Virus record (IMG/VR): IMGVR_UViG_3300008108_007099
Location: 27,492-91,491 of that record
Source: a virus
DNA: 64,000 nt
Direction: 5' to 3' (one strand)
Shown: positions 1-64,000 of the stretch, piece after piece
How positions within the stretch are numbered: the first letter of the stretch is position 1
Layout of the letters: each line of letters starts with the position of its first letter
The notes under the pieces: generated by a model
Told to the model about the DNA's origin: nothing
Databases searched by the model: none
The model's input: only the letters and a program-made list of their open reading frames with translations
Made by a program: the position numbers and the translations under genes

Positions 1-3000
1 CCACCATGACCCTAGCTGGTAGTTCTACTGCCCTAGGTGGAAGCTGGGACCCTGCCGCTCTAACCACATCAAGTGGCTTGCTTGCCGGAACCTACTATCC
101 TTCTGGTGCCCTAACAATAGGAATCGCTTCTGGCGGTATCTCAAGCGAACTTCTTGCTGACGGATCAGTCGTTAGCGGCAAGCTGGGCTCAGCAGCTGTT
201 ACAACTTCTAATCTATCAAGCGGTGTAGTCACCAGCGGTTATATTGGTGATTCAGCCGTTCTTAGCGGCAACATTGGTTCCGGCCAGATTGGTTCAATCC
301 ATTTCGCCAGCGGTACTGTCGAAGGTCTTATCGGTTCTGGAAGCGTTCAAAGTGGCGATCTTGGCCTTGGCGCTGTTAACAACGAGAACATTGCTTCCGG
401 AACTGTTGCCAATGACAAACTAGTAAACAGCGCAATAACAATTGCCGGGTCAAGCACTGCTCTTGGCAGTAGCTGGGCTGCTGAAGGATTAACATTTGGA
501 GACGGTCTTGCTTCAGGTATCTACTATCCTTCTGGAGCGCTAACAGTTCAAGTTGCCTCTGGCGGAATCATAACAGATATGATTGCGGATTTGGCAGTTA
601 CCAATGACAAGCTTGGCGGAACATCTGTTACTTCCGACAAAATTGCAGACTATGCAGTTGTTAGCGGCAAACTAGCAAGCGGCGCAGTCAGCAACCTTGA
701 CATTGCCTCTGGCAGCATTGGCAATGATAGGCTAATGTTCCCCAGCATTAATATTGCTGGATCTGATACTACTCTTGGTGGTAACTGGATTGCTGAAGGA
801 GTTACATTTGCAAGTGGTCTTTCCGAGCTAACTTACTATCCCTCAGGATCGGCAGTTGTCGGCATCGCTTCTGGCGGTGTGATTACCAATATGATTGGTG
901 ATAACGTGGTCACCAGCGGCAAACTAGGCGCTGGTGCAGTAAACACTGACAACATTGCTAGCGGAGCAGTTGCTTCTGGCAATCTAGCAAATGGCGCAGT
1001 AAACACAGAAAACCTTACTGACGGTGCAGTTGTAAGCGGCAAGCTTGCTAATGATTCTGTTAACACCCTCAACATAACTGACGGCGCAGTTGTGTCTGGC
1101 AAGCTAGGGACTGGTGCTGTAACTACAAGCAATCTATCGAGTGGTGTAGTCACCAGTGGTTATATTGGTGACCAAGCCGTTCTAAGCGGAAATATTGGTT
1201 CTGGACAAATTGGCGCTATACACTTTGCTAGTGGCACGGTAGAAGGCCTAATTGGTTCTGGTAGTGTAACTAGTGGCGATCTTGGAATTGGTGCTGTCAA
1301 TAACGAGAACATTGCCTCGGGCACTATTGCTAATGATAAACTAGCAAACAACAGCCTCACCATCGGTGGAGCTACAGCGGCCCTAGGTTCTGGAGTTGAA
1401 TATTCATCTTTAAGTACTTCTAGCGGTTTGCTTAGTGCAACTTATTATCCATCTGGCGCTCTTACCATTGGCATCGCTTCTGGCGGTATCTCAAGCGAAC
1501 TTCTTGCCGATGGTTCAGTAGTAAGCGGCAAGCTCGGCACAGATTCAGTAAACAGTGCAAACATAACTGATGCAGCAGTTGTGAGCGGCAAGCTTGCAAC
1601 TGACAGTGTTGCAGCCGCTAACATTGGTGCTGGCGAAGTCGTAAGTGGCAAACTAGCTACTGACTCTGTTAATACAGCCAACATCACTGATGCAGCAGTA
1701 GTATCCGGCAAACTTGCAACTGACAGTGTTGCAGCCGCTAATATTGGAGCTGGCGAAGTTGTAAGTGGCAAACTAGCTACCGACTCTGTCAACACCGCCA
1801 ACATTACAGACGCAGCCGTAGTTTCCGGCAAGCTAGCAGCAAATTCAGTAGCAGCAGGCAACATCGGTGCAGGCGAAGTTGTAAGTGGCAAACTCGCAAC
1901 TGATTCAGTCAATACAGCCAATATTACAGATGCAGCCGTAGTCAGCGGTAAACTAGCAGCAAACAGTGTTGCAGCAGGCAATATTGGTGCAGGTGAAGTT
2001 GTAAGCGGCAAACTAGCAACTGACTCTGTCAACACTGCAAATATTACCGACGCCGCAGTAGTTTCTGGCAAGCTAGGAACTGGTGCTGTAACTACAAGCA
2101 ATCTATCAAGTGGTGTAGTCACCAGCGGTTACATTGGTGATTCAGCCGTTCTAAGCGGCAACATTGGTTCTGGTCAAATAGGTATAATCCACCTCGCAAG
2201 TGGTACTGTAGAGGGCTTGATCGGTTCTGGCAGCATTGGTAGCGGCGATTTAGCAATTGGCGCTGTAAACAATGAGAATATTGCAAGTGGAACAATAGCC
2301 AACGATAAGCTTGCAAATAACAGCCTCACCATCGGTGGTGCTACAGCTGCTCTAGGTTCTGGGGTTGCCTACGAAGCTCTTACTATAGGAGCTGGTTTAT
2401 TTGGAGGCACCTACTATCCTTCCGGCGCAGTCACGATTAGCATCGCATCTGGCGGTGTACTTTCGGACATGATTTATGACGCAGCAGTTGTTAGCGGCAA
2501 GCTCGGCACAGACTCAGTAAACAGTGCAAACATAACTGCCGCAGCAGTAGTTTCTGGTAAGCTTGCAGCAAACAGCGTTGCAGCAAGTAATATTGGTGCT
2601 GGAGAAGTTACAAGCGGCAAGCTTGCTAATGACTCTGTCAATACTGCAAATATTACTGACAACGCAGTAGTTAGTGGCAAGATTGCTTCCGGTTCTCTTG
2701 AATTCGTTAACATTGCTGGCACAACAGTTTCCGGCCAACTTGGTCTGAATGTTGTAACTTCTGCAAACATCGATGACGCAGCAGTAGTTTCCGGTAAGCT
2801 TGCAGCAAACTCCGTTGCAGCAAGTAACATCGGCGCAGGCGAAGTTGTAAGCGGTAAGCTTGCTAACGACTCGGTCAACACAGCAAACATTACTGACAAT
2901 GCAGTAGTCAGCGGCAAGATTGCTTCGGGATCTCTCGAATTTGTCAACATCGCAGGCACTACAGTTTCTGGCCAACTCGGCTTGAATGTTGTAACTTCTG

Positions 3001-4190
3001 CAAACATTGATGACGCAGCCGTAGTTTCCGGTAAGCTTGCAGCAAACTCCGTTGCAGCTAGTAACATTGGTGCAGGCGAAGTTGTAAGCGGTAAACTCGC
3101 AACCGATTCGGTCAATACTGCAAACATTACAGATGCAGCAGTAGTTTCTGGCAAGCTAGCAGCTAACAGCGTTGCAGCAGGAAACATTGGTGCAGGCGAG
3201 GTTGTAAGTGGTAAGCTCGCAACTGACTCTGTAAACACAGCCAATATTACCGATGCAGCAGTTGTATCTGGCAAACTAGCAGCAAACAGCGTTGCAGCAG
3301 GCAACATTGGTGCTGGTGAAGTTGTTAGTGGCAAACTCGCAACTGACTCTGTTAACACAGCTAATATTACAGACGCAGCAGTTGTGTCTGGCAAGCTAGG
3401 TACTGGTGCTGTAACTACAAGCAATCTATCCAGTGGTGTAGTCACCAGTGGCTATATTGGTGATTCGGCTGTTCTAAGCGGAAACATAGGTTCTGGCCAA
3501 GTTGGACTAGTCCATCTTGCTAGCGGCACTGTAGATGCTCTTATCACAAGCGGTGTAATAGTGAGCGGCGACCTTGGTATCGGCGCTGTAAACAACCTCA
3601 ATATTGCTAGCGGCACAATCAGCCAAGACAAGTTTGCTTCTGGAGCATTCTTTGTTCTAGATAATCCTGCTGATAACAGAATCGTTACAAGCTTGGCTTC
3701 TGGAACTAATAGTGCTACCGCTGAAACAAACCTTACATTTAACGGTGGGGCATTAGCCTTCACTGGTGTAAGCGGAACAGTCTTTGCAGCACAAGACCTA
3801 ACTCTAACAAGTGGTAACTTGCTAAATGTTTACAGTGGTACATTCACAGTAAGCAGCTACGGTTATACGCAGAACACTGCTTCTAGCTTTGCTGGACAGA
3901 CTGCTTCCTTTGCTGCCTTCACACTTCCTGACACCTTAGCAACTGGCGCATTCTTCGAGTATGTCGCAATTGACACTGCAACTGGCGCTCGCAGAGCAGG
4001 AAATGTTACCTGCGTATGGAACGCCGGGACAAATGGTGTTGAGTACCTTGAGACATCAACTATGGATTTAGGAGGAAGCACAACAGGTCTAATATTCAGC
4101 GCAGCAATTGCATCTGATGTTTTGACCTTGACCGCAAACATCACTGCTGGCACATGGACAATTAAGTTGTCCGCCAGAGTAATTGAATAA
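1..4190 (+). CDS. Giant repeat tail fiber/adhesin (5' end outside window)
   Basis: A very long fiber-type protein made almost wholly of ~10-residue repeats of the form V-x-S-G-K-L-A-x-D-S and x-N-I-x-x-G-x-V. Such repeats are typical of trimeric beta-structured phage fibers. Longer ~45-residue modules containing TIAGSSTALGGSW, TYYPSGALTIGIASGG and VNNENIASGT are interspersed and recur in the next two genes. The first ATG, at position 6, lies inside one of these modules, so the true start is almost certainly upstream and the gene is cut by the window edge. The last ~180 residues (from about 3650) lose the repeats and form a Gly/Thr-rich beta-type C-terminal domain, probably the receptor-binding or trimerisation tip. 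The exact virion position (long fiber or baseplate fiber) is not determinable. Confidence 0.85.
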   Translation, partial: TMTLAGSSTALGGSWDPAALTTSSGLLAGTYYPSGALTIGIASGGISSELLADGSVVSGKLGSAAVTTSNLSSGVVTSGYIGDSAVLSGNIGSGQIGSIHFASGTVEGLIGSGSVQSGDLGLGAVNNENIASGTVANDKLVNSAITIAGSSTALGSSWAAEGLTFGDGLASGIYYPSGALTVQVASGGIITDMIADLAVTNDKLGGTSVTSDKIADYAVVSGKLASGAVSNLDIASGSIGNDRLMFPSINIAGSDTTLGGNWIAEGVTFASGLSELTYYPSGSAVVGIASGGVITNMIGDNVVTSGKLGAGAVNTDNIASGAVASGNLANGAVNTENLTDGAVVSGKLANDSVNTLNITDGAVVSGKLGTGAVTTSNLSSGVVTSGYIGDQAVLSGNIGSGQIGAIHFASGTVEGLIGSGSVTSGDLGIGAVNNENIASGTIANDKLANNSLTIGGATAALGSGVEYSSLSTSSGLLSATYYPSGALTIGIASGGISSELLADGSVVSGKLGTDSVNSANITDAAVVSGKLATDSVAAANIGAGEVVSGKLATDSVNTANITDAAVVSGKLATDSVAAANIGAGEVVSGKLATDSVNTANITDAAVVSGKLAANSVAAGNIGAGEVVSGKLATDSVNTANITDAAVVSGKLAANSVAAGNIGAGEVVSGKLATDSVNTANITDAAVVSGKLGTGAVTTSNLSSGVVTSGYIGDSAVLSGNIGSGQIGIIHLASGTVEGLIGSGSIGSGDLAIGAVNNENIASGTIANDKLANNSLTIGGATAALGSGVAYEALTIGAGLFGGTYYPSGAVTISIASGGVLSDMIYDAAVVSGKLGTDSVNSANITAAAVVSGKLAANSVAASNIGAGEVTSGKLANDSVNTANITDNAVVSGKIASGSLEFVNIAGTTVSGQLGLNVVTSANIDDAAVVSGKLAANSVAASNIGAGEVVSGKLANDSVNTANITDNAVVSGKIASGSLEFVNIAGTTVSGQLGLNVVTSANIDDAAVVSGKLAANSVAASNIGAGEVVSGKLATDSVNTANITDAAVVSGKLAANSVAAGNIGAGEVVSGKLATDSVNTANITDAAVVSGKLAANSVAAGNIGAGEVVSGKLATDSVNTANITDAAVVSGKLGTGAVTTSNLSSGVVTSGYIGDSAVLSGNIGSGQVGLVHLASGTVDALITSGVIVSGDLGIGAVNNLNIASGTISQDKFASGAFFVLDNPADNRIVTSLASGTNSATAETNLTFNGGALAFTGVSGTVFAAQDLTLTSGNLLNVYSGTFTVSSYGYTQNTASSFAGQTASFAAFTLPDTLATGAFFEYVAIDTATGARRAGNVTCVWNAGTNGVEYLETSTMDLGGSTTGLIFSAAIASDVLTLTANITAGTWTIKLSARVIE
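2622..3095 (+). repeat. Two tandem 237-bp units inside the first fiber gene
   Basis: Positions 2622-2858 and 2859-3095 are tandem copies encoding the same or nearly the same 79-residue block (LANDSVNTANITDNAVVSGK onward, including IASGSLEFVNIAGTTVSG). Nucleotide differences are numerous but fall mostly at third codon positions, so the protein is conserved while the DNA has diverged. Related 20-residue (60-bp) units continue on both sides. Confidence 0.85.
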
Positions 4191-4244
4191 TAACAATACT
4201 GAACTGATATATGAAGGTAACCAGATAGGAATATAGGGAAAACT

Positions 4245-7200
4245 ATGAGTCACGAATTAAAAGCTATAACTGGTCTATTCGTACCGAGCGGTTCATTGAT
4301 CCAAGGGACCTTAGCTTCCGGCACGGTTACTTCAGGTAGTATTGGCGCTGGTGCCGTTGTTAACGGCAACATCGCTTCAGGACAGGTTGGGACATTTCAG
4401 ATAGCCTCTGGAGCAATAACGGGAAACCTTATTGCTTCAGGGGCTGTCGCCTCTGTTGACTTAGCAGATAATTCTGTAGTCAGCGGCAAAATCGCAAGTG
4501 GTTCAGTATCGTGGTTTACTCTTGGAAGCGGAGTTGTTAATTCTGGTAATCTCGGAGTAAATTCTGTAGTAAGTGGCAATATAGCAAGTGGTGCGGTGGG
4601 TCTTTTCGGCTTGGCTTCTGGCGTTGTTGTTTCTGGTATAATTGGAAATAATGCAGTAAATAGCGGGAATATTTCGAGTGGTGCAGTTGGATTATATCAG
4701 CTTGGTGTAGCTTCTGGTACAGTAGAGGGAAAACAACTTACACTAGATGCCGATACCGGCATGTTAACTTGGCAAAGTCCACAGACAACAGTAGCCCGTG
4801 TGAAAAATGGCACAGCTGCTATTATTTCAGGTCTAGCTGTTGTTTACATTTCTGGTGGTGCTGGCGCAAATCCTTTTGTTGCACCAGCCCAAGCGAATGC
4901 GGACTTAACCTCCTTAGCCACTTTCGGAGTAGCGGCTGCCAATATAGGAGCTAATGCCGAGGGAACTGTTGTAACTCAAGGCATTTTAACAAATGTAAAT
5001 ACAAGTGCTTTCAATGACGGCGATGTACTATTCTTAAGCCCAACTGTTGCAGGAGCAGTCACAAATGTAAAACCCCAAGCTCCTGACCACCTTGTTCTTA
5101 TTGGCTATGTAACTAACGCAGCAAATAATGGCACAATTGAAGTTGCAATTCAAAACGGATATGAAATCGAAGAACTGCATGATGTAAAAATATTATCCGG
5201 TAGTTTGCAGTCCGGACAAATTCTACAATATAGCTCAGGCGTTTGGTGGAATCAAAACTTTGTTGCGGGCTCAACAAATCTAGGTAGCGGCTCTGTCACA
5301 TCTGGTGCTATCGCTTCTGGCCAAGTAGGACCTAGTGCTTTGGCTAGTGGTGTAATTGCAGGACTTATCGTTAGTGGTTCAGTACAAAGTGGCGATTTAG
5401 GTACTGGGGCAGTAAACAATATAAATATTTCTAGTGGTACGATTTCCAATGACAAGCTTGTAAATAACTCAATTACCATAGATGGCTCTTCCACTGCGCT
5501 AGGCGGCAGCTACTCTTCGCAGGCACTTACTACTTCTAGCGGACTGTTGGCCGGTACTTACTACCCATCTGGTTCTATTACAATAGGTATTGCCTCTGGC
5601 GGAATAGTAGCACAAATGATGGGCAGTGGTTCAATAACTGCCAATGCTATTGCGTCAGGTCAGGTTGGCCCAAATGCTTTGGCCAGTGGCGCTATTGCTG
5701 GACTTATTGCAAGTGGAGCTATTGGCAGTGGAGACTTGGGAATAGGCGCTGTAAATAATGAGAATATAACCTCTGGAACGGTTGCAAATGATAAGTTGGC
5801 AAATAGCACCGTAACAATCGCAGGTTCAAGTACTGCTCTTGGAGGTTCTTGGGCTGCAGAAAGCCTTACGGCAGCCAGTGGGCTATCAGCAGTTACCTAT
5901 TATCCTTCCGGAGCAGCAGTCATAGGAATAGCTTCCGGTGGTGTTATTGCTCAGATGCTTGCAAATGGTTCTGTAACATCAGGGGCAATTGCTTCTGGGC
6001 AAGTTGGCCCAAATGCATTGGCTAGCGGCGTAATTGCAGGCTTAATAGTAAGCGGATCGGTACAAAGTGGCGATTTAGGACTTGGCGCTGTCAACAACGA
6101 AAATATTGCCAGTGGCACTATAGCTAATGACAAACTCGCAAATAACTCAATTACTATTGATGGCGCTTTAACTGCTCTAGGCGGAACGCGCAGCTCATTA
6201 GCCCTGACAACATCTAGCGGCTTACTTGCCGGTACATATTATCCATCTGGAGCCTTGACAATTGGCATAGCTTCCGGTGGCATCACCAGTCAGTTGCTTG
6301 CCGATGGGGCTGTAAACACTAATGATATTGCTTCTGGCGCAGTAGGAACAAATCAAATAGCATCTGGAGCGGTTACTGGCACTAATATTGCCGCGACCAC
6401 AGTTGCAAATACAAATTTAGTAAACAGCACAGTTACGATTGCGGGTTCTTCCACTGCACTTGGCGCTTCTTGGGCAGCAGCCGCTCTTACGACAAGTAGC
6501 GGATTACTTGCTGGAACATATTATCCTTCTGGTGCGCTGACAATTGGAATTGCATCTGGCGGCATAGTTGCCCAAATGATGGGCAGCGGTTCGGTCACAA
6601 GCAACGCAATTGCATCTGGCCAAGTAGGAACATTTGCACTAGCCAGCGGTTTAATAACAGGATTGATTGTCAGCGGTTCAGTACAAAGTGGAGACCTTGG
6701 TCTTGGTGCTGTAAATAATGAAAACATAGCTTCTGGAACTGTTGCTAATGACAAATTGACAAATAGCACAGTCACAATTGCCGGTTCAAGTACTGCTCTT
6801 GGAGGTTCTTGGGCGGCAGCAGCATTAACTACCGCAAGCGGCTTGCTTGCCGGCACATACTATCCATCTGGCGCGCTCACCATTGGCATAGCATCTGGTG
6901 GAATTACAAGCCAAATGCTTGCCGATGCATCTGTTACAACAAATGACATTGCTTCTGGTGCAGTAGGAACGAATCAAATAGCTTCAGGGGCAGTAACCGG
7001 AACCAACATTGCTGCAACAACCGTTGCAAATACAAATTTAGTAAACAGCGCAATTACAATAGCTGGTTCTTCTACATCTTTAGGTGGAACTTGGGCAGCC
7101 GCTGCACTCACAACAAGTAGCGGATTACTTGCCGGCACATATTATCCATCAGGTTCGCTTACAATCGGAATTGCTTCCGGCGGCATAGTTGCACAAATGA

Positions 7201-8540
7201 TGGGAAGCGGATCGGTAAATAGCAACGCAATTGCTTCAGGACAGGTAGGGCCTTTTGCGTTGGCTAGTGGCGTAGTTGCCGGGTTAATTGGAAGTGGTTC
7301 AGTACAAAGCGGAGACCTTGGTCTTGGTGCTGTCAATAATGAAAATATTTCAAGTGGAACTGTTGCTAATGACAAATTGACAAATAGCACAGTCACAATT
7401 GCCGGTTCAAGTACTGCTCTAGGTGGCACTTGGGCAGCCCAAAGTCTAACAGCAGCCAGTGGCTTATCAGCCGTTACTTATTATCCCTCTGGAGCAGCTG
7501 TCATAGGAATTGCATCAGGTGGCGTATCATCTGGAATGCTTGCTAATGGATCAGTAGTTAGTGGCTCTATAGGTTCTGGTCAAATTGGACAGTTCCACTT
7601 AGCTAGCGGTGCCGCTAATTTGCTTCTCACTAGTGGAATAGTAGTGAGCGGCATGGTTGGAAATGCTGCTGTTACTAGTGGTAGCATTGCCAGTGGCTCT
7701 ATCGGACAAATGCACCTCAGCCAGCTTTTGATTCCCAAAATGCAAGCTCCCGGCAGACTTTCACTCTATAGTGGTGCTCCTGTTGTAAGCGGCGGATACA
7801 TAAGCGGCGCAAACAAATTATACTACAATCCTTACAACGGAAGTACTATATCTCTGTTCGATGGCGTTTCATGGTTAGAATATGAAATTAATCAGCCAGT
7901 CATGCTAGATTTGAATACTGGCTTGCAATCCGGAACCATGTATGACATTTTCATGTTTGGAAATGCCGGAATATCTGGTTCACCATCTTTAGCAGCGGTC
8001 AACTGGACAAGTGGCGGAAACAGAGCGCCAATAGTATATCAAAATGGAATACCTTTAAGCCAATTTACAGGCGGAAGATATTTAGGAACTATTAGAACAA
8101 CAACAAGTTCTACGTCTGAAGATAGTCCATACAGAAGATTTGTATGGAACTATGATAACAGAATTACAAATACTTTATATTACACTGACAGCACTCAGCA
8201 CACTTACAACAGTCCTACACCTAGAGTGTGGAACCTGAATTCCGGTTCACGACTTGAATTTATACAGGGCGTAGCTGGCATAGGTGCGTCTACCTCATGT
8301 TTTGTAGCCAGCTACGTGACTCCCGGTGCAACTAGTATTTGCAGCTTTGAGAGTGACGGAGTCTTCAGCGGAACTAACTACAATGTTTTCAATACATTTA
8401 CTGGTTTGTTCTGGTCACAAAGCATGCTAATGGTAGGAAATTGCAATGAAGGATATAATTACCTCCAATTGATGGAATCATGCCAGAGTGGAACAGTAAC
8501 GAATGTGTCTATGACTTTAACAGGGACAATAGAGGTTTAA
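4245..8540 (+). CDS. Repeat tail fiber protein, 1431 aa
   Basis: The second giant fiber protein. Residues 1-160 are decapeptide repeats (GSVVSGNIASGAVG type). Roughly residues 165-320 form a non-repeat domain with VVYISGG, DGDVLFLSP, LVLIGYV and NGYEIEELHDV, a domain seen in many tail fibers, often before the distal shaft. Residues ~330-1150 return to the ~45-residue modules shared with the neighbouring fibers. The last ~280 residues (from ~7720) are aromatic-rich and non-repetitive, probably the fiber tip. The start follows AGGGAAAACT. It is co-directional with both neighbouring fiber genes. Its function is inferred as host recognition; the receptor is unknown. Confidence 0.85.
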   Translation: MSHELKAITGLFVPSGSLIQGTLASGTVTSGSIGAGAVVNGNIASGQVGTFQIASGAITGNLIASGAVASVDLADNSVVSGKIASGSVSWFTLGSGVVNSGNLGVNSVVSGNIASGAVGLFGLASGVVVSGIIGNNAVNSGNISSGAVGLYQLGVASGTVEGKQLTLDADTGMLTWQSPQTTVARVKNGTAAIISGLAVVYISGGAGANPFVAPAQANADLTSLATFGVAAANIGANAEGTVVTQGILTNVNTSAFNDGDVLFLSPTVAGAVTNVKPQAPDHLVLIGYVTNAANNGTIEVAIQNGYEIEELHDVKILSGSLQSGQILQYSSGVWWNQNFVAGSTNLGSGSVTSGAIASGQVGPSALASGVIAGLIVSGSVQSGDLGTGAVNNINISSGTISNDKLVNNSITIDGSSTALGGSYSSQALTTSSGLLAGTYYPSGSITIGIASGGIVAQMMGSGSITANAIASGQVGPNALASGAIAGLIASGAIGSGDLGIGAVNNENITSGTVANDKLANSTVTIAGSSTALGGSWAAESLTAASGLSAVTYYPSGAAVIGIASGGVIAQMLANGSVTSGAIASGQVGPNALASGVIAGLIVSGSVQSGDLGLGAVNNENIASGTIANDKLANNSITIDGALTALGGTRSSLALTTSSGLLAGTYYPSGALTIGIASGGITSQLLADGAVNTNDIASGAVGTNQIASGAVTGTNIAATTVANTNLVNSTVTIAGSSTALGASWAAAALTTSSGLLAGTYYPSGALTIGIASGGIVAQMMGSGSVTSNAIASGQVGTFALASGLITGLIVSGSVQSGDLGLGAVNNENIASGTVANDKLTNSTVTIAGSSTALGGSWAAAALTTASGLLAGTYYPSGALTIGIASGGITSQMLADASVTTNDIASGAVGTNQIASGAVTGTNIAATTVANTNLVNSAITIAGSSTSLGGTWAAAALTTSSGLLAGTYYPSGSLTIGIASGGIVAQMMGSGSVNSNAIASGQVGPFALASGVVAGLIGSGSVQSGDLGLGAVNNENISSGTVANDKLTNSTVTIAGSSTALGGTWAAQSLTAASGLSAVTYYPSGAAVIGIASGGVSSGMLANGSVVSGSIGSGQIGQFHLASGAANLLLTSGIVVSGMVGNAAVTSGSIASGSIGQMHLSQLLIPKMQAPGRLSLYSGAPVVSGGYISGANKLYYNPYNGSTISLFDGVSWLEYEINQPVMLDLNTGLQSGTMYDIFMFGNAGISGSPSLAAVNWTSGGNRAPIVYQNGIPLSQFTGGRYLGTIRTTTSSTSEDSPYRRFVWNYDNRITNTLYYTDSTQHTYNSPTPRVWNLNSGSRLEFIQGVAGIGASTSCFVASYVTPGATSICSFESDGVFSGTNYNVFNTFTGLFWSQSMLMVGNCNEGYNYLQLMESCQSGTVTNVSMTLTGTIEV

Positions 8541-8543
8541 AAA

Positions 8544-11500
8544 ATGGCTGTATATACACTACAACAGTTCAACGATGCGGTCGCTGCGGTTTGCCCAATT
8601 ACGGGTGTAACAGTAAGTGGCAATGGCGTGTTGGGATATTTCCCAGCCGCTGGAGCTACATCAGGACAGCTTTCTGCTGCTAATGGCGTTGTTGCTACTT
8701 ACAGCGGACAAGTAACAAGCGGAACACCTCAAGGACCAGTTGCTTCTGGCAGCTTCAATGCGGCCATTTTGTTCAGCGGCACAGTCGTATCTCCAAACAT
8801 GGGAAGCGGCTCAATCTTATCAAATTCAATTGGTTCTGGTGCTGTTACTTCTCCAAAATTAGACGTTGGTGCTGTAGGCGCAAACGCCATCGCATCTGGT
8901 GCAATTACTAGCGGTAAATTAGCAGATAACGCCGTTTTCGGCAACATGGTTGCCTCTGGTGCAATTACAGCAAATAAACTTGGCATTGCATCAGTAATGA
9001 ATTTAAATTTGAGCAGTGGTTCAATTACTAATGACAAGCTGGTTAATAGCACTGTCACTATTGCTGGTTCATCTACAGCATTGGGTGGTTCTTGGGCTGC
9101 ACAAAGCTTGACAGCTGCCAGCGGATTGTCATCGGTAACTTATTATCCTTCCGGCACAGCCATATTTGGAATTGCATCTGGCGGCATCGTTGCTCAAATG
9201 ATGGGCAGTGGTTCAGTAACTACAAATGCTATAGCTAGCGGATCTATCACGGCAAATCTTTTGGCAAGCGGAGCTGTAACCGACATTGTTGGAAGTGGTT
9301 CTGTGACAAGTGGCGATGTCGGCATCGGCGCAATTAACAACTTGAATATTGCTTCAGGCACAATAAGCAACGATAAATTAGTAAACAGCGCGGTTACAAT
9401 TAACGGAGCTTCCACAGCACTTGGAGGTTCTTACAATAATTCTACACTTACTTTAGGCGCGGGATTAGCCGGTGGTTCCTACAACGGTTCTGGTGCTGTA
9501 ACAGCAAGTGTTGCTTCGGGCGGAATTACTAGCCAGATGTTGGCAGATTCTGCAGTTGCATCTGGTGATGTCGCTATTGGAGCAATAAATAACCAAAACA
9601 TAGCTTCTGGCACAGTTGCAAATGACAAATTAACAAATAATTCAGTAACAATTGCAGGAAGTTCTACAGCATTAGGTGGAAGCTGGGCAGCACAAAGCCT
9701 AGTTCATGCTAGCGGTCTTTCCGCTGTAACTTATTATCCCTCTGGCTCGGCTGTAGTAGGTATTGCTTCTGGCGGTATCGTTGCTCAAATGATGGGTAGT
9801 GGATCTGTAACTGCCAATGCTATTGCTAGCGGTTCAGTTACTGCCGACGCCTTGGCTAGCGGTGCTATTTCGGCGATAGTTGGAAGTGGCGCAATCACTA
9901 GCGGAGACTTAGGACTTGGCGCAGTAAATAATTTAAATGTTGCATCAGGAACTCTGTCAAACGACAAGCTTGTAAATAGCAGCGTTACAATCGCTGGATC
10001 TTCTACAGCTTTAGGTGGGTCTTGGGCTGCTTCCGCTCTAACAACTGCATCTGGATTGCTTGCCGGAACTTATTATCCATCAGGTTCACTGACAATTGGA
10101 ATTGCTTCCGGAGGCATTACTAGCGAGCTTCTCGCTGATGGCTCAGTAAATACAAACGATATTGCTTCCGGTGCAGTCGGAACAAATCAAATAGCATCCG
10201 GTGCTATTACTGGCACATCCATATCATCTGGAGCTATTACAGGTGCAAATATTGCTTCTGGCACTATTACAGGAAGTAAGCTAGCTGCCGCAACGGTACA
10301 AAACGCTAATCTCGCAAATTCATCTATAAACATAGCTGCTCTAAATGTGCCACTAGGCGGGTCTTGGACTCCACAAGCCTTAACCACCGCTAGCGGTTTG
10401 CTGGCTGGAACATTTTATGTAAGTGGTGCGCTAACCATTGGTATAGCTTCTGGCGGAATTACAAGTCAGCTAATAGCCGATGGGGCTGTTAATACAAATG
10501 ACATTGCTTCTGGAGCAGTTGGAACTAACCAAATTGCATCAGGTGCTGTCACCGGAACAAACATAGCCGCAACAACTGTTGCTAATGCAAACCTCGTCAA
10601 CAGCGCTGTAACTATCGCTGGTTCCTCAACGAGCTTGGGCGGTTCTTGGGCAGCTCAATCCTTGGTACATGCTAGCGGTCTTTCTGCTGTAACCTATTAC
10701 CCATCCGGTTCTGCTGTAGTTGGCATTGCTTCCGGTGGCATAGTTGCCCAAATGATGGGCAGCGGGTCAGTCACTGCCAACGCAATCGCAAGCGGTTCGG
10801 TTACTGCCGATGCTCTTGCTAGTGGCGCAATATCCGCCATCGTTGGCAGCGGTGCAATTACTAGTGGCGACTTAGGAATTGGCGCTGTCAACAATCTGAA
10901 TATTGCTTCAGGCACCGTAGCCAATGACAAACTTGCAAATAGTACAGTAACCATTGCAGGTTCCAGCACCTCCCTAGGTGGTAGCTGGGCTGCAGCAGCA
11001 CTTACAACAGCTAGCGGATTGGCCGCAGGAACATATTACCCGTCAGGCGCTTTGACAATAGGCATTGCTACTAACGGAGTAGTCACAGCTATGATTGCTT
11101 CTGGTGCAGTGGGGACTAATCAAATTGCTTCAGGTGCTGTCACCGGAACAAATATAGCAGCAACAACTGTTGCCAATGCAAACCTCGTTAACAGCGCTGT
11201 AACTATCGCTGGTTCCTCAACGAGCTTGGGCGGTTCTTGGGCAGCTGCAGCACTTACAACATCTAGCGGATTGCTTGCTGGCACATATTATCCATCAGGC
11301 GCACTGACTATAGGATTAGCTTCCGGCGGAATTACAAGCCAATTGATTGCTGACGGTGCTGTTGGAACAAACGAGCTTGCCACAAGTGCAGTGACTAATG
11401 ACAAAATTACAAGTGGTACTGTTGCTAATGACAAACTTGCTAATAGCAGCGTAACCATAGCAGGCTCCTCTACTGCTCTAGGCGGTAGCTGGGCAGCCCA

Positions 11501-14500
11501 AAGTTTGACGGCAGCAAGCGGTCTTTCATCAGTTACTTACTATCCTTCTGGATCGGCTGTAATTGGAATAGCTTCTGGCGGAATCGTTGCACAGATGATG
11601 GGTAGCGGTTCTGTCACCACAAATGCAATTGCTAGCGGTTCTGTCACCACAAATGCATTAGCAAGCGGAGCAATTTCAGCAATCGTTGGAAGCGGAGCAA
11701 TTACTAGCGGCGATTTAGGAATCGCAACTGTGAATAACTTAAACATAGTAAGTGGAACCATAAGCAACGATAAACTTGTAAATAGCTCAATCACTATCAA
11801 TGGTGCATCAACAGCACTAGGTGGAAGTTATGCTAACGCTGCCTTGACACTGGGCACTGGTCTCACAGGTGGTTCATATAATGGTTCAGGTGCAGTCACT
11901 GCAGCTATCGCTTCGGGCGGTATTACAAACGAAATGATTGCAGACAATGCAATCACTACAAATGACATAGCTTCTGGTCAAGTAACTGGAGCCAAGATTG
12001 CTGCAACCACAGTGGCAAATGCTAATTTGGTCAATAGCGCAGTCACAATTGCAGGTTCTTCCACTGCACTAGGTGGTAGCTGGGCCGCAGCAGCTTTAAC
12101 TACCGCAAGCGGACTAGCAGCAGGAACTTATTATCCTTCAGGCGCTCTTACCATAGGAATTGCAACAGCTGGCGTAGTAAATGCGATGATTGCTAGTGGA
12201 GCGGTCACAGGCACAAGCATAGCCGCTTCAACTGTAGCAAATGCGAACTTAGTAAATAGTGCTGTAACAATTGCAGGTTCTTCAACATCCTTGGGTGGTT
12301 CTTGGGCTGCTCAAGCACTTACAACTGCCAGTGGTTTATTGGCAGGAACTTACTATCCATCTGGAGCACTCACTATTGGTTTAGCATCCGGTGGAATTAC
12401 AAGTCAATTAATTGCAGATGGGGCCGTTGGAACAAACGAGCTTGCCACAAGTGCAGTAACTAACGACAAAATTACAAGCGGAACTGTTGCTAATGACAAA
12501 CTTGCAAACAGCACAGTCACAATCGCTGGCTCGTCTACTGCCTTAGGTGGAAGCTGGGCTGCACAAAGTCTAACTGCCGCAAGCGGTTTATCTGCTGTAA
12601 CATATTATCCTTCCGGAGCGGCTGTTATAGGCATCGCTTCTGGTGGAATTATAGCACAAATGATGGGTAGTGGTTCTGTAACTGCTAATGCAATCGCTAG
12701 CGGTTCGGTTACTGCAAATGCACTAGCTAGCGGAGCAATATCAGCCATAGTTGGTAGTGGTGCAATTACCAGTGGAGATTTGGGAATTGGTGCAATTAAT
12801 AATCTAAACATATCCAGCGGAACAATTAGCAACGATAAGCTTGCAAATAGCTCTATTACAATTAACGGCGCTTCAACAGCGCTTGGTGGCAGCTATGCAA
12901 ATGCCGCTCTAACACTTGGAACTGGCTTAACTGGTGGTTCATACAATGGATCAGGTGCCGTAACTGCAGCTATAGCTTCCGGTGGCATAACAGGAGAAAT
13001 GATTGCTGACAACGCAATCACAACAAATGATATTGCGTCGGGACAGGTTACAGGAGCCAAGATTGCCGCAAGCACTGTGGCAAATGCAAATCTTGCAAAC
13101 AGCACAATTACAATCGCTGGATCTTCTACCGCCTTAGGCGCAAGCTGGGCAGCAGCAGCCCTAACAACTTCTAGCGGCTTGACTGCTGGTACTTACTATC
13201 CTTCAGGCGCTCTTACCATAGGGATTGCATCTGGCGGCATCGTTGCCCAAATGATGGGAAGTGGATCAGTTCTATCGGGTGCAATTGGCTCAGGGCAAAT
13301 TGGGCCAAATCATTTATCTTCCGGAATTAGCGTTACCACTGCCACAAAAATAAGTATAGAGGGAACAAACGCCAGCGGTCTATATCCTGTAGTATTTACA
13401 AGTGGCATCGCTAGTAGCAACCAAGCCTATTCATGCTCTGGACTATTTTACAATCCGGCACTCAGAAGCCTTGATATAGTTTGTTATTTGAGCGGCGGTA
13501 CAACCGGTGGCGTTTCAATATTCCCCGGCAACAATGGTACAGCAACGATTGTGGGTCAAAATGCAGCCAGAAACGGTGCCAGTACTGGTGCATTCAGCAC
13601 TATTATTGGCAGGGATGCACTTGCAAGCGGATCATCGGAGGCCAACAGCGTTATTATAGGATATAGGGCAGCATGGGGATCACAAGGTACCGGCGATAAC
13701 GTTATAATCGGCAAAGAGGCCGCAGCAAACGCTGTGGGAACTAGTTTAAGCGTTCTTATAGGTGATTCTGTTGCAAGTAGAGGATTTGGGAATGGTACTT
13801 TTGGTAACGTTGCTATCGGTGCCGCAGCTGGTACGACTGCTGATGGCGTATTAATGTATGAAAGTGTGCATGTTGGAAGGCAAGCCGGCTCAGCTGGCCC
13901 TGCATTAGCCAGCGGCACAAGTGGTGGTAGTAATATTTACTTAGGCGCATATACCATGCGTGGTAGCGACGGTGGTCGTTGGAACGAAATAGTAATTGGC
14001 TGCAATATGAGTGGCCTTGGTACTAACACCATCACTATGGGACGAACTGATACTGCTTCCGGTAGAATTTATGGAAATATCAACTTCCCATATGGAATTT
14101 CGTTCCCATCCGGCGGTATCACATCAGGTGGTGTTTTCACAGCTTCCCTAGGATCTGGATTGGTCCGAAGTGGAGCTATAAGCTCTGGTCAGATAGGAAT
14201 AAATCATCTCGCTGCAGGCGCATGGTCTGCCAACCAAGTCTTAGGTCAAGATGGCGCAGGCAATCTAGACTGGATTACACCAACTACAACAGTGAATAGT
14301 GGTGGAATTACTAGCGGCATGCTAGGAATTGCTTCAGTAAACAATATCAACATTGTTTCTGGAACCATAAGCAACGATAAACTTGCCAACAGTGCCGTCA
14401 CAATCGCTGGTTCTTCAACATCCTTGGGTGGTTCTTGGGCCGCACAAGCTCTGATACATGCCAGTGGTCTATCTGCCGTCACTTATTATCCTTCTGGACA

Positions 14501-15422
14501 GGCCGTTGTTGGCATAGCATCTGGCGGAATCGTAGGAGAAATGATTGCCGACAACGCAATCACAACAAATGATATTGCATCGGGACAAGTGACAGGCGCT
14601 AAAATTGCCGCTACCACTGTAGCAAATGCAAATCTCGTAAACAGTGCTGTTACAATAGCCGGTTCTTCTACGGCACTTGGTGCAAGCTGGGCCGCAGCAG
14701 CCCTAACAACAGCCAGTGGTCTTCTAGCCGGCACATACTATCCATCAGGTGCTCTGACCATCGGCATAGCCTCTGGCGGAATTACGAGCGAACTAATTGC
14801 AGATAATGCGGTTGGAACTAATGAAATTAGTAACGGATCAGTTACTAATGCCAAATTGCAAAATAGCGCAGTCACGATTGCTGGCTCATCTACTTCTCTC
14901 GGCGGTAGCTGGGCGGCTCAAGCTCTTACAACAGCAAGCGGACTAGCAGCAGGAACATACTATCCATCAGGCGCTTTGACGATAGGTATTGCTACAGCCG
15001 GTGTTGTAACTGCCATGATTGCTTCTGGCGCAGTTGGTAGCAACCAAATAGCTTCTGGCGCTGTCGGCGAACTACAGATGTCCAACACAGTTGCCAACAA
15101 GACAATTATTGGCGATATTCAGACAATAAGTGCCCAAACAGGCGCTTACACGTTAGCATCTGGTGACGCCGGTAAACTAATTACAGTTAATGCAGCTGGC
15201 GCAACCATAGTCACAATACCAACAAACGCTACTGTACCTTTTGCGGTTGGATCACACATCGACTTCATTCAGCTTGGTGCTGGACAGGTCACAATTAGCG
15301 GCAATACTGGTGTAACCATAAATTACACTCCCGGCAACAAGCTTAGAACCCAATACGCTGGTGCTTCTGTAATCAAGATTGCCACAGATACTTGGTGTTT
15401 AGTTGGCGATATTTCAACATAA
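8544..15422 (+). CDS. Giant repeat fiber with YadA-head-like segment, 2292 aa
   Basis: The largest gene in the window, starting only 3 nt after the previous stop, with GAGG nine bases upstream. Most of it is the shared ~45-residue module (TIAGSSTALGGSW, TYYPSGALTIGIASGG, MMGSGSVT, ASGAISAIVGSGAITSGD) repeated many times. Around residues 1650-1830 the pattern changes to short turns ending in IIGRDA, IIGYRA, IIGKEA, VLIGDS and VAIGAA, spaced as in the left-handed beta-roll of YadA/Hia-type trimeric adhesin heads. The final ~100 residues (GDAGKLITVNAAGATIVTIP to the end) resemble a C-terminal cap domain of phage fibers. It is probably a trimeric adhesin or long fiber; its size suggests one of the longest filaments on the virion. 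Confidence 0.85.
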   Translation: MAVYTLQQFNDAVAAVCPITGVTVSGNGVLGYFPAAGATSGQLSAANGVVATYSGQVTSGTPQGPVASGSFNAAILFSGTVVSPNMGSGSILSNSIGSGAVTSPKLDVGAVGANAIASGAITSGKLADNAVFGNMVASGAITANKLGIASVMNLNLSSGSITNDKLVNSTVTIAGSSTALGGSWAAQSLTAASGLSSVTYYPSGTAIFGIASGGIVAQMMGSGSVTTNAIASGSITANLLASGAVTDIVGSGSVTSGDVGIGAINNLNIASGTISNDKLVNSAVTINGASTALGGSYNNSTLTLGAGLAGGSYNGSGAVTASVASGGITSQMLADSAVASGDVAIGAINNQNIASGTVANDKLTNNSVTIAGSSTALGGSWAAQSLVHASGLSAVTYYPSGSAVVGIASGGIVAQMMGSGSVTANAIASGSVTADALASGAISAIVGSGAITSGDLGLGAVNNLNVASGTLSNDKLVNSSVTIAGSSTALGGSWAASALTTASGLLAGTYYPSGSLTIGIASGGITSELLADGSVNTNDIASGAVGTNQIASGAITGTSISSGAITGANIASGTITGSKLAAATVQNANLANSSINIAALNVPLGGSWTPQALTTASGLLAGTFYVSGALTIGIASGGITSQLIADGAVNTNDIASGAVGTNQIASGAVTGTNIAATTVANANLVNSAVTIAGSSTSLGGSWAAQSLVHASGLSAVTYYPSGSAVVGIASGGIVAQMMGSGSVTANAIASGSVTADALASGAISAIVGSGAITSGDLGIGAVNNLNIASGTVANDKLANSTVTIAGSSTSLGGSWAAAALTTASGLAAGTYYPSGALTIGIATNGVVTAMIASGAVGTNQIASGAVTGTNIAATTVANANLVNSAVTIAGSSTSLGGSWAAAALTTSSGLLAGTYYPSGALTIGLASGGITSQLIADGAVGTNELATSAVTNDKITSGTVANDKLANSSVTIAGSSTALGGSWAAQSLTAASGLSSVTYYPSGSAVIGIASGGIVAQMMGSGSVTTNAIASGSVTTNALASGAISAIVGSGAITSGDLGIATVNNLNIVSGTISNDKLVNSSITINGASTALGGSYANAALTLGTGLTGGSYNGSGAVTAAIASGGITNEMIADNAITTNDIASGQVTGAKIAATTVANANLVNSAVTIAGSSTALGGSWAAAALTTASGLAAGTYYPSGALTIGIATAGVVNAMIASGAVTGTSIAASTVANANLVNSAVTIAGSSTSLGGSWAAQALTTASGLLAGTYYPSGALTIGLASGGITSQLIADGAVGTNELATSAVTNDKITSGTVANDKLANSTVTIAGSSTALGGSWAAQSLTAASGLSAVTYYPSGAAVIGIASGGIIAQMMGSGSVTANAIASGSVTANALASGAISAIVGSGAITSGDLGIGAINNLNISSGTISNDKLANSSITINGASTALGGSYANAALTLGTGLTGGSYNGSGAVTAAIASGGITGEMIADNAITTNDIASGQVTGAKIAASTVANANLANSTITIAGSSTALGASWAAAALTTSSGLTAGTYYPSGALTIGIASGGIVAQMMGSGSVLSGAIGSGQIGPNHLSSGISVTTATKISIEGTNASGLYPVVFTSGIASSNQAYSCSGLFYNPALRSLDIVCYLSGGTTGGVSIFPGNNGTATIVGQNAARNGASTGAFSTIIGRDALASGSSEANSVIIGYRAAWGSQGTGDNVIIGKEAAANAVGTSLSVLIGDSVASRGFGNGTFGNVAIGAAAGTTADGVLMYESVHVGRQAGSAGPALASGTSGGSNIYLGAYTMRGSDGGRWNEIVIGCNMSGLGTNTITMGRTDTASGRIYGNINFPYGISFPSGGITSGGVFTASLGSGLVRSGAISSGQIGINHLAAGAWSANQVLGQDGAGNLDWITPTTTVNSGGITSGMLGIASVNNINIVSGTISNDKLANSAVTIAGSSTSLGGSWAAQALIHASGLSAVTYYPSGQAVVGIASGGIVGEMIADNAITTNDIASGQVTGAKIAATTVANANLVNSAVTIAGSSTALGASWAAAALTTASGLLAGTYYPSGALTIGIASGGITSELIADNAVGTNEISNGSVTNAKLQNSAVTIAGSSTSLGGSWAAQALTTASGLAAGTYYPSGALTIGIATAGVVTAMIASGAVGSNQIASGAVGELQMSNTVANKTIIGDIQTISAQTGAYTLASGDAGKLITVNAAGATIVTIPTNATVPFAVGSHIDFIQLGAGQVTISGNTGVTINYTPGNKLRTQYAGASVIKIATDTWCLVGDIST

Positions 15423-15467
15423 TTAACTATATTATGGTAATTCGTAGGAGAAAGCGGTAGATTTAAA

Positions 15468-17702
15468 ATGCGTAGAGTAATGATATATTCGAGGCCTCAA
15501 TTCACCTCTACCCCTACGCCCACAGCTTCTCCTACGCCATCGCCTTCTCCATCTGCAACACCTGAACCAACGCCAGTTGCCTTAAATGCATTTTTGTACG
15601 GTTGGGGCGGCAACGGATACGGCCAACTTGGAAATAACACTTCTACTGATACCAGATTTGCTGTGCAAACTGTGATGTCATCCAATTTCTGGAATACAGT
15701 TTCTGATACTATTGACGGCAGCACATATGCAATTAAGACCGATCTAAGCATGTGGACATTTGGCTACAACGCATACGGTCAATTGGGCGACAATACAACT
15801 ACAGTCAGAAGTTCTCCAGTACAAGTAACGGGAAGCAACACCAACTGGGTAAACGTTAACGGCGGATTAAATCACGTTATTGGCATTAAGACGGACGGCA
15901 CTTTATGGACTTGGGGTCAGCTGTGGGAAATAGCAAATGCTGGCCAAACCCATACTTTAGGTCTTGCAGCAAACAATACTCTATGGGCATGGGGCGGAAA
16001 CGCCTACGGGGAACTTGGTACATCATCTACTAACAGTGCTTTAACGCCTGTACAGATTGGTACATCTACGGCTTGGAAGTATATAACAGCTGGATTCCAG
16101 AATTCTTATGCTGTTAAAACAGATGGTTCACTGTGGGGCTGGGGCAGAAACAATCTTGGCCAGCTTGGTCAAAACAATGTAACCAACCTTAGCAGCATGG
16201 TTCAGATTGGGACTGGCAACTGGGTAAGCATAGCTGCCGGCGGTGGTTTTATGCTAGGCGTTAAAAATGATGGCACTATGTGGTCAGTTGGCGATAATAC
16301 TTTTGGACAGTTGGGAATTGGATCTAGTACAACTGCATTTAGTAGCATAACACAAGTTACCGTTGGATCTACATCTTGGTCTAGCGTGAGCGCAGGTTAT
16401 CAATTCGGCGTTGCGTTGCAGAAAAATGGCACGATATGGACATTTGGAAGAAACCTCTATAGTGCTTTGGGCAATATTGCAAGTTTTGGTTCTACCAGCA
16501 TAAACACACCAGAACAAGTAACTACTACAGGCCTTTCATGGGTTTCAGTGGTTGCAGGCGGATATCATGTAAGTGCCCTAACATTAAGCACTCCTATACC
16601 AACAAGCAGTCCTGCTCCAACACAGGTTCCTACCGCTACAGCTACACCAGCTCCAACATCGAGTCCGGCTCCCACTCCATCTGTTACGCCAGTGCCAACA
16701 GCAAGTGCAACTCCTGCTCCATCTGCAAGTGCAACACCAGCACCAACTGCAAGCCGTACACCAACACCAACGGCAAGCCCTGTTCCTACGAATACAGCAA
16801 CACCGGCTCCAACCGCAAGTGTTACACCGAATCCGACACCGTCGCCGACTTCATTGCCTGCTCCAAGTCCAACTATAGATCCTACTGGCACTACCGTAGA
16901 ATTGTGCTTTACAGACGCAGTGACAAGAGTAAATGGCGATATTGGAGCAATTACCTTCTCAGGATTTAATCCTGCATATGGCACCCTATCTGTTGCCTCA
17001 TATAATTCCGGCAGCGGTACCTCATGTCTGATTTATGGTTTGAATCGACCTGCATACAGTGATGAAACAGCTATTACTATATCTTATGATTCATCTAACT
17101 GCTATCTTGCAAGGCTAAGTCCTTATCAATGTTTGCCGACCTACAACCTTGTGCCTGTAAATAATACCTCTACCAAGGCACCACCCACACCTACACCAAC
17201 GCCGTCAAGAAGTCCTTCTCCGACACCATCGAGAAGTCCTTCGCCAACTCCTTCGCCTTCGCCATCTGCAAGTGCGGCAGCTACGGCCACACCAACGCCT
17301 TCACCATCTGCTACAGGTGGCAGCCCAACTCCCACACCTACAGGATTCGCAGGCTGCTACTCGCAAGATGCTACCGGACTAATGGATGTAACAGCAACTA
17401 CATATGGATTTGACTTTAGCAACCAGTTTACCAAGGGAAGTTCTACATTCTTATTTACGGTACTTGCTGATTGCAATGATATAACATTTACAGTGTTTGT
17501 CGATAATCAGAGTGGCACTGGTGATGTTAAGATAGTTGCGCCAAACGGTGCTGAAACTTTAGTTGGAACTGGCACTACTGGATGCCAGCACTTTACAGGC
17601 GTCCAACAGGGAGAAACTGTAGCCGTAGGTAAAGGCACAGCCGGTGCTACATACGGCGCTGGTACAGTCACAGGCTACATAGTAACTGGCGGCGGTTGTT
17701 AA
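15468..17702 (+). CDS. RCC1-type beta-propeller protein with Thr/Ser/Pro linkers
   Basis: A 744-residue adhesin-like protein. After a short N-terminal TPTPTASP-type linker, residues ~40-370 contain seven RCC1-type blades recognisable by W-G-x-N-x-x-G-Q-L-G ([40 protein letters not shown] and others). The third blade is shortened: WTWGQLW runs directly into [14 protein letters not shown] second linker (~375-470) of TP/AP/SATPAP repeats leads to a Cys-containing beta domain, a third [10 protein letters not shown] linker, and a C-terminal domain ending in GGGC. The co-directional position after three fiber genes suggests a virion surface protein. The linkers resemble O-glycosylation substrates, and a glycosyltransferase operon lies about 1 kb away. 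The first ATG was chosen; ATG 15480 is an alternative. Confidence 0.75.
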
Positions 17703-17717
17703 TTACTAAAAACATAC

Positions 17718-17723
17718 TATAAT
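17718..17723 (+). promoter_or_regulatory. TATAAT -10-like box before the oxygenase-like gene
   Basis: TATAAT lies 21 nt before the ATG, followed by AAAGGAG as ribosome binding site, so this unit would have a short ordinary leader. No convincing -35 is visible. It contrasts with the leaderless arrangement seen elsewhere in the window. Confidence 0.4.
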
Positions 17724-17744
17724 TCTTTATAAAGGAGAAATAGT

Positions 17745-18314
17745 ATGTTTTTTCATTTAGAAGCATTTCATGATAATGCAAAACAATTTTGTGAAATTAT
17801 CTCGAAGTTAAATTTTGTTGATAATACTTTCGGTCAAGAAGTTAAAAATTTCAATCATAAGCCTGAAGAATTAGCACAAGCTTTGAGCCATATTCTTGGC
17901 CGCCAACTTATTCACGCGGAAGAATCAGGCGTATATAGAAAACCTTTGCCTTTTATTCATTTCGAAAATTGGAATCCTCAAAGTGCTTTTAACGCGGCTA
18001 TAGCTCTTGAAGATACCAAATTCTTCACTTACAGACATAAAGAAACTAATGTCTATAACGTATTGCAAATGCCTGATAAGAATTTGGACATGGATCAGTT
18101 TATAAAAGATAATTCACAAAACTTTGACAATTGGGAAATTATAGCCGATATCAATCTAAAACAGGGAGATATGGTAGTTTTCCAGCCTTGGATTTGGCAT
18201 AGCTTCCAAGAAGGTAATTTAATTCAAGTATTCAGTTTCAATCGCAATGATAAACCATTAATCGAGGTTCCGGAGAGCTATGAAACTCCCGATGGTATCG
18301 TCCCTCCCGCCTAA
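17745..18314 (+). CDS. Putative cupin/2OG-Fe(II) oxygenase-like protein
   Basis: A 189-residue protein with a good ribosome binding site (AAAGGAG). The C-terminal half has strand-turn segments ending in QGDMVVFQPWIWHSF and IQVFSFNR, which resemble the distal His strand of double-stranded beta-helix (cupin or 2-oxoglutarate/Fe(II)) oxygenases. A possible proximal H-x-E is in the RHKET segment near residue 100. Such oxygenase-like genes are frequent near tail genes of T4-like environmental phages and may hydroxylate virion proteins or modify host molecules. The substrate is unknown, and the metal ligands are inferred only. Its end overlaps the start of the next gene by 35 bases, so the two are probably co-expressed. 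Confidence 0.45.
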   Translation: MFFHLEAFHDNAKQFCEIISKLNFVDNTFGQEVKNFNHKPEELAQALSHILGRQLIHAEESGVYRKPLPFIHFENWNPQSAFNAAIALEDTKFFTYRHKETNVYNVLQMPDKNLDMDQFIKDNSQNFDNWEIIADINLKQGDMVVFQPWIWHSFQEGNLIQVFSFNRNDKPLIEVPESYETPDGIVPPA

Positions 18315-18717
18315 CTTTAAAGAGTGCGGAGAGTGCCACAAATGCTGCGAAGGATGGGTGGGAGGAGATGCTTTTGGCGTTCCTTTTCACCCGCATAGAC
18401 CATGTGCTTTTCATCAAGGAAAGTGCTTGGTTTATTCATTCAGGCCCGATGTTTGCAAGAAATTCTTCTGTGCATGGGCACAGGGACTTTTTCCAGACTG
18501 GATGCGTCCTGATTTGACTAATGTTCTCATTTCAATAGGCGATTGGAGCAAAGGTCAGTACCTTAAAATAATTTTATGTGACACACCGATGCCGCAAAAT
18601 GTGGAAGAAGAGATTAAAAAGTTTATTAATTTGCATAAAACACCGTGCATGGTTCATGATAATGGGAAAACCGATTTATACGGACAGCCAGAATTTATCA
18701 AAGAATTTACTCAGTAA
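18280..18717 (+). CDS. YkgJ-like Cys-cluster protein
   Basis: A 145-residue protein with eight or more Cys, including CGECHKCC near the N-terminus, then PCAFHQGKC, DVCKKFFC and a late C near residue 120. This order (CxxCxxCC, then C-x6-C, then a C-rich helix) matches the YkgJ/UPF0153 zinc- or iron-chelating family, whose biochemical role is poorly known. The start overlaps the preceding gene by 35 bases and is preceded by GGAG-AGCT. The 3' end converges with the glycosyltransferase gene on the other strand, overlapping by 7 bases. Confidence 0.6.
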   Translation: MKLPMVSSLPPNFKECGECHKCCEGWVGGDAFGVPFHPHRPCAFHQGKCLVYSFRPDVCKKFFCAWAQGLFPDWMRPDLTNVLISIGDWSKGQYLKIILCDTPMPQNVEEEIKKFINLHKTPCMVHDNGKTDLYGQPEFIKEFTQ

Positions 18718-19409
18718 ACCTTGCTGCAAATCCTTACTTCCTCTTCGGTTTTATCCCTGTTTACTATTGTAGACCCCTCAGAAACATCGTACGCGAACAA
18801 ACCAAGTTGCACCTGAGTGTATACATCAGCGCGCATAAAAACATCAATGCTACGAGTGACGCCACTAGCTATAACATTAGCCATTAACCTTCGCGCTATA
18901 AAAGGGTCTACAGAATAAGCATGCGCCTTGTATAAACAATTTAATCCTTCCCATTTTAAATGGACCGGCACGGGTGCTATTTGTAACTTACCTTGCTGCT
19001 GTTCTTCACAGCCCAAATATATAATTGCATTTAATGCCGGATGCTCAGTAAATGGCTTTACCATAACTGCATCATGTTCTAAAATTACAATTGGTTCATC
19101 GAGTTCGATACACTTAGCCCACAATGACACATGCCCTAAAAATGCAGCTACTTCGCCATTTTTAAGAGCACTATTTGGACACTTTATCCATTTCAACCAC
19201 GGTTCGTTTTCCAAGTGTTTAGGAGCAATAATTCCTTCGCCTGTGCCGTCAAAACCATTCCACAGCACGTATTTTTGTCCGACTTCTTCGCAAGATTTTA
19301 CACAGCGCTTAGTCATCCTTTCGGATTGAGCGTTTCCCGGCAATGTTAAAATATAAGCCTTATCTACTTTTACGTTATAGGCGTAAGATAAACTTTCTCT
19401 CATGTTCAT
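18711..19409 (-). CDS. GT25-type glycosyltransferase
   Basis: A 232-residue protein related to LPS-type glycosyltransferase family 25. VDKAYILTLPGN near residue 15 is the usual opening strand, followed by CEEVGQKYVLWNGFDG, then VAAFLGHVSLW and an acidic E-H-D-A-V-M motif at the expected metal/nucleotide-sugar site, then a late AHAYSVDP segment. The start at 19409 forms ATGA with the stop of the upstream gene and has AAGGAAAA before it; a longer reading to 19511 lies wholly inside that gene and is unlikely. It is the last gene of a six-gene minus-strand operon and a paralogue of its upstream neighbour. Target glycan or protein unknown. Confidence 0.75.
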   Translation of the reverse strand: MNMRESLSYAYNVKVDKAYILTLPGNAQSERMTKRCVKSCEEVGQKYVLWNGFDGTGEGIIAPKHLENEPWLKWIKCPNSALKNGEVAAFLGHVSLWAKCIELDEPIVILEHDAVMVKPFTEHPALNAIIYLGCEEQQQGKLQIAPVPVHLKWEGLNCLYKAHAYSVDPFIARRLMANVIASGVTRSIDVFMRADVYTQVQLGLFAYDVSEGSTIVNRDKTEEEVRICSKVY

Positions 19410-20089
19410 TCTTTGGTTTTCCTTAATTCCGGAATAGTAGTTTGGCCCGGTACATCCATCGCAAATATGCCAAAGCAAAGAAAACTGCAACGGTTCAAGC
19501 TCATCATGCAATCGGCTGAGGTGTGTATTCCTCTCTCTAACACATGTGAAACTAAATTCTTAGCAGCGCACGGATCAATACTGTAAGCGTGCGTTCTAAG
19601 TAAGTGTCTATAGTCTTTATTAAGTTGCGCATGAGGAGGAATTATACTCCAAAAGTTATTTCTAACCATCTCTTGACATCCGAGATATATAATACTATTT
19701 ATGGCCATATGATGGGTAAATTTTTGCAACATTACCGCGTCATGTTCCAACGCAATTAACGGTTTATCTAATTCTATACAACGGCACCACAAGCTAAAGT
19801 GACTGAGCAAGCAACAAACTTCTTGAGGTGTCAATTCATGATTTATTTGCTTTAACCAAGAAAGCCAAGTTTTTTCCTGAGCATGCGGAGGGACAACTAT
19901 TCCCTGCATCATATTTCCAGTGCCATCAAAAGCATCCCAGTATTCAGCTTTCTGGCCAACCTTTAGGCACGAATCCATACACCTTCGTGCCATTTTTTCG
20001 CTTAGATCGTGGTTTCTGATACGTATGATGTACGCATTCTCCACTTCGGGATTGTGCGACCAAGACAGAGTTTTGTTTAATACTTTCAT
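19406..20089 (-). CDS. GT25-type glycosyltransferase, paralogue
   Basis: A 227-residue paralogue of the next gene, sharing the same layout: VENAYIIRIRN opening strand, KVGQKAEYWDAFDG, VCCLLSHFSLW, the E-H-D-A-V-M acidic motif, IYLGCQE and THAYSIDP. This points to an ancient tandem duplication within the operon. No Shine-Dalgarno is visible; the ATG follows the stop of the sulfotransferase gene by one base, and CTAAAATA ends 5 nt before it, similar to the boxes of the leaderless genes. Role inferred: sugar transfer onto a surface glycan or phage protein. Confidence 0.75.
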   Translation of the reverse strand: MKVLNKTLSWSHNPEVENAYIIRIRNHDLSEKMARRCMDSCLKVGQKAEYWDAFDGTGNMMQGIVVPPHAQEKTWLSWLKQINHELTPQEVCCLLSHFSLWCRCIELDKPLIALEHDAVMLQKFTHHMAINSIIYLGCQEMVRNNFWSIIPPHAQLNKDYRHLLRTHAYSIDPCAAKNLVSHVLERGIHTSADCMMSLNRCSFLCFGIFAMDVPGQTTIPELRKTKE

Positions 20090-20090
20090 A

Positions 20091-20885
20091 TTAATATTTT
20101 AGGTTAAATTGATTGTAATGAGATTCCAAAAAAGATCCCAACACTTCTTTGGCTGGCCTGCTTGTTTTGCTCAAATTCTTTCTTATATCATGAAGATTTT
20201 TAAGCCCCCAAGCAGCGTCTTTTTCTTCAGCGCAATAATTATGAATATTATCAAATTGATGATCTGCAAATTCATCTATTTCTAAAAATTTATACATATT
20301 GCGCAAAACGTTTTTAGGATTTTTGATTAAATCATCATATTCAACAATGAACAAATTACTCAAGCAGTTTTTTATGCCATGGGTCATGCTATTGTAAGGG
20401 TCGGATACATAATTTTCCCAAAGTATTTTTGCGCGGTTGGCAGTATTAACAGGCAATCCTTTATTGCGCAATTCAATATCTACAAAATTATTTGGGTCAG
20501 AATTCTTTTCAATCAGTGCAATGTAGCTTGTTAAAATATCAGCTACTGGTCTATTAGTGCAAATAATTTTCGGATTAGGATCGAAGAAAATTCTTAACGG
20601 AACAATATTTTTTGGATAACCTCTATGCTTATCTAAAATGTAAGGAGTTGTTATGTTTTCATAAAAACCGGATATTAAAGCCTTATAGATATTTTTTGAT
20701 ATAGTATGATAATCAAATGTATATGTCTTGTTCACCATATCTAAAGCGCCATTTGTGGCGCAAAGAAGATCAAGAATTGGACTAGTTGGTGTTACTGTAA
20801 ATCTTGTATCTTGACCAATAAGACTTCCTAAAAGCGTAGATCCGCTTCTCGGTAATCCAGATAAGAAGAAAACTTTTTTATTCAC
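20091..20885 (-). CDS. Sulfotransferase family protein
   Basis: A 264-residue protein starting at GTG, needed to keep the N-terminal PAPS-binding loop: FFLSGLPRSGSTLLGSLI at residues 6-23 is a clear 5'-phosphosulfate-binding motif. A second motif, the 3'-phosphate-binding segment, is likely KIICTNRPVADILTSYIAL near residues 110-130. These define the PAPS-dependent sulfotransferase fold. The GTG overlaps the end of the upstream TPR-glycosyltransferase by 8 bases, with AGGT about 8 nt before it. In this operon it would add sulfate to a sugar or tyrosine; sulfotransferases occur in some large environmental phages, but the acceptor is unknown. Confidence 0.8.
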   Translation of the reverse strand: MNKKVFFLSGLPRSGSTLLGSLIGQDTRFTVTPTSPILDLLCATNGALDMVNKTYTFDYHTISKNIYKALISGFYENITTPYILDKHRGYPKNIVPLRIFFDPNPKIICTNRPVADILTSYIALIEKNSDPNNFVDIELRNKGLPVNTANRAKILWENYVSDPYNSMTHGIKNCLSNLFIVEYDDLIKNPKNVLRNMYKFLEIDEFADHQFDNIHNYCAEEKDAAWGLKNLHDIRKNLSKTSRPAKEVLGSFLESHYNQFNLKY

Positions 20886-22236
20886 TTTTCAAACCTAAAG
20901 TTTTTACTACCAATTGCTTTAGTTCTGTCGCGACATCACTCCAAATTTTAGGAGTTTTTTGTCTCAACAAAGTCATGTTTTTACCAAACCAAGGAGTTTT
21001 ATCATTTTTAGTGTTGAAAATGTAATAGTCTGAGCAGGGAGTAAGAACAATACACTTTTTGTTTAATGCTCCTGCTATGGTTGAACTGACTGTCGGACAT
21101 GTGATTGTGAGATCGAATGAATTTATGTAGTCCGCCATATCTGACAAACTATCCAACTCTCCTGACAAATCAACTATTTCTGGATAGTTTGCTAATTCAT
21201 CCATGCATTCATTTTTTTGAATACTATAGAAGGTAACATCTAGGTCTTTCAGAGCCTCGTAAATTTCGGCAAGTTTAAAGTTTCTATAACGCGGATTAGG
21301 ATTGCCGGCCCACCTAAGTCCTATTTTCTTTTTGCCCTTAAGTCTCTTTTTACCAGCTTTTAAATATGGACCTGTCCATAAATCTTTTTCATTTAAAGAT
21401 AAAAGTATTGGCAAATACTGTGAGTATGTCCATTTGTAATCAGCGTATTTTTCTGGATCGAATTTAGTAATTATACTAAATCCATTTTTTTCATAGAATT
21501 CTGGGAGACCTTTTCTGCCCTCTTTTTCGGCATTTTCGTAAAAGACATTGTATAGCTTTGGGTTTATCCCCATGTCTTTTAGATTATTTAAAAATCTTAT
21601 GTTGATTATCTCATCGCCTAGTCCAGCCTCAAGATATACAATCAAATTTTTGCAATCAGGAGTGCCTTCCCAGAACTCTAGCGGCAATTCAGTCCTGTTA
21701 TGATATCTTCCATTTCTTTCTAGTCTTTGCACTTCATCTTTAGACATTATTACATGCTTCAACCCGTCTTTGAAATTTCCATTTCTAAGTAAATGGTGCG
21801 AAATACATGCATCATATTTTATTTGTTCAAAATTATTCAAATCTTTTCTGTCTATACTTTTGAGAACTTGGTAAGATTCTTCTTTTTGATTATTGTCATA
21901 TAAGCAATTGGCTTTTTCAAACAATATTGCATTTACCGCTGATGAGTCGTTGACACTTGAAAGTATTTCCAACGCTTTTTCAAAATCATTTTCAATTTTG
22001 TAAGCTTGGTACAAAATAAAATTAATTGAAGACTTTTGTTCTTCCGGCAATTCTTCTAAAGCTTTATTTCCATGAAAAATACAAGCTTGCATGTCATTTT
22101 GATTAAAAAACAGTTCAGTCAATAATGCATGCTCTAAAGGCTTGAACGCGCTTTTAGATAAAACTTTCAAAATATCGTTTAGCAATTCTTCTTCGCCGAA
22201 AATTTTAAGAGTGCGAAGAACAGCATATACATCCAT
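20878..22236 (-). CDS. TPR protein with GT9-like glycosyltransferase domain
   Basis: A 452-residue protein with helical TPR-like repeats over residues ~1-170 and a GT-B glycosyltransferase half after ~180. Recognisable pieces of the second half are NLIVYLEAGLGDEIINIRFL, KKIGLRWAGNPNPRYRNF, TFYSIQKNE, LDLTITCPTVSSTIAGAL-like text and a late WFGKNMTLLRQ. This is the arrangement of the glycosyltransferase 9 (heptosyltransferase-like) family fused to TPRs. The start shares one base with the stop of its paralogue upstream (TAATG), suggesting translational coupling. The TPR part may hold a protein substrate, as in OGT-type enzymes, but that is inference. Confidence 0.75.
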   Translation of the reverse strand: MDVYAVLRTLKIFGEEELLNDILKVLSKSAFKPLEHALLTELFFNQNDMQACIFHGNKALEELPEEQKSSINFILYQAYKIENDFEKALEILSSVNDSSAVNAILFEKANCLYDNNQKEESYQVLKSIDRKDLNNFEQIKYDACISHHLLRNGNFKDGLKHVIMSKDEVQRLERNGRYHNRTELPLEFWEGTPDCKNLIVYLEAGLGDEIINIRFLNNLKDMGINPKLYNVFYENAEKEGRKGLPEFYEKNGFSIITKFDPEKYADYKWTYSQYLPILLSLNEKDLWTGPYLKAGKKRLKGKKKIGLRWAGNPNPRYRNFKLAEIYEALKDLDVTFYSIQKNECMDELANYPEIVDLSGELDSLSDMADYINSFDLTITCPTVSSTIAGALNKKCIVLTPCSDYYIFNTKNDKTPWFGKNMTLLRQKTPKIWSDVATELKQLVVKTLGLKSE

Positions 22237-23735
22237 TACTTAGTAATCCCTTTTTCTTTAAGAACTTCGCCTAGCTGAACCATAGCCTCGTCCCAAACGC
22301 GAGGAGATTTCTGTCGGACCAAAGTGACATTATCTCCATACCAATGTGTTTTATCTCCAACTTGGCACCACAAATAATATGCACTAATTGGCACCATAAC
22401 TATTACTTCTTTGCCTTGGCTGGCAGCCATATGCGCAATGCTAGTGCAACTTGTAATTACCAAATCCAAATTGCTTATCAAAGCGAAAGTATCTTCCAAA
22501 GTTTCAAGTTTGTCTTCCAGATTAACCAGTCCGGGGAAATCCGGCAATTCTTCAATGCCGTCATGCTTTTGTAGACTATAAAAGTCTGCGTCAACGTCCT
22601 TCAAAACTTTATGCAACTGCTTCAACGGATATGAACGATGCAGGTCATGCTCATAGTGCTTGCTACCGCGCCATCGCAGTCCAATTTTGAGCTTCTTGCC
22701 TTTAAGCTTCCATTTCTTCTTGAACTCAGGAGATGCAGACAGGTATGGACCGTACCACAAATCCTTATACTGACAATTTAGATATATTGGCAGCCGCATG
22801 GACAAAGTCCAATATACATCCTTAATACCAGACTTCTTTACTTCACTCAAATCTTCAATTACTGGAATATTGTTCTTTTGCAAAATTTGAGTTAAACCAA
22901 CACGATCGTTCTTGTCCCTGTCAGACTGTGTCGCGGTATACCAATAAGCGTTTATGCCTCTGTCTTTGAGATGCTTCATAAATCTGCTATTTATGATCTC
23001 ATCGCCAATTCCGGCTTCGCCATACACAATCAAATTCTTACAGTCAGGACTGCCTTCCCAAAATGTAAAACCAAGTTTTTTATTTCTTTCTTGCAAAGCT
23101 TCGGCTTGCCAAAGCTTCATCTTCGCGCCTTCTAACATAAAATTACGAAGACCTTCTTGGAACCTGTCTTCGTAAAGATAGTATGTTCCTAAATTGAACT
23201 TAATTTTTATCTTGGTCTCATCATCAAGTTCATCAGCGTGATTAAACAGAGCATCTTCTAGAATATTTTTAGCTTCTGGTTTGCGTTCGAGAAGGTAAAG
23301 GCTGTATGCCTTGTCTAATGCTAAATTAACAGAAGGCGTAAATTTTTCCTGAATCTTGATATAAGCCATTGCCTTTTCAGGATAATTGCATCGGTTGTAA
23401 ATGTTAATTAAATTACTTCGAAGAACATTTGTAAACTCATTGGCTGGAGATATGGCAATCGCCTTTTCTCCAGTTCTCATAGCACCATGCCAATTCTTAA
23501 GTTTAAAATAACACTTGCTTACATTTTCTAATTGAAAAAATGTGCGAGAGTTTTTCTCAAAAGCGCCTACAACTCTATCTGCCAACTCTGGTTCGCCTAG
23601 TTTTTCCAAAGTTACAATAAATGGCTCCAAATCATTTATTCCCATATTATCCTGCTGCATAGCAGGATTCATTTGCTGCTGTTGAGGCAAATTTGGGTAT
23701 GGAGGAGGAGTTCTGGGGAATTGACCTTCGTTCAT
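22236..23735 (-). CDS. TPR protein with GT9-like glycosyltransferase domain, paralogue
   Basis: A 499-residue paralogue of the next gene with a Pro/Gln/Met-rich N-terminal tail (~30 residues), TPR-like helices to ~215 and a GT9-like half: NLIVYGEAGIGDEIINSRFM, KIGLRWRGSKHY, DADFYSLQKHD, LDLVITSCTSIAHMAAS and HWYGDNVTLVRQ. The SCTSIAHMA segment corresponds to the D-T-x-x-A-H-L-A nucleotide-sugar site of heptosyltransferases, with the usual Asp replaced. ATGA overlap with the upstream methyltransferase gene. Role inferred as glycosylation of a surface glycan or of phage structural proteins. Confidence 0.75.
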   Translation of the reverse strand: MNEGQFPRTPPPYPNLPQQQQMNPAMQQDNMGINDLEPFIVTLEKLGEPELADRVVGAFEKNSRTFFQLENVSKCYFKLKNWHGAMRTGEKAIAISPANEFTNVLRSNLINIYNRCNYPEKAMAYIKIQEKFTPSVNLALDKAYSLYLLERKPEAKNILEDALFNHADELDDETKIKIKFNLGTYYLYEDRFQEGLRNFMLEGAKMKLWQAEALQERNKKLGFTFWEGSPDCKNLIVYGEAGIGDEIINSRFMKHLKDRGINAYWYTATQSDRDKNDRVGLTQILQKNNIPVIEDLSEVKKSGIKDVYWTLSMRLPIYLNCQYKDLWYGPYLSASPEFKKKWKLKGKKLKIGLRWRGSKHYEHDLHRSYPLKQLHKVLKDVDADFYSLQKHDGIEELPDFPGLVNLEDKLETLEDTFALISNLDLVITSCTSIAHMAASQGKEVIVMVPISAYYLWCQVGDKTHWYGDNVTLVRQKSPRVWDEAMVQLGEVLKEKGITK

Positions 23736-24277
23736 TTGATCACCACCATTTTCACTTCAGTGCTTCTAATTACGTTGTTGAACCTTTTGGAAATTTCTGC
23801 AAGTTCTTGGAATTTAGAATTCCTGACCATATCAAGGTAATCGTCATCCGCTTGAATGTCATGTGACAAAATTTCAAAATCAATATCTACAAGATTGGCT
23901 ATGCCATTACTCTTGCCCATGAAATCTTGATACCATGAGCAATATTTCTTACTAAACTGTCGCAAAATTCCTAGGGTTATAGGCCTTTTGCAATCAATAT
24001 CATCTAAGAAAGATTCGTGTCGCGGATGAACACTTCTAATTTCAATAGTTGCTCCGCTTTCACATACACGATAAATTTCTTTCAGTAGTTTTAAGAAACC
24101 ATCGCCTATGTATTCCAATACGTAGTTGAGAACTACATGGTCAACAGAGTTTTCTTTGTAGGGCAACTTGCCAGATTCTAGGTCTAAAACCTTATCTGGT
24201 TCTACGGAAGAGTCCTTATCAATATTCAAAAAGCCATCAAGCTTTTTAACACCACAGCCAAGATTGAGTTTTTGCAT
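23732..24277 (-). CDS. SAM-dependent methyltransferase
   Basis: A 181-residue class I methyltransferase. The SAM-binding motif LNLGCGVKKLDGFLNID lies at residues 4-20, with the acidic end of strand 2 at D19/D21, then LPYKENSVDHVVLNYVLEY (motif II region) and LLKEIYRVCESGATIEI (motif III). This is the pattern of glycan/lipid-type or general small-molecule methyltransferases found in surface polysaccharide clusters. First gene of the six-gene minus-strand operon. There is no Shine-Dalgarno; a TATAAT box ends 5 nt before the ATG, so the operon mRNA may begin at or beside the start codon. Confidence 0.8.
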   Translation of the reverse strand: MQKLNLGCGVKKLDGFLNIDKDSSVEPDKVLDLESGKLPYKENSVDHVVLNYVLEYIGDGFLKLLKEIYRVCESGATIEIRSVHPRHESFLDDIDCKRPITLGILRQFSKKYCSWYQDFMGKSNGIANLVDIDFEILSHDIQADDDYLDMVRNSKFQELAEISKRFNNVIRSTEVKMVVIK

Positions 24278-24282
24278 ACATA

Positions 24283-24288
24283 ATTATA
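24283..24288 (-). promoter_or_regulatory. TATAAT box 5 nt before ATG (leaderless type)
   Basis: Reading on the minus strand: TATAAT, then TATGT, then ATG of the methyltransferase. A start site 5-7 nt after the box would fall at or next to the start codon. No ribosome binding site is present. It would drive the glycan-modification operon. Confidence 0.5.
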
Positions 24289-24307
24289 TCCATACCGGAG
24301 AAATCAA

Positions 24308-24427
24308 ATGCAAAAAAATAGTGAATATTTTGAAGGATATAAAACAGGATACAGAGAAGGAGTGCTGGTTATGTTTTTGCCAGCACTATTCGTATTTGTA
24401 AGTATGTTATTGTTTATATTTGCTTAA
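24308..24427 (+). CDS. Small membrane protein, 39 aa
   Basis: A short open reading frame with CCGGAG about 5 nt before its ATG. The 39-residue product has a polar, tyrosine/glycine-rich first half (SEYFEGYKTGYREG) and a strongly hydrophobic second half (VLVMFLPALFVFVSMLLFIFA), predicting one membrane-spanning helix with the N-terminus outside the hydrophobic core. It lies between a divergent operon on the left and the converging gp13 gene, whose 3' end it overlaps by 4 bases. No family is recognised. Possible roles include membrane or lysis-related functions, but nothing in the sequence decides this. Confidence 0.55.
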   Translation: MQKNSEYFEGYKTGYREGVLVMFLPALFVFVSMLLFIFA

Positions 24428-25344
24428 AGATGTAACAACCAACCACTAAGAATAAATGCCAGCCAAGTTCCGAGCGTAATTGGGAGTACATCACCATACC
24501 TAGTAATTAGATCCTCTAGCCACTTTTTCTTGTCCTCATTGCCTTCCTGAAGAAGTGTGTCCCCATCAAGTTGTACACCGCCATTAGGACCGGGAGGATT
24601 TTTGATTTTGCTACGAATGCGACCAAGCATAATTTTTGCAAATGCTAAAGCGCCGTCTTGCATAGCCTGTTGTACTCTTGTGTAGTCATTATTTTTCTGG
24701 ATGTACTGAACAATAACGTGGTGAACTTTATGCGGTCTAGGGTATAGTTTAATGTGATCATACCCACCATACCACTCCCAACCACCGATATTACTTGCTA
24801 TGCGGCTATATTGATACTCATATGAACTATATAATGACCACTCTCCTGCTCTGCCCCAGATAGGAGTTGTTGGATCTATCATACCACCTTGTATAGACGC
24901 ATATGCGCCGCCGGGGTAAAAATATTCTATCGGGATAGCTCCGCCTAAGTCGCTACTACTAAATGCAAATGTTGGCGTAGTTTTGTAGTATACATTCCTA
25001 ATCCAGCCAACTTCTGGTGGCATTTTGTAAATAGATTGACCGGGATTTGTTTTAAAAACATAGTAACGGAAGAACTCCATAGGAGCCCATTCTTCATAAA
25101 TTTGGAATGCTAAGTCAACAGCTGCGTCCAGTTGTTGGTCATCTAATTCAATTGAAACAACGGGAGCTCCAAGCATTAGAAGAATGTAATCTTTAAGTTG
25201 TTGTGTAATTTTAGCTCTACCCGGTCTTGGCCCTAGTAAAGCTACATCTAAGGGGTCTGAAACGCCTAAATTGCTTTGATTACCGCAATCCAAGCTATTT
25301 GTGGTGGGCATTTTGATGTAAAGTTCGCTGGAATATCCGTTCAT
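24424..25344 (-). CDS. 13: Neck protein, T4 gp13-like
   Basis: A 306-residue protein resembling T4 gp13, a head-to-tail neck protein that completes the filled head so that the tail can attach. The N-terminal region LKDYILLMLGAPVVSIELDD followed by QQLDAAVDLAFQIYEEW matches the gp13 pattern of a short helix, L-G-A-P, an acidic strand and an amphipathic helix. Near the C-terminus, GGVQLDGDTLLQEG corresponds to the gp13 GGVTVDG segment. The gene is on the minus strand, apart from the other tail genes. On its strand AATATATA ends 5 nt before the ATG and no Shine-Dalgarno is visible. Confidence 0.75.
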   Translation of the reverse strand: MNGYSSELYIKMPTTNSLDCGNQSNLGVSDPLDVALLGPRPGRAKITQQLKDYILLMLGAPVVSIELDDQQLDAAVDLAFQIYEEWAPMEFFRYYVFKTNPGQSIYKMPPEVGWIRNVYYKTTPTFAFSSSDLGGAIPIEYFYPGGAYASIQGGMIDPTTPIWGRAGEWSLYSSYEYQYSRIASNIGGWEWYGGYDHIKLYPRPHKVHHVIVQYIQKNNDYTRVQQAMQDGALAFAKIMLGRIRSKIKNPPGPNGGVQLDGDTLLQEGNEDKKKWLEDLITRYGDVLPITLGTWLAFILSGWLLHL

Positions 25345-25371
25345 ACTAATATATATTGACGAGGTAACAAA

Positions 25372-28300
25372 ATGTCTAGCAAGCAGAAAATGATAGAAAT
25401 TTATGAAAGTTTTGCTACCAAATTGAGCAGCAAGGTAGTGAACGAAGCCGTAGAAAATTCAGCTCCAAAAATACCTCAATTGTTGAATGATATTGATATA
25501 GATTTCGTAAATCAGTTTGACCGCAAATATTGGGCTCAGGCAATTAAAAAGCGCTACGACATGTTTTTCCATTACTTGGTGAACTTAGATAAGTTGAGAA
25601 AAAAGGTTGCAGAACATTATTTTCCTCAAAAGCTAACTGACGCGAAATCAATATTTGATGCGCCGAAATTTGCTAATCTAGTACCATTCGTTAAAAAACG
25701 AGAAATCAAAAACCAAGCAGAGGCTGCTGCCAAGGCGGAAGCTACGAGAATGTTTCCTGCTGGCGCGGAAATAAACCCCACAGTTTTAAAACACCCTATT
25801 TTTAAAGATATTTCTGCTGATGAGCGGAGCGAATTGAGACAAATTATCGATAAGATAAACAAACATTATATTGCAGATACAGATAAAGAATTCAATAATT
25901 TCGTAGTTGGATCAGAAAATAAACCTAGAGACATTCAAGCAAAAGCATTTTTGAAAGATTTGGGTAGGAGTCTTGAGGGTAGCTATGGCAAACCAGATGG
26001 ATATGATTTAAACAATCCGCGACGTATGGCCATGAGCAAGGATGGTGAAAGCAAAGAATCTAGGTTTGTTACTGATGGATTTATATTCCCAACAAAAAAA
26101 GAAATAGAAGATGCAATACGCACAAAATTGAAACACATTAGTAGAGGGATAAGTATTCCAGTCGATGATGCTGACAATAAAAGGTTAGAGGGTCATGCCT
26201 TAAGAAAAGACAGAGTAACTAGCGATGAAGGAACATCGCCGCTGGAAAAACAACTGGTGCAGATGTACAAATTGCAAGCCAGACAAGAATTTGAGGCAAA
26301 AAAACAGGCAGATTCGCGTTTTAGATTTAAAGAGAGCGACATTGATAAGCGTGCTGCTAATTTAGCACGGCAAAAAATGAAGAGCTTTTCCGATGCAAAG
26401 GAGCTTGAAAATTACTTGATGACAGAAAAGGGAATTAGTCAGAAGGATTTGAAGGGATTGCAAAATCCTTTTCCAAACACAAAAATTGAAGAAATTGGCG
26501 ACAAATTTAAAAACTTTATTATTCAGAGGAATAGGGCAGTTGAAATTCCACACAAAGAGATGGACGTGGTTGACATAACAGACGGAGTCAAAAATGTAAG
26601 AAAAGTTCATAATCCAATTTTGAACAAAACCATAATGTTTCGTGATGTGAAACTAGAGCATCCTTTCGAAAGAAAAGAAGATAATTTAACACTTGATACA
26701 ACTAAAACAAATTTGTCAGGCAGAGGTCTAGGAGAAAAAACATTTGACCCAATTTTATTTGACAGATTGTTAGAAAGATGGAAGGCGCTGAAAAATCCTA
26801 AGGTGCCGAAATCTGCGAAAGCGGGTATAGAAAATATACTCCAGTCACACGGATTAACAAAAGAAAGTTCCGTCAATCAGATTATTGACGCAGCAAAAAG
26901 ATTTTATTATCAAGAAGCAGAACCAAGCTCATATGTACAAGGCAGTGATGTTTCGTCTACCTACAGTCATCATCCTTTAAGAATGTCTGCAGAATCGAAG
27001 TTTTTCAATAGGCATCATAATCCTAGTGAATATGATAAAGTTACAGAGATTTTATTTGATAAAGGTTCAAAATATAGACCTTCTGGCAAAACCTATGATA
27101 CGCTGACACTAATTGATAAGGCAATAAAAAGGTTTTTAAGGATTAAGAAAAATGATAAGCTAGGCGAGAAATTGCCAAAGATGATAATGCAAAGATCTTT
27201 TGGTGCTTTGAAAGCTTTGGCACAGGATCGCGTAATAAGTCAGCTTGCCGATCCAAGATTAATCATGGATGCAAATCTTGGCGTAACTGGCGCTCCGCCA
27301 AACTATTTCGGAAATGCAAATCTTATAAGAGAATTAGTCCATAAAGAAATGCTTAGGTATTTCAGGCAAAACCTTTTTACTGGCAGTATTCGTGGTAGGG
27401 GCGATTTTGTTGACATTTTGGATGCAGATGCAGAAGATTTAGCTTGCCGACAAGGTAAACGTTCTTACAGCACTGGAGACTGTTCGCTTAACATGGACAT
27501 TAAGAGTCTTCAGGCAATGCAGAATTCTGGGTACGCAAAATCAACAAGTTCTGTAAAAGAATTAAAAGCTGACGAGATGTCAGATGATATAGTTTCTCAA
27601 AGACGACAAATTCACAAAGCTATGGAAGGCGTTTATGAAATGATGAAAAGTCTTTATGTGGTTTTAAAAACAAAAGCTGCATTAGATAAGCACGGTCCAG
27701 CCATGCTAAAGGCAGAGCGTACTATCAAGCAAATGGAAGAGAAGTTCGCTGCAAATCCAAAGTTTAAAGATGTTAAAGACGTTTCTGCATTCAACGCAGC
27801 AAAAAAAGAAATTCAAAAATATAACAATGAAGCAAGAGACGAAGCAATATATCAAATTACACAATTCTTTGAAAACAATATGTCCAAAGATAGCGAACAG
27901 TTCCTTGAAGCTTTGCATAAAGATTATGTTACAAATTTAAACGACATACGTAAAAATCCAGCATTTTTGGCCAGAGTATCTATACCGCCTGAGTTAAAGG
28001 GCCCTGAAGATGCCGGTGCTATGGCAGTTGCTGATTTGAAAACATTTCAAGATAGGTTTAAGGCGCGTAGAAAGGATTCTGCCGCTGCTGCAACAATTGA
28101 TTCTAGATTTAGACAAGCAATTGAATCTTCGGATATGTCTCAGCTTGTAAAAACATTTTCTACGGCTGCCTTTGAAGAACCATCGCAGGCAGCAATATTG
28201 CACGATAAATTAACAAAAAGACTGCCTGAAACAGAAGCCAATTTTTTCAAAAAAATGACCGATAAAGAACTTCAAGAAATTACCAAAAAGTTAGATGCTA

Positions 28301-28749
28301 CAAATACGTTGCAGAATATTACCCATAATTTTTGGAATAGATTCCACTTTACAACTCCAGAGTTTGTGGAAGCTGATCCTAATACTTTGGTAGATTATTT
28401 TTCCAAAAATTTGAAATGGCTAAATGATAAGAATCTAATATTAATAGTTCAAAATATGCTAGATGAATTTGACAGAACTCATGAGCACCCAGAAGAAAAA
28501 AGCAGATTCGATTCTGAGCAATTTAATCATCCCGGTTACATCAAGTGGAAAGAACATGTTAAAAAAGCAAGAAGGCAAAAACGAGATGCGTTAAATATGG
28601 GAATACAAGAGCTCGAGAAACGCCGAAAATACAATCAATTTGTGGCAAGAATTACGCATCCAGAGAGACTTGAAAAGATGCTAAGTTTTGCTAGAGAAGC
28701 AGAACAACCAGAGCGCAAGAAAGCTGGAAGACCAAAGAAAAACGTATAA
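25372..28749 (+). CDS. Unknown 1125-residue charged helical protein
   Basis: A large protein I do not recognise. It is rich in Lys, Glu, Asp and Arg, predicted mostly helical, with no obvious enzymatic motif. It shows long stretches typical of extended or coiled helical scaffolds, and the C-terminus has ERKKAGRPKKNV, an AT-hook-like G-R-P core flanked by basic residues, hinting at DNA contact. Segment SSKVVNEAVE near residue 20 could be a gp21-type cleavage site, but this is weak. The start follows GAGGTAACAAA. The size and the surrounding structural genes suggest a virion or head-internal protein. Confidence 0.7.
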   Translation: MSSKQKMIEIYESFATKLSSKVVNEAVENSAPKIPQLLNDIDIDFVNQFDRKYWAQAIKKRYDMFFHYLVNLDKLRKKVAEHYFPQKLTDAKSIFDAPKFANLVPFVKKREIKNQAEAAAKAEATRMFPAGAEINPTVLKHPIFKDISADERSELRQIIDKINKHYIADTDKEFNNFVVGSENKPRDIQAKAFLKDLGRSLEGSYGKPDGYDLNNPRRMAMSKDGESKESRFVTDGFIFPTKKEIEDAIRTKLKHISRGISIPVDDADNKRLEGHALRKDRVTSDEGTSPLEKQLVQMYKLQARQEFEAKKQADSRFRFKESDIDKRAANLARQKMKSFSDAKELENYLMTEKGISQKDLKGLQNPFPNTKIEEIGDKFKNFIIQRNRAVEIPHKEMDVVDITDGVKNVRKVHNPILNKTIMFRDVKLEHPFERKEDNLTLDTTKTNLSGRGLGEKTFDPILFDRLLERWKALKNPKVPKSAKAGIENILQSHGLTKESSVNQIIDAAKRFYYQEAEPSSYVQGSDVSSTYSHHPLRMSAESKFFNRHHNPSEYDKVTEILFDKGSKYRPSGKTYDTLTLIDKAIKRFLRIKKNDKLGEKLPKMIMQRSFGALKALAQDRVISQLADPRLIMDANLGVTGAPPNYFGNANLIRELVHKEMLRYFRQNLFTGSIRGRGDFVDILDADAEDLACRQGKRSYSTGDCSLNMDIKSLQAMQNSGYAKSTSSVKELKADEMSDDIVSQRRQIHKAMEGVYEMMKSLYVVLKTKAALDKHGPAMLKAERTIKQMEEKFAANPKFKDVKDVSAFNAAKKEIQKYNNEARDEAIYQITQFFENNMSKDSEQFLEALHKDYVTNLNDIRKNPAFLARVSIPPELKGPEDAGAMAVADLKTFQDRFKARRKDSAAAATIDSRFRQAIESSDMSQLVKTFSTAAFEEPSQAAILHDKLTKRLPETEANFFKKMTDKELQEITKKLDATNTLQNITHNFWNRFHFTTPEFVEADPNTLVDYFSKNLKWLNDKNLILIVQNMLDEFDRTHEHPEEKSRFDSEQFNHPGYIKWKEHVKKARRQKRDALNMGIQELEKRRKYNQFVARITHPERLEKMLSFAREAEQPERKKAGRPKKNV

Positions 28750-28750
28750 T
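28745..28750 (+). promoter_or_regulatory. TATAAT box 5 nt before ATG (leaderless type)
   Basis: TATAAT, then GATTT, then the ATG at 28756. The box overlaps the stop codon of the preceding gene. There is no Shine-Dalgarno sequence for the downstream gene. Confidence 0.45.
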
Positions 28751-28755
28751 GATTT

Positions 28756-29022
28756 ATGCAAAATGTTCTTCAGGACCCCGGATATGCAAATTTTTTAAAA
28801 ACTCACGGTTTAATTGCGCACATTTCTAAGCTTGATATACCGGATGTAAATGAATTTTTGCCAGTAATTTACAAAGTATGTTCTACCATATCTTCCACTG
28901 ATGAATTAGAAAACTTTGCTAAATTCCTCAATAAGATTTACGAAAGCGGATATTACAAATCAGCTGAAGACCATAAAAAGGCGCTGGCAGCTATGGGTCT
29001 TAATACCAGTCTTATAGTTTAA
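28756..29022 (+). CDS. Unknown 88-residue protein
   Basis: A small, mostly helical protein (FLKTHGLIAHISKLDIPDV, then VNEFLPVIYKVCSTISSTDE) of no recognised family. It follows the 1125-residue gene by 6 bases and lacks a ribosome binding site, with TATAAT ending 5 nt before the ATG. Its 3' end overlaps the converging gene by 11 bases. Co-directional with the large protein, so it may serve as an accessory or chaperone, but this is only positional inference. Confidence 0.65.
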   Translation: MQNVLQDPGYANFLKTHGLIAHISKLDIPDVNEFLPVIYKVCSTISSTDELENFAKFLNKIYESGYYKSAEDHKKALAAMGLNTSLIV

Positions 29023-29692
29023 AACTTGGCTGTATGTCAGTTGGGCCGCATACTATAAAGCATCCTTCAGGAGCGCTCCTTACACTATTAATTTTCCACC
29101 ATCTTCTGGTATCGTTTTTAGGATAAAGAATTGAATTCTTAGTCAAAAAATCTAGGTGCGACCAGAAAATTAACTCCATGTCATCTTCTTTTATGATAAA
29201 ATTTTCAAAAACAAAGTTTCTTGTGTATTTAATTTTTACAGTTTTGTCGGAATAAAGAGGATCGACAACTTCTTTTGTTTCAGCCAACATGCAATACATG
29301 ATATCTTTTTTATAATTTCTTAATTTCTCGTTTACTGTCTGTGGTCTTAAAACTTCTTCGTCGGTTTCAGGTTGAGGAGACTGTGTTGGTTCTGGTTTTG
29401 TAAAATCTGGTATTTCAAATTCCTGAATTTTTACTTCCTCTTTTATTTTAGCCTCCTTAGGAGGAGGGGGAGGAGTAGGCATTTCAGGCTTTTGTTGTTC
29501 TGCCGTTACAGTAGTTGTTGTTCCAAAATCTAGTTTTTTATTGGGTTTTTGCGGATTTTGTTTATTATTCACGATGTCAGGAGAGAAGTCCATGTTGTGG
29601 ACTTCGAAATTATCCCAAACTTCTTGAGACATCATTATTGGGTTGGGTCCGCGAACCTTATATACAGATCCATCTTTATTTTTAATTACCAT
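29012..29692 (-). CDS. Unknown protein with Pro-rich linker, 226 aa
   Basis: Three parts are visible: a small N-terminal domain (MVIKNKDGSVYKVRGPNPIM), a proline/lysine/glutamate-rich disordered linker (~residues 50-115, with PTPPPPPKEAK), and a C-terminal domain of about 105 residues with KIKYTRNFVFENFIIKEDD and RRWWKINSVR. No family is recognised; it is probably a virion or baseplate accessory protein. The ATG at 29692 is preferred over a longer reading to 29728, because the latter overlaps the divergent gene start and neither has a ribosome binding site. A TATAAT box lies 4 nt before this ATG. Confidence 0.65.
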   Translation of the reverse strand: MVIKNKDGSVYKVRGPNPIMMSQEVWDNFEVHNMDFSPDIVNNKQNPQKPNKKLDFGTTTTVTAEQQKPEMPTPPPPPKEAKIKEEVKIQEFEIPDFTKPEPTQSPQPETDEEVLRPQTVNEKLRNYKKDIMYCMLAETKEVVDPLYSDKTVKIKYTRNFVFENFIIKEDDMELIFWSHLDFLTKNSILYPKNDTRRWWKINSVRSAPEGCFIVCGPTDIQPSFKL

Positions 29693-29696
29693 GTTA

Positions 29697-29702
29697 ATTA
29701 TA
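29697..29702 (-). promoter_or_regulatory. TATAAT box 4 nt before ATG (leaderless type)
   Basis: On the minus strand TATATATAAT is followed by TAAC and ATG. The same alternating AT tract lies about 20 nt before the divergent plus-strand gene at 29730, so it may serve both directions. Confidence 0.4.
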
Positions 29703-29729
29703 TATATAGTAAAGAGATCTGGAGGCATA

Positions 29730-30179
29730 ATGGCTTTAGTTGTTCCAAATATTGGGGAAACCGCGCTACTTAAGAAAATGTTTAATCAAGAGCAGACAAC
29801 AACTCTGCTTCTTAAGCTGTATTACAATGACGCTACACCAAACGCTTTTTCCACCTTATCTTCATTTAGTGAATGTGGGTTTTCTGGGGATCCTCCAACA
29901 CCAAATGGGTCTTTTCCCGGTTATACAAACGCAACCATAACCAACAGCAATTGGGTAGTTGCTACTCCAGTTGGTGCTACCTATGCCGAAGCCGGATATG
30001 GAGAACAAACTTTCACTTTTAACGCATATACTTCCGCTCAAACAGTTTTTGGATACTATGTGACAGACACTCTCAACAATCTGTTGTGGGCAGAAAGATT
30101 TACAAACGCACCATTTACTTTGCCGCCCGCTGGCGGAACTATAGCAGTCACCCTAACTATTAATTTGGAAAATGTATAA
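29730..30179 (+). CDS. Unknown structural-type protein, 149 aa
   Basis: A 149-residue protein starting MALVVPNIGETALLKKM, with a strong CTGGAGG ribosome binding site that fixes the start at 29730 rather than at an upstream in-frame ATG. The composition is Thr/Ala/Phe/Tyr-rich with beta-strand character (YGEQTFTFNAYTSAQTVFGY, then IAVTLTINLENV at the end). Proteins opening with a similar segment occur among phage head or tail decoration proteins, but no firm family can be named. Its end overlaps the next gene by 8 bases. Confidence 0.65.
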   Translation: MALVVPNIGETALLKKMFNQEQTTTLLLKLYYNDATPNAFSTLSSFSECGFSGDPPTPNGSFPGYTNATITNSNWVVATPVGATYAEAGYGEQTFTFNAYTSAQTVFGYYVTDTLNNLLWAERFTNAPFTLPPAGGTIAVTLTINLENV

Positions 30180-31626
30180 GATTATCGTTAATATATGTTT
30201 TAAAGAATGGCTGTTAGTTGAAGATGAAAAATCTCAGCTAGCAGAGTTTAGTGTATTGAAAAACGATTACATAAATCCTTTCATAGACAGGCTCATACAG
30301 CATGGAGATACACATCCCGGATTTTTGACTCCATCACAAAAAACCGAACTTATGCATCTTAAGACATCTGACGACTTGTTTCACATGATGTCTTCGGCAG
30401 ATCGGGGTTATTTTGACAAAGCTGGTGCATTGACAGATAGCGATAAAATTAAAAAACTCATCAACCGCGAAATCGGCAAACTGAATTTTGATGCTGCTGG
30501 TAACTTGGGAGATTTAATACATCAAGTCAATACTGCTAAAACCTCAAAAAGTCTTCCAGAATACGATCCAGAAAGCGATGCAACTCCTTACAGAAGACAT
30601 ACTGTTGACGACATAAAACAATTTTTAGATCACATTTTTAGTAGAAAAGTTATTTACACTACCAAGCGCGCCGAAAAAGATTTCGGGGGAACTGGCGGAG
30701 CAAAGGGTGCAACGGAAGATACGCCGGGCATCGAGGGATTAGCAAAGGTACAAGCAAAGGATCCAGAAGAGATTCGTGAACTTGGTGCAAACTTAGAGGC
30801 AAGGCGAAAGATAGACAAACTTTCAGATTGTGTCAGACTTATATTTACAAAACAGAATGAAAAATATGCTAGGAAAGCGAAAAACTATGCAAAGCAAGTT
30901 GAAAACTCAATAGCTGACCCAGAGGAAAAATTGTCTGTTTCGCAATTAGTAGATTTGAAATTAGCCAGTTTATTTCAAATTGTTTCAAGATACATGAATG
31001 AGCGCGTAACTTCTATAGACGAAAGAGGATTCCCAACTTCTAGTGATTTATTTGTACAAAAAGATATAGACAATGTTTTACAGGGCAGAGTTAAATTGCT
31101 CGATAGAATAGTCAAGAGTGAAAATTTTATTCCATATTTACGTAAACTCATCAAGGATAACGACCCTGTAGCGGTTGATTTAGAGAAGGCCGTGCTTGGA
31201 ATTCTATTTGTGGCGGCTGCCAAAAAAGCTTCGTCAACCTCCGGAAGTATCGCACAAGTTATGCCAGCCTTTATGGGATTGGAAGCAGTAAAATCAAACG
31301 CTGCAAATCAAAAATTCCTCCAGAATCTTAAAGAGAAATTCTTAGATGACAAAGTATTAACTGACAAATTTAATTTCAAAAAATTAGATGCTTTAAATGC
31401 AGTTTCAGAAGGAAAAGACGGAGCACTAGATTCTTACATGATTTCTCATACTTTTCCAGACATAAATAAGGGAACTGAAGAAGCAGCTACTTTCTTGAAT
31501 TTTATGGAAAAAATGAAAAACACGAAAGAGCCTTTAATAGGAGCAAGGGGCGAAAGACTGACGTTAGATCTTGAAAAAGATTGTGAAGATGTTGCGCAGA
31601 TTTTGCAAAAGGCTGGTGTTATATGA
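30172..31626 (+). CDS. Unknown 484-aa protein with capsid-targeting-like N-terminus
   Basis: The N-terminus MYKIIVNICFKEWLLVEDE contains an F-K-E-W-L core like the aromatic tags seen on other proteins of this window and on T4 internal head proteins. The remainder is a helical, charged protein with no recognised family, similar in style to the 1125-residue protein upstream. The start overlaps the previous gene by 8 bases and its stop overlaps the next start as ATGA, so it is part of a tight operon. A candidate internal or head-associated protein, inferred from the tag only. Confidence 0.65.
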   Translation: MYKIIVNICFKEWLLVEDEKSQLAEFSVLKNDYINPFIDRLIQHGDTHPGFLTPSQKTELMHLKTSDDLFHMMSSADRGYFDKAGALTDSDKIKKLINREIGKLNFDAAGNLGDLIHQVNTAKTSKSLPEYDPESDATPYRRHTVDDIKQFLDHIFSRKVIYTTKRAEKDFGGTGGAKGATEDTPGIEGLAKVQAKDPEEIRELGANLEARRKIDKLSDCVRLIFTKQNEKYARKAKNYAKQVENSIADPEEKLSVSQLVDLKLASLFQIVSRYMNERVTSIDERGFPTSSDLFVQKDIDNVLQGRVKLLDRIVKSENFIPYLRKLIKDNDPVAVDLEKAVLGILFVAAAKKASSTSGSIAQVMPAFMGLEAVKSNAANQKFLQNLKEKFLDDKVLTDKFNFKKLDALNAVSEGKDGALDSYMISHTFPDINKGTEEAATFLNFMEKMKNTKEPLIGARGERLTLDLEKDCEDVAQILQKAGVI

Positions 31627-32195
31627 CAATTTATAATTGCAACGGTAGGCCATATCGACCTACTGGAAGTCTTCAGCAATTTGGCGATGAATTGCCAGAG
31701 CATGCCTTATTCAATCAATGGGATGAAGAATCTATAAGACAAGGTGGTTCTCCAATATTTTATTATGAACTTTTCGTAAATATGAACAATATCGATCCCA
31801 TTTATTTGGAGACGAGAACAAAAATATACAGTCCGCAACCTGTGCAATTATGGTGTTATTACGAACCAGTTCCAAGTCAAAATTATCAGACTCCTTTTGG
31901 AATAGACAGCCCAGATGATATGTTGTTTGAATTCAATTATCAAACTGTTTTAAAAACTCTTGGACATGTGCCAAAAATAGGAAGTAGATTTTTTACACCA
32001 TTTTTGAAAGAAAACTGGGTAATTATAGAACGAAAGACTGGCGAAATGAAAATGTACGGCGTGGTAAGATTACAATGTTTGTGTCAGAGATTCCAAGAAG
32101 ATTCTGTTTCTGGCACTTCTGTTAATGAATCGCAGGGAGTAAATTATAGCTCTGTACTTCAGCCAGTTACACAACCTACATATAAAATAATTTAA
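31623..32195 (+). CDS. Possible neck protein (gp14-like) or other virion protein
   Basis: A 190-residue aromatic-rich protein (FYYELFVNMNNIDPIYLETR, WCYYEPVPSQNYQTPFG). HVPKIGSRFFTPFLKENWVI and a conserved-looking VVRLQCLCQRFQED near the end are reminiscent of the T4 gp14 K-E-G-D-L-I-Y-F region, which partners gp13 in the neck, but the match is weak and partly positional. ATGA overlap with the upstream gene. An unassigned baseplate or head-completion protein is the alternative. Confidence 0.5.
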   Translation: MTIYNCNGRPYRPTGSLQQFGDELPEHALFNQWDEESIRQGGSPIFYYELFVNMNNIDPIYLETRTKIYSPQPVQLWCYYEPVPSQNYQTPFGIDSPDDMLFEFNYQTVLKTLGHVPKIGSRFFTPFLKENWVIIERKTGEMKMYGVVRLQCLCQRFQEDSVSGTSVNESQGVNYSSVLQPVTQPTYKII

Positions 32196-32205
32196 AGGAG
32201 CATTT

Positions 32206-32895
32206 ATGAAAAGTTTTTTTGAATTTTACGACAAACTTAAGTCTAAGAGGCTTAATGAGCAGGACGCCATGGTGCCACCAAATATGGGCATGGGACAAGC
32301 ACCTCCCGGTGGTCAAATGCCTAGTGCAGGAGGCATGGATAGCATGGGTGCTCCCGGTCAAGTTGCCGGGCAACAAGGAATGAACCTTGACGCACCGCAA
32401 GATATGGGTGGTATGGATCAGCTTGATGCTGACCAAGATGAGGGCAAGGAAGATTCTGACAGCCAAACCGCGCCACCAGAAGGAGAGGCCACAGCAGAAT
32501 CTTTGTACCCCACGATTGACACTCTTATTAAATTCGTCAAGGATTACAGCGTTGGCGATGATGATGACAAAGATCAAAAGCGCGAAGAGCTTTTGTCGCA
32601 ACTTGATGCGATTAAAAACAATATCGCTGATTTAACAGGAGTCCAGCCTCCATCAGGTCCATCCGACGAAGAGAGTGATGACAGCGTTGGGGCTAATCAG
32701 ATTGACGCTTCAGCAGATGAAATTCCACCGGGAAAGCAAACTGCTTACGGTGGTGAATTCGGTGACCAAGCTGGAGGAGCAAGCATGCCAAATATGGACG
32801 GAACAGGAAACATGTACGGCAACATGGATGGAGGTTCTAACCCTGCCACTACCGGTGGCGGCGCACTTGGATTTGGCGGCGCATTCGCCGGATAA
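32206..32895 (+). CDS. Acidic Gly/Met-rich protein with capsid-targeting-like tag
   Basis: A 229-residue protein with the ribosome binding site AAAGGAG. The N-terminus MKSFFEFYDKLKSKRLNE resembles the T4 capsid-targeting sequence, with R-L-N-E as a possible gp21-type cleavage end followed by Gln. Beyond it are low-complexity segments rich in Met, Gly, Pro and Gln (PNMGMGQAPPGGQMP), then a central acidic helical region (DYSVGDDDDKDQKREELLSQL), then a second disordered Gly/Met-rich tail. This is typical of scaffold or internal head proteins. A strong terminator follows directly. Confidence 0.65.
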   Translation: MKSFFEFYDKLKSKRLNEQDAMVPPNMGMGQAPPGGQMPSAGGMDSMGAPGQVAGQQGMNLDAPQDMGGMDQLDADQDEGKEDSDSQTAPPEGEATAESLYPTIDTLIKFVKDYSVGDDDDKDQKREELLSQLDAIKNNIADLTGVQPPSGPSDEESDDSVGANQIDASADEIPPGKQTAYGGEFGDQAGGASMPNMDGTGNMYGNMDGGSNPATTGGGALGFGGAFAG

Positions 32896-32914
32896 TAGAT
32901 GTATTATTGAATTC

Positions 32915-32946
32915 AAAAGGAGGATCATTGGATCCTCCTTTTTTAT
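32915..32946 (+). terminator. Intrinsic terminator, probably bidirectional
   Basis: Stem AAAAGGAGGATC (32915-32926) pairs with GATCCTCCTTTT after a short loop, followed by a T run. It lies between the ends of two converging genes. On the minus strand the T run is shorter (TTTT) but still present, so it may serve both genes. Confidence 0.85.
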
Positions 32947-33731
32947 TTAAATAGCTTCAATTTCAACTTTACATAATTTTCAACTTTCATGCTAAGCTTG
33001 TTAACTAATAATTTTAATTGCACCAGCCCATATAATTGTACATACTTTGATAATTTTTTATATAGATTGTCGAAATAATTATGTTGATTGTCTTTGTAAC
33101 CTCTGGCTATTATGCTTCTCCTGTTGGCAAATGTTGCAGCTTGCCATCTTCTATTGTTCTTTAATTCTGTACTCATTTCCTCTATAGTAATTTTTTCATT
33201 TAACACAGGAAATACTTGGCATATCTTATCGCCTTTCTTGAACCGTAGTGCCTGTCCTTCTCTGGGACTATTAAATACTATGAAGAATAAACTGCTCCAC
33301 CAACTTGTTTCAAGGTGACCTGAAATTACGCATGCAACATTATCTTCTGAGTAGAATCTAGGATGATTTTCTATTCTCAAAACGTATTTTTCATCGACCA
33401 TAATATCCAAGCATGTATTCATGCTAAAGTGTTTTTCTCCTAAACAACCAACTGGTATACCTATTTTTTGAACTATTTCTGTGTCTTTCTTCCAATTATC
33501 TTCTGCAATTATTTGTATTTTACCATTCGTTTTACTGACGGTTATTTCTGTATTGAATGGATAACATATTTCTATCCCATAAGTATTTGCATCAACGAAT
33601 GGTTTGCACATGTAAGGTTGTATTTTTTGTTCTTTTCTGTGCTCGGTAGGCGCGCCAGACCAGCCTTCTAATTCCAAATGTATTGGTTTTGGAGCAAATT
33701 CATTGTTTAAATGTCTGTATTTCAAATGCAT
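32943..33731 (-). CDS. Unknown 262-aa protein (possible DUF6065-like)
   Basis: An unrecognised globular protein. Recognisable islands are GWSGAPTEHRK near residue 25, KPFVDANTYGIEICYPFN, WSSLFFIVFNSPREGQALRF and FKKGDKICQVFPV, a mix typical of small conserved phage proteins of unknown function; I have seen similar text in a family called DUF6065 but cannot confirm it. The start at 33731 is supported by TTGGAG seven nt upstream; a second ATG at 33749 has CTAAAATA ending 3 nt before it. It converges with the structural gene on the left across a terminator. Confidence 0.6.
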   Translation of the reverse strand: MHLKYRHLNNEFAPKPIHLELEGWSGAPTEHRKEQKIQPYMCKPFVDANTYGIEICYPFNTEITVSKTNGKIQIIAEDNWKKDTEIVQKIGIPVGCLGEKHFSMNTCLDIMVDEKYVLRIENHPRFYSEDNVACVISGHLETSWWSSLFFIVFNSPREGQALRFKKGDKICQVFPVLNEKITIEEMSTELKNNRRWQAATFANRRSIIARGYKDNQHNYFDNLYKKLSKYVQLYGLVQLKLLVNKLSMKVENYVKLKLKLFK

Positions 33732-33764
33732 TTTTAACTCCAAGTACATAACTATTTTAGTACT

Positions 33765-34763
33765 ATGCAACCTATAGGCCCAAATCCAAATTCGTATGGC
33801 AAGTCTCTTAATGACTGCCAAGACCAATCACCGATGTGGAGGTCGGAAAACATTGATCCACCACCGGGATTTTGCGACCAGCCACCGGATAATCAGAACA
33901 ATCAAGCAAACAAAATACCAGCACCTTCTGACTGGTTTGATGACTTTCTAGACAAGAAATATATGCTGGGATCACAAAACAATGCTGATCCTATGCAAAC
34001 CGGACAAATTGTAAACAATCTTAATCCTCCAAACAGGAATGTCGTTTATCGATATGCAAGGTCGCTAAGGTCTTGTGACGAAGCTGTAATGGATTTGTTT
34101 AGAAATTTAGTTGTAATTGATGACGATGGGAAGAGCCATCAAGTACCTATCATATGGGCAACACAAGAACGCGCAGTTGCCGCCGTAGTTCAACAAAACG
34201 TTAGAAAAGATCTTACCTTGGTTGTTGACAGAATCAGGCTCCCCATGTTGGCCATCAGTTCTACGGAATATGCAATTGATCCATCTCGATACACATATCA
34301 CAAGGCAATAAATTTCTTGAGTGATAACAAAGGATTGCCAACATTTGTGGAATCTGAAAGGTTTGAAAGAGATACGGTATTTGGGTTAGCAAGAGGCATT
34401 CCAATTAATATTGGCTACACAATGTACGCATGGACTCTTCAACTTGAGGACATGAACCAAATACTAGAACAAATCCTAACTAAATTCTCTCCTGTTGCAT
34501 ATATAAAAGTCAGAGGAGTACTCTGGGAAGTCTGCGTCAAATTAGATTCGATAGCAAACAATTTGGAAACAGAGCCCGGGGATGCTGCTTTAAGAGTAAT
34601 TAAGTTTCAATTTGGTATCACTGCCGAAACTTACGTTAATCAGCCGATTACACGAAACAAGGCAGTCCTTAATACTAAAGTTGATTTTGTTAATTCTCTT
34701 AATGAAGCGGAAATCTCAGAGGTAATTAAACGTCTGGAAGAATCGGTAGAAGGGGTACAATGA
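33765..34763 (+). CDS. 15: Tail terminator / sheath stabiliser, T4 gp15-like
   Basis: A 332-residue protein resembling T4 gp15, which caps the sheath and tube and joins the tail to the neck. After a Pro/Asn-rich N-terminus, matching features are YARSLRSCDEAVMDLFRNLV, VPIIWATQERAVAAVVQ, RIRLPMLAISSTEYAIDPSR, YTMYAWTLQLEDMNQILEQI and the C-terminal DAALRVIKFQFGITAETYV, in the same order as in gp15. It sits directly before the sheath gene, as expected. No ribosome binding site is visible before the ATG. It overlaps the next small gene by 4 bases (ATGA). Confidence 0.75.
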   Translation: MQPIGPNPNSYGKSLNDCQDQSPMWRSENIDPPPGFCDQPPDNQNNQANKIPAPSDWFDDFLDKKYMLGSQNNADPMQTGQIVNNLNPPNRNVVYRYARSLRSCDEAVMDLFRNLVVIDDDGKSHQVPIIWATQERAVAAVVQQNVRKDLTLVVDRIRLPMLAISSTEYAIDPSRYTYHKAINFLSDNKGLPTFVESERFERDTVFGLARGIPINIGYTMYAWTLQLEDMNQILEQILTKFSPVAYIKVRGVLWEVCVKLDSIANNLETEPGDAALRVIKFQFGITAETYVNQPITRNKAVLNTKVDFVNSLNEAEISEVIKRLEESVEGVQ

Positions 34764-34963
34764 TTGAAATAACCAATATGCAGAAATCGCCAATACAATT
34801 GATTATCAAATCAAAGCGCGCTTTGCATTCATATGATGTGATAGATATTCCCGGCGTTGGGAACGGACAAAATAAAATATTGATAGAAGAACATCTGCAT
34901 ACACCATATATAGATAGGGCAGAGAAGTCTGGTTATATCAAACAGAGAATTTTGAAAGATTAA
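34760..34963 (+). CDS. Small protein between gp15 and sheath genes, 67 aa
   Basis: A 67-residue protein with an ATGA overlap to gp15 and the sheath gene 16 bases downstream. It has a compact mixed alpha/beta composition (PIQLIIKSKRALHSYDVIDI, then NKILIEEHLHTPYI). No family is recognised. The position suggests a tail assembly or joining function. Confidence 0.65.
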   Translation: MIEITNMQKSPIQLIIKSKRALHSYDVIDIPGVGNGQNKILIEEHLHTPYIDRAEKSGYIKQRILKD

Positions 34964-34979
34964 GACATAGGAGTAAATT

Positions 34980-37544
34980 ATGGCACTATTACAAAGTTTT
35001 CCGCCTTCAAACACAATAAGTCCTTCGGTCAGATTCACCGAACAAGACTTAACTTTGCTTACAACGACTCCAGCAACCAATGCTATTGGTTTGGTTGGAT
35101 TTGCTAGTAAGGGCCCCATCAATACCCCTACTTTAGTAACGTCAACTTATGAATTACATACTCTGTTTGGCTACCCGCATCCTTCCCAAGGATACGCGCC
35201 ATACTTGATGTATGCTGCACAAAATGCTTTGGCTTTCACAAATGCAGTTTGGATTGTGCGTGTAGCAGATACTGATCCCAACTCTTTGTATTACGCAACC
35301 ACAGCTAGCAAACAAGTACCTGCTGCAGGCGGTTTGCTTAAAGTCCATGGAGCATTGTTTGACGTAGGCGACACCATTTCTTATCCCGGCGTTGCAGACT
35401 ATACATATAGCTTCCGTTGGGCTCTTAACGGAGTACTAAGCAGTAAGGTTGTTAAGTTGCGTACTGATGCTGGAAGACCAGCTCCGTTTACTGGTGTTCC
35501 TTACACTGTACCGGAAATTGTTGATGAGCTAAATCTAAGTCTAAATCCAACGATTGATGGTGTCGAGTTCTTCTTGTATACTGACTCAAGCACAGGTCAG
35601 GAAGCAGTTGGGTTCCAGACAGTTTGGGCCTATGGCGACCAGTCCAGCTTAGAGCTAATCAGCGTACTTGACAATCTTGTTGGATCTACGCCTGCCACTA
35701 CAGGAACTGCTCCTAATTACACTAACGTTAATAACGCTATCGGTTTAGGCAATGATATGACTGTTCCTGTTAAAACAGGCACTGCAACTCACTATCCTGC
35801 TTCCGCTTCAGTCGTTACACCCGGAATTTGGGACTTCCCAGTCGGCACTTACAACTTACAGGTAGTAACTGATGGATCTGGGCTTGTTAGCGTTGACAAC
35901 GTTATTAGAACTTATGATTTCTCTACATTATTAAGTGGAGCTTCCTATCCTACTACAGCACTTTTGGTTGCTGATTTGAATACAGCTATCACAACTATCG
36001 ACCCAACTGTTGCAGGTGTTCCTCTTGAAGGAGTGCCAGTTTGCTTCCAGTTTGCAGCTAGTTCTGATGCTGTCCAAGTCACAACCAACACCGCTCTAAC
36101 GGATGGTCAGGGATTGCTATGTGGTAGAAATGCCAAGATTAATGTTCGCGGCGGTACTCTCGCTGCAATATTCGGATTTAATGCTGCTGGCGTAACTGGA
36201 CTAACACCTGACGGTGTAGCTGACAACGAGGACAGCGATGCTAATGACGGTATGTGGATTGGAACTAACAGCATTCCTGTTACCGATCCAACTTATTACA
36301 CATTCGAGCTATTTGCTGACAGCCCGGGCATAGAAGGCAATCAGACCTTTGTTACCTTCAAGAAATATCCTGAAGGCAATACATTCAGCATGGATGTGTT
36401 CCTTCTAAATCCCGTAACAAATGCAACTCTTCAGGTTGAAGGATGGGGTAATCTTTCTAAGGACCCAGACTCTGCTTTCTATATCCAAACTTACATTAAT
36501 AGTTTTAGCAACTACATCAGGGTTCTAGACAATACAGCTACTACTGCACCTCCCGCAGATACTAGCAACCAACAATCTGTCGCACAGAATGATATTCGTT
36601 TGAGCGGCGGTTCAGATGGATATCCTGTCGGCGAGACTGCTTTGCGTGACGCCTTGTTGATAGGCAGTCCTGTCAATATGAGTGGCGTTTATGCCTTCAG
36701 CGACCCAGAGCAGATCAATATCGACCTTTGTGCTGTTCCCGGTGGTACAACGACCATTGTAATAGATGGACTTATCTCAATGTGCGAAGAGTATCGTCAG
36801 GATTGCCTTGCAGTTATCGATCCGCCAGCCGGATTGACTCCTACCGAAGTAGTTCAATGGCAGAATGGCCAAAGCCCTGTTAACTCTCAGAGATTCAACA
36901 GCGATTTTGCCGCTCTCTACTGGCCTTGGATCATGATCTATGACAGCTACAATAACTTCAATGTTTGGTGTCCTCCTAGCGTTGGCACAGTAGCTGCTAT
37001 AGTGAATAGCGACAACATTAGCGCTCCTTGGTTTGCTCCTGCTGGCATTCAAAGAGGTGTTGTGCCTAACGTTATTGACGTTGCATATGTGCCTACTCTC
37101 AAAGAGAAGGACAACATGTATGGCAACCAAAACGCTGTCAACCCGATCGTACGCTATGCTGGATCACCAGATTACGTCATCTGGGGCCAGAAGACTCTAC
37201 AGCGTGCTCCTACGGCTCTTGACCGCATTAATGTTCGTAGAATGATGTTCTATGTCGAGAAGCAGATCAGAAGTCTATCTCGTCAACTTCTATTCCAGCC
37301 TCACACAGACTCGCTTAGAAGGCAATTCATTCTTCTTGCTAATGGCGTGTTGAACAACGTTCAAAACAACCAAGGCATTACAGCCTACAAGGTGGTTTGC
37401 GATGAAAATCTCAATCCTCCCGAGGTAATTGATCGAAACGAGTTAAGAGCGCAAATCGGAATCGTTCCGACTAGAGCTGTTGAATTCATCTTTATTGAAT
37501 TCACACTCTACAGAACTGGTGCATTAGATACGGTAACAGCTTAA
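34980..37544 (+). CDS. 18: Contractile tail sheath protein, T4 gp18-like
   Basis: An 854-residue sheath protein, larger than T4 gp18 (659 residues). The N-terminus has the sheath signature SPSVRFTEQDLTLLTTTPAT and AIGLVGFASKGPINTPTLVT, the domain that wraps the tube. A large central insertion (~residues 110-450) likely forms surface-exposed domains. The C-terminal sheath core follows, with RFNSDFAALYWPWIMIYD, IVRYAGSPDYVIWGQKTLQ, LDRINVRRMMFYVEKQI and a terminal VEFIFIEFTLYRTGALD. The ribosome binding site is TAGGAG. Contraction drives the tube through the host envelope. Confidence 0.95.
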   Translation: MALLQSFPPSNTISPSVRFTEQDLTLLTTTPATNAIGLVGFASKGPINTPTLVTSTYELHTLFGYPHPSQGYAPYLMYAAQNALAFTNAVWIVRVADTDPNSLYYATTASKQVPAAGGLLKVHGALFDVGDTISYPGVADYTYSFRWALNGVLSSKVVKLRTDAGRPAPFTGVPYTVPEIVDELNLSLNPTIDGVEFFLYTDSSTGQEAVGFQTVWAYGDQSSLELISVLDNLVGSTPATTGTAPNYTNVNNAIGLGNDMTVPVKTGTATHYPASASVVTPGIWDFPVGTYNLQVVTDGSGLVSVDNVIRTYDFSTLLSGASYPTTALLVADLNTAITTIDPTVAGVPLEGVPVCFQFAASSDAVQVTTNTALTDGQGLLCGRNAKINVRGGTLAAIFGFNAAGVTGLTPDGVADNEDSDANDGMWIGTNSIPVTDPTYYTFELFADSPGIEGNQTFVTFKKYPEGNTFSMDVFLLNPVTNATLQVEGWGNLSKDPDSAFYIQTYINSFSNYIRVLDNTATTAPPADTSNQQSVAQNDIRLSGGSDGYPVGETALRDALLIGSPVNMSGVYAFSDPEQINIDLCAVPGGTTTIVIDGLISMCEEYRQDCLAVIDPPAGLTPTEVVQWQNGQSPVNSQRFNSDFAALYWPWIMIYDSYNNFNVWCPPSVGTVAAIVNSDNISAPWFAPAGIQRGVVPNVIDVAYVPTLKEKDNMYGNQNAVNPIVRYAGSPDYVIWGQKTLQRAPTALDRINVRRMMFYVEKQIRSLSRQLLFQPHTDSLRRQFILLANGVLNNVQNNQGITAYKVVCDENLNPPEVIDRNELRAQIGIVPTRAVEFIFIEFTLYRTGALDTVTA

Positions 37545-37565
37545 TAGTTAAAAGGAGATATAAAT

Positions 37566-38201
37566 ATGGCAGATCCAATTATGATGGGCATAGGCCCAAT
37601 AGGAACAACAAACGACATCATCTTCAAGAGGAAGTTTAGATGGACATTTGAAGTAAATCAGGTTTGCGGCGGTGGAAACACTTTCGGACAAATTCCTGCT
37701 TCATTCGTCAAAGTTGCGTCTAGACCGAATGTTTCTTTTGATGAAACTGAAATTAACTTCTTACAGGGAAAAATGTATATCCCCGGTAAGGCGACATTTG
37801 AGACTGTCACAGTAACCTACTATGACATTACTCCTGTCCGCAGCACAACAATCCTTAACTTGTATAACTGGATTGGTTCAGTTTACAATTTCCTCGGCGA
37901 GCCAACATTGGCCAACAATATGGCAGGAAGCTGGGAGAATCCCACCATGTCCTCGTTTGGCAATGGTGTTGGCGGATACGGTGGCACTGGCATTCTAACC
38001 ATGTATGATGGTGGCGGCGCTCCTCTAGAGCAGTGGACACTATACACATGCTGGCCACAATCTGTTAACTTTGGCGACTTGGATTACAGCAGCAGCGACG
38101 AGTGTAATATTGAGTTAACTCTTCGTTACACGTTTGCTAAGTGGCGTAACCTTTGCGGATACGAGCAACCGAACCCCTGCTACGCCGGCTGCCGTTTCTA
38201 A
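37566..38201 (+). CDS. 19: Tail tube protein, T4 gp19-like
   Basis: A 211-residue protein with the tail-tube pattern: RKFRWTFEVNQVCGG near residue 20, FVKVASRPNVSFDE, FLQGKMYIPGKATFETVTV and a late PQSVNFGDLDYSSSDECNIE, LTLRYTFAKW. These strands and the W-x-P-x-x-V-N-F-G-D-L-D segment are characteristic of gp19-type tube proteins that stack as hexamers inside the sheath. It directly follows the sheath gene, with AAAGGAG before the start, and is terminated by a strong hairpin at 38224-38260. Confidence 0.9.
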   Translation: MADPIMMGIGPIGTTNDIIFKRKFRWTFEVNQVCGGGNTFGQIPASFVKVASRPNVSFDETEINFLQGKMYIPGKATFETVTVTYYDITPVRSTTILNLYNWIGSVYNFLGEPTLANNMAGSWENPTMSSFGNGVGGYGGTGILTMYDGGGAPLEQWTLYTCWPQSVNFGDLDYSSSDECNIELTLRYTFAKWRNLCGYEQPNPCYAGCRF

Positions 38202-38223
38202 TATTGAGAATTATCACCAGTTC

Positions 38224-38265
38224 AAAATCCCCGTCTTTGAAATAAAAAGACGGGGATTTTCTCTT
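38224..38265 (+). terminator. Intrinsic terminator after the tube gene
   Basis: A 15-bp stem AAAATCCCCGTCTTT (38224-38238) pairs with AAAGACGGGGATTTT (38246-38260), loop GAAATAA, followed by a T-rich tail. It ends the sheath-tube operon. Just after it, TATAGATATATATT precedes the next gene and may hold that gene's promoter. Confidence 0.9.
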
Positions 38266-38294
38266 TTATAGATATATATTTTTGGAGGATTTTT

Positions 38295-38867
38295 ATGCGT
38301 GCTGAAGGCGAGATGGGGATATGGAGTCTCGATAACTTCGTAATGAAGAGGCAGTTTCGCTGGCTTTTCAGTATCGAGAATATTGTTGGCAAACCTGAAG
38401 CTAACACCGTAAATGTAAAACCTCCACTAAAATCACAAAGGCCCAATATTAGCTTCAAAGAAATTCCTCTAGAACATCAAAGCGAAACTATTTACATGCC
38501 GGGAAAAGTTGAATGGAAGCCTATAAATTTAACAGTTTATGATGTTGCAGCTTATTCATTGTTCAATGGTGCCTGCAGGCTAATAGACAATAATGTTTAC
38601 AGATGGATTAAATTGTTTTATTGGCCAGAAAATTCTACATACGGGTTCGCCACAAATCAGAACCCCAATACGTCTTTCAAAAGACCAGCTTTCTTGACTA
38701 TGCTTGATGGTCAAGGTGGAGTATTAGAGCAATGGCAATTCGACAACGCTTGGTGTCAAGACGTTAATTTTGGCGAACTTGATATGGCAGGATCAGACGT
38801 TATGACTATAGACCTTACTTTGAGATATGACCGAGCCTATATAATTGGACCGCGCTTGCCTGCTTAA
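38295..38867 (+). CDS. Second tail-tube-like protein (gp19/gp54-type)
   Basis: A 190-residue paralogue of the tube protein: KRQFRWLFSIENIVGKP, QRPNISFKEIPLEHQSETIY, MPGKVEWKPINLTVYD, QDVNFGELDMAGSDVMTIDL and TLRYDRAYII align strand for strand with the preceding gene. T4 also has a gp19 relative, gp54, that starts tube polymerisation on the baseplate, so this copy may be the tube initiator; an alternative is a second tube subunit. It has its own transcription unit after the terminator and a TTGGAGG ribosome binding site. Confidence 0.8.
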   Translation: MRAEGEMGIWSLDNFVMKRQFRWLFSIENIVGKPEANTVNVKPPLKSQRPNISFKEIPLEHQSETIYMPGKVEWKPINLTVYDVAAYSLFNGACRLIDNNVYRWIKLFYWPENSTYGFATNQNPNTSFKRPAFLTMLDGQGGVLEQWQFDNAWCQDVNFGELDMAGSDVMTIDLTLRYDRAYIIGPRLPA

Positions 38868-38869
38868 TT

Positions 38870-39106
38870 TCAGTCGTGCATTTGCTCAAATTTAATCATA
38901 TGCCTGCACTTGCTTAGAAATTCATCTAATTGCTTTGGTTTTAAACCCAAAACCCTGCAAGCCCCGCTTTTATTCAGGCGTCCCTTTTTAGTATATACTT
39001 TGCTCTCATTTAAAAGCAATGCTTCTATTTGTTTGCCTAAACCGCTTTTTTCTAGAATATCAAGTATCTCTTGTCTTTCTATAATATCAACAAAATGATT
39101 TTTCAT
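38870..39106 (-). CDS. Small helical protein, possibly HTH-type, 78 aa
   Basis: A 78-residue basic helical protein. The segment NKSGACRVLGLKPKQLDEFL reads like a helix-turn-helix with a sharp G-L-K-P turn, preceded by a Lys-rich loop. No family is recognised, so DNA binding is inferred. It lies downstream of the late sigma gene on the same strand, with a 15-base gap, and may be co-transcribed with it. No clear ribosome binding site is visible; TATAAT lies 7 nt before the ATG. Confidence 0.6.
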   Translation of the reverse strand: MKNHFVDIIERQEILDILEKSGLGKQIEALLLNESKVYTKKGRLNKSGACRVLGLKPKQLDEFLSKCRHMIKFEQMHD

Positions 39107-39121
39107 AATATAAATTATAGC

Positions 39122-39643
39122 CTAATGGTTTTTCTTTTTCTCTTTTTTTCTACCAGACATAACTGGATTACCATTCTTTATAGCAAATATTTTACTATAT
39201 TTCTTTTTAAGCTCGTTATAGTTCTTAGCTGTGCGCCATAGTTGCCTAAAGTGATTTAGTATGCAGGTTGTCATATAGTTAAAAGCTTTACCCTTACTTG
39301 GGTCAAATTTTTCTACTCTTTCAAAGCAGATAAGAACACCCTCTTGTATGGCGTCGTCCTCATCTATGTTACTAAACTTAGCATATCTTACTATATTTTT
39401 AGACAAAGTATAGAAAGCGTCTGCAAGTATTTTTTGTGCAGAAGTAAGGTCATCACTTGCTCGCACAATTTCTATATTGTCAAGGGCCAGAGGCACCATG
39501 ACACTATTTTTTACTTGAAAGATAGACCTTTGAAAATTAAGATCTTCTAAAAGAATTTGAAATTTATTTTGTTGTTTTTTGGCTGTTTGGAATCTTATAA
39601 TAATAGATTCAAAACTTTTATTATTTAAATATTCGGATGACAT
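39122..39643 (-). CDS. 55: Late-transcription sigma factor, T4 gp55-like
   Basis: A 173-residue sigma protein resembling T4 gp55, which replaces the host sigma factor for late genes and recognises a TATAAATA box. The core SNIDEDDAIQEGVLICFERV (~103-122) is the sigma region 2 signature, then KFDPSKGKAFNYMTTCILNH (~124-143) and FRQLWRTAKNYNELKKKY (~144-161) match the strongly conserved gp55 block. The C-terminus is very basic (SGRKKEKKKNH). Its presence matters for this window, because boxes close to TATAAATA precede several genes here. Confidence 0.9.
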   Translation of the reverse strand: MSSEYLNNKSFESIIIRFQTAKKQQNKFQILLEDLNFQRSIFQVKNSVMVPLALDNIEIVRASDDLTSAQKILADAFYTLSKNIVRYAKFSNIDEDDAIQEGVLICFERVEKFDPSKGKAFNYMTTCILNHFRQLWRTAKNYNELKKKYSKIFAIKNGNPVMSGRKKEKKKNH

Positions 39644-39673
39644 AATCTAATATATTAACCTATTAAAAATTTT

Positions 39674-40402
39674 ATGCAAACTTTTTTAGCGATTCCAGCC
39701 AACTCTGACATCCAATTGCGGACAAATAACTCAAAATTTTGTCCGGATGTAATTATATATCAAAAAGAAGAAGAAATACATAAAGATAAAAAAGTTGTAA
39801 TATTGAGAGATGACGAGAAAATATTATCCTGTTCAAATATAAATGAAATAAATAAATTTTGCATTAAAAGCGGAGAATGGCTTATCAAAGACAATACCAG
39901 ATTAAGAAATGCTTCTCAATCTGCTAAAATAGCACCAATTATTGTTGAAACAAATAAAAATTTGCATCCGTGCATATTGGACAAAACTTTACAATATGAA
40001 TATGAAAAAAAAGATTATGTGCAATTTGCAAATTTAGCAGAACAATATTTCTTTGAAAATGGATTTTACAAAGATTTGTTTTTGCTCTATTATCAAAGTG
40101 TAATCTTGTTCTTTAAGTTAGATAAGCACAAAGAAGCCCAAGATAAATTATCCCTTCTTCTGAACAAGAATGATTCTTTGGCTGAAGGGTGGTGTCTACT
40201 GGGAGATTTTCTAGTACATAAAAAAATATTTCATGAAGCTAAGCGCGCTTATGCTCTCGCGATACAAAAAGGCCAAACCAGAGATATCTATGACGACCTT
40301 CCGGTTTGGCCTAAAAAATATGAAAAGTATCCAAAGGAAAAAATACAAGAAATAGATAAACTTATGGAAGAAACCAAAGTTATATCAGTGGACAATTTCT
40401 AA
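39674..40402 (+). CDS. TPR-like protein, 242 aa
   Basis: A protein with a mixed N-terminal half and TPR-like helices in the second half (EQYFFENGFYKDLFLLYYQS, then LAEGWCLLGDFLVHKKIFHE and AKRAYALAIQKGQTRDIY). The last repeats fit the W-x-x-L-G-x-x-x-x-x-x-x-x-x-x-A-x-x-x-Y-x-x-A-I pattern closely. TPRs mediate protein contacts, so an assembly or adaptor role is inferred. No ribosome binding site is visible. Its 3' end overlaps the converging gene by 18 bases. Confidence 0.65.
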   Translation: MQTFLAIPANSDIQLRTNNSKFCPDVIIYQKEEEIHKDKKVVILRDDEKILSCSNINEINKFCIKSGEWLIKDNTRLRNASQSAKIAPIIVETNKNLHPCILDKTLQYEYEKKDYVQFANLAEQYFFENGFYKDLFLLYYQSVILFFKLDKHKEAQDKLSLLLNKNDSLAEGWCLLGDFLVHKKIFHEAKRAYALAIQKGQTRDIYDDLPVWPKKYEKYPKEKIQEIDKLMEETKVISVDNF

Positions 40403-40777
40403 TTCGTTAACTACCACTGTGACTTGGTCTTCCCACCTGCTTACTGTGATCTGCTTTCTGCCGGGAGGTAGGCGCTGCAAATTTTCTTCTAATTCTCCAA
40501 TAGAACAATTAATTACTTTGAAAACATTTTTTGCAAGTCTTTTTGTTTGCTCTTGAACTTGCTGTTCAGGATTCACGTATGTCTTGTCAGGGTAGTAAGC
40601 GGTTATTTGCTCCCTAGCTTCATTCAATATCTGATTGTATATCTTCAGGTTACATGAACAATTAGGATTAGCTAAGAATTTTTGAACAGGATCTTTAAGA
40701 GATTCCGGAAGCGTGTTTCTGAAATTCTCATCCTTTAAAGCATTTTTTACATCAAGTACTGATATTGGTGCTGACAT
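40385..40777 (-). CDS. Unknown 130-aa protein
   Basis: A helical protein starting MSAPISVLDVKNALKDENF, chosen because AAGGAG lies 7-8 nt before that ATG; a slightly longer in-frame TTG start is less likely. The later part (LKIYNQILNEAREQITAYYP, then FKVINCSIGELEENLQRL and ISV-type strands) suggests a small mixed-fold protein. No family is recognised. It overlaps the zinc-ribbon-like gene upstream by 26 bases within a four-gene minus-strand operon. Confidence 0.65.
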   Translation of the reverse strand: MSAPISVLDVKNALKDENFRNTLPESLKDPVQKFLANPNCSCNLKIYNQILNEAREQITAYYPDKTYVNPEQQVQEQTKRLAKNVFKVINCSIGELEENLQRLPPGRKQITVSRWEDQVTVVVNELEIVH

Positions 40778-40991
40778 TTTCAATCTCCTTCATTGTGTGA
40801 CCACATACAACACATTTATAAATCTTCTTCTGTGGTATCATTTTTGAATCCGTTTTTTGATCGATTGGCTTGGAATGATCTAAAAACGGAGGTTTCTTTT
40901 GTAATATACTTCTATCGTACTGCACTAACATCTCGGCAGGCAGGAAATATTTTTTATTACAGTTTTGACACCAAAAAGCTTTGTTTTCCAT
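40752..40991 (-). CDS. Zinc-ribbon-like small protein, 79 aa
   Basis: Two CxxC pairs, WCQNCNKKYF at residues 7-16 and YKCVVCGHTM at ~58-67, are spaced as in a zinc ribbon with a long basic insertion between. Such proteins bind nucleic acid or mediate protein contacts. No ribosome binding site is visible. Located between the membrane-protein gene and the 130-residue gene, same strand. Confidence 0.65.
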   Translation of the reverse strand: MENKAFWCQNCNKKYFLPAEMLVQYDRSILQKKPPFLDHSKPIDQKTDSKMIPQKKIYKCVVCGHTMKEIENVSTNIST

Positions 40992-40992
40992 A

Positions 40993-41328
40993 TTACTGAT
41001 TTAATGTAGTTTTTGACTCTATAAAAACCATAATAGTTGCCCAAAAAACTGCTAAAAGTGAAGTGGCACAACCATTAGCAAAATTAAGTCCTAGCTGTAA
41101 TAGCAAACTCATTATGTCGCCACGCCACTCAGGAGTTAAGAAAAATAGACTCAAAAACAATCCGCTCCAAAAACCACAACATTGATGACAATCCAAAACC
41201 TTCATTACATATTCTGGAATAATTTTTTTCAAAAATTCTTTTACAGGAACAAAAATAGCCCCTTCAACTATAATGACCGTCATACCTACAGATCCCAAAA
41301 GCATCAATAAAAATGAAGCTAGCGCCAT
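40993..41328 (-). CDS. Membrane protein with C-x2-CCGFW-x-G motif, 111 aa
   Basis: Three hydrophobic segments (residues ~3-27, ~53-65 and ~80-102) predict a small integral membrane protein. The motif DCHQCCGFWSGLFLSLFF at ~46-63 matches a conserved C-x-x-C-x-G-F-W-x-G pattern found in short phage membrane proteins of the DUF1360 type. The function is unknown. It overlaps its upstream gene by 10 bases and sits one base from the next, so it is co-expressed with the neighbouring minus-strand genes. Confidence 0.65.
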   Translation of the reverse strand: MALASFLLMLLGSVGMTVIIVEGAIFVPVKEFLKKIIPEYVMKVLDCHQCCGFWSGLFLSLFFLTPEWRGDIMSLLLQLGLNFANGCATSLLAVFWATIMVFIESKTTLNQ

Positions 41329-41687
41329 GATAACACCTTTATTTCCTTTCCTTTTCTAAACAAAACTGTCTCTGCATAATTAGAGGCATCTTCTATGTAT
41401 AATTCAAGTTTATCTATATCAGTTGCAAAATACTTTACACTGCTATGTTTTATAGTCGCTATATTTATAGGTATACCTAGTTCTATTTCTAATATCTTTT
41501 TTTCTTCTTCAGTCAAAAGCGAACAAAAGTCTAATACACATCTAGTTGCTACTGATCTAAGGCTTGGACTTGCTTGAGCCACCGTCCATCCATCAAATAA
41601 AAATTTGTATTTTGGTAGCTTAGATTGTATAATTTTATTTGTAAACACAAATTTTTCTAAATCTTTTATAGAAAGATTTTTTACCAT
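41319..41687 (-). CDS. Unknown 122-aa protein
   Basis: First gene of the minus-strand four-gene group. The sequence is a compact globular protein (NLSIKDLEKFVFTNKIIQSK, then LFDGWTVAQASPSLRSVATR and LCVLDFCSLLTEEEKKILEI-like helices) with no recognised family. It has no Shine-Dalgarno; the TATAATA box ends 4 nt before its ATG, making it a leaderless candidate. Confidence 0.65.
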   Translation of the reverse strand: MVKNLSIKDLEKFVFTNKIIQSKLPKYKFLFDGWTVAQASPSLRSVATRCVLDFCSLLTEEEKKILEIELGIPINIATIKHSSVKYFATDIDKLELYIEDASNYAETVLFRKGKEIKVLSWR

Positions 41688-41691
41688 ACTC

Positions 41692-41699
41692 TATTATAG
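41692..41699 (-). promoter_or_regulatory. CTATAATA box 4 nt before ATG (leaderless type)
   Basis: On the minus strand CTATAATA is followed by GAGT and ATG. It would drive the 122-aa / membrane / zinc-ribbon / 130-aa group. No ribosome binding site is present. Confidence 0.5.
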
Positions 41700-41722
41700 C
41701 AAGTCAATATAGGAGAATATAA

Positions 41723-42745
41723 ATGTCAGAATTTCCAAATCCTGAAGGTCAAGTAGCTGGTGGTGGTGTGCAAATTACTGGTAACATTCCACCGGAATTA
41801 CTAGCTAGAATGCAAAGGCCAGAGAATGCTCAGAGTCCTCAGAGTCCTCAGAGTCCTCAGCCAGTCCCACACTTGCCACCTCATAATGTTCCAATGCAAA
41901 CGAATTTTTCGAATGCTTCTGCCTCTACTCCATATGCATCTAATTCAAATCTTGAGTCTATCTTAAGTAAACTACGCCAGCAAAACACTGTTTATGAGGA
42001 AATTACACTTCCTAGTTTAGGACGCTTTTACAATGGTACTGACGGTCCTGTAGATGGCAAGCTGCATATTAGACCAATGTGTGGCGAGGAAGAACAGATT
42101 CTTGCGACTCCGCGATTTGTCCGTAAGGGACAGGCTATAGATATGATTTTCAGTCGTTGTATCCAAGAAAGTTTCAAGCCCGCTGAACTTCTTTCTGCCG
42201 ACAGGACTTTTATTCTTATTTACCTTCGTGGTATTTCTTATGGTGCTGAATATGAGGTTGAGGTAAAGGATCCAGATTCTGACCGTAAGTTTACTACTGT
42301 AATTGATTTGGATGGGCTTGTAAAGAATATTTGTCCGGCTGACTTTGGTCCTAACTTGAGCGACCAATTGCCAAAGAGCGGGTTGCCTTTTACATATCGA
42401 CTGTCTCGTGGCAAAGATGAAACTGAAATTCAGGAGCATCGCGAACGTCGTCTTCGTCAGTACGGAGATAATGCAGCCGATGACACGTTGCTATTCCGCA
42501 GCACTCAACTAGTTGAATCAATTGCAGACATTACTGACAAGACTGAAATTCAGATTATTCTGAGAAGTTTGCCAATTCAAGATTTGACATATTTGCGTCA
42601 GGTTTGCAATGAGCCTCCTTTTGGCGTTGATACCAAGGTCTCGATTGTTTCGCCTATGAGTAGCGAAGAATTCGAGGTGGATCTCCCTTTGGAATCGGCC
42701 TTTTTCTTCCCACGGCGCAAGAAGAAGGACAAGACCCTAGCTTAA
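41723..42745 (+). CDS. 26: Baseplate hub assembly protein, gp26-like
   Basis: A 340-residue protein. After a disordered Pro/Gln/Ser-rich N-terminus (residues ~1-85) comes ITLPSLGRFYNG, LHIRPMCGEEEQILATPRF, AIDMIFSRCIQESFKP and a beta-type segment AEYEVEVKDPDSDRKFTTVI, then a late helical part with QIILRSLPIQDLTYLRQV and KVSIVSPMSSEEFEVDLPLE. This order matches gp26-type baseplate hub assembly proteins of T4-like phages (in T4 only ~208 residues, without the N-terminal extension). The start has TAGGAG. The following short gene begins inside its stop codon (TAATG), as expected for a gp26/gp51 pair. Confidence 0.65.
   Translation: MSEFPNPEGQVAGGGVQITGNIPPELLARMQRPENAQSPQSPQSPQPVPHLPPHNVPMQTNFSNASASTPYASNSNLESILSKLRQQNTVYEEITLPSLGRFYNGTDGPVDGKLHIRPMCGEEEQILATPRFVRKGQAIDMIFSRCIQESFKPAELLSADRTFILIYLRGISYGAEYEVEVKDPDSDRKFTTVIDLDGLVKNICPADFGPNLSDQLPKSGLPFTYRLSRGKDETEIQEHRERRLRQYGDNAADDTLLFRSTQLVESIADITDKTEIQIILRSLPIQDLTYLRQVCNEPPFGVDTKVSIVSPMSSEEFEVDLPLESAFFFPRRKKKDKTLA
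41831..41857 (+). repeat. Three tandem 9-bp repeats in the gp26-like gene
   Basis: The unit CAGAGTCCT occurs three times in a row, encoding Q-S-P three times in the disordered N-terminal part. Its length is a multiple of three, so copy-number change would keep the frame. Confidence 0.9.
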
Positions 42746-42930
42746 TGATGCGTCGAAACCTTCTCGATGAGCTTTTTTTCTTCATGTATCACTTACGAAT
42801 TAGCAAAGCCGAATGGCTTGCTCTAGAAATTTTTGAACGAAAATATCTTATTGACAAGTATATTCAACAAAAGAATTTAGAGCGCGAAGAGATAGATAAA
42901 GAGAGGAAAAAAGCTAATAGAAGAAGGTAG
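42745..42930 (+). CDS. Small baseplate assembly protein (gp51-like position), 61 aa
   Basis: A 61-residue helical protein with an aromatic N-terminal half (LLDELFFFMYHLRISKAEWL) and a basic C-terminal helix (QKNLEREEIDKERKKANRRR). The first of two adjacent ATGs overlaps the stop of the gp26-like gene (TAATG), so translation is probably coupled. In T4-like phages a short gp51-type baseplate catalyst follows gp26, so this is the likely counterpart by position; sequence similarity is not demonstrable by eye. Confidence 0.55.
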   Translation: MMRRNLLDELFFFMYHLRISKAEWLALEIFERKYLIDKYIQQKNLEREEIDKERKKANRRR

Positions 42931-42935
42931 TTTTA

Positions 42936-43688
42936 ATGGTACAACAAATAAAAGAACGCTATCAAAATCCAACCGTAGATGAAGAAGTTCGTCTACGGAT
43001 GTATTTTTATAACAGCAATCTTTTTTCAAATGTTTATGAAATCAAAGAAATAAACATTTTTTTCATACCTAAAGGCTTCTCGCCCCAAGAGATTGGAGCA
43101 AGAGAATTAGTTCAAACTATACCCGGCAGCCAAGTTGTTAATGAGGGTGTAGGCAAGTATTACGTAGACATTTTTACAACTGACGGTGTTTATGTTGTTG
43201 GAAATTACACCGATGTCTGGACAGTGAATTTTGTAAATGACAACGAAGGAACATCAGAACTTGCAAACTTATTTACTGTTTATCCAAGACTTTGGTATTC
43301 GACTCCAATACCAGTGGTTTACGATTTTAATTATGTATTCAGACCTAGTCAATTAAGAATTGGAAGCAAACAATATCTGATAATTCAGGTCACGCCAAAC
43401 GTACCTAAAGGCACTGATCTTCAACGCTATTACGAAAACCTCGCAATTTTAGGAAACATTTTGGTTTCAATTGAGAAAAGATGCGGTGCGTGTCTGCCAC
43501 AAGAACAAGATTTGCGAATGATTGTTGATAAAGAACCAGTTCAATTTAGAGAAAAAATGTTTGGCTATTATTGGCTTGATACTGACAAGTGTGGTTTTGA
43601 AGTTGGAATTTATGATATTTGGTTCCAAATTAACATGGGTGAAAATAATTACATTTCACCACGATATCAACTTCAAATTTATTCCTAA
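42936..43688 (+). CDS. Unknown virion-type protein, 250 aa
   Basis: A 250-residue beta-rich protein (DEEVRLRMYFYNSNLFSNVY, GKYYVDIFTTDGVYVVGNYT, NYTDVWTVNFVNDN, then FGYYWLDTDKCGFEVGIYDI and YQLQIYS at the end). The repeated strand pattern is typical of baseplate or fiber-attachment proteins with immunoglobulin-like or jelly-roll domains, but no family is recognised. It follows the gp51-like gene by 5 bases, with AAGG before the start, and is the last gene of the baseplate block. Confidence 0.65.
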   Translation: MVQQIKERYQNPTVDEEVRLRMYFYNSNLFSNVYEIKEINIFFIPKGFSPQEIGARELVQTIPGSQVVNEGVGKYYVDIFTTDGVYVVGNYTDVWTVNFVNDNEGTSELANLFTVYPRLWYSTPIPVVYDFNYVFRPSQLRIGSKQYLIIQVTPNVPKGTDLQRYYENLAILGNILVSIEKRCGACLPQEQDLRMIVDKEPVQFREKMFGYYWLDTDKCGFEVGIYDIWFQINMGENNYISPRYQLQIYS

Positions 43689-43692
43689 AACC

Positions 43693-43759
43693 CCTTGCTT
43701 TTTACCGTCAATTCGCTTACCTTTCTCCTACCGAGCGAGCCCAGCAAGGAGAGAAAATG
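43693..43759 (+). promoter_or_regulatory. Structured leader that can hide the ribosome binding site of the ATPase gene
   Basis: CCTTGCT (43693-43699) pairs with AGCAAGG (43743-43749), and inside it TCGCT (43713-43717) pairs with AGCGA (43734-43738). The outer 3' arm overlaps the AAGGAG ribosome binding site of the MoxR-like gene. A pyrimidine tract TCTCCT (43724-43729) could alternatively pair with AGGAGA. Translation of the ATPase is therefore likely controlled by RNA folding; no promoter was identified with confidence. Confidence 0.5.
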
Positions 43760-45184
43760 CAAGGCGACAAGAAATTGGATTTTTGGTTTAAACACGGTCG
43801 TAATGTTTTGTTTGTTGGAAAACATGGATGCGGTAAAACTGCTAGCATTAAACAGTGTTTTGAAAGAAATGGATTAGTACACGGAACAACATATTTGTAT
43901 TTTAGCGCAAGCACATTAGACCCTTGGGTAGATTTAGTTGGCGTTCCAGAAAAGGTAGAAAAAGACGGCAAGGTTTTTCTAGATCTCGTAAGACCGAAAG
44001 CATTAGCTTCCGGTACAGTAGAAGCTATATTTTTTGATGAATTTAATAGAGCACCGAAAAAAGTAAGGAATGCCGTAATGGAATTGATGCAATTCCGTTC
44101 AATTAATGGTATGGTGTTTCCCAATTTAAAGTGCATATGGGCTGCTATCAACCCAGAAGAAGATGATAAGTATGATGTGGAAAAAATTGACCCAGCTCAA
44201 AAAGATCGTTTTCACGTAATTCAAAATGTCCCATACAAGCCAAACAAGGAATGGTTTATTAGTCGTTTTGGCGAAAACATAGCTGTGAGCGCGATCGAAT
44301 GGTGGGGCGACTTGCCGGATGAAGAAAAAGAAAAGGTAAGTCCAAGACGGCTTGAATATGCTTTAAATGAATTTGAAATAGGCGGCACGCTCTCTGACGT
44401 GCTTCCGATGACTTCAAATGTAAACAAGTTGCTACAGGCATTGAGAAATGGCCCTGTAGAAGAGAAATTAAAAGAAATGATGGAAAATAATGATGTCGTG
44501 TCTGCAAAAGCGTTTCTGGCTAACGATAATAATTTTTCATCAGCAGTGAAATTTATTTTAGCAGAAGATTCATACTTGAGCTTTTTCGTTCCTCTAATGC
44601 CAAAGGAACGCGTATGTGCTTTGATGTCCGAATATCCACATGTTTGCAGAACCGTCACCCAAGTTTCACAAACAAATAAAGAAATGTGGAACTTGATGCG
44701 CGAAATAGTCATGGCAGGACAAGATGAAAAATTAGTTAAAATGTTGCATAGGTATGTGTCAACTAATGAAGATTTATTGGTAAAAGATTCAACAAGTGAA
44801 GCTCCCGAGCCGCCGTATTACAATCAGAATCCGAAAAAGATTTCTTTCATCAATTTTCAGTCTATGACAGATCTTCAAGGGGAAAAAGTTGATGAATATT
44901 TTGAAGAAATTAAAAAAGCAGTGTCGAAAGACATGACTGAAGAAGATGCTCTCGAATGCATCAATGCCTTGGCTCATATTATGCAGAATTCTTGGTCTAC
45001 TTGCATGCTCAAGCCTGAAAGGAAGGCCTTGGTAGGAATAATAAATCATTGTTTGAAAATACTTAGCGATACTAAAAAATACAGTTCGGTATTGGCTTGG
45101 GTAACAAGCGAAAACAGATTAATTTGTAACATGTTTGTAAAACTTCAGCAATGCGGCCTGTACAAGAAAGTTTTGAGGGTATAG
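43757..45184 (+). CDS. MoxR-type AAA+ ATPase
   Basis: A 475-residue AAA+ ATPase. Walker A is GKHGCGKT at residues 21-28 and Walker B IFFDEFNRA at 91-99, followed by sensor-type AAINPEEDD and a likely arginine finger in DPAQKDRFHV. MoxR-family ATPases act with VWA-domain partners to insert cofactors or remodel complexes, and exactly such a partner gene follows one base later. The ribosome binding site AAGGAG lies in a stable leader hairpin. In a phage this pair might remodel virion or replication complexes; the substrate is unknown. Confidence 0.85.
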   Translation: MQGDKKLDFWFKHGRNVLFVGKHGCGKTASIKQCFERNGLVHGTTYLYFSASTLDPWVDLVGVPEKVEKDGKVFLDLVRPKALASGTVEAIFFDEFNRAPKKVRNAVMELMQFRSINGMVFPNLKCIWAAINPEEDDKYDVEKIDPAQKDRFHVIQNVPYKPNKEWFISRFGENIAVSAIEWWGDLPDEEKEKVSPRRLEYALNEFEIGGTLSDVLPMTSNVNKLLQALRNGPVEEKLKEMMENNDVVSAKAFLANDNNFSSAVKFILAEDSYLSFFVPLMPKERVCALMSEYPHVCRTVTQVSQTNKEMWNLMREIVMAGQDEKLVKMLHRYVSTNEDLLVKDSTSEAPEPPYYNQNPKKISFINFQSMTDLQGEKVDEYFEEIKKAVSKDMTEEDALECINALAHIMQNSWSTCMLKPERKALVGIINHCLKILSDTKKYSSVLAWVTSENRLICNMFVKLQQCGLYKKVLRV

Positions 45185-45185
45185 C

Positions 45186-46433
45186 ATGAAACCAATATCG
45201 GACATATTGTGGCAAGAAATATGCAATGATCTATTAGATCACCATTCTCTTTTTTATAAATTGGGAGAAATGGGAAAGCCATTTCTCACCGATAGAATTT
45301 CTACAGCTTGTGTTACTTTTGACAAAAAGGGTAATTTTTTGTGCTTTTTATTCAACCCAGACTTTTGGGAGAAATCTACTTTATATGAAAAGAAGTTTGT
45401 GATTTGTCACGAAGCATTACATATTATTTTGAATCACGGAAAACGATTTGCTGATAGCAAAGACAATACTCGCGCAAATTACGCGATGGATGTGGTCGTA
45501 AATCACAGCTTAGTAAATCGTTTTGGATTCATACGTGATGAGATATCTGGTTGGCAGGATTATTGTTGGGTAGATACCATTTTTAAAAATAAAAAAGTCA
45601 ACAGTATGGATATTCCGGAAGATGAGACTGCCGAATATTATCTTAACCTTTTAAACAGAATTTATTCTGATGATAAGTTTTCAAAACAATTTGGACTTGT
45701 TGATGAACATAGCTTTACAGAAGAGGATATGAAAGAGCTATTTGAACAATTGAATGCAGAATTAAGCGAAGAAGAAAAAGAGGCTTTAAAGAAATACTTA
45801 GAAAAACACGGCAAAGAAGCCGGGAATACCGCTGGCGGATTAGCTCACTTAGTTGCAAATGAAAAAGTAAAGGTCAAGAGAAAGTGGGAAAGCGTTATTA
45901 CAAAATGGACAAATCTTCGTTTGAAAGATGGAGATGAGTGTGTAGAACAATGGGCCAGAAAGCACAGGAGATTTCAATTTTTAAATAACGGCATGTTTTT
46001 GCCTAGCGAGATGGATATTGAAGAAATGTCTTTGCAAAAAGACAAAATAACAGTTTATTTCTATTGTGATACAAGCGGAAGTTGTTGGCACCTTAAAGAC
46101 AGATTTTTTTTGGCTGCCGAGTCTTTACCTAAAAAACATTTCGATGTTAAGATGTTTTGCTTTGATACTGCTGTATACCCGACTGATTTGAAATCTAGAA
46201 AAATGTATGGAGGAGGCGGCACAAGTTTCGGAATAATCGAAAATCATCTTGCGTCTGAAACAGTAAATAAAAGCTTGCCATATCCAGAATCAGTATGGGT
46301 TTTAACTGACGGCCATGGTGACCTAATTAATCCTAAATTTCCAGAACGCTGGCACTGGTTCATAACCGAGTATGGATCTAATTCTTATGTGCCATCCAAA
46401 TCTAAGTTTTATTCCTTATCGGACTTTTCCTGA
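45186..46433 (+). CDS. VWA-like protein with HExxH metallopeptidase motif (DUF2201-type)
   Basis: A 415-residue partner of the ATPase upstream, beginning one base after it. The N-terminal half contains HEALHIILNH at residues 75-84, an H-E-x-x-H zinc-binding motif followed by the expected second His, as in DUF2201 putative metallopeptidase domains. The second half (after ~280) has a von Willebrand A-type fold with VYFYCDTSGSCW (metal-ion adhesion D-x-S-G-S) and YGGGGTSF. This ATPase-VWA pairing is known from bacteria (RavA/ViaA, MoxR systems). Its 3' end overlaps the converging nuclease gene by 25 bases. Confidence 0.8.
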   Translation: MKPISDILWQEICNDLLDHHSLFYKLGEMGKPFLTDRISTACVTFDKKGNFLCFLFNPDFWEKSTLYEKKFVICHEALHIILNHGKRFADSKDNTRANYAMDVVVNHSLVNRFGFIRDEISGWQDYCWVDTIFKNKKVNSMDIPEDETAEYYLNLLNRIYSDDKFSKQFGLVDEHSFTEEDMKELFEQLNAELSEEEKEALKKYLEKHGKEAGNTAGGLAHLVANEKVKVKRKWESVITKWTNLRLKDGDECVEQWARKHRRFQFLNNGMFLPSEMDIEEMSLQKDKITVYFYCDTSGSCWHLKDRFFLAAESLPKKHFDVKMFCFDTAVYPTDLKSRKMYGGGGTSFGIIENHLASETVNKSLPYPESVWVLTDGHGDLINPKFPERWHWFITEYGSNSYVPSKSKFYSLSDFS

Positions 46434-46963
46434 TTCATGAAAAAATACTTATCCGGAAGCTTCAAAAATTCACGTAGAGGAATGCAGGTATAGTCGCGGT
46501 ACTGCAGACTGTAGTTGTATGTGCCCTCTAGTATTTTTGTTTTGCAGAAAACAAGCCAAGGCTTTCTATCTCTTTTGTAAAAAAGCAGAGGAGGACGGCC
46601 ACACCTTTTACTGTCGTCTTCTACTTGTTTGATAAATTCATCCAAATCTGCAATACTACCATCTATAGCAGAACTTAATTCTATTTTGTTATAGCCGCCT
46701 TTACTTTCACAAACAAACCTGAAATTTTCTGGACACACTAGATCACCAGTAAAGGAATCAATAGCATGTTTAGGCATGTCTTTGATACTTCCCCATCGAT
46801 TGCCGCTACCGACAGATCTGCTAAAACCTTTGCCAAATCTTTCATTTAAAAAAGCAACTAACTCTCGTTCAACTCTTTTGCCTTTTCTGCAGCCGTTTGT
46901 TCGCTTGGTTTTGCTTTTAAACTTTTCTATGTGGAAAGTTTCTTCAATGTCATCAAAATCCAT
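46409..46963 (-). CDS. PD-(D/E)XK nuclease, Holliday-junction-resolvase-like
   Basis: A 184-residue protein with GCRKGKRVERELVAFLNERF near residue 30, SVGSGNRWG, then FTGDLVCPENF and VCESKGGYNKIE, fitting the E...D...E-x-K catalytic layout of the PD-(D/E)XK nuclease fold. The basic N-terminus and order resemble Hjc/RecU-type resolvases, so resolution of recombination or packaging intermediates is the likely role. ATG 46963 forms TGATG with the stop of the amidotransferase gene upstream; the GGGGGAG before it is unusually close (2 nt), so translational coupling may matter more than initiation from the leader. Confidence 0.65.
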   Translation of the reverse strand: MDFDDIEETFHIEKFKSKTKRTNGCRKGKRVERELVAFLNERFGKGFSRSVGSGNRWGSIKDMPKHAIDSFTGDLVCPENFRFVCESKGGYNKIELSSAIDGSIADLDEFIKQVEDDSKRCGRPPLLFYKRDRKPWLVFCKTKILEGTYNYSLQYRDYTCIPLREFLKLPDKYFFMNQEKSDKE

Positions 46964-48003
46964 CACTCCCCCAGATTTTTTAAAAGCGCGTCACATCTTT
47001 TGTTAATATCTTTTAAATTAGCAAAAATATAGTTCGCTTTGTTTTTTTCTATATCTGACATATTAAGCTTGTCAAGCTTATTAGTAATAGAGTTAGAAAT
47101 GGTGCTAAATTTATTTTTCATTCCACTAATTACATCATTTAAATTTTCTTGTTTTTCCAAACTCAAAGAATTTTTCCAGTTTGACTTATCTGTCTTTAAT
47201 TTATACATAGGCAAATCAAAGCTCTTGTCTGGAGCCTCTTTTAAAGAAAAATTGTACTCGGATAACTCTATAGAAAAATTGTTGTGCAAACTTAACTCAA
47301 TATATCCATTTTTTGGAAGCTCATAGAATCTGTAATTTTTGATTCTCTTTTTGATAATATCAACACTTTCAAAAAATATTGCTGTTGTGCTGCAAAAGAA
47401 AATTTGATTAAGCTCTTCGCGCAAGTCTACAACAATAAGAGGTCTATGCTCATTTCTAAATAAATGCAACTTTCTAAAATCTTCCTCTACTTCACCATAA
47501 GCTACTGCATAATGACTATTCTTACTATGCATCAGAAAGTTTTTAACTTTATCCAAGAAATCTTCGTCTTGTTCTAATATTCTTAGGAATAGTTCTGAAT
47601 CACATTCTGTTTCTACTTCGTAATGATACTTTAAAGTTTCATACTCATTTTTATTAATTACTCCGTTGTGTATTACCGCTTTTTTTAAACATCTGCTTAC
47701 GAAAGGATGATTATTTTCATTGTACGCGGGGATGCCAACACCGGCAGATGCAGCGCGACAATGAAACAGCCCTAAATTAATGTTATTTTGCCATATTGCT
47801 TTGTATTCTGCTAAATTAACAAATTCAATCGCAGGAATTGGCTTTTTGTAATACAAAACTTGCTTGTTTGGGAAGTTTTGTACGCAATAAAAACCAGATG
47901 CATCAGTGCCGCGCACCTGTGTCTTCACAAACAGCGCAGTTGACAAATCTTTGGTGAGTTCAGGGTTTTTACTCTCACCTATAAATCCAAATAATCCACA
48001 CAT
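46963..48003 (-). CDS. Class II glutamine amidotransferase domain protein
   Basis: A 346-residue protein starting M-C-G-L-F-G-F, with Cys2 as the expected Ntn-hydrolase catalytic nucleophile. VRGTDASGFYCVQNF, LFHCRAASAGVG and VIHNGVINKNEYETLKY correspond to the glutamine-binding R and the H-N-G segment of class II amidotransferases such as GlmS or PurF; a second catalytic domain is not recognisable in the ~150 C-terminal residues. It may transfer ammonia to a nucleotide or sugar in a phage modification pathway. It starts 1 nt after the stop of its upstream neighbour and overlaps the nuclease downstream (TGATG), so it is part of an operon. Confidence 0.75.
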   Translation of the reverse strand: MCGLFGFIGESKNPELTKDLSTALFVKTQVRGTDASGFYCVQNFPNKQVLYYKKPIPAIEFVNLAEYKAIWQNNINLGLFHCRAASAGVGIPAYNENNHPFVSRCLKKAVIHNGVINKNEYETLKYHYEVETECDSELFLRILEQDEDFLDKVKNFLMHSKNSHYAVAYGEVEEDFRKLHLFRNEHRPLIVVDLREELNQIFFCSTTAIFFESVDIIKKRIKNYRFYELPKNGYIELSLHNNFSIELSEYNFSLKEAPDKSFDLPMYKLKTDKSNWKNSLSLEKQENLNDVISGMKNKFSTISNSITNKLDKLNMSDIEKNKANYIFANLKDINKRCDALLKNLGE

Positions 48004-48004
48004 A

Positions 48005-48541
48005 TTAGGATGCTGGTCTTGCTTGGTCTGTTGGGCCGCCCAGAGGCGGTATGGTGCTCAAATCGGTTGTTCCAGTTGTCATGGCAGTTTGATTATCAAA
48101 GTTGTTTCCTCCAACCTTGCTCATATCGTTTTGGTCCGATCCAAGCTCTTCGGAGCCCTTGTCCATAACTGCTAAATTATTGATTGGACCTTTAATCTTG
48201 TTTAGAATGTTTTGATTAATTAAGTCCAAGCAGCCCTTAATTATTGCTGCAATATCTTGGTTTTGTGTATCTTTGTCGCCATCAGCTAAAAGTTTCATGT
48301 TGTAAGCTACAGTTTGTAATGGAACTAAAAATACTTGTTGCTGTTTTAACCAGTGCCCATGAATCATAGTTTGAACTAAAGAGAAAATGTCTTCGCAGTC
48401 TCCTTTTAATTCTACTAAACCTGTAGATGCCAAGTTTAACATAGACTGCAATCGTTCTGCAACTTCCGAAGCAGCTTTCTTAAGTACACGATTATCCTCT
48501 AGTAGGACAAATCTTTTAAATGATATTGTTTCTTCGAACAT
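48005..48541 (-). CDS. Unknown 178-aa protein with tag-like N-terminus
   Basis: The N-terminus MFEETISFKRFVLLED has the F-K-R-F-V-L-L-E-D core like the capsid-targeting tags elsewhere in this window. The middle is helical (AERLQSMLNLASTGLVELKG, VYNMKLL), and the last ~50 residues are disordered (TTGTTDLSTIPPLGGPTDQA). No family is recognised. There is no ribosome binding site; GATAAATA ends 4 nt before the ATG. A candidate late, head-internal protein by analogy with the other tagged proteins. Confidence 0.65.
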   Translation of the reverse strand: MFEETISFKRFVLLEDNRVLKKAASEVAERLQSMLNLASTGLVELKGDCEDIFSLVQTMIHGHWLKQQQVFLVPLQTVAYNMKLLADGDKDTQNQDIAAIIKGCLDLINQNILNKIKGPINNLAVMDKGSEELGSDQNDMSKVGGNNFDNQTAMTTGTTDLSTIPPLGGPTDQARPAS

Positions 48542-48545
48542 ACTT

Positions 48546-48553
48546 TATTTATC
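48546..48553 (-). promoter_or_regulatory. GATAAATA box 4 nt before ATG (leaderless type)
   Basis: On the minus strand GATAAATA is followed by AAGT and ATG; seven of eight bases match the T4 late box TATAAATA. No ribosome binding site. Confidence 0.55.
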
Positions 48554-48568
48554 GCTCAGATATATTTA

Positions 48569-49096
48569 TTATACCTGTTCTAATGCCATTTTTTTTGCTA
48601 TTTCAAAAGGAATTGGAGAATAATTATGATGTTCAACACAACAATTGAAATAAGCTGGGTCTATACTTGTATCGTTTAACATCACTTTGCGATGATGTAT
48701 ATGACCATGCATATTAATCAATCCATCAAACAAACAGCTATTATGCACAGGATAATGAGATAAAATAAAACTTCTATCCAGTCTGTGCGTTCCTCTAATG
48801 TCTTTGAAATACGGCATGTAGTCTGATATTTTGAATATATCATGATTTCCTCTAATTAAAACCTTTTTACCGTTTAATCGCTCGAGAATTTTAATGTTTT
48901 TTCTTGATATTGCAACATCACCAAGGTGATAAACTTGATCATTTTTATTTACATTCTTATTCCAATTATCTATCATCGTTTCATCCATGGCTTCCACGGA
49001 AGGAAACTTACGTATCAAGCTGCCGTCATCCTTAACAAAAGTTAAGAATTTTTCATGGCCAAAATGAGTATCTGAAATAAGAAAGAGGTTCGCCAT
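48569..49096 (-). CDS. Calcineurin-type metallophosphoesterase
   Basis: A 175-residue protein with a complete metallophosphoesterase metal-site series: LISDTHFGH (residues 5-13), HLGDVAI, LIRGNHDIF, ILSHYP and MHGHIHHRK. This fold hydrolyses phosphomonoesters, phosphodiesters or cyclic nucleotides; the small single-domain form resembles YfcE/Mg-dependent phosphodiesterases. The ATG at 49096 is chosen over a longer reading because of the motif position. That start codon lies in the 3' arm of a perfect 14-bp hairpin (49085-49117), discussed under findings. Ribosome binding is weak (an AGG very close to the ATG). Confidence 0.8.
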   Translation of the reverse strand: MANLFLISDTHFGHEKFLTFVKDDGSLIRKFPSVEAMDETMIDNWNKNVNKNDQVYHLGDVAISRKNIKILERLNGKKVLIRGNHDIFKISDYMPYFKDIRGTHRLDRSFILSHYPVHNSCLFDGLINMHGHIHHRKVMLNDTSIDPAYFNCCVEHHNYSPIPFEIAKKMALEQV

Positions 49097-49117
49097 AAAC
49101 CTATTATGGCGAACCTC
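49085..49117 (-). terminator. Intrinsic terminator after nrdJ, overlapping the next gene start
   Basis: GAGGTTCGCCATAA (49085-49098) pairs perfectly with TTATGGCGAACCTC (49104-49117) over a 5-nt loop, with TTTCTT following on the minus strand. It lies 21 bases past the nrdJ stop. The ATG and first codons of the downstream phosphoesterase are in the stem. Confidence 0.8.
49102..49108 (-). promoter_or_regulatory. CATAATA box 5 nt before ATG, inside the nrdJ terminator hairpin
   Basis: On the minus strand CATAATA is followed by GGTTT and the ATG of the phosphoesterase. The box sits in the 5' arm and loop of the 14-bp hairpin, so a transcript started here would be leaderless and free of the hairpin, while a transcript from upstream would fold across it. 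Confidence 0.45.
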
Positions 49118-49137
49118 ATAAGTTTTTTCAATACTAA

Positions 49138-51591
49138 TTAGCCGCACTTAGACCAACCGCAATCGCGGCAGACAATGCAACCATCATCTCTTTGAATATT
49201 AGCGCTTTTGCACTCTGGACATTCTTCTCCGTGAACTTTTGTTCCGTCCTTGATGTACTTTTTGAGAGTTCTAGCAAGCACTTTGCTTAGGCTGGCTAAA
49301 TCTCCTTTAGTTTTTTCCAGCTGATGGACCACGAACTCAATGCTGGTTCCATGGCGCAAAGCAGTACTTACCATACGACACAACGCATCGCCGTTTTCGT
49401 GATTGTTTATGTTTGTTAATGGATATGACTCATCATTTGACATAAACAGGTAATTGCTTCGGGCTTTTTTCTTCAAAAGTCCCTTTGACAGATTCTTCTT
49501 AATCATAGGCTGGTCGTTGAGAAGATTCTGGCCGGCAAATACCTCGTAGGGGTCGCCTTCCAAAAGTCCTACTACAACGTAGTATGGCTCGCCTTTGATT
49601 ATGGGGAAATGTACTTCCGCGTCGATCTCCTGTGGTCTTTTTGGAGCATCATTTTTGATAATTTTGTTCTCGGAAACTTTCGTCTCCTTCTTTGGCTTTT
49701 CAATTAACACACCGGTACGACAATTCTTCCTGTACACAGTCATGCCTTTGCAGCCAAATCTCCATGCTGCCTCATAGATTTTTGCCACTTGATCTTCAGT
49801 TACATCTTCTGGAAGATTAACTGTCTTGGAAATAGCATGATCTACATACTTTTGAGCTTCTGCTTGTAGCTTAACAGCAGCAACCCAATCAATATCCTCT
49901 GCGCAGTGACCATACCAAGGAGACTTTGATAAGTCGCTACACCCAGCCACCTTTCGCCATTGTGCTACCTTGGGATGAATGACTTCAAATTCTTGCCAGC
50001 AATCGCCATTTTGATCGCGGAAGTCAATCCTTACGTTCTTGTCTGTGGGATTTACTTTCTTTCGCCTTGTGTATGGATTGAGCATGAATAATGGCTCAAT
50101 TCCGCTTGTTGTTTGAGTCATGATAGATACCGAACCGGTAGGCGCAATCGTTAAATTGGCTATGTTCCTGCGACCATGGATGCTTATATCATTGTAAAGT
50201 TCAGGATCATTTTCCCGAATCATTTGCAGAAATTGAGAGTCTTTTTCCTTTTCCCAATTCCAAATCTTGAACGGCCCAAGCTCTCTTGCCATCTCCATGC
50301 TGCTTCTAAAAGATGCCAAGCAAAGAGTACGCATAATTTTGCCGGTGGTTTCAATGCTTTCATCGGAACCGTATCCTATTCCGAGCGCGGCTAGAGTATC
50401 GCCCAGAGCTGTAATACCAGTTCCGGTTCTACGTCCCTTTTCGCACTTATCATACACTGTCTTCCACAAATCAAGTTCCCGCTGCTTGATTGATTTATCC
50501 TCTGGGTCCTTCTTGACCTTTTCGATAATTGATTGAATTTTCTCCAATTCCATATCGATCATGTCATCCATCATTCTTTGAATGATTTGACCATGCTTGG
50601 AGAACAATTCGAAATCAAAATAAGCATCCTTGGTAAAAGGATTTACCACATAGCTAAACAAGTTCAAAACCATCAAGCGGCAGGAGTCCCAAGAACACAA
50701 TGGCAACTCACTGCAGGGATTAGTACTTATTGTTTTGAAACCTTCATCTGCATAACAATCAACTGCGTTGTATTGGGTTACTTTATCCCAGAACAACAAT
50801 CCCGGTTCTGCGCGGAGCCAAGCATTGTGAATAATCTTGGACCACAATTCTTTTGCTTTTACAATCTTGTCATTTTCAGAAGGCGGAGCATCAACAGGGA
50901 ACCTGAGCCTGAAAGTATCATCGTTTTCAACTGCCTTAAGGAATTCATCACTCAGTAAGACAGAAACATTTGCTCCAGTTACCTTGGTGTCATCATTTTT
51001 GACGGTAATAAAGTTTTCAACTTCTTTGTGAGCAACATTGATGGAAAGCATCAATGCCCCTCTGCGACCACTTTGGCCAACTTCCCTAATTGTGTTGGAG
51101 TACCTTTCCATCCAGCTTGTTATGCCAGTTGAACTTCTGGCAGCATTTTTTACTGGTGCTTGTGCTGGTCTAAGTTTGCTAATATCAACTCCTACACCGC
51201 CTCTTCTCTTGCTTATCTGAGCAAGCATTTCATCTGTGCGCATAATGCCGCCGTAGGAGTCATCAGGGCTCTCTACTACGTAGCAATTACTTAAACTGAT
51301 AATTTGGTTATTGTTACCAATACCAAACATCGGGCTTCCTTGCGGCACCACGTACTTGAATCTGTCCAGCAGTTCGAAGAACTTATTTTCTGAGATGGGA
51401 TCTTTGAATTTCTTGCTCTCAATGCGAGCAAATTCCTTAGCTAATCTCTTGTGCATGTCTGACGGAGTAGATTCTAAAAGATTGCCGTTGTTATCGCGCA
51501 ACGCATACTTATCCAAAAAAACCTTCGCTGCCAATTCGTCGCCTTCAAAATATGATACGGACGCTTCAAAAGCGTTTTCATAAGTGTACAT
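49138..51591 (-). CDS. nrdJ: Adenosylcobalamin-dependent ribonucleotide reductase (class II)
   Basis: An 817-residue large-subunit-type reductase making deoxyribonucleotides from ribonucleotides. Landmarks: LLESTPSDMHKRLAKEFARI near the start, NCYVVESPDDSYGGI, KRRGGVGVDISKLRPA, STNPCSELPLCSWDSC (the N-x-C-x-E active-site region) and the late TIAPTGSVSIMTQTTSGIEP. The C-terminus ends in a zinc-ribbon-like CPECKSANIQRDDGC followed by CxxCGWSKCG, typical of B12-dependent NrdJ. No small subunit gene is nearby. Class II implies that host or environment supplies cobalamin. Ribosome binding site AGGA. It ends in the terminator shared with the next gene. Confidence 0.85.
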   Translation of the reverse strand: MYTYENAFEASVSYFEGDELAAKVFLDKYALRDNNGNLLESTPSDMHKRLAKEFARIESKKFKDPISENKFFELLDRFKYVVPQGSPMFGIGNNNQIISLSNCYVVESPDDSYGGIMRTDEMLAQISKRRGGVGVDISKLRPAQAPVKNAARSSTGITSWMERYSNTIREVGQSGRRGALMLSINVAHKEVENFITVKNDDTKVTGANVSVLLSDEFLKAVENDDTFRLRFPVDAPPSENDKIVKAKELWSKIIHNAWLRAEPGLLFWDKVTQYNAVDCYADEGFKTISTNPCSELPLCSWDSCRLMVLNLFSYVVNPFTKDAYFDFELFSKHGQIIQRMMDDMIDMELEKIQSIIEKVKKDPEDKSIKQRELDLWKTVYDKCEKGRRTGTGITALGDTLAALGIGYGSDESIETTGKIMRTLCLASFRSSMEMARELGPFKIWNWEKEKDSQFLQMIRENDPELYNDISIHGRRNIANLTIAPTGSVSIMTQTTSGIEPLFMLNPYTRRKKVNPTDKNVRIDFRDQNGDCWQEFEVIHPKVAQWRKVAGCSDLSKSPWYGHCAEDIDWVAAVKLQAEAQKYVDHAISKTVNLPEDVTEDQVAKIYEAAWRFGCKGMTVYRKNCRTGVLIEKPKKETKVSENKIIKNDAPKRPQEIDAEVHFPIIKGEPYYVVVGLLEGDPYEVFAGQNLLNDQPMIKKNLSKGLLKKKARSNYLFMSNDESYPLTNINNHENGDALCRMVSTALRHGTSIEFVVHQLEKTKGDLASLSKVLARTLKKYIKDGTKVHGEECPECKSANIQRDDGCIVCRDCGWSKCG

Positions 51592-51668
51592 TGTTTCCTG
51601 CTTTCTTTGAAATTAATGACTAAAAAATTATCTACAGCCTTCTTAGAAATTTTAGGTCAAATGCAAAA

Positions 51669-53651
51669 TTAAACCAATATACTTGTTCCATTTTTCATTT
51701 GTAAATTTAGTTCCTGACAACCGTTAAGCAATTCTAAAAGATCGTGGTCGTGTGTGGTCACAACTACCTGTTTTTCTTTGGCTAATTCACAAATCATGTT
51801 GTAAATTCCTTCAACACCGACTGGGTCTATGTTGGTTGTTACCTCGTCAAGAAATACTAAACTCGGCATTCTTCCTGTATTCAAAGTCATTACATGAGCA
51901 AAAGCTTGTGAAAGGGCCAGATTTATTCTCCGCCTTTGACCATTGCTCATGATGTGATAAATCAACGGCTTTCTGTCGGGGAATTTTAAAATTGTTTCCG
52001 ACAGTTCATTGTCAAAATTTATTTCTATTTTTGAATCAATCAAAAACTGAAGCCAATAGTTTACGTTGGCATTAAGCGCGGGAATTACTTCATCAATTAT
52101 GTACTTCCTAATTCCAGAATCGCCGAAGGCTATAGTCCAAAATGCGTAATACTCTGACTGAGTTTTTAAATCATTAATTATTACTTGTTTTGCTGATAAA
52201 GAACTATTTTCCTGTGTAATTTTTGCGTGTGTATCTTCGATCAGAGATGTGTATGGACAACCATTTTCCAAGTCTGTTAATGCTTTTTTGCTCGTTTCTT
52301 TGATGATACGAATCTTTTCTTCCACACCGGCTTTTTTGACAGTGTTGTCAGGTATTTGTATTTTATTGAGAACGCTTATCTTATCCAGCGTGTCTTTCTG
52401 TTTCTTTTCAATAGCTTTTACTTGTTTTAACTTTTCTGCCAAAACTTCCTGCAATGCCTTCTCTTTTGTTTCAAATTGAGTTTTTTGATTATCGTAATCC
52501 TTGCATTTAGCATCTGCTTCAGAGTACTTGACTTTTATATCTTTCAATAGTGATTCGTGTTCTTGCTTTATTGTTGCATAATTATCGGGATTTATGGGCG
52601 CAAAGCAATGCTGGCAGTTAACGCCGGGTTCTAACTTGTCAATTTTTGACAAGACTTCATTTATTTTTTTGCCTTCTGCCACATAATTTTGTTTAACAAT
52701 AACAAATTCATGTTTTTCTTCAAGCAATTTGGTTTTGCTTGAACTAACAGCTTGCAAATCTTTTTCGCAAGATTTTTTATCTTCTTGCAATTTTGCTAAT
52801 TCGGATTTGTATGTTTCAAGGTCAGAAGTAGCTTCTGAGAGCTGCTTTTGCGCCTCTTCAAATTTCTGCACATCCTCAGATAAATTTAAAGATTCAAGCT
52901 CTTTTTCTGCGGAATCTAATTGAGACGCAAGGCTTTTAATTTCGGTTATTTTGGTGCTTTTCCAGAGCTTCAATTTTTCCTTGTAAAGATGCTCTGTTTG
53001 TTCAAGATTTTTTATGTTGCTTTCAATATGTGAGAGTTCCAACTCGGCAGTTTTAATAGACGATGCGTGATCTTTAGCAAGGCTTTTTGCCGTCTCATGG
53101 TATCCGCGATACTTTTCTAAACTCAAAAGATTTTCGACTATGCTTCTTTTTTCGGCTGCATCGCATTCCAAAAAAGAATTGCTGTTATCGTCCGTAAACA
53201 CAAATATGTTTGTGAAAGTTTGGTAGTTTAGCCCAAGAGTGTCTTCAATTAATTTTTGAGTTGCAGGCATCCCGCCCAGTGTAAGTTCGTTATCATTCTT
53301 CCAAAAACGCAAGCTGTCAGGCTTTCGCTTTCTTTCTACCTTATAGTCATCCCAGCACACTTCTACACTTAAGCCTTTAGTGCAGTTTATGTGCATTATA
53401 TCTTTGTGACTTATTTTTTTAGGACTTTTGATAGTCTTTCCAAACAATCCATATACTATTATTTCTGGTATGCTGCTTTTGCCAGATCCGTTCGATGATA
53501 GACGTTCTTCTTCGCCCTTTTTAAGGCTATCTAAATTAACTCCCTTTACCAGAATTATGTTTCCATAATTGGCAAAGTTGAGTTCTATTCCGTCGTCGCC
53601 AAAACACAAAAAATTCTTGGCGGCGATTCTTTTAAAATTAATCTTTTGCAT
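51669..53651 (-). CDS. 46: Recombination endonuclease subunit, gp46/SbcC/Rad50-like
   Basis: A 660-residue SMC-like ATPase. Walker A LSSNGSGKSS is at residues 51-60, preceded by an inserted loop; a central coiled coil (~180-500) carries the zinc hook CQHC at 346-349; the signature NGQRRRINLALSQAF and Walker B SLVFLDEVTTNID lie at ~585-620. With gp47 it forms the nuclease that resects DNA ends for recombination-dependent replication and helps degrade host DNA. Its start overlaps the end of the gp47-like gene by 14 bases. No clear strong ribosome binding site. Confidence 0.9.
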   Translation of the reverse strand: MQKINFKRIAAKNFLCFGDDGIELNFANYGNIILVKGVNLDSLKKGEEERLSSNGSGKSSIPEIIVYGLFGKTIKSPKKISHKDIMHINCTKGLSVEVCWDDYKVERKRKPDSLRFWKNDNELTLGGMPATQKLIEDTLGLNYQTFTNIFVFTDDNSNSFLECDAAEKRSIVENLLSLEKYRGYHETAKSLAKDHASSIKTAELELSHIESNIKNLEQTEHLYKEKLKLWKSTKITEIKSLASQLDSAEKELESLNLSEDVQKFEEAQKQLSEATSDLETYKSELAKLQEDKKSCEKDLQAVSSSKTKLLEEKHEFVIVKQNYVAEGKKINEVLSKIDKLEPGVNCQHCFAPINPDNYATIKQEHESLLKDIKVKYSEADAKCKDYDNQKTQFETKEKALQEVLAEKLKQVKAIEKKQKDTLDKISVLNKIQIPDNTVKKAGVEEKIRIIKETSKKALTDLENGCPYTSLIEDTHAKITQENSSLSAKQVIINDLKTQSEYYAFWTIAFGDSGIRKYIIDEVIPALNANVNYWLQFLIDSKIEINFDNELSETILKFPDRKPLIYHIMSNGQRRRINLALSQAFAHVMTLNTGRMPSLVFLDEVTTNIDPVGVEGIYNMICELAKEKQVVVTTHDHDLLELLNGCQELNLQMKNGTSILV

Positions 53652-54711
53652 CTTCTGCAGCCTTGACTATCTTGTTGCCAATTTCAATAAGAATCTTCTT
53701 ATCCAATGCCAAGTTTTGCACTTGTTCTACATAACGTTCAAGTAATTTGTCTTGGTTGGCGATCAAGTCTTTCGCGTCTGCCAGAGCATGTTCGTCCTGC
53801 TTTTTTATCTGTTTTTTGACTTGGACAGTAGAAGCTTTTAATTCCTCTACAACCTTTGCCATGTTTTTCTTATTGCTGTTTGCATCATTGCTTTCGCTTA
53901 TTATGCAAACAAACCCATCTTTAATTTCATTTGCATTGTAATTCTCTATTTCACTTTCCTGTATGTAAAAATGCTTTGGGCTGAAAGTATTCTCGATATA
54001 CGATAAAGAATCATTCGACGCATCCAATAAGAGAATATGTTTGTCTTCATGAGCTTCGCCGAAAGATAATTGCAAAGGACTACCGATGTATTCAACCGTT
54101 TCAGTTAATTTTTGCGCGCTGTGGTAATGACCAAAAAAGGCTCTCTTGTATCTTTTGAACAGATCACAGCCAACTACAGTCATATCTCCATCATGCTCTA
54201 TTATTACATCTGCTACTGAACCAGCTGAGTTTAACCTTGCTCCATCGATGGCCAAGTGCCCCAAAAGATAAGAATTTTCTACTTTGTCTTTTAAATTTTC
54301 AAGCTCCGTTAAAGGTTCATGTGTGTACGGAATGAAATGCCAGTTCGTTCCATGTATATCAATTTCACAGGTTTTGTCTATGACAGTTACATTTTTGATT
54401 GCTTTAAATGGTCTTACGCTACTAACACTCCAACTTGAAGCATACCATAAATCATGATTTCCCAATAATAAATATGTTTGAAAACTTTCGTTTTGGTATT
54501 TTTCAAATACATTGAAAACCAAATTGTAAGTCAAACTGTCAATTTTTTGTCTGTCGTGGAGGAGATCTCCTCCAAAAAGTACTGCATCAACCTTTTTACT
54601 TTTAGCAGTTTCAAATACCCATTCCAAGGCCGCAATACAATGCTGCAACCTCTCCTGACTTTTTTTATGTGGATGTACGTGAAGATCACTGAAAAGCAGA
54701 AAGGTAGCCAT
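53638..54711 (-). CDS. 47: Recombination nuclease subunit, gp47/SbcD/Mre11-like
   Basis: A 357-residue Mre11-type metallophosphoesterase: LLFSDLHVHPHKKS at residues 4-17, LFGGDLLHDRQ at ~45-55, LLGNHDLWYASS at ~82-93 and a later GHLAIDG / FFGHYHSAQK giving the remaining His ligands. The C-terminal ~90 residues are helical, matching the part that binds gp46. Partner of the next gene in recombination and DNA end processing. No Shine-Dalgarno; TATGAT lies 6 nt before the ATG. Confidence 0.9.
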   Translation of the reverse strand: MATFLLFSDLHVHPHKKSQERLQHCIAALEWVFETAKSKKVDAVLFGGDLLHDRQKIDSLTYNLVFNVFEKYQNESFQTYLLLGNHDLWYASSWSVSSVRPFKAIKNVTVIDKTCEIDIHGTNWHFIPYTHEPLTELENLKDKVENSYLLGHLAIDGARLNSAGSVADVIIEHDGDMTVVGCDLFKRYKRAFFGHYHSAQKLTETVEYIGSPLQLSFGEAHEDKHILLLDASNDSLSYIENTFSPKHFYIQESEIENYNANEIKDGFVCIISESNDANSNKKNMAKVVEELKASTVQVKKQIKKQDEHALADAKDLIANQDKLLERYVEQVQNLALDKKILIEIGNKIVKAAEDAKD

Positions 54712-54747
54712 AATGTAATCATACTACTTTTACAGCCGATTTCAAGT

Positions 54748-55104
54748 TTAAGACTTTTTTTCTTGCTTTTTCAAGCATTTGTCCAGCGCGTTCCAAACAT
54801 CTGTATTTTTCAAATCAATATCAGTAGGTGCTGCTGGTGCTCCTCCCAATCCGCCTCCAAGACCAGACATGTCTGGTCCTCCTAAAGGTGGCGCTGCTCC
54901 TCCTCCTAATCCACCAGCTGGAGGTGTGGCTCCCAAACCGGGATCTCCTCCTATGCCCCCTGCAGGCAACGGTGGCGCTCCACCCATGCCTCCTCCAATA
55001 TCTCCTCCTGTCGGTGGAGCACTTCCAGCACCAGCTGCTCCTCCAACAGGTGCTGCGTCGGCTTCATTAAGCATATTTTTTACGAAATTTCTGAAGGTTA
55101 TCAT
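54748..55104 (-). CDS. Gly/Pro/Ala-rich protein with capsid-targeting-like tag, 118 aa
   Basis: The N-terminus MITFRNFVKNMLNEADAAP carries an F-R-N-F-V tag followed by M-L-N-E then Ala, a good match to the gp21-type prohead protease site (L/I-x-E before A/S/G). Residues ~20-90 are almost wholly Gly, Pro and Ala with GGG and PPL islands, and the last ~25 residues form a short acidic/basic helix (NTDVWNALDKCLKKQ). A candidate internal or DNA-associated head protein. No ribosome binding site; GATAAATA ends 5 nt before the ATG. Confidence 0.7.
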   Translation of the reverse strand: MITFRNFVKNMLNEADAAPVGGAAGAGSAPPTGGDIGGGMGGAPPLPAGGIGGDPGLGATPPAGGLGGGAAPPLGGPDMSGLGGGLGGAPAAPTDIDLKNTDVWNALDKCLKKQEKKS

Positions 55105-55109
55105 TACAT

Positions 55110-55117
55110 TATTTATC
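55110..55117 (-). promoter_or_regulatory. GATAAATA box 5 nt before ATG (leaderless type)
   Basis: On the minus strand GATAAATA is followed by ATGTA and ATG of the Gly/Pro-rich tagged protein. It lies back to back with the plus-strand box at 55125-55132. Confidence 0.55.
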
Positions 55118-55124
55118 CATGATT

Positions 55125-55132
55125 AATAAATA
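55125..55132 (+). promoter_or_regulatory. AATAAATA box 5 nt before ATG (leaderless type)
   Basis: AATAAATA is followed by ATTTT and the ATG at 55138; seven of eight bases match TATAAATA. The whole divergent intergenic gap is 33 bases and holds both boxes. Confidence 0.6.
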
Positions 55133-55137
55133 ATTTT

Positions 55138-55593
55138 ATGAAGAGCTTTAGAACATGGTTAGAAGATGTCGCGCCATCAGCGATGGATGACCCTACTGTT
55201 GCTGGTATTCCAGATGAAACTCCAGCTGCTAGTCCTGCCGACACAAAAATGACTACAAAACAATATCTTGAAAAATATAAACTTAAACCGTGGAAAGCTT
55301 CCAAAGAACAAATACTTTCTTTTTGGAAAACCGTTGCACCTAATTCTCCTTTAGCTTTAAAACCAATTGCTTATGATCATGAAGGTTCGTCAATTCAGGA
55401 AGATACTGTCAGAATTACTGGTAGCAAGGAATTCATTTCAAGTGTTTTAAGTCGTCTGAAAGACTTTCTTAATTACGAAAATGACAAAACTAAGGTCATG
55501 GTGGCTTACAGACAAAGCCCAAGAAGCTTTTTACCCGGCAATAAAAATTCTTATATTTTCTATTTGCAGGTCATGGAGAGAGGCAAAGATTGA
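55138..55593 (+). CDS. Unknown 151-aa protein with capsid-targeting-like tag
   Basis: The N-terminus MKSFRTWLEDVAPSAM has the aromatic tag F-R-T-W-L-E-D. A Pro/Ala/Thr-rich linker to about residue 38 is followed by a compact C-terminal domain (KYKLKPWKASKEQILSFWKT, then SVLSRLKDFLNYENDKTK and a beta end NSYIFYLQVMERG). No family is recognised. The start has no ribosome binding site and the AATAAATA box lies 5 nt before it, so it is among the best leaderless candidates. It overlaps the converging small gene by 34 bases. Confidence 0.65.
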   Translation: MKSFRTWLEDVAPSAMDDPTVAGIPDETPAASPADTKMTTKQYLEKYKLKPWKASKEQILSFWKTVAPNSPLALKPIAYDHEGSSIQEDTVRITGSKEFISSVLSRLKDFLNYENDKTKVMVAYRQSPRSFLPGNKNSYIFYLQVMERGKD

Positions 55594-55745
55594 TATACTT
55601 CGTGATATTCTGTTAATTCTTCTGTTCTTTTAATTTGATTGTCGATTTTATCCGCGAGGTCCTGTTGTTTTTGCGTCATGTTTATGAATTTGCTATCAAT
55701 TTTTTCCACAAGGGCTTTAATTACCGCAACGTCGTCTAGTATCAT
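55560..55745 (-). CDS. Small coiled-coil protein, 61 aa
   Basis: A 61-residue helical protein (VAVIKALVEKIDSKFINMTQ, then KQQDLADKIDNQIKRTEELT) with heptad-like spacing, predicted to form a short coiled coil. GGAGG lies upstream but with a long spacing of 12 bases to the ATG. Its 3' part overlaps the end of the converging tagged gene. It may be real because of the ribosome binding site and heptads, but short overlapping ORFs like this can also be spurious. Confidence 0.4.
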   Translation of the reverse strand: MILDDVAVIKALVEKIDSKFINMTQKQQDLADKIDNQIKRTEELTEYHEVYQSLPLSMTCK

Positions 55746-55868
55746 AATGGGACGGACCTCCGTTTTATGGACATAGTATTAATGCTGAAGAATGACTTTT
55801 ACAAGTACATTTGTGTGGAAAAATTTCTGCGGAAACCCTAAAATTAAATTATAGACAGAGGTGCAAAG

Positions 55869-57281
55869 ATGGCAAAAATTTTACTTAAAAACGACATAAG
55901 CCAAATCACAACAAAGAATGAACCTTTGTCTAAATTTCTTTACGAGAATCTCAGATTCCGCGATAGAAATTATTTCCACAATAGAGCTTACAGGCAAAGA
56001 ATTTGGGACGGTTACACGAATTTCTTTAATAAAAATAACGGTAAATTCCTAACTGGATTGCTCCCAGAAATTTTGATGGCTTGCAAAGCCATGAATGAGC
56101 CAGTTGAATTTATTGACCAAAGAACAAATGTTGAATTTTCTGTAAAAGAAATAACCTCATCCTTTTTGCATTCCTGTACACCAAAAGGTTCTACACCAAT
56201 AACTTTGGAAGACTATCAGGTAGACTTGGTAAATACCGCAATCAAGAATAAAAGAGGTGTTATATTTGCGCCAACCAGCGCTGGCAAGTCGTTGACAATG
56301 CTATCCATACTTAAATGCCTACCGTCTGGCACTAAAACTCTTGTATTACAAAACAGAAAAACTCTAGCAATTCAAAACTACGAAGAATATACTAAATGGG
56401 GCCTCCATAATGTAGGACGCATTTGGGGTGGGGTTGATGAGCCCAGTGATATTACTGTGTCTACTGTTCAGTCTATTTCAAAAGCGGAAGATCTTTTGCC
56501 GCAAGTGGAAGTACTTTTAGTTGATGAAATACATGATATGATGAGCGCGGCTCCCAAAGCTGTTTACAGAATGCTAAAAAAATGCAGTGTTAGAATTGCA
56601 GTTTCTGCTACTCCTTTCAAATTTGGAGAAAGCGACAAAATACAAAAATTTTATGTTAAAGGATTCTTCGGCCCTCCCTTCAAAATTAAATCAACAGAAA
56701 CAGGAGTTGTTACAACCAAAGAATTACAAGAGCGCGGAAGACTATCCAAAAGCAAATGTAAATTCTTCAAAATAACATCTCCAGATTTAGAATATGAGCT
56801 TTACCAAGACGCTGTAAATTTGGGCATTGTCGAAAATGCCGAACTTCACGAGAAGGTTGTTAATTTAGCAAACTCACAGTTAGGCAGAACTTTAATTTTG
56901 GTCGATAGATTAGCCCATGGCGATACATTGCAGTCTCTAATACCCAACGCTCTATGGGTTCAGGGTAAGGATAATGATGAAACAAGAAAGCAAGTTATAG
57001 AACAATTGCAAAAATCTGAGAATTGTATAGCCATTGCTACACAAGGTATTTTCAATACTGGAATTAACGTATTTGTGCATACTTTGATTAATGCTGCCGG
57101 TGGGCAAGCAGACCATCAAATAATACAGAGAATGGGTCGCGGTCTTAGAACAGCCAAAGATAAAGAAGAATTACTTTACATTGATTTTATATTTGAAACA
57201 AACCCTTACCTACACAGACATAGCCTAAAACGGGTCAAAATTTTGCAAAAACAGGGACACGATGTAGAAATTCTGGACTAA
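55869..57281 (+). CDS. uvsW: SF2 DNA helicase, UvsW-like
   Basis: A 470-residue superfamily 2 helicase. Walker A APTSAGKS is at residues 134-141, motif Ia near KTLVLQNRKTL, motif II LLVDEIHDMM at ~214-223, motif III IAVSATPFKF, and motif VI QRMGRGLRTA near 420. The N-terminal ~110 residues form the accessory domain seen in T4 UvsW, which unwinds branched DNA and moves replication from early origins to recombination. Ribosome binding site AGAGGTG. The gene starts in a 123-base gap that includes a 24-codon ORF of no clear value. Confidence 0.85.
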   Translation: MAKILLKNDISQITTKNEPLSKFLYENLRFRDRNYFHNRAYRQRIWDGYTNFFNKNNGKFLTGLLPEILMACKAMNEPVEFIDQRTNVEFSVKEITSSFLHSCTPKGSTPITLEDYQVDLVNTAIKNKRGVIFAPTSAGKSLTMLSILKCLPSGTKTLVLQNRKTLAIQNYEEYTKWGLHNVGRIWGGVDEPSDITVSTVQSISKAEDLLPQVEVLLVDEIHDMMSAAPKAVYRMLKKCSVRIAVSATPFKFGESDKIQKFYVKGFFGPPFKIKSTETGVVTTKELQERGRLSKSKCKFFKITSPDLEYELYQDAVNLGIVENAELHEKVVNLANSQLGRTLILVDRLAHGDTLQSLIPNALWVQGKDNDETRKQVIEQLQKSENCIAIATQGIFNTGINVFVHTLINAAGGQADHQIIQRMGRGLRTAKDKEELLYIDFIFETNPYLHRHSLKRVKILQKQGHDVEILD

Positions 57282-57622
57282 GTTCCGGCTGTCATGATGT
57301 CAACGATATCACCTATGGTGCCATCTATTTCATCAACATTATCTAATTGTTTTCTTTTTGGATCGTCAGGCGGTAATTGTTTATAGAATTGAAGATTTTT
57401 AATTGTGTTTTTTACTCCCATTTGAGTGGAAGTTCCTTTGGGACCCGGCACTTCTTGCGTTTTAAGGTTTCGCAAAGGCTGTTTTCTCAGCTCTCCATTA
57501 CTTCCAATTCCGCCTAAATCAAATGCGCTTCTTAAAATGTCAAGATAATTAGTTTCTTGGTTCTGAATTGTTTCATTCAAAACTGTTAAATACCATGACT
57601 TAAATTCTAGCTTTATTTCCAT
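57278..57622 (-). CDS. Unknown 114-aa protein with capsid-targeting-like tag
   Basis: The N-terminus MEIKLEFKSWYLTVLNETI carries the aromatic tag F-K-S-W-Y, followed by V-L-N-E as a possible cleavage end. The rest is short and charged, partly disordered (RKQPLRNLKTQEVPGPKGTS), ending in a small acidic stretch (IDGTIGDIVDIMTAGT). No family is recognised. The exact TATAAATA box ends 5 nt before the ATG and there is no ribosome binding site, the clearest leaderless candidate in the window. It converges with UvsW, overlapping by 4 bases. Confidence 0.65.
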   Translation of the reverse strand: MEIKLEFKSWYLTVLNETIQNQETNYLDILRSAFDLGGIGSNGELRKQPLRNLKTQEVPGPKGTSTQMGVKNTIKNLQFYKQLPPDDPKRKQLDNVDEIDGTIGDIVDIMTAGT

Positions 57623-57627
57623 AGATA

Positions 57628-57635
57628 TATTTATA
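57628..57635 (-). promoter_or_regulatory. Exact TATAAATA box 5 nt before ATG (leaderless type)
   Basis: On the minus strand TATAAATA is followed by TATCT and ATG. It matches the T4 late consensus in all eight positions, with spacing that puts the start of transcription at or next to the start codon. Confidence 0.65.
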
Positions 57636-57655
57636 GAGGCTTAAGGTATTTTTTG

Positions 57656-58471
57656 ATGCAGCATAAATTATTATTTAAAGAGTGGATTGGCAAGAGTCCT
57701 GAAGTTATGTACGGATTTAGGCCAGACGTAAGCAAAATTGAGATTCCATTCTATGAATTGGAGCCAATAGAAGCCTTTAGTGTTGAGAAATGTTTAGAAG
57801 CTTTGGCCGCGACTGGTAAAATAGACGGAAAAGAAGCAAATGACATTTGGAAAACTCAGCTTTCATACGGACATGGATTGGGAAAAGTTAGTGTTACAAG
57901 TTCTCCTTATGGATCCTATAAATTTGTAGTAAGAAGATATGTAACTGATGCTAAAGGTAATTTGGTGCCAATATGCAGGCTTGTAATACCACTAACAAAT
58001 GATTACAACCATCGCGGTCCTAATGACCCCGGCGAAGAAATATTAGCCGTCAAAATGTACGATAAAATTAAACAAATAATGTCAGAACCTTATCCTGCTC
58101 CTAATTGTGACTTTCAAAAAAGATTCGCGCACTTTGTTTACAACTTTAGTAAAGCCGTTAAATTAAAACATCCAAACATCATGGTTTACCAAGGCACTGT
58201 TAAGTTAGACGACAATAATTACATCATCAGTTTTACCTTTAAAGGATATGGTAACGGCGTGCCTAACTCACAAAAAGCAGAAGAGTTTTTGATTAATTGG
58301 CAGTATCTGCCTGAGACTGGATTATTGAGATGCTGGGGTTATGACGTAGTTTCTCCTGTAAAACAACGAGAATGGCAACCTGCTGTAAGTGAATGGGATG
58401 AGTATTTTTGTCCAACTCAGCCAGAAAATCAGATTATGAGTTGTATCATGGAAGCTTTTATGACCTATTGA
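57656..58471 (+). CDS. Unknown 271-aa protein with capsid-targeting-like tag
   Basis: The ATG at 57656 (with TTAAGG 10-11 nt upstream) is preferred over an adjacent TTG. The N-terminus MQHKLLFKEWIGKSPE has the F-K-E-W-I tag. The remainder is a globular, partly beta-rich protein with YKFVVRRYVTDAKGNLVPIC, then VYQGTVKLDDNNYIISFTFK and a C-terminal WDEYFCPTQPENQIMSCIME. No family is recognised. A head-internal role is inferred from the tag only. It converges with the next gene, overlapping by 14 bases. Confidence 0.65.
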   Translation: MQHKLLFKEWIGKSPEVMYGFRPDVSKIEIPFYELEPIEAFSVEKCLEALAATGKIDGKEANDIWKTQLSYGHGLGKVSVTSSPYGSYKFVVRRYVTDAKGNLVPICRLVIPLTNDYNHRGPNDPGEEILAVKMYDKIKQIMSEPYPAPNCDFQKRFAHFVYNFSKAVKLKHPNIMVYQGTVKLDDNNYIISFTFKGYGNGVPNSQKAEEFLINWQYLPETGLLRCWGYDVVSPVKQREWQPAVSEWDEYFCPTQPENQIMSCIMEAFMTY

Positions 58472-59147
58472 TTTCAAAATCAAATAAGTTATTATATATT
58501 TCTTTAGCATAATCAACGTTAAATTTATCAAAACTTTTAGAATCAGTTCGCTGAGTAATATCGTTTTTCAATTCTTCTGGCAGTTTTTTAATCCACTCTG
58601 ACAAATAAATGTAAATTGGTTTAATCTTTCGTAAAATTGCAGAAGTTTTAATCTTTGAAGCATTTTCTGCGTATTTTTCAAATGTTAATTCGTCGCCGCA
58701 AATTTTCTTAATTTCTTTCAAGCTCTCAAGCAAATCATACTCCATATCAGCATCTTGCATTGAATAAACTTGTTTTGTTAATTTATTCGCGTTTGCAACT
58801 AACTTATTCCAATAAAACCAGCGCCTTTCAGCTGGATCTCCTGTTAAAATAACAGGCTCGATTAATACAGGCGTGTCTTTTTTATTTATTCTTTTGAATA
58901 TCATCAATTGAGCTTTAATAAATAATTCGTATTCACCAATAGTTTCAAAATCTCTTTCTTTAATTAACTTAAGCATAGTCCTGAAAAGAACACTTTTCTT
59001 CAGGGTTTTAATTTGGGGGGTTTTAGAATGCATGTAATCAGGGAAAATCTTCCGCGATAATTCGACCCATAAACAACATACGCGGTAAGCAGTATCATCT
59101 TTGCCACTGAAACCATGCAACATGCTCATTTCTGGATCGTATTTCAT
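58458..59147 (-). CDS. Unknown 229-aa protein
   Basis: A helical, lysine- and glutamate-rich protein with no recognised family. The ATG at 59147 is chosen; the preceding codon is GTG. Islands are YRVCCLWVELSRKIFPDYMH near residue 22, LFRTMLKLIKERDFETIGEY, then YIYLSEWIKKLPEEL near the C-terminus. The layout is vaguely reminiscent of replication accessory or helicase-loader proteins, but the evidence is not enough to assign it. It lies just before the structured RNA region and the DNA polymerase, on the opposite strand. Confidence 0.65.
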   Translation of the reverse strand: MKYDPEMSMLHGFSGKDDTAYRVCCLWVELSRKIFPDYMHSKTPQIKTLKKSVLFRTMLKLIKERDFETIGEYELFIKAQLMIFKRINKKDTPVLIEPVILTGDPAERRWFYWNKLVANANKLTKQVYSMQDADMEYDLLESLKEIKKICGDELTFEKYAENASKIKTSAILRKIKPIYIYLSEWIKKLPEELKNDITQRTDSKSFDKFNVDYAKEIYNNLFDFEINRS

Positions 59148-59173
59148 CACAAAATTCTACATCTAAATCAAAT

Positions 59174-59200
59174 TTGCCACAACTGCAAAACAACTAAAAT
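59174..59200 (+). promoter_or_regulatory. Predicted sigma-70-like promoter for the structured RNA
   Basis: TTGCCA (59174-59179) and TAAAAT (59195-59200) are separated by 15 bp. Transcription would start near 59207, just before the first stem of the structured region. The spacer is shorter than ideal, so this is a moderate prediction. Confidence 0.35.
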
Positions 59201-59206
59201 TGGTCA

Positions 59207-59619
59207 TGGATTAGTAAGGTGAATTAACGACCTGAAAGTCCATCGAGTCTCTTTCATAAGACAATGTTAATTCATTGTTGAAATTTAGAGATGGAAAAAC
59301 CAGTTGGGTCGATTACTCATTACCTTCAAAAGAGATTTGAGTAAAAGATAACCCCTGTGGTATGTAACGAGTACCATGGACCAACTACGGCAAAGAGGTG
59401 AGCCATACCTCCTACCCCAGCTGATGCGGGTTACCTGTCAGAGAAATCTGAATAGGTTGAAAAAGGGGTGAAATCCAACAAGAGTGAGTACTAACAGACT
59501 CAGGGTGGTTGGATTGGACAGTATGGTTAGTAGTTGCAAAACAGTTAAGTCAGTATCTCTTTAAGGTTACCAACTCCTTAGTTTTAAAGAAGATAAGTAA
59601 ACTTCTTACTTTTCTTTTT
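59207..59619 (+). ncRNA. Large structured noncoding RNA, class not recognised
   Basis: The stretch has no plausible reading frame but many perfect stems. GAATTAAC (59221-59228) pairs with GTTAATTC (59266-59273), AGTTGG (59302-59307) with CCAACT (59381-59386), TTACTCA (59313-59319) with TGAGTAA (59338-59344), TGGTA (59358-59362) with TACCA (59372-59376) and GAGGT (59395-59399) with ACCTC (59407-59411). TCAGA-GAAA-TCTGA (59438-59451) is a hairpin with a GNRA tetraloop. AATCCAAC (59472-59479) pairs with GTTGGATT (59508-59515), enclosing TGAGT/ACTCA. TAAGG (59215-59219) and CCTTA (59576-59580) could close the fold. The GNRA loop fixes the plus strand. It is not a tRNA, tmRNA or RNase P RNA by eye; GOLLD/ROOL-type ornate phage RNAs are the nearest idea. 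Confidence 0.65.
59587..59619 (+). terminator. Probable terminator ending the structured RNA
   Basis: AAGAAG (59587-59592) pairs with CTTCTT (59602-59607), followed by a T-rich run to 59619. The stem is weak (6 bp, two G-C pairs), so efficiency is uncertain. Confidence 0.5.
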
Positions 59620-59735
59620 AACTATGAGTTACAGGAACCCGTGGAGGTCGGTTTTGAATAGCGATTAAAATTCTTTAATTATTTGATATTTGTAACTTTT
59701 ATGGTATTATCCTAGAATGTAAATTAGGAGAAGGC

Positions 59736-61040
59736 ATGCAGTTACAAGATCTTACGGCCAAGCTATTTGATTTCTTTAGCAAGACCAGAATGGTTTTTGT
59801 AACTTGGGATCCTGTTTCTTTTGACTCTACGACCCTAGCTAAGCTTCAAGTTCGAATTAGGTTCGATAACGGCAAAGACAATTCGATCGCGGTTCCTCTC
59901 AATTCAAGCAATTGTTTGATAATCACCAATATCCTTGAAAAACTTAATTCCACCCGTAAAACAGTTTTCGTTGGGCATGACTTTAAGATTCTGTTTACAT
60001 TTTTCAGACGTTTAAATAACAAACTTCTCGACTTGGCAAACGTATTTGATTTGGGTTGGTACGAATCCTATTACTCAAAACCTTCATCGGCAGGTAACCA
60101 AGTCCTGCAAGTTAAGCATTTGAAGGAATGGTTTGCCAACCAAGATTCTATGCGCGTATATCAAAACATATTTTCAAAATTAATTGTTCAAACCCTTCCT
60201 GCAATTGAAGGTAACGGTTTGATTAACACAGACCTTGGTCTTTTAGTGTTTCCAAATTTTGTTGTAGAAGGTCAGGCAAACGGAAGGTTGTCTTGTATTT
60301 GCGAGTACAAGCGATGCTACAACCCGCACAGTTTGTCTGATGACGAAAAAGCCGATTTGATTCTCGGCAAAGACAACGAACTCTTTATTTGGTTCGATTA
60401 CAACAACATGGAAGTTGCTGTTCTTGCTGAATTAGCAAACGACGACAACCTCAAAGAACTTATTAGTAAGAACCCTAAACAGGTTTATGAGAAAATATTT
60501 GAGTGCGCGACAGGAACAGTTGTTGAAGATGCGAGGAAACTTGCAAAAACAATGTTTCTGCCATGCATTTATGGTCAAGGTGCTGCTGGTTTGGCAAAAA
60601 GCCTAGACATCTCCTTGGACCAAGCAGCTATCTACCTGCACAATTTGAGAAATGCTTTTTCTAAGAGCTTCACTTTTGTTGAAAACGCCCACAAAGAAGC
60701 TGCAGAAAATTCATGTGCAACAGATCGCTTCGGAAGGGTTCGTAGGTTCCAGTCTGATGAGGCGTTTAAGGCCCGAAATTTCGCAATACAGGCACCATCG
60801 GCTCTTTTATGCCTCGAGTCCTTGGTTAACCTCCAAAACGCCGCAGGAAAGCTTTTTAAAGTAATGTTCACGGTTCATGATGGTTATTGTATTGCTGGTG
60901 AAAAAAGTTACTTGGAAGAGGCGTACAGGTTGGCCAAATCTGTACTAGAAAAAACCTCAGAGTTTCTGCCGGTAAAACTGAGCGTGTCAGCAAAACTAGG
61001 AAGAAATTTGGCAAAAATGACATCCATAGGAAAAAGGTAA
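59736..61040 (+). CDS. polA: Family A DNA polymerase, short form
   Basis: A 434-residue family A polymerase. Motif A is FIWFDYNNMEVAVL with Asp221 and Glu226; motif B is RKLAKTMFLPCIYGQG with Arg267, Lys271 and Tyr279; motif C is VHDGYC with His381-Asp382. The position equal to E. coli Phe762 (Lys + 4) is Leu275, as in one class of marine virus polymerases. The usual Glu after H-D in motif C is Gly383. The N-terminal ~150 residues resemble a degenerate 3'-5' exonuclease domain (VGHDFKILFTFF) without a clear set of catalytic acids, and the total is far shorter than T7 or E. coli enzymes. Ribosome binding site TTAGGAG. T4 uses a family B enzyme instead. Confidence 0.85.
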   Translation: MQLQDLTAKLFDFFSKTRMVFVTWDPVSFDSTTLAKLQVRIRFDNGKDNSIAVPLNSSNCLIITNILEKLNSTRKTVFVGHDFKILFTFFRRLNNKLLDLANVFDLGWYESYYSKPSSAGNQVLQVKHLKEWFANQDSMRVYQNIFSKLIVQTLPAIEGNGLINTDLGLLVFPNFVVEGQANGRLSCICEYKRCYNPHSLSDDEKADLILGKDNELFIWFDYNNMEVAVLAELANDDNLKELISKNPKQVYEKIFECATGTVVEDARKLAKTMFLPCIYGQGAAGLAKSLDISLDQAAIYLHNLRNAFSKSFTFVENAHKEAAENSCATDRFGRVRRFQSDEAFKARNFAIQAPSALLCLESLVNLQNAAGKLFKVMFTVHDGYCIAGEKSYLEEAYRLAKSVLEKTSEFLPVKLSVSAKLGRNLAKMTSIGKR

Positions 61041-61044
61041 ATGT

Positions 61045-61605
61045 ATGCTATCAGTTTTTAAAAACTTTCCAGTAAGTGATAAAGAATACCAGATACTAGA
61101 CAAAAAATTCGGCCAGTTGTGCTATTATGCTTCTTGGCAACTAATCAGAAAGAATAGCGCCAATAATCACCAGTTTGATTTGGATGATGTTTCTCAGGAA
61201 TTAATGGTTGCAGTGCTGAGGGCCGCCAGTTATTACAAAAGACAGGTGTTTATAGACACCTCCCTTTCAGCACTCAAAAATGCTAGCATGGATAAAACAA
61301 GCAGACTTATTGTTAAAGAATTGTCGAATCTATGGGACAATCGCACTCGACATGGTGCCAGCCGTCAGAAGTTTGGCGATCACCAAGAACAAATCATGAA
61401 AGAACTTTGCCGCAAATTTTTGCCACCAAACGAAATTCCGTCCATGACTCGTGAACTAATAATGGAAAATAAATTTTTAACTTATTGCAAACAAATCCTT
61501 TGGAATGCTACAAAACATTTAGGAAGAAAGATTAGTCGCGAAAAACCCCTTCGCGCTGGTCAAGTTAGTTTGTCTGATCACGAATACCTTTCAACCGTGG
61601 AGTGA
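61045..61605 (+). CDS. Putative sigma-70 region 2-like protein, 186 aa
   Basis: Residues ~46-66 read FDLDDVSQELMVAVLRAASYY, the D-D-x-x-Q-E-x-x-x-x-L pattern of sigma region 2, within a small helical protein. The rest (RLIVKELSNLWDNRTRHGAS, FLTYCKQILWNATKHLGRKI) lacks an obvious region 4, so an alternative transcription factor or a DNA-binding recombination protein is also possible. The gene is 4 bases after the polymerase and appears co-expressed; AAGG lies about 8 nt before the ATG. Confidence 0.45.
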   Translation: MLSVFKNFPVSDKEYQILDKKFGQLCYYASWQLIRKNSANNHQFDLDDVSQELMVAVLRAASYYKRQVFIDTSLSALKNASMDKTSRLIVKELSNLWDNRTRHGASRQKFGDHQEQIMKELCRKFLPPNEIPSMTRELIMENKFLTYCKQILWNATKHLGRKISREKPLRAGQVSLSDHEYLSTVE

Positions 61606-61609
61606 AAAC

Positions 61610-62074
61610 ATGAACAGAGGCCCGTACGTAGAGATTAGATTGACACCACCAATGATTGAATTGGCTCACACTTTGGCCAAAGAACTAGGTGTTTTAAGAA
61701 ATTCAATCGAGGAAGGTGCTGGTAACATTACTGGATTCTGTGCCGAATTAGCATGCAAAAAGCACTTCGGCATACCTCTAGATGAAATTCAGAACACTTA
61801 TCACTATGACATTTTGGTTAACGGTATTACGTATGATGTGAAAGCTAAAAAAAGAAAAGATGCTCCAAGATACTGGCACGAAGCTAGCATCTCTGATTAC
61901 AACACAAGTCAAAAGTGTAATTTGGGTTTTTATCCGAAACAACAATATTTGGACGAAGCAAGATTCCTTAAAAAAGGACAAATCGATGGCTCAAATAATT
62001 TTGAAGTTAAAGGGGATTGCTGGAATTTGGTCTACGAAAAATTAAATCCAATCAGCCAAATTAAAAGAAATTAG
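61610..62074 (+). CDS. PD-(D/E)XK-like protein, 154 aa
   Basis: A 154-residue protein with GFCAELACKKHFGIPLDEIQ, then YDILVNGITYDVKAKKRKD, matching the E...D...x-V-K catalytic layout of the PD-(D/E)XK nuclease fold. A closely related protein is encoded 1.1 kb downstream (63214-63738), also ending in the segment DCWNLVYE / DCFNLEYQ, so the two are paralogues. Ribosome binding site GGAG. The gene is followed at once by two tRNA genes on the other strand, a common setting for mobile or host-takeover genes. Confidence 0.6.
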   Translation: MNRGPYVEIRLTPPMIELAHTLAKELGVLRNSIEEGAGNITGFCAELACKKHFGIPLDEIQNTYHYDILVNGITYDVKAKKRKDAPRYWHEASISDYNTSQKCNLGFYPKQQYLDEARFLKKGQIDGSNNFEVKGDCWNLVYEKLNPISQIKRN

Positions 62075-62148
62075 TGCAAAGTCGTGGAGTTGAACCAACG
62101 TGTGCCGGCTTATAAGGCCGGTCCTCAAAGCCGTCGAGGACACTTTGC
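62075..62148 (-). tRNA. tRNA-Ile(UAU), slightly irregular
   Basis: On the minus strand the acceptor GCAAAGT pairs with ACTTTGC. The D stem CCTC pairs with GAGG, the anticodon stem CCGGC with GCCGG, and the loop CTTATAA gives anticodon TAT, which reads the isoleucine codon AUA. The T arm needs a bulged base (CGTTGG with CCACG), and position 8 is not T in this alignment. CCA is not encoded. It directly follows the stop of the preceding gene and its own folding is good but not perfect. Confidence 0.6.
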
Positions 62149-62152
62149 AGAT

Positions 62153-62227
62153 TGGGCTCTCTGGGACTTGAACCCAGAACCGAACGATTATGAGTCGTTT
62201 GCTCTAGACCAGTTGAGCTAAGAGCCC
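62153..62227 (-). tRNA. tRNA with anticodon CAT (Met or Ile2)
   Basis: On the minus strand a clean 75-nt cloverleaf: acceptor GGGCTCT/AGAGCCC, D arm GCTC...GAGC, anticodon stem AACGA/TCGTT with loop CTCATAA, T arm CTGGG-TTCAAGT-CCCAG. The discriminator is A and CCA is not encoded. CAT could be elongator methionine or, if Cys34 were lysidine-modified, isoleucine AUA; the neighbouring UAU tRNA already reads AUA, so Met is somewhat favoured. Likely co-transcribed with the other tRNA. Confidence 0.9.
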
Positions 62228-62345
62228 TGTATAAAAATAATAGCGGGCGAAATGTTTTTTATCAAGAGGAATTTTTCAAATGCTTTTCCGATCATATTGT
62301 GTTTCATATTCTCGCGTATTTGCCTTGCAAATTTATTCGACACCT

Positions 62346-62375
62346 ATTACAACATTAGGATTCAGTTATTGTAAT
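62346..62375 (+). other. Inverted repeat in the 168-bp gap before the frameshifted gene
   Basis: ATTACAA (62346-62352) and TTGTAAT (62369-62375) are perfect inverted copies 16 bases apart, ending 20 bases before the GTG start. It could be an operator or part of a leader structure. The rest of the gap (62228-62345) shows an AT-rich stretch with TATTAT next to the tRNA genes and no gene. Confidence 0.4.
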
Positions 62376-62395
62376 TGTTGGTCTAGGAGAAAGAT

Positions 62396-62515
62396 GTGGA
62401 GCAGCCCATTAGGCTCAAGAGAGGCGCTGTAAGGGAAGACGGCAAGATATTTTATGCTTACAGGTCTTGTAAAAGAAATTCTACTGCAATATGGTTATGT
62501 ATTTTGCCTATGTGA
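62396..62515 (+). pseudogene. N-terminal part of a frameshifted gene (39 codons)
   Basis: A GTG start with an excellent ribosome binding site (AGGAG-AAAGAT-GTG) opens a 39-codon frame containing RGAVREDGKIFYAY. This matches the motif RGDIDPVLGQIFWGY of the protein encoded from 62491 in another frame, so both seem to be parts of one original protein. A -1 shift between 62473 and 62512 would join them. It could be a real frameshift mutation, an assembly error or programmed frameshifting; no classic slippery heptamer is visible. Confidence 0.5.
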
Positions 62516-63039
62516 ATACTTCAGGGGTGCCGATATACAAAAATGAAGCTGAGTACAACAAGTGGTTAGAAAGAAGAAGGTCTACTCATAGAAGATTTCA
62601 TGATCGTTGCAAGCAGTTGCCTGCTCCATCATGTCTTTTAGGTGACCCACATCCAACAATACCTAATTTGTTTGTTAAAAGAATTTATGGTCACAAGGTA
62701 ACATATGGAACTTTGGAAGAGGCAACGAGAGCCAGACTCAAAAGAAACGAAAGTTGTAAAAAACACAGGGAAATTCACAAGGAAAGGCGCAAAAAGAGGC
62801 TTCAAGAGTTAAGAAATGAGCGGATGAATTTCCTAAAAGAAAATCCACATTTACGCAGAAGCAGGGGCGACATAGACCCTGTACTTGGACAAATCTTTTG
62901 GGGATATTCAAATATGGGAAATGAACTCTGGTATGATCCAGCGCGGTTCGCAGAGAAAAAAGCCAAATTTAGTGCGCAGAGACAAAAAAGATATTACAAA
63001 AAGAAATCTGCTAAATTAGCAGAGAAAAAAAATATGTAA
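62491..63039 (+). CDS. Basic protein of RGD-x-GxIFWxY family, probably 5'-truncated by a frameshift
   Basis: A 182-residue very basic protein (Arg/Lys-rich) containing RSTHRRFHDRCKQ, LGDPHPTIPNLFVKRIYGHK, a helical KKHREIHKERRKKRLQELR-type region, and RGDIDPVLGQIFWGYSNMGN near residue 130 followed by ELWYDPARFAEKK. No enzymatic family is recognised; similar short basic proteins occur as uncharacterised genes in environmental phages. Its own ATG has no ribosome binding site, and the better translation start, with the same motif, lies in another frame at 62396 (see the pseudogene entry). Gene ends just before the 10-bp repeat array. Confidence 0.55.
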   Translation: MVMYFAYVNTSGVPIYKNEAEYNKWLERRRSTHRRFHDRCKQLPAPSCLLGDPHPTIPNLFVKRIYGHKVTYGTLEEATRARLKRNESCKKHREIHKERRKKRLQELRNERMNFLKENPHLRRSRGDIDPVLGQIFWGYSNMGNELWYDPARFAEKKAKFSAQRQKRYYKKKSAKLAEKKNM

Positions 63040-63047
63040 AAGATTTT

Positions 63048-63097
63048 TGTCAATTCCTGTCAATGCTAGGCAATCCCTGTCAACGCCAGTCAACATC
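63048..63097 (+). repeat. Five tandem 10-bp repeats (iteron-like)
   Basis: TGTCAATTCC, TGTCAATGCT, AGGCAATCCC, TGTCAACGCC and AGTCAACATC follow each other with no gap, sharing the core (T/A)G(T/G)CAA at one helical turn spacing. The last unit and a half are also part of the terminator stem. They could be a protein-binding array, or the remains of a structured element. Confidence 0.7.
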
Positions 63098-63113
63098 TGA
63101 TTGGCGTTTCTAT
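63082..63113 (+). terminator. Probable terminator after the basic-protein gene
   Basis: AACGCCA (63082-63088) pairs with TGGCGTT (63102-63108), followed by TCTATTTT. The stem shares bases with the 10-bp repeat array. Confidence 0.5.
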
Positions 63114-63126
63114 TTTATGCATAACT

Positions 63127-63153
63127 TTGTTTCTTAAATCTAAGTGTTATAAT
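63127..63153 (+). promoter_or_regulatory. Sigma-70-like promoter before the second PD-(D/E)XK-like gene
   Basis: TTGTTT (63127-63132) and TATAAT (63148-63153) are separated by 15 bp, giving an ordinary leader of about 50 nt before the AAGGAA ribosome binding site. It contrasts with the leaderless boxes elsewhere. Confidence 0.45.
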
Positions 63154-63213
63154 GTATTAAAAGCGATATTGAGCTTGTAGCTCAAATCGTCAAAACTTTT
63201 AGTAAGGAAAAAT

Positions 63214-63738
63214 ATGTTTGAAATGTTTGAACTGCCATTAGACGAAGAGATTTTGCAGTGTGCTAAAATCCGAGCTAAGAATCAAAGGGCTAATAAAAAT
63301 TCGTTCGAGAGAGGAAAAGGAAACTTTGTTGGTTATGTTGGTGAGTATGCCGTTAAGAAGTTTCTTGGTTTGCCTTTTGAGCCTTCAACTAAAGATTATG
63401 ACTTCATACTAGATGGTAAAAGATATGAAGTAAAGACGAAGAAAACAAAGTATGAGGTATTGCCTCATTACGAAGGCAGCGTAGACACGCATAGTGCGAA
63501 GCAGGATTGTGACTATTATCTGTTTTGTCGCGCCATAGTAACCGTACCAGATGCTGGAATAGATCAAGTATTTGCATTCGGATATTTCCCAAAAAAGTCC
63601 TACATGAAAAAAGCCAAATTCAGGAAGAAGGGCGAAAGGGATGAATCTAATGGTTGGACTGTGAAAAAGGACTGTTTCAATCTAGAGTATCAATTGTTGA
63701 AGCCGTTTAGTAAATTAGTGAAGATGGCAACTGTATGA
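63214..63738 (+). CDS. PD-(D/E)XK-like protein, 174 aa
   Basis: Paralogue of the 154-residue protein at 61610: GYVGEYAVKKFLGLPFEPST, then YDFILDGKRYEVKTKKTK supply the E...D...x-V-K layout, and the C-terminal SNGWTVKKDCFNLEYQLLKP matches it as well. A central insertion (YYLFCRAIVTVPDAGIDQVF) is not in the shorter copy. The fold predicts DNA cleavage, but the exact acidic residues cannot be proven by eye. Ribosome binding site AAGGAA; own predicted promoter. One or both copies may come from recent transfer, as they flank the tRNA/frameshift region. Confidence 0.6.
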   Translation: MFEMFELPLDEEILQCAKIRAKNQRANKNSFERGKGNFVGYVGEYAVKKFLGLPFEPSTKDYDFILDGKRYEVKTKKTKYEVLPHYEGSVDTHSAKQDCDYYLFCRAIVTVPDAGIDQVFAFGYFPKKSYMKKAKFRKKGERDESNGWTVKKDCFNLEYQLLKPFSKLVKMATV

Positions 63739-64000
63739 TGTTAAGAACTAAGCCGGAAACAATTATTGTGTCCGGCACATCTGTTGTAACATCTCCCCGC
63801 GCTTGTCGGGTTTTTAATTGTCATTGGGTACGGAGCTGGTACTATAGCTGGAGTAAATTTTTCAACTACAACGATAATTTTTCGTATCATTGGGCTGGCA
63901 AAACGATGTCACAGTACACTTGGTATGGTATAAGGCATGATAAGAGTAAGGTGTGATGCTAATTTAACAGGCGTACCATTGGACAGGGCGACTCCGTTTT
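63739..64000. other. Right end with no supported gene
   Basis: No supported gene is seen here. CCCG (63796-63799) and CGGG (63807-63810) followed by TTTTT form a short terminator-like hairpin. One frame after it reads as a hydrophobic segment (IVIGYGAGTIAGVNFST) but has no usable start codon, so nothing is called. The window cuts the region. Confidence 0.35.

Follow-up and report, generated by a model that had tools for sequence, protein, structure and literature searches.

A tag of about ten residues, located at the extreme N-terminus of mutually unrelated proteins, is shared by a set of genes in the window (the whole stretch of 64,000 nucleotides analysed in this work) and by many genes of related huge phages; it is enriched at gene starts, conserved within protein families, tied to late-type promoter boxes, and enriched for a protease motif downstream. 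On the basis of the sequences, we consider it quite probable that these phages make large-scale use of the tag as a T4-type capsid-targeting sequence, whose bearers would be expressed late, docked, cut by a gp21-family protease, packaged, and injected. The window is part of a 91.5-kb contig, a fragment from a T4-like phage whose kin is the 595-kb uncultured phage LR756511.

Tagged proteins in the window and in related phages

The first-pass annotation had listed six or seven tagged proteins, and all the seven N-termini (7/7) do read as written in the window sequence. Support is uneven: five of them have counterparts in LR756511 that are tagged too (two of these assigned mainly via synteny); of the other two, the one starting at 32206 has a look-alike only and the one starting at 30172 is putative. 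ORFs were called with a greedy longest-ORF script, without a trained gene finder. A near-identity DNA search in phages gave no match to the window DNA, and Pfam and PHROGs profile searches matched none (0/7) of the tagged window proteins.

One divergent pair is formed by a Gly/Pro-rich 118-aa protein (54748..55104, minus strand), whose tag is MITFRNFVKNMLNE followed by A, and a 151-aa protein (55138..55593, plus strand) with the tag MKSFRTWLED. The former has tagged counterparts in LR756511 and G004, the LR756511 link being based on composition and on the C-terminus; the latter has an LR756511 counterpart by homology, and in its family M1, F4, and W7 are invariant across five aligned homologs, while the linker varies. 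Another divergent pair comprises a 114-aa protein (57278..57622, minus strand; tag MEIKLEFKSWYLTVLNE followed by T), assigned to its tagged LR756511 counterpart mainly by synteny with weak similarity (30%), and a 271-aa protein of unknown fold (57656..58471, plus strand; tag MQHKLLFKEWI), whose LR756511 counterpart was found by homology. The start at 57656 is an internal ATG of an ORF that was listed from a TTG at 57653. Relatives keep a tagged divergent neighbour of the 57278 type beside the 57656 family. The structure model of this last protein has a pLDDT of 83 with a low-confidence N-terminus, and a Foldseek search with it returned no PDB entry at E<=0.001; the best viral matches, at E of about 2e-4 with TM-scores of 0.2-0.3, are not convincing.

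The 178-aa protein encoded at 48005..48541 (minus strand; tag MFEETISFKRFVLLED) had been called weak; the syntenic LR756511 gene is tagged (MEFKKFLITE), the assignment being mainly by synteny at 21% identity, and this LR756511 gene has tagged homologs also in G004 and G007. The 229-aa Gly/Pro-rich protein at 32206..32895 (plus strand; tag MKSFFEFYDKLKSKRLNE followed by Q) is preceded by a Shine-Dalgarno-like element in place of a late box, and its single look-alike outside the window is in G007. The putative member, a 484-aa protein at 30172..31626 (plus strand), carries F-K-E-W at residues 10-13, so that the F falls at residue 10; neither a box nor an alternative start codon precedes the motif, and the search for relatives gave just one near-identical contig. 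A further candidate, absent from the first list, is a 1125-aa protein (25372..28749, plus strand) with a tag-like IYESFATKLSSKVVNEA near its start; it is syntenic with the tagged LR756511 469121, and blastp at 1e-4 gave no match between the two. The ORF at 29012-29728 matches the strict regex, apparently by chance.

The tag turned out to be much commoner than reported. With the strict regex, M-x(1-4)-F-x-x-[WFY]-hydrophobic, it occurs at 45/922 ORF starts of LR756511 versus 0.98% of internal Met (p=7e-18), counting the first start only; accepting any Met within the first 50 residues, the number rises from 45 to 65. The 91.5-kb contig gave 4/61 ORF starts versus 3/360 internal Met (p=0.0017), and 8/61 versus 5/356 with a loose form (M-x1-9-F-x-x-[WFY]-hydrophobic). 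The window and LR756511 served to define the strict regex, so that the independent tests are those on G004, G005, G007, and G008; with the regex held fixed, all these four huge phages were enriched (p=4e-5 to 8e-17). The null result obtained for LR756508 is a weak one, because the ORFs obtained from this genome are few in relation to its length and its genetic code may be a different one. Over the first ten or so residues, the wider pattern is M-x-x-F-x-[EQ]-[WFY]-[LFV]-E. Some strict-regex matches are certainly due to chance; LR756511 543819, of a DNA-primase-like family, and the CAP-domain ORF LR756511 212583 may be among them.

The same cargo families come back repeatedly, the CCA-type nucleotidyltransferases above all. 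Within families, the tag was found on 27/29 distinct homologs of the 57656 protein and on 36/38 full-length homologs of the CCA-type nucleotidyltransferases, both counted with a looser regex ([FY], x1-7) accepting any in-frame Met near the start, for which the background in the CCA-type count is at most 4/22, from distant homologs. Near-identical rows had been removed (from 37 loci to 29 and from 80 to 60, respectively). A family close to the portal and protease genes is tagged in 41/47 cases. Several of the homolog loci behind these family counts fall in phages already counted. HAD_SAK_1, found in six genomes, is tagged in LR756511, G004, and G005, and in G007 if an internal Met is taken as the start; the ORF read in G006 is without a tag, and the reading in G008 is ambiguous. 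No tag is present on the shorter, second PolyA_pol gene of either G004 or G006, nor on the RNA ligases at any of the readable loci (0/6, out of ten loci in all). The Pfam scan covered part of the tagged proteins, 30 individually and 79 as a batch.

Late-type promoter boxes at tagged genes

The proposed link between the tag and late promoters was borne out: in the 60 nt upstream of the 59 window CDS, a box containing ATAAATA occurs only at 48005, 54748, 55138, and 57278. In the intergenic region 55105..55137, each of the two starts has an ATAAATA box at a distance of 5 nt, and boxes are present in the relatives L004 and L005 as well; the region 57623..57655 carries an exact TATAAATA 5 nt before the start of 57278. 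More generally, tagged genes tend to be preceded by a late-type box whose end is 4-5 nt from the ATG, and the link holds in most of the genomes tested; the test with TATAAATA, the T4 consensus, was not significant in G007 and G008. The "abutting box" definition was chosen after seeing the data, and its p values are therefore descriptive. The boxes are likely read by the gp55-like late sigma factor encoded at 39122..39643 on the minus strand (phrog_234, E=1.9e-8). Given that the box ends 4-5 nt before the ATG, the tagged genes may well yield leaderless late mRNAs.

Probable capsid targeting and alternative readings

According to PMC9026906, targeting by T4 IPIII, as mapped by mutation, is carried by two aromatic positions, 4 and 7, position 8 being hydrophobic. 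The tag has the same layout, a likeness built into the regex, and it also resembles the N-termini of T4 IPII and IPIII. The motif L/I-x-E, the gp21 site, is enriched downstream of the tag in 5/5 genomes; it lies within 20 residues in 45/116 tagged starts (five genomes summed), about 61% being without it; among the tagged CCA-type enzymes, 31/36 have the motif if it is relaxed to [LIF]xE. The L-N-E noted after some tags is found also at the N-terminus of the major capsid proteins (MCPs), where LNE-A occurs in 25/25 of the printed sequences. LR756511 encodes both a gp21-family protease and a gp23-type MCP, and the protease is present in 6/6 other huge phages, which were picked via their MCP; neither gp21 nor gp23 was found in the window's own contig, a 91.5-kb fragment. 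The T4-type capsid-targeting reading advanced in the first-pass annotation is supported, as the best fit to the IPIII positions, the L/I-x-E enrichment, the gp21 and gp23 of the relatives, and the late-type boxes in most genomes tested. Speaking against it are the tagged starts without L/I-x-E, the contig in which gp21 and gp23 were not found, the box test in G007 and G008, the chance matches of the regex, and the untagged virion ORFs of the jumbo phage CBB (0/54).

It might be argued that the tag docks proteins elsewhere than inside the head, that is, in the tail, the baseplate, the capsid surface, the membrane, or the replication compartment. That most tagged proteins are without L/I-x-E would agree with this idea, as would the finding that the virion proteins of the jumbo phage CBB share a different N-terminal motif. 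However, it accounts poorly for the fit to the IPIII targeting positions and for the protease motif after the tag; moreover, late-type boxes are common to tagged, MCP, and sheath stabiliser genes, and in the Ntn-hydrolase family E directly precedes the catalytic Cys in 7/7 distinct members. We regard docking elsewhere as rather unlikely.

According to a second alternative, the conserved first codons would help leaderless late mRNAs to be translated, with no role for the peptide as such. Boxes 4-5 nt from the start codon and the rarity of Shine-Dalgarno-like elements at such starts (2/34) are what this idea would predict, but the codons differ, the F+3 residue being W in 43, F in 42, and Y in 23 of 108 tags; across families of 20-50% identity, it is the distance counted in residues that is conserved; and abutting boxes occur on some untagged genes as well. 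A purely translational role is thus highly improbable. Finally, that chance and the reader's selection produced the set, as the small strict count in the window (4/61, one probably false) might suggest, is hardly credible and is refuted for the clade by the replication of the fixed regex in four genomes and by conservation within families, although it could hold for 30172.

Under the capsid-targeting reading, the cargo genes would be transcribed late in infection from gp55-type promoters, with the box 4-5 nt before the start codon and an mRNA probably beginning at or beside the ATG. The N-terminal stretch of some ten residues would dock the cargo into the prohead core, and the gp21-family protease would cut after the L/I-x-E-like site, freeing the cargo, which would stay beside the DNA inside the head and enter the host together with it. 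Indeed, the resemblance of the label to the T4 head-loading tag makes it likely that the cargo is packed with the DNA and delivered to the next host.

Comparison with known systems and the possible cargo

The closest comparison is with the gp21-cut T4 proteins IPI, IPII, IPIII, and Alt, which share with the tagged set the N-terminal position, the aromatics at 4 and 7, the hydrophobic residue at 8, and in many cases a downstream L/I-x-E, in addition to a gp21-family protease, a gp23-type MCP, and gp55-type late transcription. Huge phages differ in tagging dozens of proteins per genome, whereas T4 tags a handful; in preferring F and W over Y and F; in often having E straight after the hydrophobic residue; in boxes that abut the start codon; and in a cargo including enzymes such as CCA-type nucleotidyltransferases. 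In phiKZ and SPN3US, according to PMC5694885 and PMC9026906, a gp21-like protease processes many head proteins, cutting after x-x-E, and part of them are ejected, but most propeptides exceed 100 residues; in phiKZ the tag is not enriched (4/329).

CBB is a Rak2-like jumbo phage of the T4 type and has gp21, gp23, and ATAAATA as its late motif (PMC5259590). It does not use the tag: 0/54 of the MS-confirmed virion ORFs listed in the main text are tagged, versus 5/360 others, so that this external test of the tag was negative. The tag is thus not common to all T4-like jumbo phages. The XacN1 paper places the chitinase ORF272 in virions; an upstream extension of this ORF begins MKNNPFIKWFEYPD, but the annotated start lies 24 codons later, and we draw no conclusion from this case. 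A literature search, in which subscription journals were mostly missing, gave no account of such packaging tags for T4-like phages of huge or jumbo size. The jumbo-phage RNA-repair repertoire outlined in section 3.4.9 of PMC7824862 (CCA-adding enzyme, SAK-HAD phosphatase, 2H phosphoesterase, cRec, and kinase) comprises the same enzyme families as the tagged cargo; that section mentions neither packaging nor a targeting tag, and the main text has 0 instances of the term "capsid-targeting".

It is plausible, and we propose it tentatively, that a clade of huge T4-like phages keeps dozens of enzymes as a toolkit within the capsid, loaded by means of a portable cassette made up of a late promoter, a leaderless start codon, and a targeting peptide. 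The kit would include a CCA-type nucleotidyltransferase, a SAK-HAD phosphatase, a tRNA-ligase-type phosphodiesterase, cRec, and a kinase, so that tRNA repair might arrive with the genome and counter tRNA-cutting host defences before any translation of phage mRNA begins. As for the Ntn hydrolase, the prohead-protease cut between the E of L/I-x-E and the following C might generate the catalytic N-terminal Cys, capsid maturation in this way activating the enzyme.

If the capsid-targeting reading holds, a ten-residue label would pick out, from sequence alone, the proteins travelling in the capsid among hundreds of unknowns, and what huge phages inject would become a ranked and testable list, in which RNA repair at entry would be indicated as a counter-defence.

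The phage and its relatives

The window covers bases 27,492-91,491 of a virus record that is 91,491 bases long. By its gene content the phage is contractile-tailed and T4-like: it encodes a tail sheath stabiliser (PF16724, E=4.5e-19) together with sheath, tube, head-tail adaptor and a gp55-like late sigma factor (Pfam/PHROGs). The closest among the matches listed is LR756511.1, an uncultured phage of 595,163 bases whose record carries no annotation (sheath stabiliser 48%, UvsW-type helicase 52% identity; others far lower); it shows the same gene order, reversed, and encodes a gp21-type protease (PF03420, E=7e-28) and a gp23 major capsid protein (MCP; PF07068, E=5e-87). At the search threshold IMG/VR contains 370 relatives of this MCP, on contigs of up to 533 kb, and the best 80 of them (L137-L216) share 78-92% identity with it; they point to a large, little-described clade of huge phages.

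The window also harbors a tRNA gene for Ile (tat) and another for Met (cat), both on the minus strand at 62074-62227; a stretch of 585 bases at 59151-59735 with no convincing ORF, which looks structured and has no Rfam match at gathering score; and, between 6 and 15422, genes for three very large proteins (1394, 1431 and 2292 aa) with many repeats of the ASG-x-I type, presumably fibres, with further such repeat proteins upstream in the same contig.

A shared N-terminal tag and its promoters

The first-pass annotation had proposed that six or seven window proteins share a T4-like capsid-targeting N-terminus. All seven N-termini were found in the sequence, and none of the seven proteins matched Pfam or PHROGs at E<=0.01. 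The LR756511 counterparts of the genes at 55138 (MLSFREW), 57656 (MKSFASW), 54748 (MRSFRQYITEVLLNE), 48005 (MEFKKFLITE) and 57278 (MKNFRVWLEE) are tagged too, the last two being assigned mainly by synteny. Members of the 55138 family all keep M1, F4 and W7, and the linker behind these residues differs greatly in length; the 57656 family keeps the aromatic pair at 21-38% identity.

Counted as M-x(1-4)-F-x-x-[WFY]-hydrophobic, the tag opens 45 of 922 LR756511 ORFs (at least 70 aa) versus 22 of 2235 internal Met, used as control (p=7.5e-18). The regex was already fixed when four further huge phages, located via their MCP, were analyzed, and the enrichment extends to all of them: 23/507 ORF starts versus 6/1451 internal Met in G004 (p=8e-17), 23/586 versus 9/1354 in G005 (p=3e-11), 13/718 versus 10/2193 in G007 (p=4e-5) and 12/317 versus 7/1028 in G008 (p=3e-6). 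Around the MCP of the best 80 of the 370 relatives, which are related rather than independent loci, the figures are 66/1172 versus 9/4785.

The link between tag and late promoter, also suggested in the annotation, was borne out: among 59 window CDS, an ATAAATA box lies at most 60 nt upstream only of 48005 (two boxes), 54748, 55138 (each 5 nt before ATG) and 57278 (a perfect TATAAATA, likewise with 5 nt between its end and the ATG). In LR756511 the T4 consensus (at most one mismatch, last 30 nt before the gene) precedes 15/45 tagged versus 42/877 untagged genes (p=1e-8); the association recurs in G004 (p=1e-4) and G005 (p=0.003) and is not significant in G007 and G008. Between the end of the box and the ATG, spacings of 4-5 nt are the most common. 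As the T4 late box occupies positions -13 to -6, the mRNA would begin at the ATG itself, and this spacing suggests that the late mRNAs may be leaderless. A Shine-Dalgarno-like element precedes 2/34 tagged genes with a box so placed versus 864/2157 untagged genes overall.

Likeness to capsid targeting, and its range

According to PMC9026906, the first ten residues of T4 internal protein IPIII are enough, with targeting residing mainly in residues 4 and 7 and processing in 8 and 10, and gp21 cleaves after L/I-x-E. In their commonest spacing the tags resemble IPIII, being aromatic at 4 and 7 and hydrophobic at 8. Glutamate is frequent at F+2 (0.31), F+5 (0.30) and F+8 (0.22) versus 0.06, and L/I-x-E at residues 8-27 is enriched in five of five genomes (each p<0.05; summed, 45/116 tagged versus 522/2934 untagged). 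That 71 of the 116 tagged starts lack it counts against the capsid-targeting reading. The MCP N-termini carry FLNEA in 25 of 25 examined (from the 80 loci) and LLEG in most; the LNE of FLNEA is that noticed after three tags in the first pass. The capsid-targeting reading is supported at the sequence level.

The same regex revealed no enrichment in T4, phiKZ, Mel-JY01 and LR756508 and a weak one in XacN1 and RAS14 (p about 0.01). T4 IPII and IPIII fall outside it because their first aromatic is Y instead of F. LR756508.1 yields only 691 greedy ORFs (at least 60 aa) in 484 kb, and a recoded stop codon is possible. In CBB, a comparable phage, the virion ORFs lack the tag: Table 4 of PMC5259590 lists 55 virion proteins, and 0/54 carry it (one was not called whole as an ORF in one piece), as do 5/360 other ORFs, with 297 of 378 kb covered. 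Therefore, the tag is not general to T4-like jumbo phages; it belongs to the LR756511 clade and, in a Y-F form, to T4. Perhaps XacN1 and RAS14 use it as well. Three look-alike pairs (XacN1 53927, 190362, 238329; RAS14 281509, 138721, 92390) open with T4-like tags in which L/I-x-E comes last (MRFVQYLIEAS, MSFKTFLIEG, MTQSFKQFLIEA); in these Rak2-related phages they are probably internal proteins of the head. Nine otherwise varied, MS-confirmed CBB (KU574722) virion proteins (CBB_144, 247, 536, 537, 548, 549, 551, 552, 553) share a different, MLPFxRxxEYGN-like N-terminal motif, perhaps another address label.

Candidate cargo and possible cleavage

Two candidate cargo families were followed in IMG/VR. 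In the 57656 family 27/29 distinct members are tagged, and 18/29 have a divergent regex-matching neighbour within 120 nt, one of which (a 317-aa ORF) may be chance. In the PolyA_pol/CCA-type nucleotidyltransferases the tag is on 36/38 distinct full-length homologs versus 4/22 distant ones; 31 of the 36 have [LIF]-x-E behind it, and the active-site region (GGAVRDH and DYDL) is intact. The second PolyA_pol genes of G004 and G006 have no tag, nor do the RNA ligases of the same genomes (0/6 readable, 10 loci). Other tagged proteins match SAK-type HAD phosphatase, fungal-tRNA-ligase-type phosphodiesterase, AAA_33 kinase, C39 peptidase and NUDIX; in a batch of 79, cREC_REC, SAM lyase, UvrD helicase and others occur once each, and most have no Pfam match.

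A clue to cleavage comes from a PF03417-like (AAT) Ntn hydrolase (E=6.6e-5 and 0.0018, under the Pfam curated cut-off), tagged in 2/7 distinct members. Glutamate immediately precedes the conserved Cys in 7/7 (15 loci), within [L/I]-x-E in six and L-F-N-E in one, and the region ahead is unrelated in length and content among members. Ntn hydrolases require a free N-terminal nucleophile, so a prohead-protease cut before the Cys would activate the enzyme; the alternative is autoproteolysis at the same E-Cys bond.

RNA repair is a recognised theme in jumbo phages (section 3.4.9 of PMC7824862); what is new is a putative packaging label on part of the repertoire. The shared tag, confirmed and extended to LR756511, G004, G005, G007 and G008, would represent a known device used on an unusually large scale. 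The tagged proteins are predicted to be packaged, cleaved and injected, and this putative packaging label yields a cargo list open to testing.

Follow-up and report, generated by a model that had tools for sequence, protein, structure and literature searches.

The systems closest to the promoters considered here are found in bacteriophage T4 and in certain bacteria. In T4, the late box spans -13 to -6 of the transcription start (PMC1524935). In Deinococcus-Thermus and Actinobacteria, leaderless genes have a -10 motif, TANNNT, beside the open reading frame, which is read by the housekeeping sigma factor (PMC3160421, PMC12340547). The promoters described below resemble T4 late promoters in the box, the lack of a -35 element, the distance to the predicted start, a gp55-like sigma factor without region 4, and the use (presumed here) of host RNA polymerase. 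Note that T4 late mRNAs carry leaders whereas, in this phage group, the box adjoins the ATG. What they share with the bacterial genes is a -10 box some 10-12 bp ahead of the start, to be expected only where a gene opens its operon. Unlike those host genes, the genes studied here belong to a phage, have a T4-late-like NATAWATA form of the box, and come with their own sigma factor. Separately, work on phage AR9 includes a comment by its authors that leaderless transcripts are frequent in phages. We rejected AR9 itself as a leaderless precedent; its leaders are 26-491 nt long. Our search of the openly accessible literature found no earlier report of late-type boxes abutting open reading frames.

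The DNA analysed, which we call the window, is 64,000 nucleotides long and corresponds to bases 27,492-91,491 of a 91,491-base virus record. The source phage is a T4-related myovirus, and its closest named relative is the 595-kb huge phage LR756511 (uncultured). This is the closest named record for both the helicase (51.9% identity) and the sigma factor (57.6%). Since relatives in IMG/VR reach 532 kb, the 91.5-kb contig probably represents only part of a huge-phage genome. Genes of the window specify the sheath, two tube proteins, and hub of a contractile tail, along with a UvsW-type helicase, SbcC/D, ribonucleotide reductase, a DNA polymerase-like protein, and a small sigma factor. The two tail-tube paralogues are in tandem after the sheath gene (37566-38867). 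On the minus strand, a tRNA-Ile with anticodon TAT adjoins a tRNA with anticodon CAT (62074-62227). Gene starts were set mechanically, by length-based tiling; the training of a codon-usage caller was dominated by the giant tail genes.

A sequence-only reading of the window had listed nine genes with a box a few bases before the ATG, and all nine boxes were found. Briefly, TATAAATA at 57628-57635 (minus strand) occupies exactly -13 to -6 of ATG 57622, the start of a 114-aa gene (57278-57622). The same positions are taken by GATAAATA before ATG 55104 (118-aa gene; box at 55110-55117, minus strand) and by AATAAATA before ATG 55138 (151-aa gene; box at 55125-55132, plus strand). These two starts are divergent and share a 33-nt gap, in which the predicted leaderless boxes stand back to back. 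A further GATAAATA, at 48546-48553 (minus strand), ends at -5 of ATG 48541 (178-aa gene). TATAAATA is present exactly, or one change away, at 57622, 55104, 55138, and 48541. The TATAAT starts deviate more. On the minus strand, TATAAT ends at -6 of ATG 24277 (24283-24288; methyltransferase-like, 181 aa), at -6 of ATG 41687 (41693-41698; 122-aa gene), where it is near-palindromic (CTATTATAG), and at -5 of ATG 29692 (29697-29702; 226 aa from that ATG). CATAAT, at 49103-49108 on the same strand, ends at -7 of ATG 49096, which begins a metallophosphoesterase gene. Neither 29692 nor 49096 is the start of the longest open reading frame; orthologues start there and keep the box. Three cases were absent from the earlier list, all on the minus strand. 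TATAAT at 39114-39119 ends at -8 of ATG 39106 (78-aa gene), with a predicted leader of 0-2 nt. TATATT at 39649-39654 ends at -6 of ATG 39643, the start of the gp55-like sigma gene itself (TATATT-AGATT-ATG). Finally, the Ad2-like neck gene at 25344 has a box ending at -6 (AATATATA-TTAGT-ATG).

The ninth listed box is TATAAT at 28745-28750 (plus strand), before ATG 28756, and includes the upstream stop codon TAA (28747-28749). It is probably a chance match: the stop codon that it overlaps lies 6 nt upstream of the ATG, and two relatives lack the box. Might all of the boxes be of this kind, arising by chance in AT-rich intergenic DNA and then picked as examples? The earlier examples were indeed picked. 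We scored box-to-ATG distance against shuffled controls, as had been proposed with them. Of the 69 genes tiled over the full length of the contig (91,491 bases), eight carry TATAAT or ATAAATA, without mismatch, at an end position of -8 to -4 relative to the ATG; flanking positions predict 0.5. Dinucleotide shuffles gave 0.82 boxes, with a maximum of 4 in 400 (Poisson p 2.4e-6). The box ends at exactly -6 in six of the eight cases.

This enrichment over shuffles extends to relatives. We counted matches ending -7 to -5 at the heads of transcription units, a head being a gene that is divergent, or at least 10 nt after the previous gene, as inferred from gene order. There were 7 in the window's own contig (0.40 expected), 32 in close and mid relatives (6.3 expected), and 13 in LR756511 (1.9 expected). 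Over 20 records, the real pattern had 88 matches and the reversed pattern 35. Related genomes are non-independent; tests weighted by family still hold. The motif derived by expectation maximisation was NATAWATA. A run seeded with TATAAT moved towards a T-rich motif, and we therefore relied on exact words for the TATAAT class. The 532-kb relative G013 (53% GC) has almost no signal, which counts against the reading given below. In the same pipeline, 100 kb of T4 gave a box peak at -27 to -30 and zero sites at -7 to -5, and a 50-kb piece of cyanophage S-SSM7 also gave zero such sites. Hence, T4 itself uses leaders, as had been assumed, and its box is about 22 bases further upstream of the start codon than here.

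Individual boxes are also conserved at orthologous starts, and the pattern is common to relatives down to roughly 50% identity. At the place matching the 57622 box, relative L016 has TGTAAATA. Orthologues of 48541 have CTAAATA in L016 and CATAAATA in L100. In the 55138 family, 8 of 11 members are boxed, with ATAAATA or a variant in L016, L019, L110, L086, and L127 (50-78% identity). The 41687 family has TATAAT a few nucleotides before the ATG in six contigs, while the flanks change; it is kept in G001, G003, G004, G005, and G009 at protein identities of 27-66%. The 24277 box is kept in L095, and orthologues of 29692 in L117, L129, and L114 start at the same ATG with the box present. The fraction boxed is 5 of 10 in the 39106 family and 4 of 9 in the neck family (25344), where box variants are kept. 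Chance is contradicted by this conservation and by the shuffle, position, family-weighted, and cross-genome tests; we find it hardly credible as a general explanation.

Our next concern was whether the boxes act in transcription or translation. Boxes are found at 46 of 1240 unit heads and at 5 of 684 internal operon genes (p 4e-5). The depletion inside operons holds with each protein family weighted once (p 3e-4). The same word also ends near -17 and -29, ahead of Shine-Dalgarno leaders. We conclude from these three properties that the box is probably a promoter and not a translation signal. Box position and location at unit heads, with heads called from gene order, fit the description of bacterial leaderless genes given above. 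A translational signal, either an AU-rich, S1-type ribosome site or simple spacer composition, would be in keeping with DNA that is generally AT-rich before ATG codons. Internal operon genes, in which the box is depleted, need translation signals equally. Exact words at a fixed distance, their recurrence near -17 and -29, and the base at -1 (see below) likewise speak against it, and we consider such a signal very unlikely.

At its start sites, bacterial RNA polymerase favours a pyrimidine at -1 followed by a purine at +1. At -1 of the ATG, 88% of box genes have T or C, versus 50% of Shine-Dalgarno genes (for T alone, p 1.5e-10); counted by gene family, a pyrimidine occurs there in 40 of 47 (p about 1e-6). 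We take this pyrimidine to be an initiator signature. Since it falls exactly at the ATG, it provides independent support for transcription starting on the A. The same start is predicted from T4, whose late box covers -13 to -6 of the transcription start. In T4, 12 of 14 copies of TATAAATA are followed, at a distance of 6 nt, by A or G; here, the A of the ATG takes that place. Box ends range from -8 to -4, and some predicted leaders may be 1-2 nt. For boxes ending at -4 or -5, the start would need a shorter spacing than that of T4. Mechanical start assignment raises the prospect that the true starts are downstream in-frame codons with their own Shine-Dalgarno sequences, the boxes then giving ordinary short leaders. 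Orthologues of boxed genes align from residue 1 at these ATGs, at 26-97% identity, and the -1 pyrimidine falls at the same ATGs. Mis-assignment is thus most improbable. The claim of leaderless-type promoters, the 28756 box probably excepted, is strongly supported by T4 spacing, boxes at orthologous starts, unit heads, the -1 pyrimidine, and the lack of such sites in T4 and the cyanophage. We regard leaderless, or nearly leaderless, promoters as likely.

What might read these promoters? A candidate is a gp55-like sigma factor of 173 aa, which has region 2 only and is encoded at 39122-39643 (minus strand). The searches agree with the proposal that this gene is a gp55 homologue, if a distant one. 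The protein matches PHROG 234 (late sigma; 1.9e-8), PHROG 351 (1.4e-10), and Pfam Sigma70_r2 (3.2e-7), and aligns weakly with a profile of the T4 and S-SSM7 proteins (E 1e-4, probability 57%). Its AlphaFold model (pLDDT 80) retrieves sigma domain 2 in fold searches, with high probability and weak E-values; gp55 (7d7c) is at rank 47. The N-terminus has Y-[VL]-N-N-K, common to T4 gp55. The C-terminus is a lysine-rich tail, without an evident clamp-binding tail. A gp55-like sigma is encoded by 17 of the 22 related records. A second, shorter paralogue resembling sigma region 2 occurs in LR756511 and G013 (L184, 20670-20897; L156, 6463-6687). In contrast with T4, whose sigma is only distantly related, no T4-type sliding clamp (PF02916) was detected in 12 contigs and LR756511, with T4 positive in the same search; the clamp may be diverged or on missing parts. 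Likewise, the same number of contigs, together with LR756511, yielded no gene for the beta subunit or for any multisubunit RNA polymerase. Hence, we presume that host polymerase is used.

On balance, we judge it probable that the boxes are promoters with a -10 element only, set directly against their open reading frames, and that they give leaderless or nearly leaderless mRNAs; most likely, they are read by host polymerase with the phage gp55-like sigma. The box, NATAWATA or TATAAT, would end about 6 nt (4-8) before the ATG. RNA polymerase, carrying a region-2-only sigma without a domain for a -35 element, would start on the A of the ATG, or within 1-2 nt. The resulting mRNA would be translated by a 70S ribosome binding the 5'-terminal AUG, the established route for leaderless mRNAs. 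Each gene would have either no leader or a short Shine-Dalgarno leader, with the box near -17 or -29. Within this scheme we infer where transcription starts, that the phage sigma recognises the box, that expression is late, and that translation is leaderless. That the gp55-like sigma reads the boxes as late promoters specifically is a proposal that we only slightly favour, with the TATAAT class the least secure.

Alternatively, the host housekeeping sigma could read the same leaderless promoters, in which case the genes may be early or middle and the gp55 homologue irrelevant. Many boxes are TATAAT, fitting the sigma70 -10 element, and -10 motifs adjacent to open reading frames are known for host genes (PMC3160421, PMC12340547). 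Furthermore, the gene for gp55 is itself boxed here (G000), with box-like sequences at orthologues in L107 and L100; most other orthologues have a Shine-Dalgarno leader. Set against this, no -35 element is detectable, with TTGACA matches flat over spacers of 8-29 for either box class, and the ATAAATA class agrees with T4 late promoters in both consensus and spacing. Boxes also occur at virion genes, including the Ad2 neck gene and giant tail genes of relative G010. A further point against is that these phages also use Shine-Dalgarno leaders. Scanning genome contigs for the sigma picked out just one, of 4 kb and from a Neisseriaceae MAG, which is insufficient to name the host. We consider reading by the host sigma rather unlikely. 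The sequence-only reading had also wondered if leader type separates gene classes. Its counterexamples with ordinary leaders (17745, 37566, and 43757) do have Shine-Dalgarno leaders, as do the sheath, tube, and hub genes of the window. However, there is no clean split, since virion genes and gp55 orthologues show either type.

Divergent genes are tightly packed, and many such pairs are separated by only 15-37 nt. Between ATG 41687 (minus strand) and the baseplate-hub gene at 41723 (plus strand), the 35-nt gap (41688-41722) contains the near-palindromic TATA box. In the 27-nt gap between 25344 (minus strand) and 25372 (plus strand), a TA repeat (25348-25357) holds the neck gene box and ends about -17 of 25372, the leader of which contains GAGG. 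Symmetric bidirectional promoters are documented in bacteria. We offer, as a suggestion only, that these two near-palindromic boxes may serve both directions, one side being leaderless and the other having a short Shine-Dalgarno leader. Elsewhere, divergent ATGs flank a 15-nt gap (33750-33764), kept in relatives at 78-93% protein identity, with room for at most one A/T box. At 29690-29693, opposing starts overlap as CATG (minus ATG 29692-29690, plus ATG 29691-29693), and both have orthologues.

The box at 49096 has a further feature. In T4 genes e, soc, 49, and I-TevI, a hairpin in read-through RNA hides the start, and late transcripts from inside the hairpin free it (PMC3014915). The 49096 phosphoesterase gene is downstream of ribonucleotide reductase. 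Its box lies inside a 14-bp hairpin (49085-49117, minus strand; MFE z -7.4), the 3' arm of which holds the ATG and is followed by a U-rich run. The hairpin is kept in G001, G002, and L100, where one outer pair has changed in a compensating manner from G-C to A-T; the covariation support, from one pair, is weak. As in T4 gene e, box and ATG are within a conserved hairpin that only upstream RNA, here read-through from the ribonucleotide reductase gene, can form. Such read-through would hide the 49096 start or terminate, and a leaderless transcript would escape both. Unlike the four T4 cases, the freed transcript is predicted to be leaderless, the hairpin is also terminator-like, and a single gene is concerned. 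Start-codon hairpins occur at 49096 and a few others, and are not general among box genes.

Huge phages are described as encoding IF1, IF3, and bS21, and their Shine-Dalgarno use and rpS1 are discussed, in passages of PMC7162821 that make no mention of leaderless promoters. Relatives of the present phage resemble the phages of those passages in encoding IF3 (7 of 22 related records, including LR756511) and bS21 (8 of 22). Loci include G005 95535-96080, G017 217095-217664, and L189-L192. The window's own fragment yielded neither gene. In G005, G017, G019, G020, and LR756511, a leaderless-type box precedes a conserved gene that lies one or two positions upstream of IF3 (two in LR756511). According to the title of Tedin 1999, cited in PMC12340547, IF3 antagonises start selection on leaderless mRNAs. 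A speculative scheme, which we put forward as doubtful, is that huge phages of the present group run a leaderless programme. A gp55-type sigma would make AUG-first mRNAs, with phage IF3 and bS21 tuning host ribosomes between leaderless and Shine-Dalgarno messages.

If correct, our reading would mean that placing the box against the open reading frame removes the leader and lets divergent genes share gaps of 15-35 nt. Control of expression would pass to a different mode of translation initiation. From this reading, the predicted start is exact for dozens of genes of uncultured huge phages, and there is, given the reported antagonism, as far as that title states it, a reason to ask why such phages carry IF3. 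Late transcription of the T4 type is textbook material, and relatives without leaders would be a departure from its leadered late mRNAs.

Follow-up and report, generated by a model that had tools for sequence, protein, structure and literature searches.

In a group of large phages, most of them uncultured, the region directly upstream of the family A DNA polymerase gene (polA) carries a large structured RNA. One architecture was common to 23 distinct RNAs (22 if L107 and L120, which are 95% alike, are merged), with three mutually crossing long-range pairings, PK1, PLR and PK2. Across the family the folds were conserved through a near-total turnover of the sequence. That a conserved structured RNA exists is close to certain. 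To judge from the sequence, it is probably transcribed separately, and the overall reading of a conserved, separately made RNA is likely, a grading that leaves any role as a scaffold aside.

The window, by which we mean the whole stretch of 64,000 nt that was analyzed, comes from a viral record of 91.5 kb. As the initial annotation described, a gene-free stretch lies between divergent genes: positions 59151 to 59735 hold no gene of note, with a minus-strand open reading frame (ORF) on one side and polA on the other. No long protein-coding alignment was found in the region. The features of the locus are as follows.

58458-59150, minus strand: divergent neighbor of 230 aa (ORF list, synteny)
59174-59200, plus strand: weak promoter-like pair TTGCCA-15-TAAAAT, 8/12 matches, missed by the standard scan
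59207-59655, plus strand: the RNA, with homologs in the same slot and a fold z score of -4.2; both ends are predicted
59587-59619, plus strand: A/T-rich hairpin with a T-run, inside the RNA and not a conserved terminator; the conserved tail lies downstream
59683-59710, plus strand: promoter-like pair of polA itself, TTGATA-16-TATTAT, located after the RNA (promoter scan, 10/12 consensus matches)
59736-61040, plus strand: polA, the constant downstream neighbor (PF00476, 2.6e-27; synteny)
61045-61605, plus strand: lineage-specific protein of 186 aa, the bait for relatives (searches, synteny)

A search with polA yielded, at 76% identity, two contigs with the same gene order, in which the intergenic stretch consisted of conserved blocks and variable stems. 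Comparison of the window with one of them, L001, pointed to hairpin Pa (AGGT/ACCT versus AGGC/GCCT), to stem Pb with two double changes and to stem Pc, and it suggested that the Pa loop might pair with a GTTAA sequence located some 320 nt farther downstream. From 5' to 3', the order of elements in the family is Pa, the P0/Pe domain with a small hairpin and Pd, the Pc domain, the downstream PK1 strand, a variable region and the tail. In the window, these elements were mapped as follows.

59217-59233, plus strand: hairpin Pa, AGGT(GAATTAACG)ACCT; AGGT/ACCT, AGGC/GCCT or TGGT/ACCA in relatives
59224-59228 and 59544-59548, plus strand: PK1, TTAAC in the Pa loop and GTTAA (covariation among relatives)
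59247-59252 and 59287-59292, plus strand: stem Pb, GTCTCT and AGAGAT (two double compensatory changes compared with L001)
59299-59301 and 59397-59399, plus strand: P0, ACC (ACYT in relatives) and GGT; ACYT/ARGT covaries, and the pairing is helix 1 of the Pe model, with 98% of cells paired
59303-59307 and 59381-59385, plus strand: Pe, GTTGG and CCAAC (covariation by eye; helix 2 of the Pe model in the other subgroup)
59355-59379, plus strand: hairpin Pd, covarying, with an ACGAG motif in the loop (helix 5 of the Pe model)
59368-59370 and 59648-59650, plus strand: PK2, CGA in the Pd loop and TCG in the tail (swap test)
59402-59408 and 59521-59527, plus strand: Pc, GCCATAC and GTATGGT (swap test)
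59425-59432 and 59636-59643, plus strand: PLR, TGCGGGTT within the Pc domain, the best partner of the tail, and AACCCGTG in the tail (swap test and free partner search)
59473-59514, plus strand: hairpin ATCCAAC-AAGAG-TGAGT / ACTCA-GGGTG-GTTGGAT; CCATAC-AAGAA-TGAGT / ACTCA-AGGTG-GTATGG in L001

The 186-aa neighbor was kept at 47 to 51% even in distant relatives, and an alignment-based search with it gave 73 viral loci. Many of these had an ORF-free gap of several hundred nucleotides directly upstream of polA, with shared motifs. By our own count from the scan for ORF-free gaps, sequence motifs, matches to model R2 and synteny, the RNA was present in 44 loci, a gene-free gap without assignment in 7 and genes in the slot in 13, and 9 loci were truncated or undecided. 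In all 44 assigned loci the RNA was located just 5' of polA and on the polA strand. A plain MAFFT alignment of five RNAs was misaligned, and neither it nor a twelve-row alignment entered any of the counts in this analysis.

Model R1, for which the window and L001 supplied the sequences, detected three more RNAs in the same place: L057 (E value, 5e-5), L056 (6e-5) and, weakly, L058 (0.6), whose proposed membership is based on where it lies and how it pairs and not on its score. The Pa loop was changed in all three, and the downstream strand was changed along with it. The R1 matches in two records of 595 kb and 341 kb were weak and resembled coding sequence, and they were rejected. Model R2, built from the Pe domain of seven RNAs, detected RNAs outside its training set, L092/L093 (1e-16) and L109-L116 (1e-13). 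R2 missed the window's own subgroup as well as L071, L075, L079, L086, L087 and L121; the homology proposed across subgroups is based on a common position and topology and not on a sequence score. A pattern scan added six contigs and one RNA (L137). Two further contigs obtained with another RNA pattern were both coding. Among viral contigs, one exact RNA pattern gave just the two close contigs, and another gave 33 stretches, of which those in the two close contigs are the RNA and the others look coding. The search of genome contigs with the 186-aa protein gave no match, and when the RNA was compared with annotated phages by blastn, the sole results were chance matches of 22 and 27 nt.

In a tree of the 186-aa protein, RNA-carrying loci occurred to either side of the midpoint root, and the RNA label required 5 changes, compared with 16.4 when shuffled, a clustering that is inflated by near-copies. 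The tree is in line with an old RNA that may have been lost several times.

The tail, whose sequence resembles GTCGGCAACTCGGT or CCTGCCCCCCGGT, takes part in two of the long-range pairings. Its first half pairs inside the Pc domain (PLR), for example, as GGCGGGT/ACCCGCC, GGCAGGC/GCCTGCC, GATGCTGACTT/GGGTCAGCATC, GATGCCATG/CATGGCATC or GCGGTG/CACCGC. Its second half pairs with the Pd loop (PK2), which reads ACGAG, ACGGG, CTGGG, TAGGG or ACAAG; examples are CGAG/CTCG, CGGG/CCCG, CTGGG/CCCAG, AGGGA/TCCCT and CAAGCA/TGCTTG, and in the window PK2 has only 3 bp. PK1 did not vary between the window and L001. Among other RNAs, TTAAC/GTTAA was replaced by TTGTCG/CGACAA (L056), GTGTC/GACAC (L057), GTGTCT/AGACAC (L058) or CGTACT/AGTACG (L091, L092 and L109). 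Inspection of the L078 subgroup by eye for PK1 revealed nothing beyond an invariant CTC/GAG. Since PLR and PK2 anchor the tail and PK1 anchors the loop of the 5' hairpin, both ends of the RNA are tied into its body. The covariation is compatible with pairings that may form within one molecule or between copies. Ends tied into a core by pseudoknots, together with conserved unpaired stretches such as AAGTCTTTGTAGT, would also suit a new ribozyme class, for example, one that processes its own ends. However, neither a cleavage site nor a splice site is apparent, no gene is interrupted and no Rfam ribozyme matched, so that a ribozyme appears improbable.

Covariation was quantified by swap tests, in which strands scored higher with their own partners than with swapped ones. 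For PLR (18 RNAs), the score was 19.1 with own partners and 11.5 with swapped ones; for PK2 (21 RNAs), 12.3 and 9.8; and for Pc (21 RNAs), 18.3 and 9.35, with 0/20000 permutations as good in each case, the strands being picked by hand (complementarity was part of the choice for PLR and Pc, whereas Pd alone fixed the PK2 loops) and the permutations treating the RNAs as independent of kinship. For PK1, the scores were 13.75 and 10.2, with 7/20000 permutations as good, among the eight RNAs where a candidate had been found. The PLR rows exclude L071, L075 and L076, to which no PLR strand was assigned. The swap tests exclude L062, L064, L068, L077 and L090, where the gap is present and the elements were not assigned, as well as L120 (95% like L107) and near-identical contigs. 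L137 was counted in the free tail search and for promoters and folding and is absent from the PLR, PK2 and Pc tests.

Because the strands had been chosen by hand, the tail was also compared with the entire RNA body in a free search. In 14 of 19 RNAs, the tail matched the homologous site best. In the remaining five, this site ranked second (L058, L107 and L086), third (L056) or fifth (L066). A single shuffled body often reached the score of the tail by chance (0 to 97 of 100), and the weight of this search therefore rests on the recurrence of the same site.

In the Pe domain (10 distinct rows), 91.7% of cells were paired, compared with 31 to 40% when the partners were slid, and 0/500 shuffles were as high, in an alignment that was fitted to the model and hence leans towards it. 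Both sides had changed in 12 of 22 pairs; further pair types did not stand out in number (103/500 shuffles). Helix 2 of the Pe model was paired in just 65.5% of cells. Variants of Pe, read by eye, were GTTGG/CCAAC, GCTGG/CCAGC, GCTGG/CCGGC and GTTGA/TCAAC. The covariation in homologous intergenic regions that the initial annotation had suggested looking for was strong in PLR, PK2, Pc, PK1, the Pe domain and the free tail search.

Folding energies pointed in the same direction. Positions 59151 to 59735 gave a z score of -3.0 against dinucleotide shuffles, 2/100 of which were equally good, and the RNA itself (59207 to 59655) gave -4.2, with 0/60 as good. All of the 21 RNAs folded below their own shuffle mean (z of -2.1 to -8.7). 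In the window, the reverse strand also folded better than dinucleotide shuffles, and equally well. Over the 21 RNAs, the z score averaged -4.6 for the polA strand, compared with -3.6 for the opposite strand. Both this difference and the G-U pairs in the covarying helices point to the polA strand. The moderately unusual z score of -3.0 in the window alone and the equal folding of its reverse strand would allow for chance structure in an AT-rich intergenic region with no RNA function, but this is contradicted by the swap tests, the Pe domain and the free tail search and is scarcely conceivable.

All of the stems first named for this stretch are present as strings in the sequence. An 8-bp stem, AATCCAAC/GTTGGATT (59472-59479/59508-59515), was supported by CCATAC/GTATGG in L001. 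The other 8-bp stem, GAATTAAC/GTTAATTC, is absent from L001; GAATTAACG forms the Pa loop and pairs with 59544-59548 instead. The suggested closing stem TAAGG/CCTTA competes with Pa, whose AGGY/RCCT covaries, and is not a conserved pairing. The hairpin with a GAAA loop (59438-59451) does occur as a string but lies inside an insertion that is missing from L001.

The 5' end of the RNA in the window was placed from a weak -10 sequence (59195-59200) and the 3' end from the last conserved nucleotides of the tail. From Pa to the end of the tail, the length was 327 to 536 nt in 17 RNAs. The promoter initially proposed at 59174-59200 has a 15-nt spacer and 8/12 matches and was missed by the standard scan, but good promoters were present there in relatives. 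L091 and L092 have sites with 12/12 consensus matches at the corresponding positions, and sites with at least 9/12 matches within 90 nt upstream were found in 9 of 17 RNAs, compared with 3.9 expected from mononucleotide shuffles. The T-rich hairpin at 59587-59619 had been read as a terminator, and the standard scan revealed no GC-rich terminator there. The end of the RNA at 59619 proved wrong, because conserved, covarying RNA is located beyond it, at 59636-59650; the RNA reaches to about 59655. If the T-rich hairpin does terminate transcription, most molecules would be without the tail.

A cis-acting leader of polA, that is, a very large 5' untranslated region that controls polA through its structure or through attenuation at the T-rich hairpin, is the alternative that the location of the RNA brings to mind. 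The 44 assigned loci, all on the same strand and just upstream of polA, agree with such a leader, as does the T-run hairpin that precedes the tail in the subgroup of the window. However, a promoter-like site of polA's own follows the RNA, in the window and, with at least 9/12 matches, in 6 of 17 RNA loci. The covarying tail is transcribed after the T-rich hairpin and therefore could not steer a decision on attenuation, and L078, L095 and L096 have, by eye, no such T-run hairpin. A leader of this kind is thus unlikely. For the separately made RNA, we propose that the host RNA polymerase would produce it as a transcript of its own from a sigma-70-type promoter and that the transcript would end near the tail, ahead of the separate polA promoter. 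The RNA would then most likely act in trans as a structural RNA, and early in infection it might serve as a compact ribonucleoprotein scaffold or as an RNA-only assembly like GOLLD or ROOL. This scaffold mechanism is drawn by analogy and is tentative, and the constant place and orientation beside polA suit a role in cis as well.

In relatives that lack the RNA, the slot upstream of polA is occupied by various genes. LR756511, L063 and L074 have an ORF of 387 to 394 aa without a Pfam match. In a protein of this size beside polA (L006:4826-5989, L009:6691-7875 and L074:5499-6662), the polymerase-like motifs NSQPLLL and HDS were seen by eye. Prim-Pol was found in the slot of L094 (2258-3469; 2.5e-23) and L122 (2632-3360; 1.7e-16). 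The slot ORFs L117:5362-6645 and L119:5381-6646 gave weak AEP-TOTE matches below the curated cut-off, and L060 has an RNase H (5446-5985) and another ORF. The slot of L073 contains a Cas12b-like protein of 760 aa (2934-5216; PADLOC, 1.4e-66) and then, at 5497-5870, a repeat that starts with GGTGTGGAACACCTTGAATTGTA and is present in six copies; this phage probably carries a CRISPR array with a type V effector here.

The priming genes in this slot invite a reading in which the RNA acts in replication. ColE1 RNA II, the primer that forms an R-loop at its origin, is cut by RNase H and extended by a family A polymerase; like the present RNA, by description, it is a structured RNA of a few hundred nucleotides linked with a family A polymerase. 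By this analogy, the RNA could form an R-loop or primer at an origin beside polA or have another priming role, and in its favor are the constant linkage to polA and the Prim-Pol, weak AEP-TOTE and RNase H genes that occupy the slot where relatives lack the RNA. In contrast, RNA carriers encode primases elsewhere: among the 12 records that have either the RNA or a gap without assignment, Prim-Pol was present in 4 (G005, G008, G009 and G017) and Toprim_2 in 1 (G008). Toprim_2 was present in 3 and Prim-Pol in 2 of the 7 RNA-less records in this comparison, in which many of the 19 records are fragments. The simple proposal that the RNA stands in place of a primase was not supported, because RNA carriers have primases too. 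A replication RNA of the ColE1 type is therefore doubtful, and it is equally doubtful that the RNA helps to start phage DNA replication by priming or licensing synthesis by the neighboring polymerase. If it did, an RNA-based initiation factor would have been swapped in evolution for protein ones (primase-polymerase, AEP-type or RNase H). The fixed place beside a replicative polymerase, with priming genes there in relatives, is a concrete functional lead.

The RNA is several hundred nucleotides long and noncoding and has covarying pseudoknots, which makes it a large structured phage RNA in the descriptive sense. Members of such classes can form assemblies: GOLLD is an RNA-only nanocage, and ROOL is a homo-oligomer held by kissing loops. 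The Rfam covariance models of GOLLD, ROOL, OLE and RNase P did not match the RNA. No Rfam family reached the gathering score in the window RNA and ten relatives, and in five RNAs none was credible when the E value limit was set at 5 or 10; a search of 59151-59735 at E values up to 5 also gave nothing credible. The reading as a new or divergent large phage RNA, made before any search, was upheld by the covariation, the absence of a coding alignment and the absence of an Rfam match. Group I introns and RNase P were considered by eye and dropped because no model matched; for group I, the stretch also lies between two whole ORFs and interrupts no gene. ARAGORN found two tRNAs and no tmRNA over the window.

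As described in PMC12286853, ROOL resembles the RNA as a large noncoding phage RNA with several pseudoknots, GOLLD as a noncoding RNA of phages that is likewise large and elaborately folded and OLE as a large, ornate bacterial RNA. They differ in that the ROOL described there has 659 nt, compared with 327 to 536 nt here, and the present RNA lies beside polA; OLE is there a bacterial RNA with protein partners. The RNA is also about half the size of GOLLD and in a different place. GOLLD and ROOL are nearest in kind, and membership in either fails on the model test. A strongly diverged form of a known RNA (GOLLD, ROOL, OLE, RNase P, tmRNA or a group I intron) would account for the size, phage origin and pseudoknots that recall GOLLD and ROOL, but with no credible Rfam match it is very improbable. 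No relative of this RNA family is known; the RNA has precedents as a large structured phage RNA. A full-text literature search, with bioRxiv and most subscription journals largely outside its range, found no paper on the RNA, and an earlier description is possible. RNA classes this large and complex seldom come to light, and the handful described from phages, such as GOLLD and ROOL, turned out to form unexpected structures. With more than 20 diverged natural variants, the fold can now be worked out by comparison and probing.

Rfam over the whole window detected two tRNAs and nothing else. The genes, for tRNA-Ile (anticodon TAT) and tRNA-Met, are adjacent on the minus strand at 62074-62227, 2.4 kb from the RNA. 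Nearby, two proteins that resemble each other (154 aa, 61610-62074, and 174 aa, 63214-63738) have, by eye, the nuclease-like motifs YDVKxKK and YEVKTKK. At the start of the window (6-15422), ORFs of 1394, 1431 and 2292 aa are built of SG/IASG-type repeats and are probably fiber-like. They are followed by an ORF of 744 aa (15468-17702) in which RCC1-like WGxNxxGQLG repeats and a Pro/Thr/Ser-rich stretch were seen by eye.
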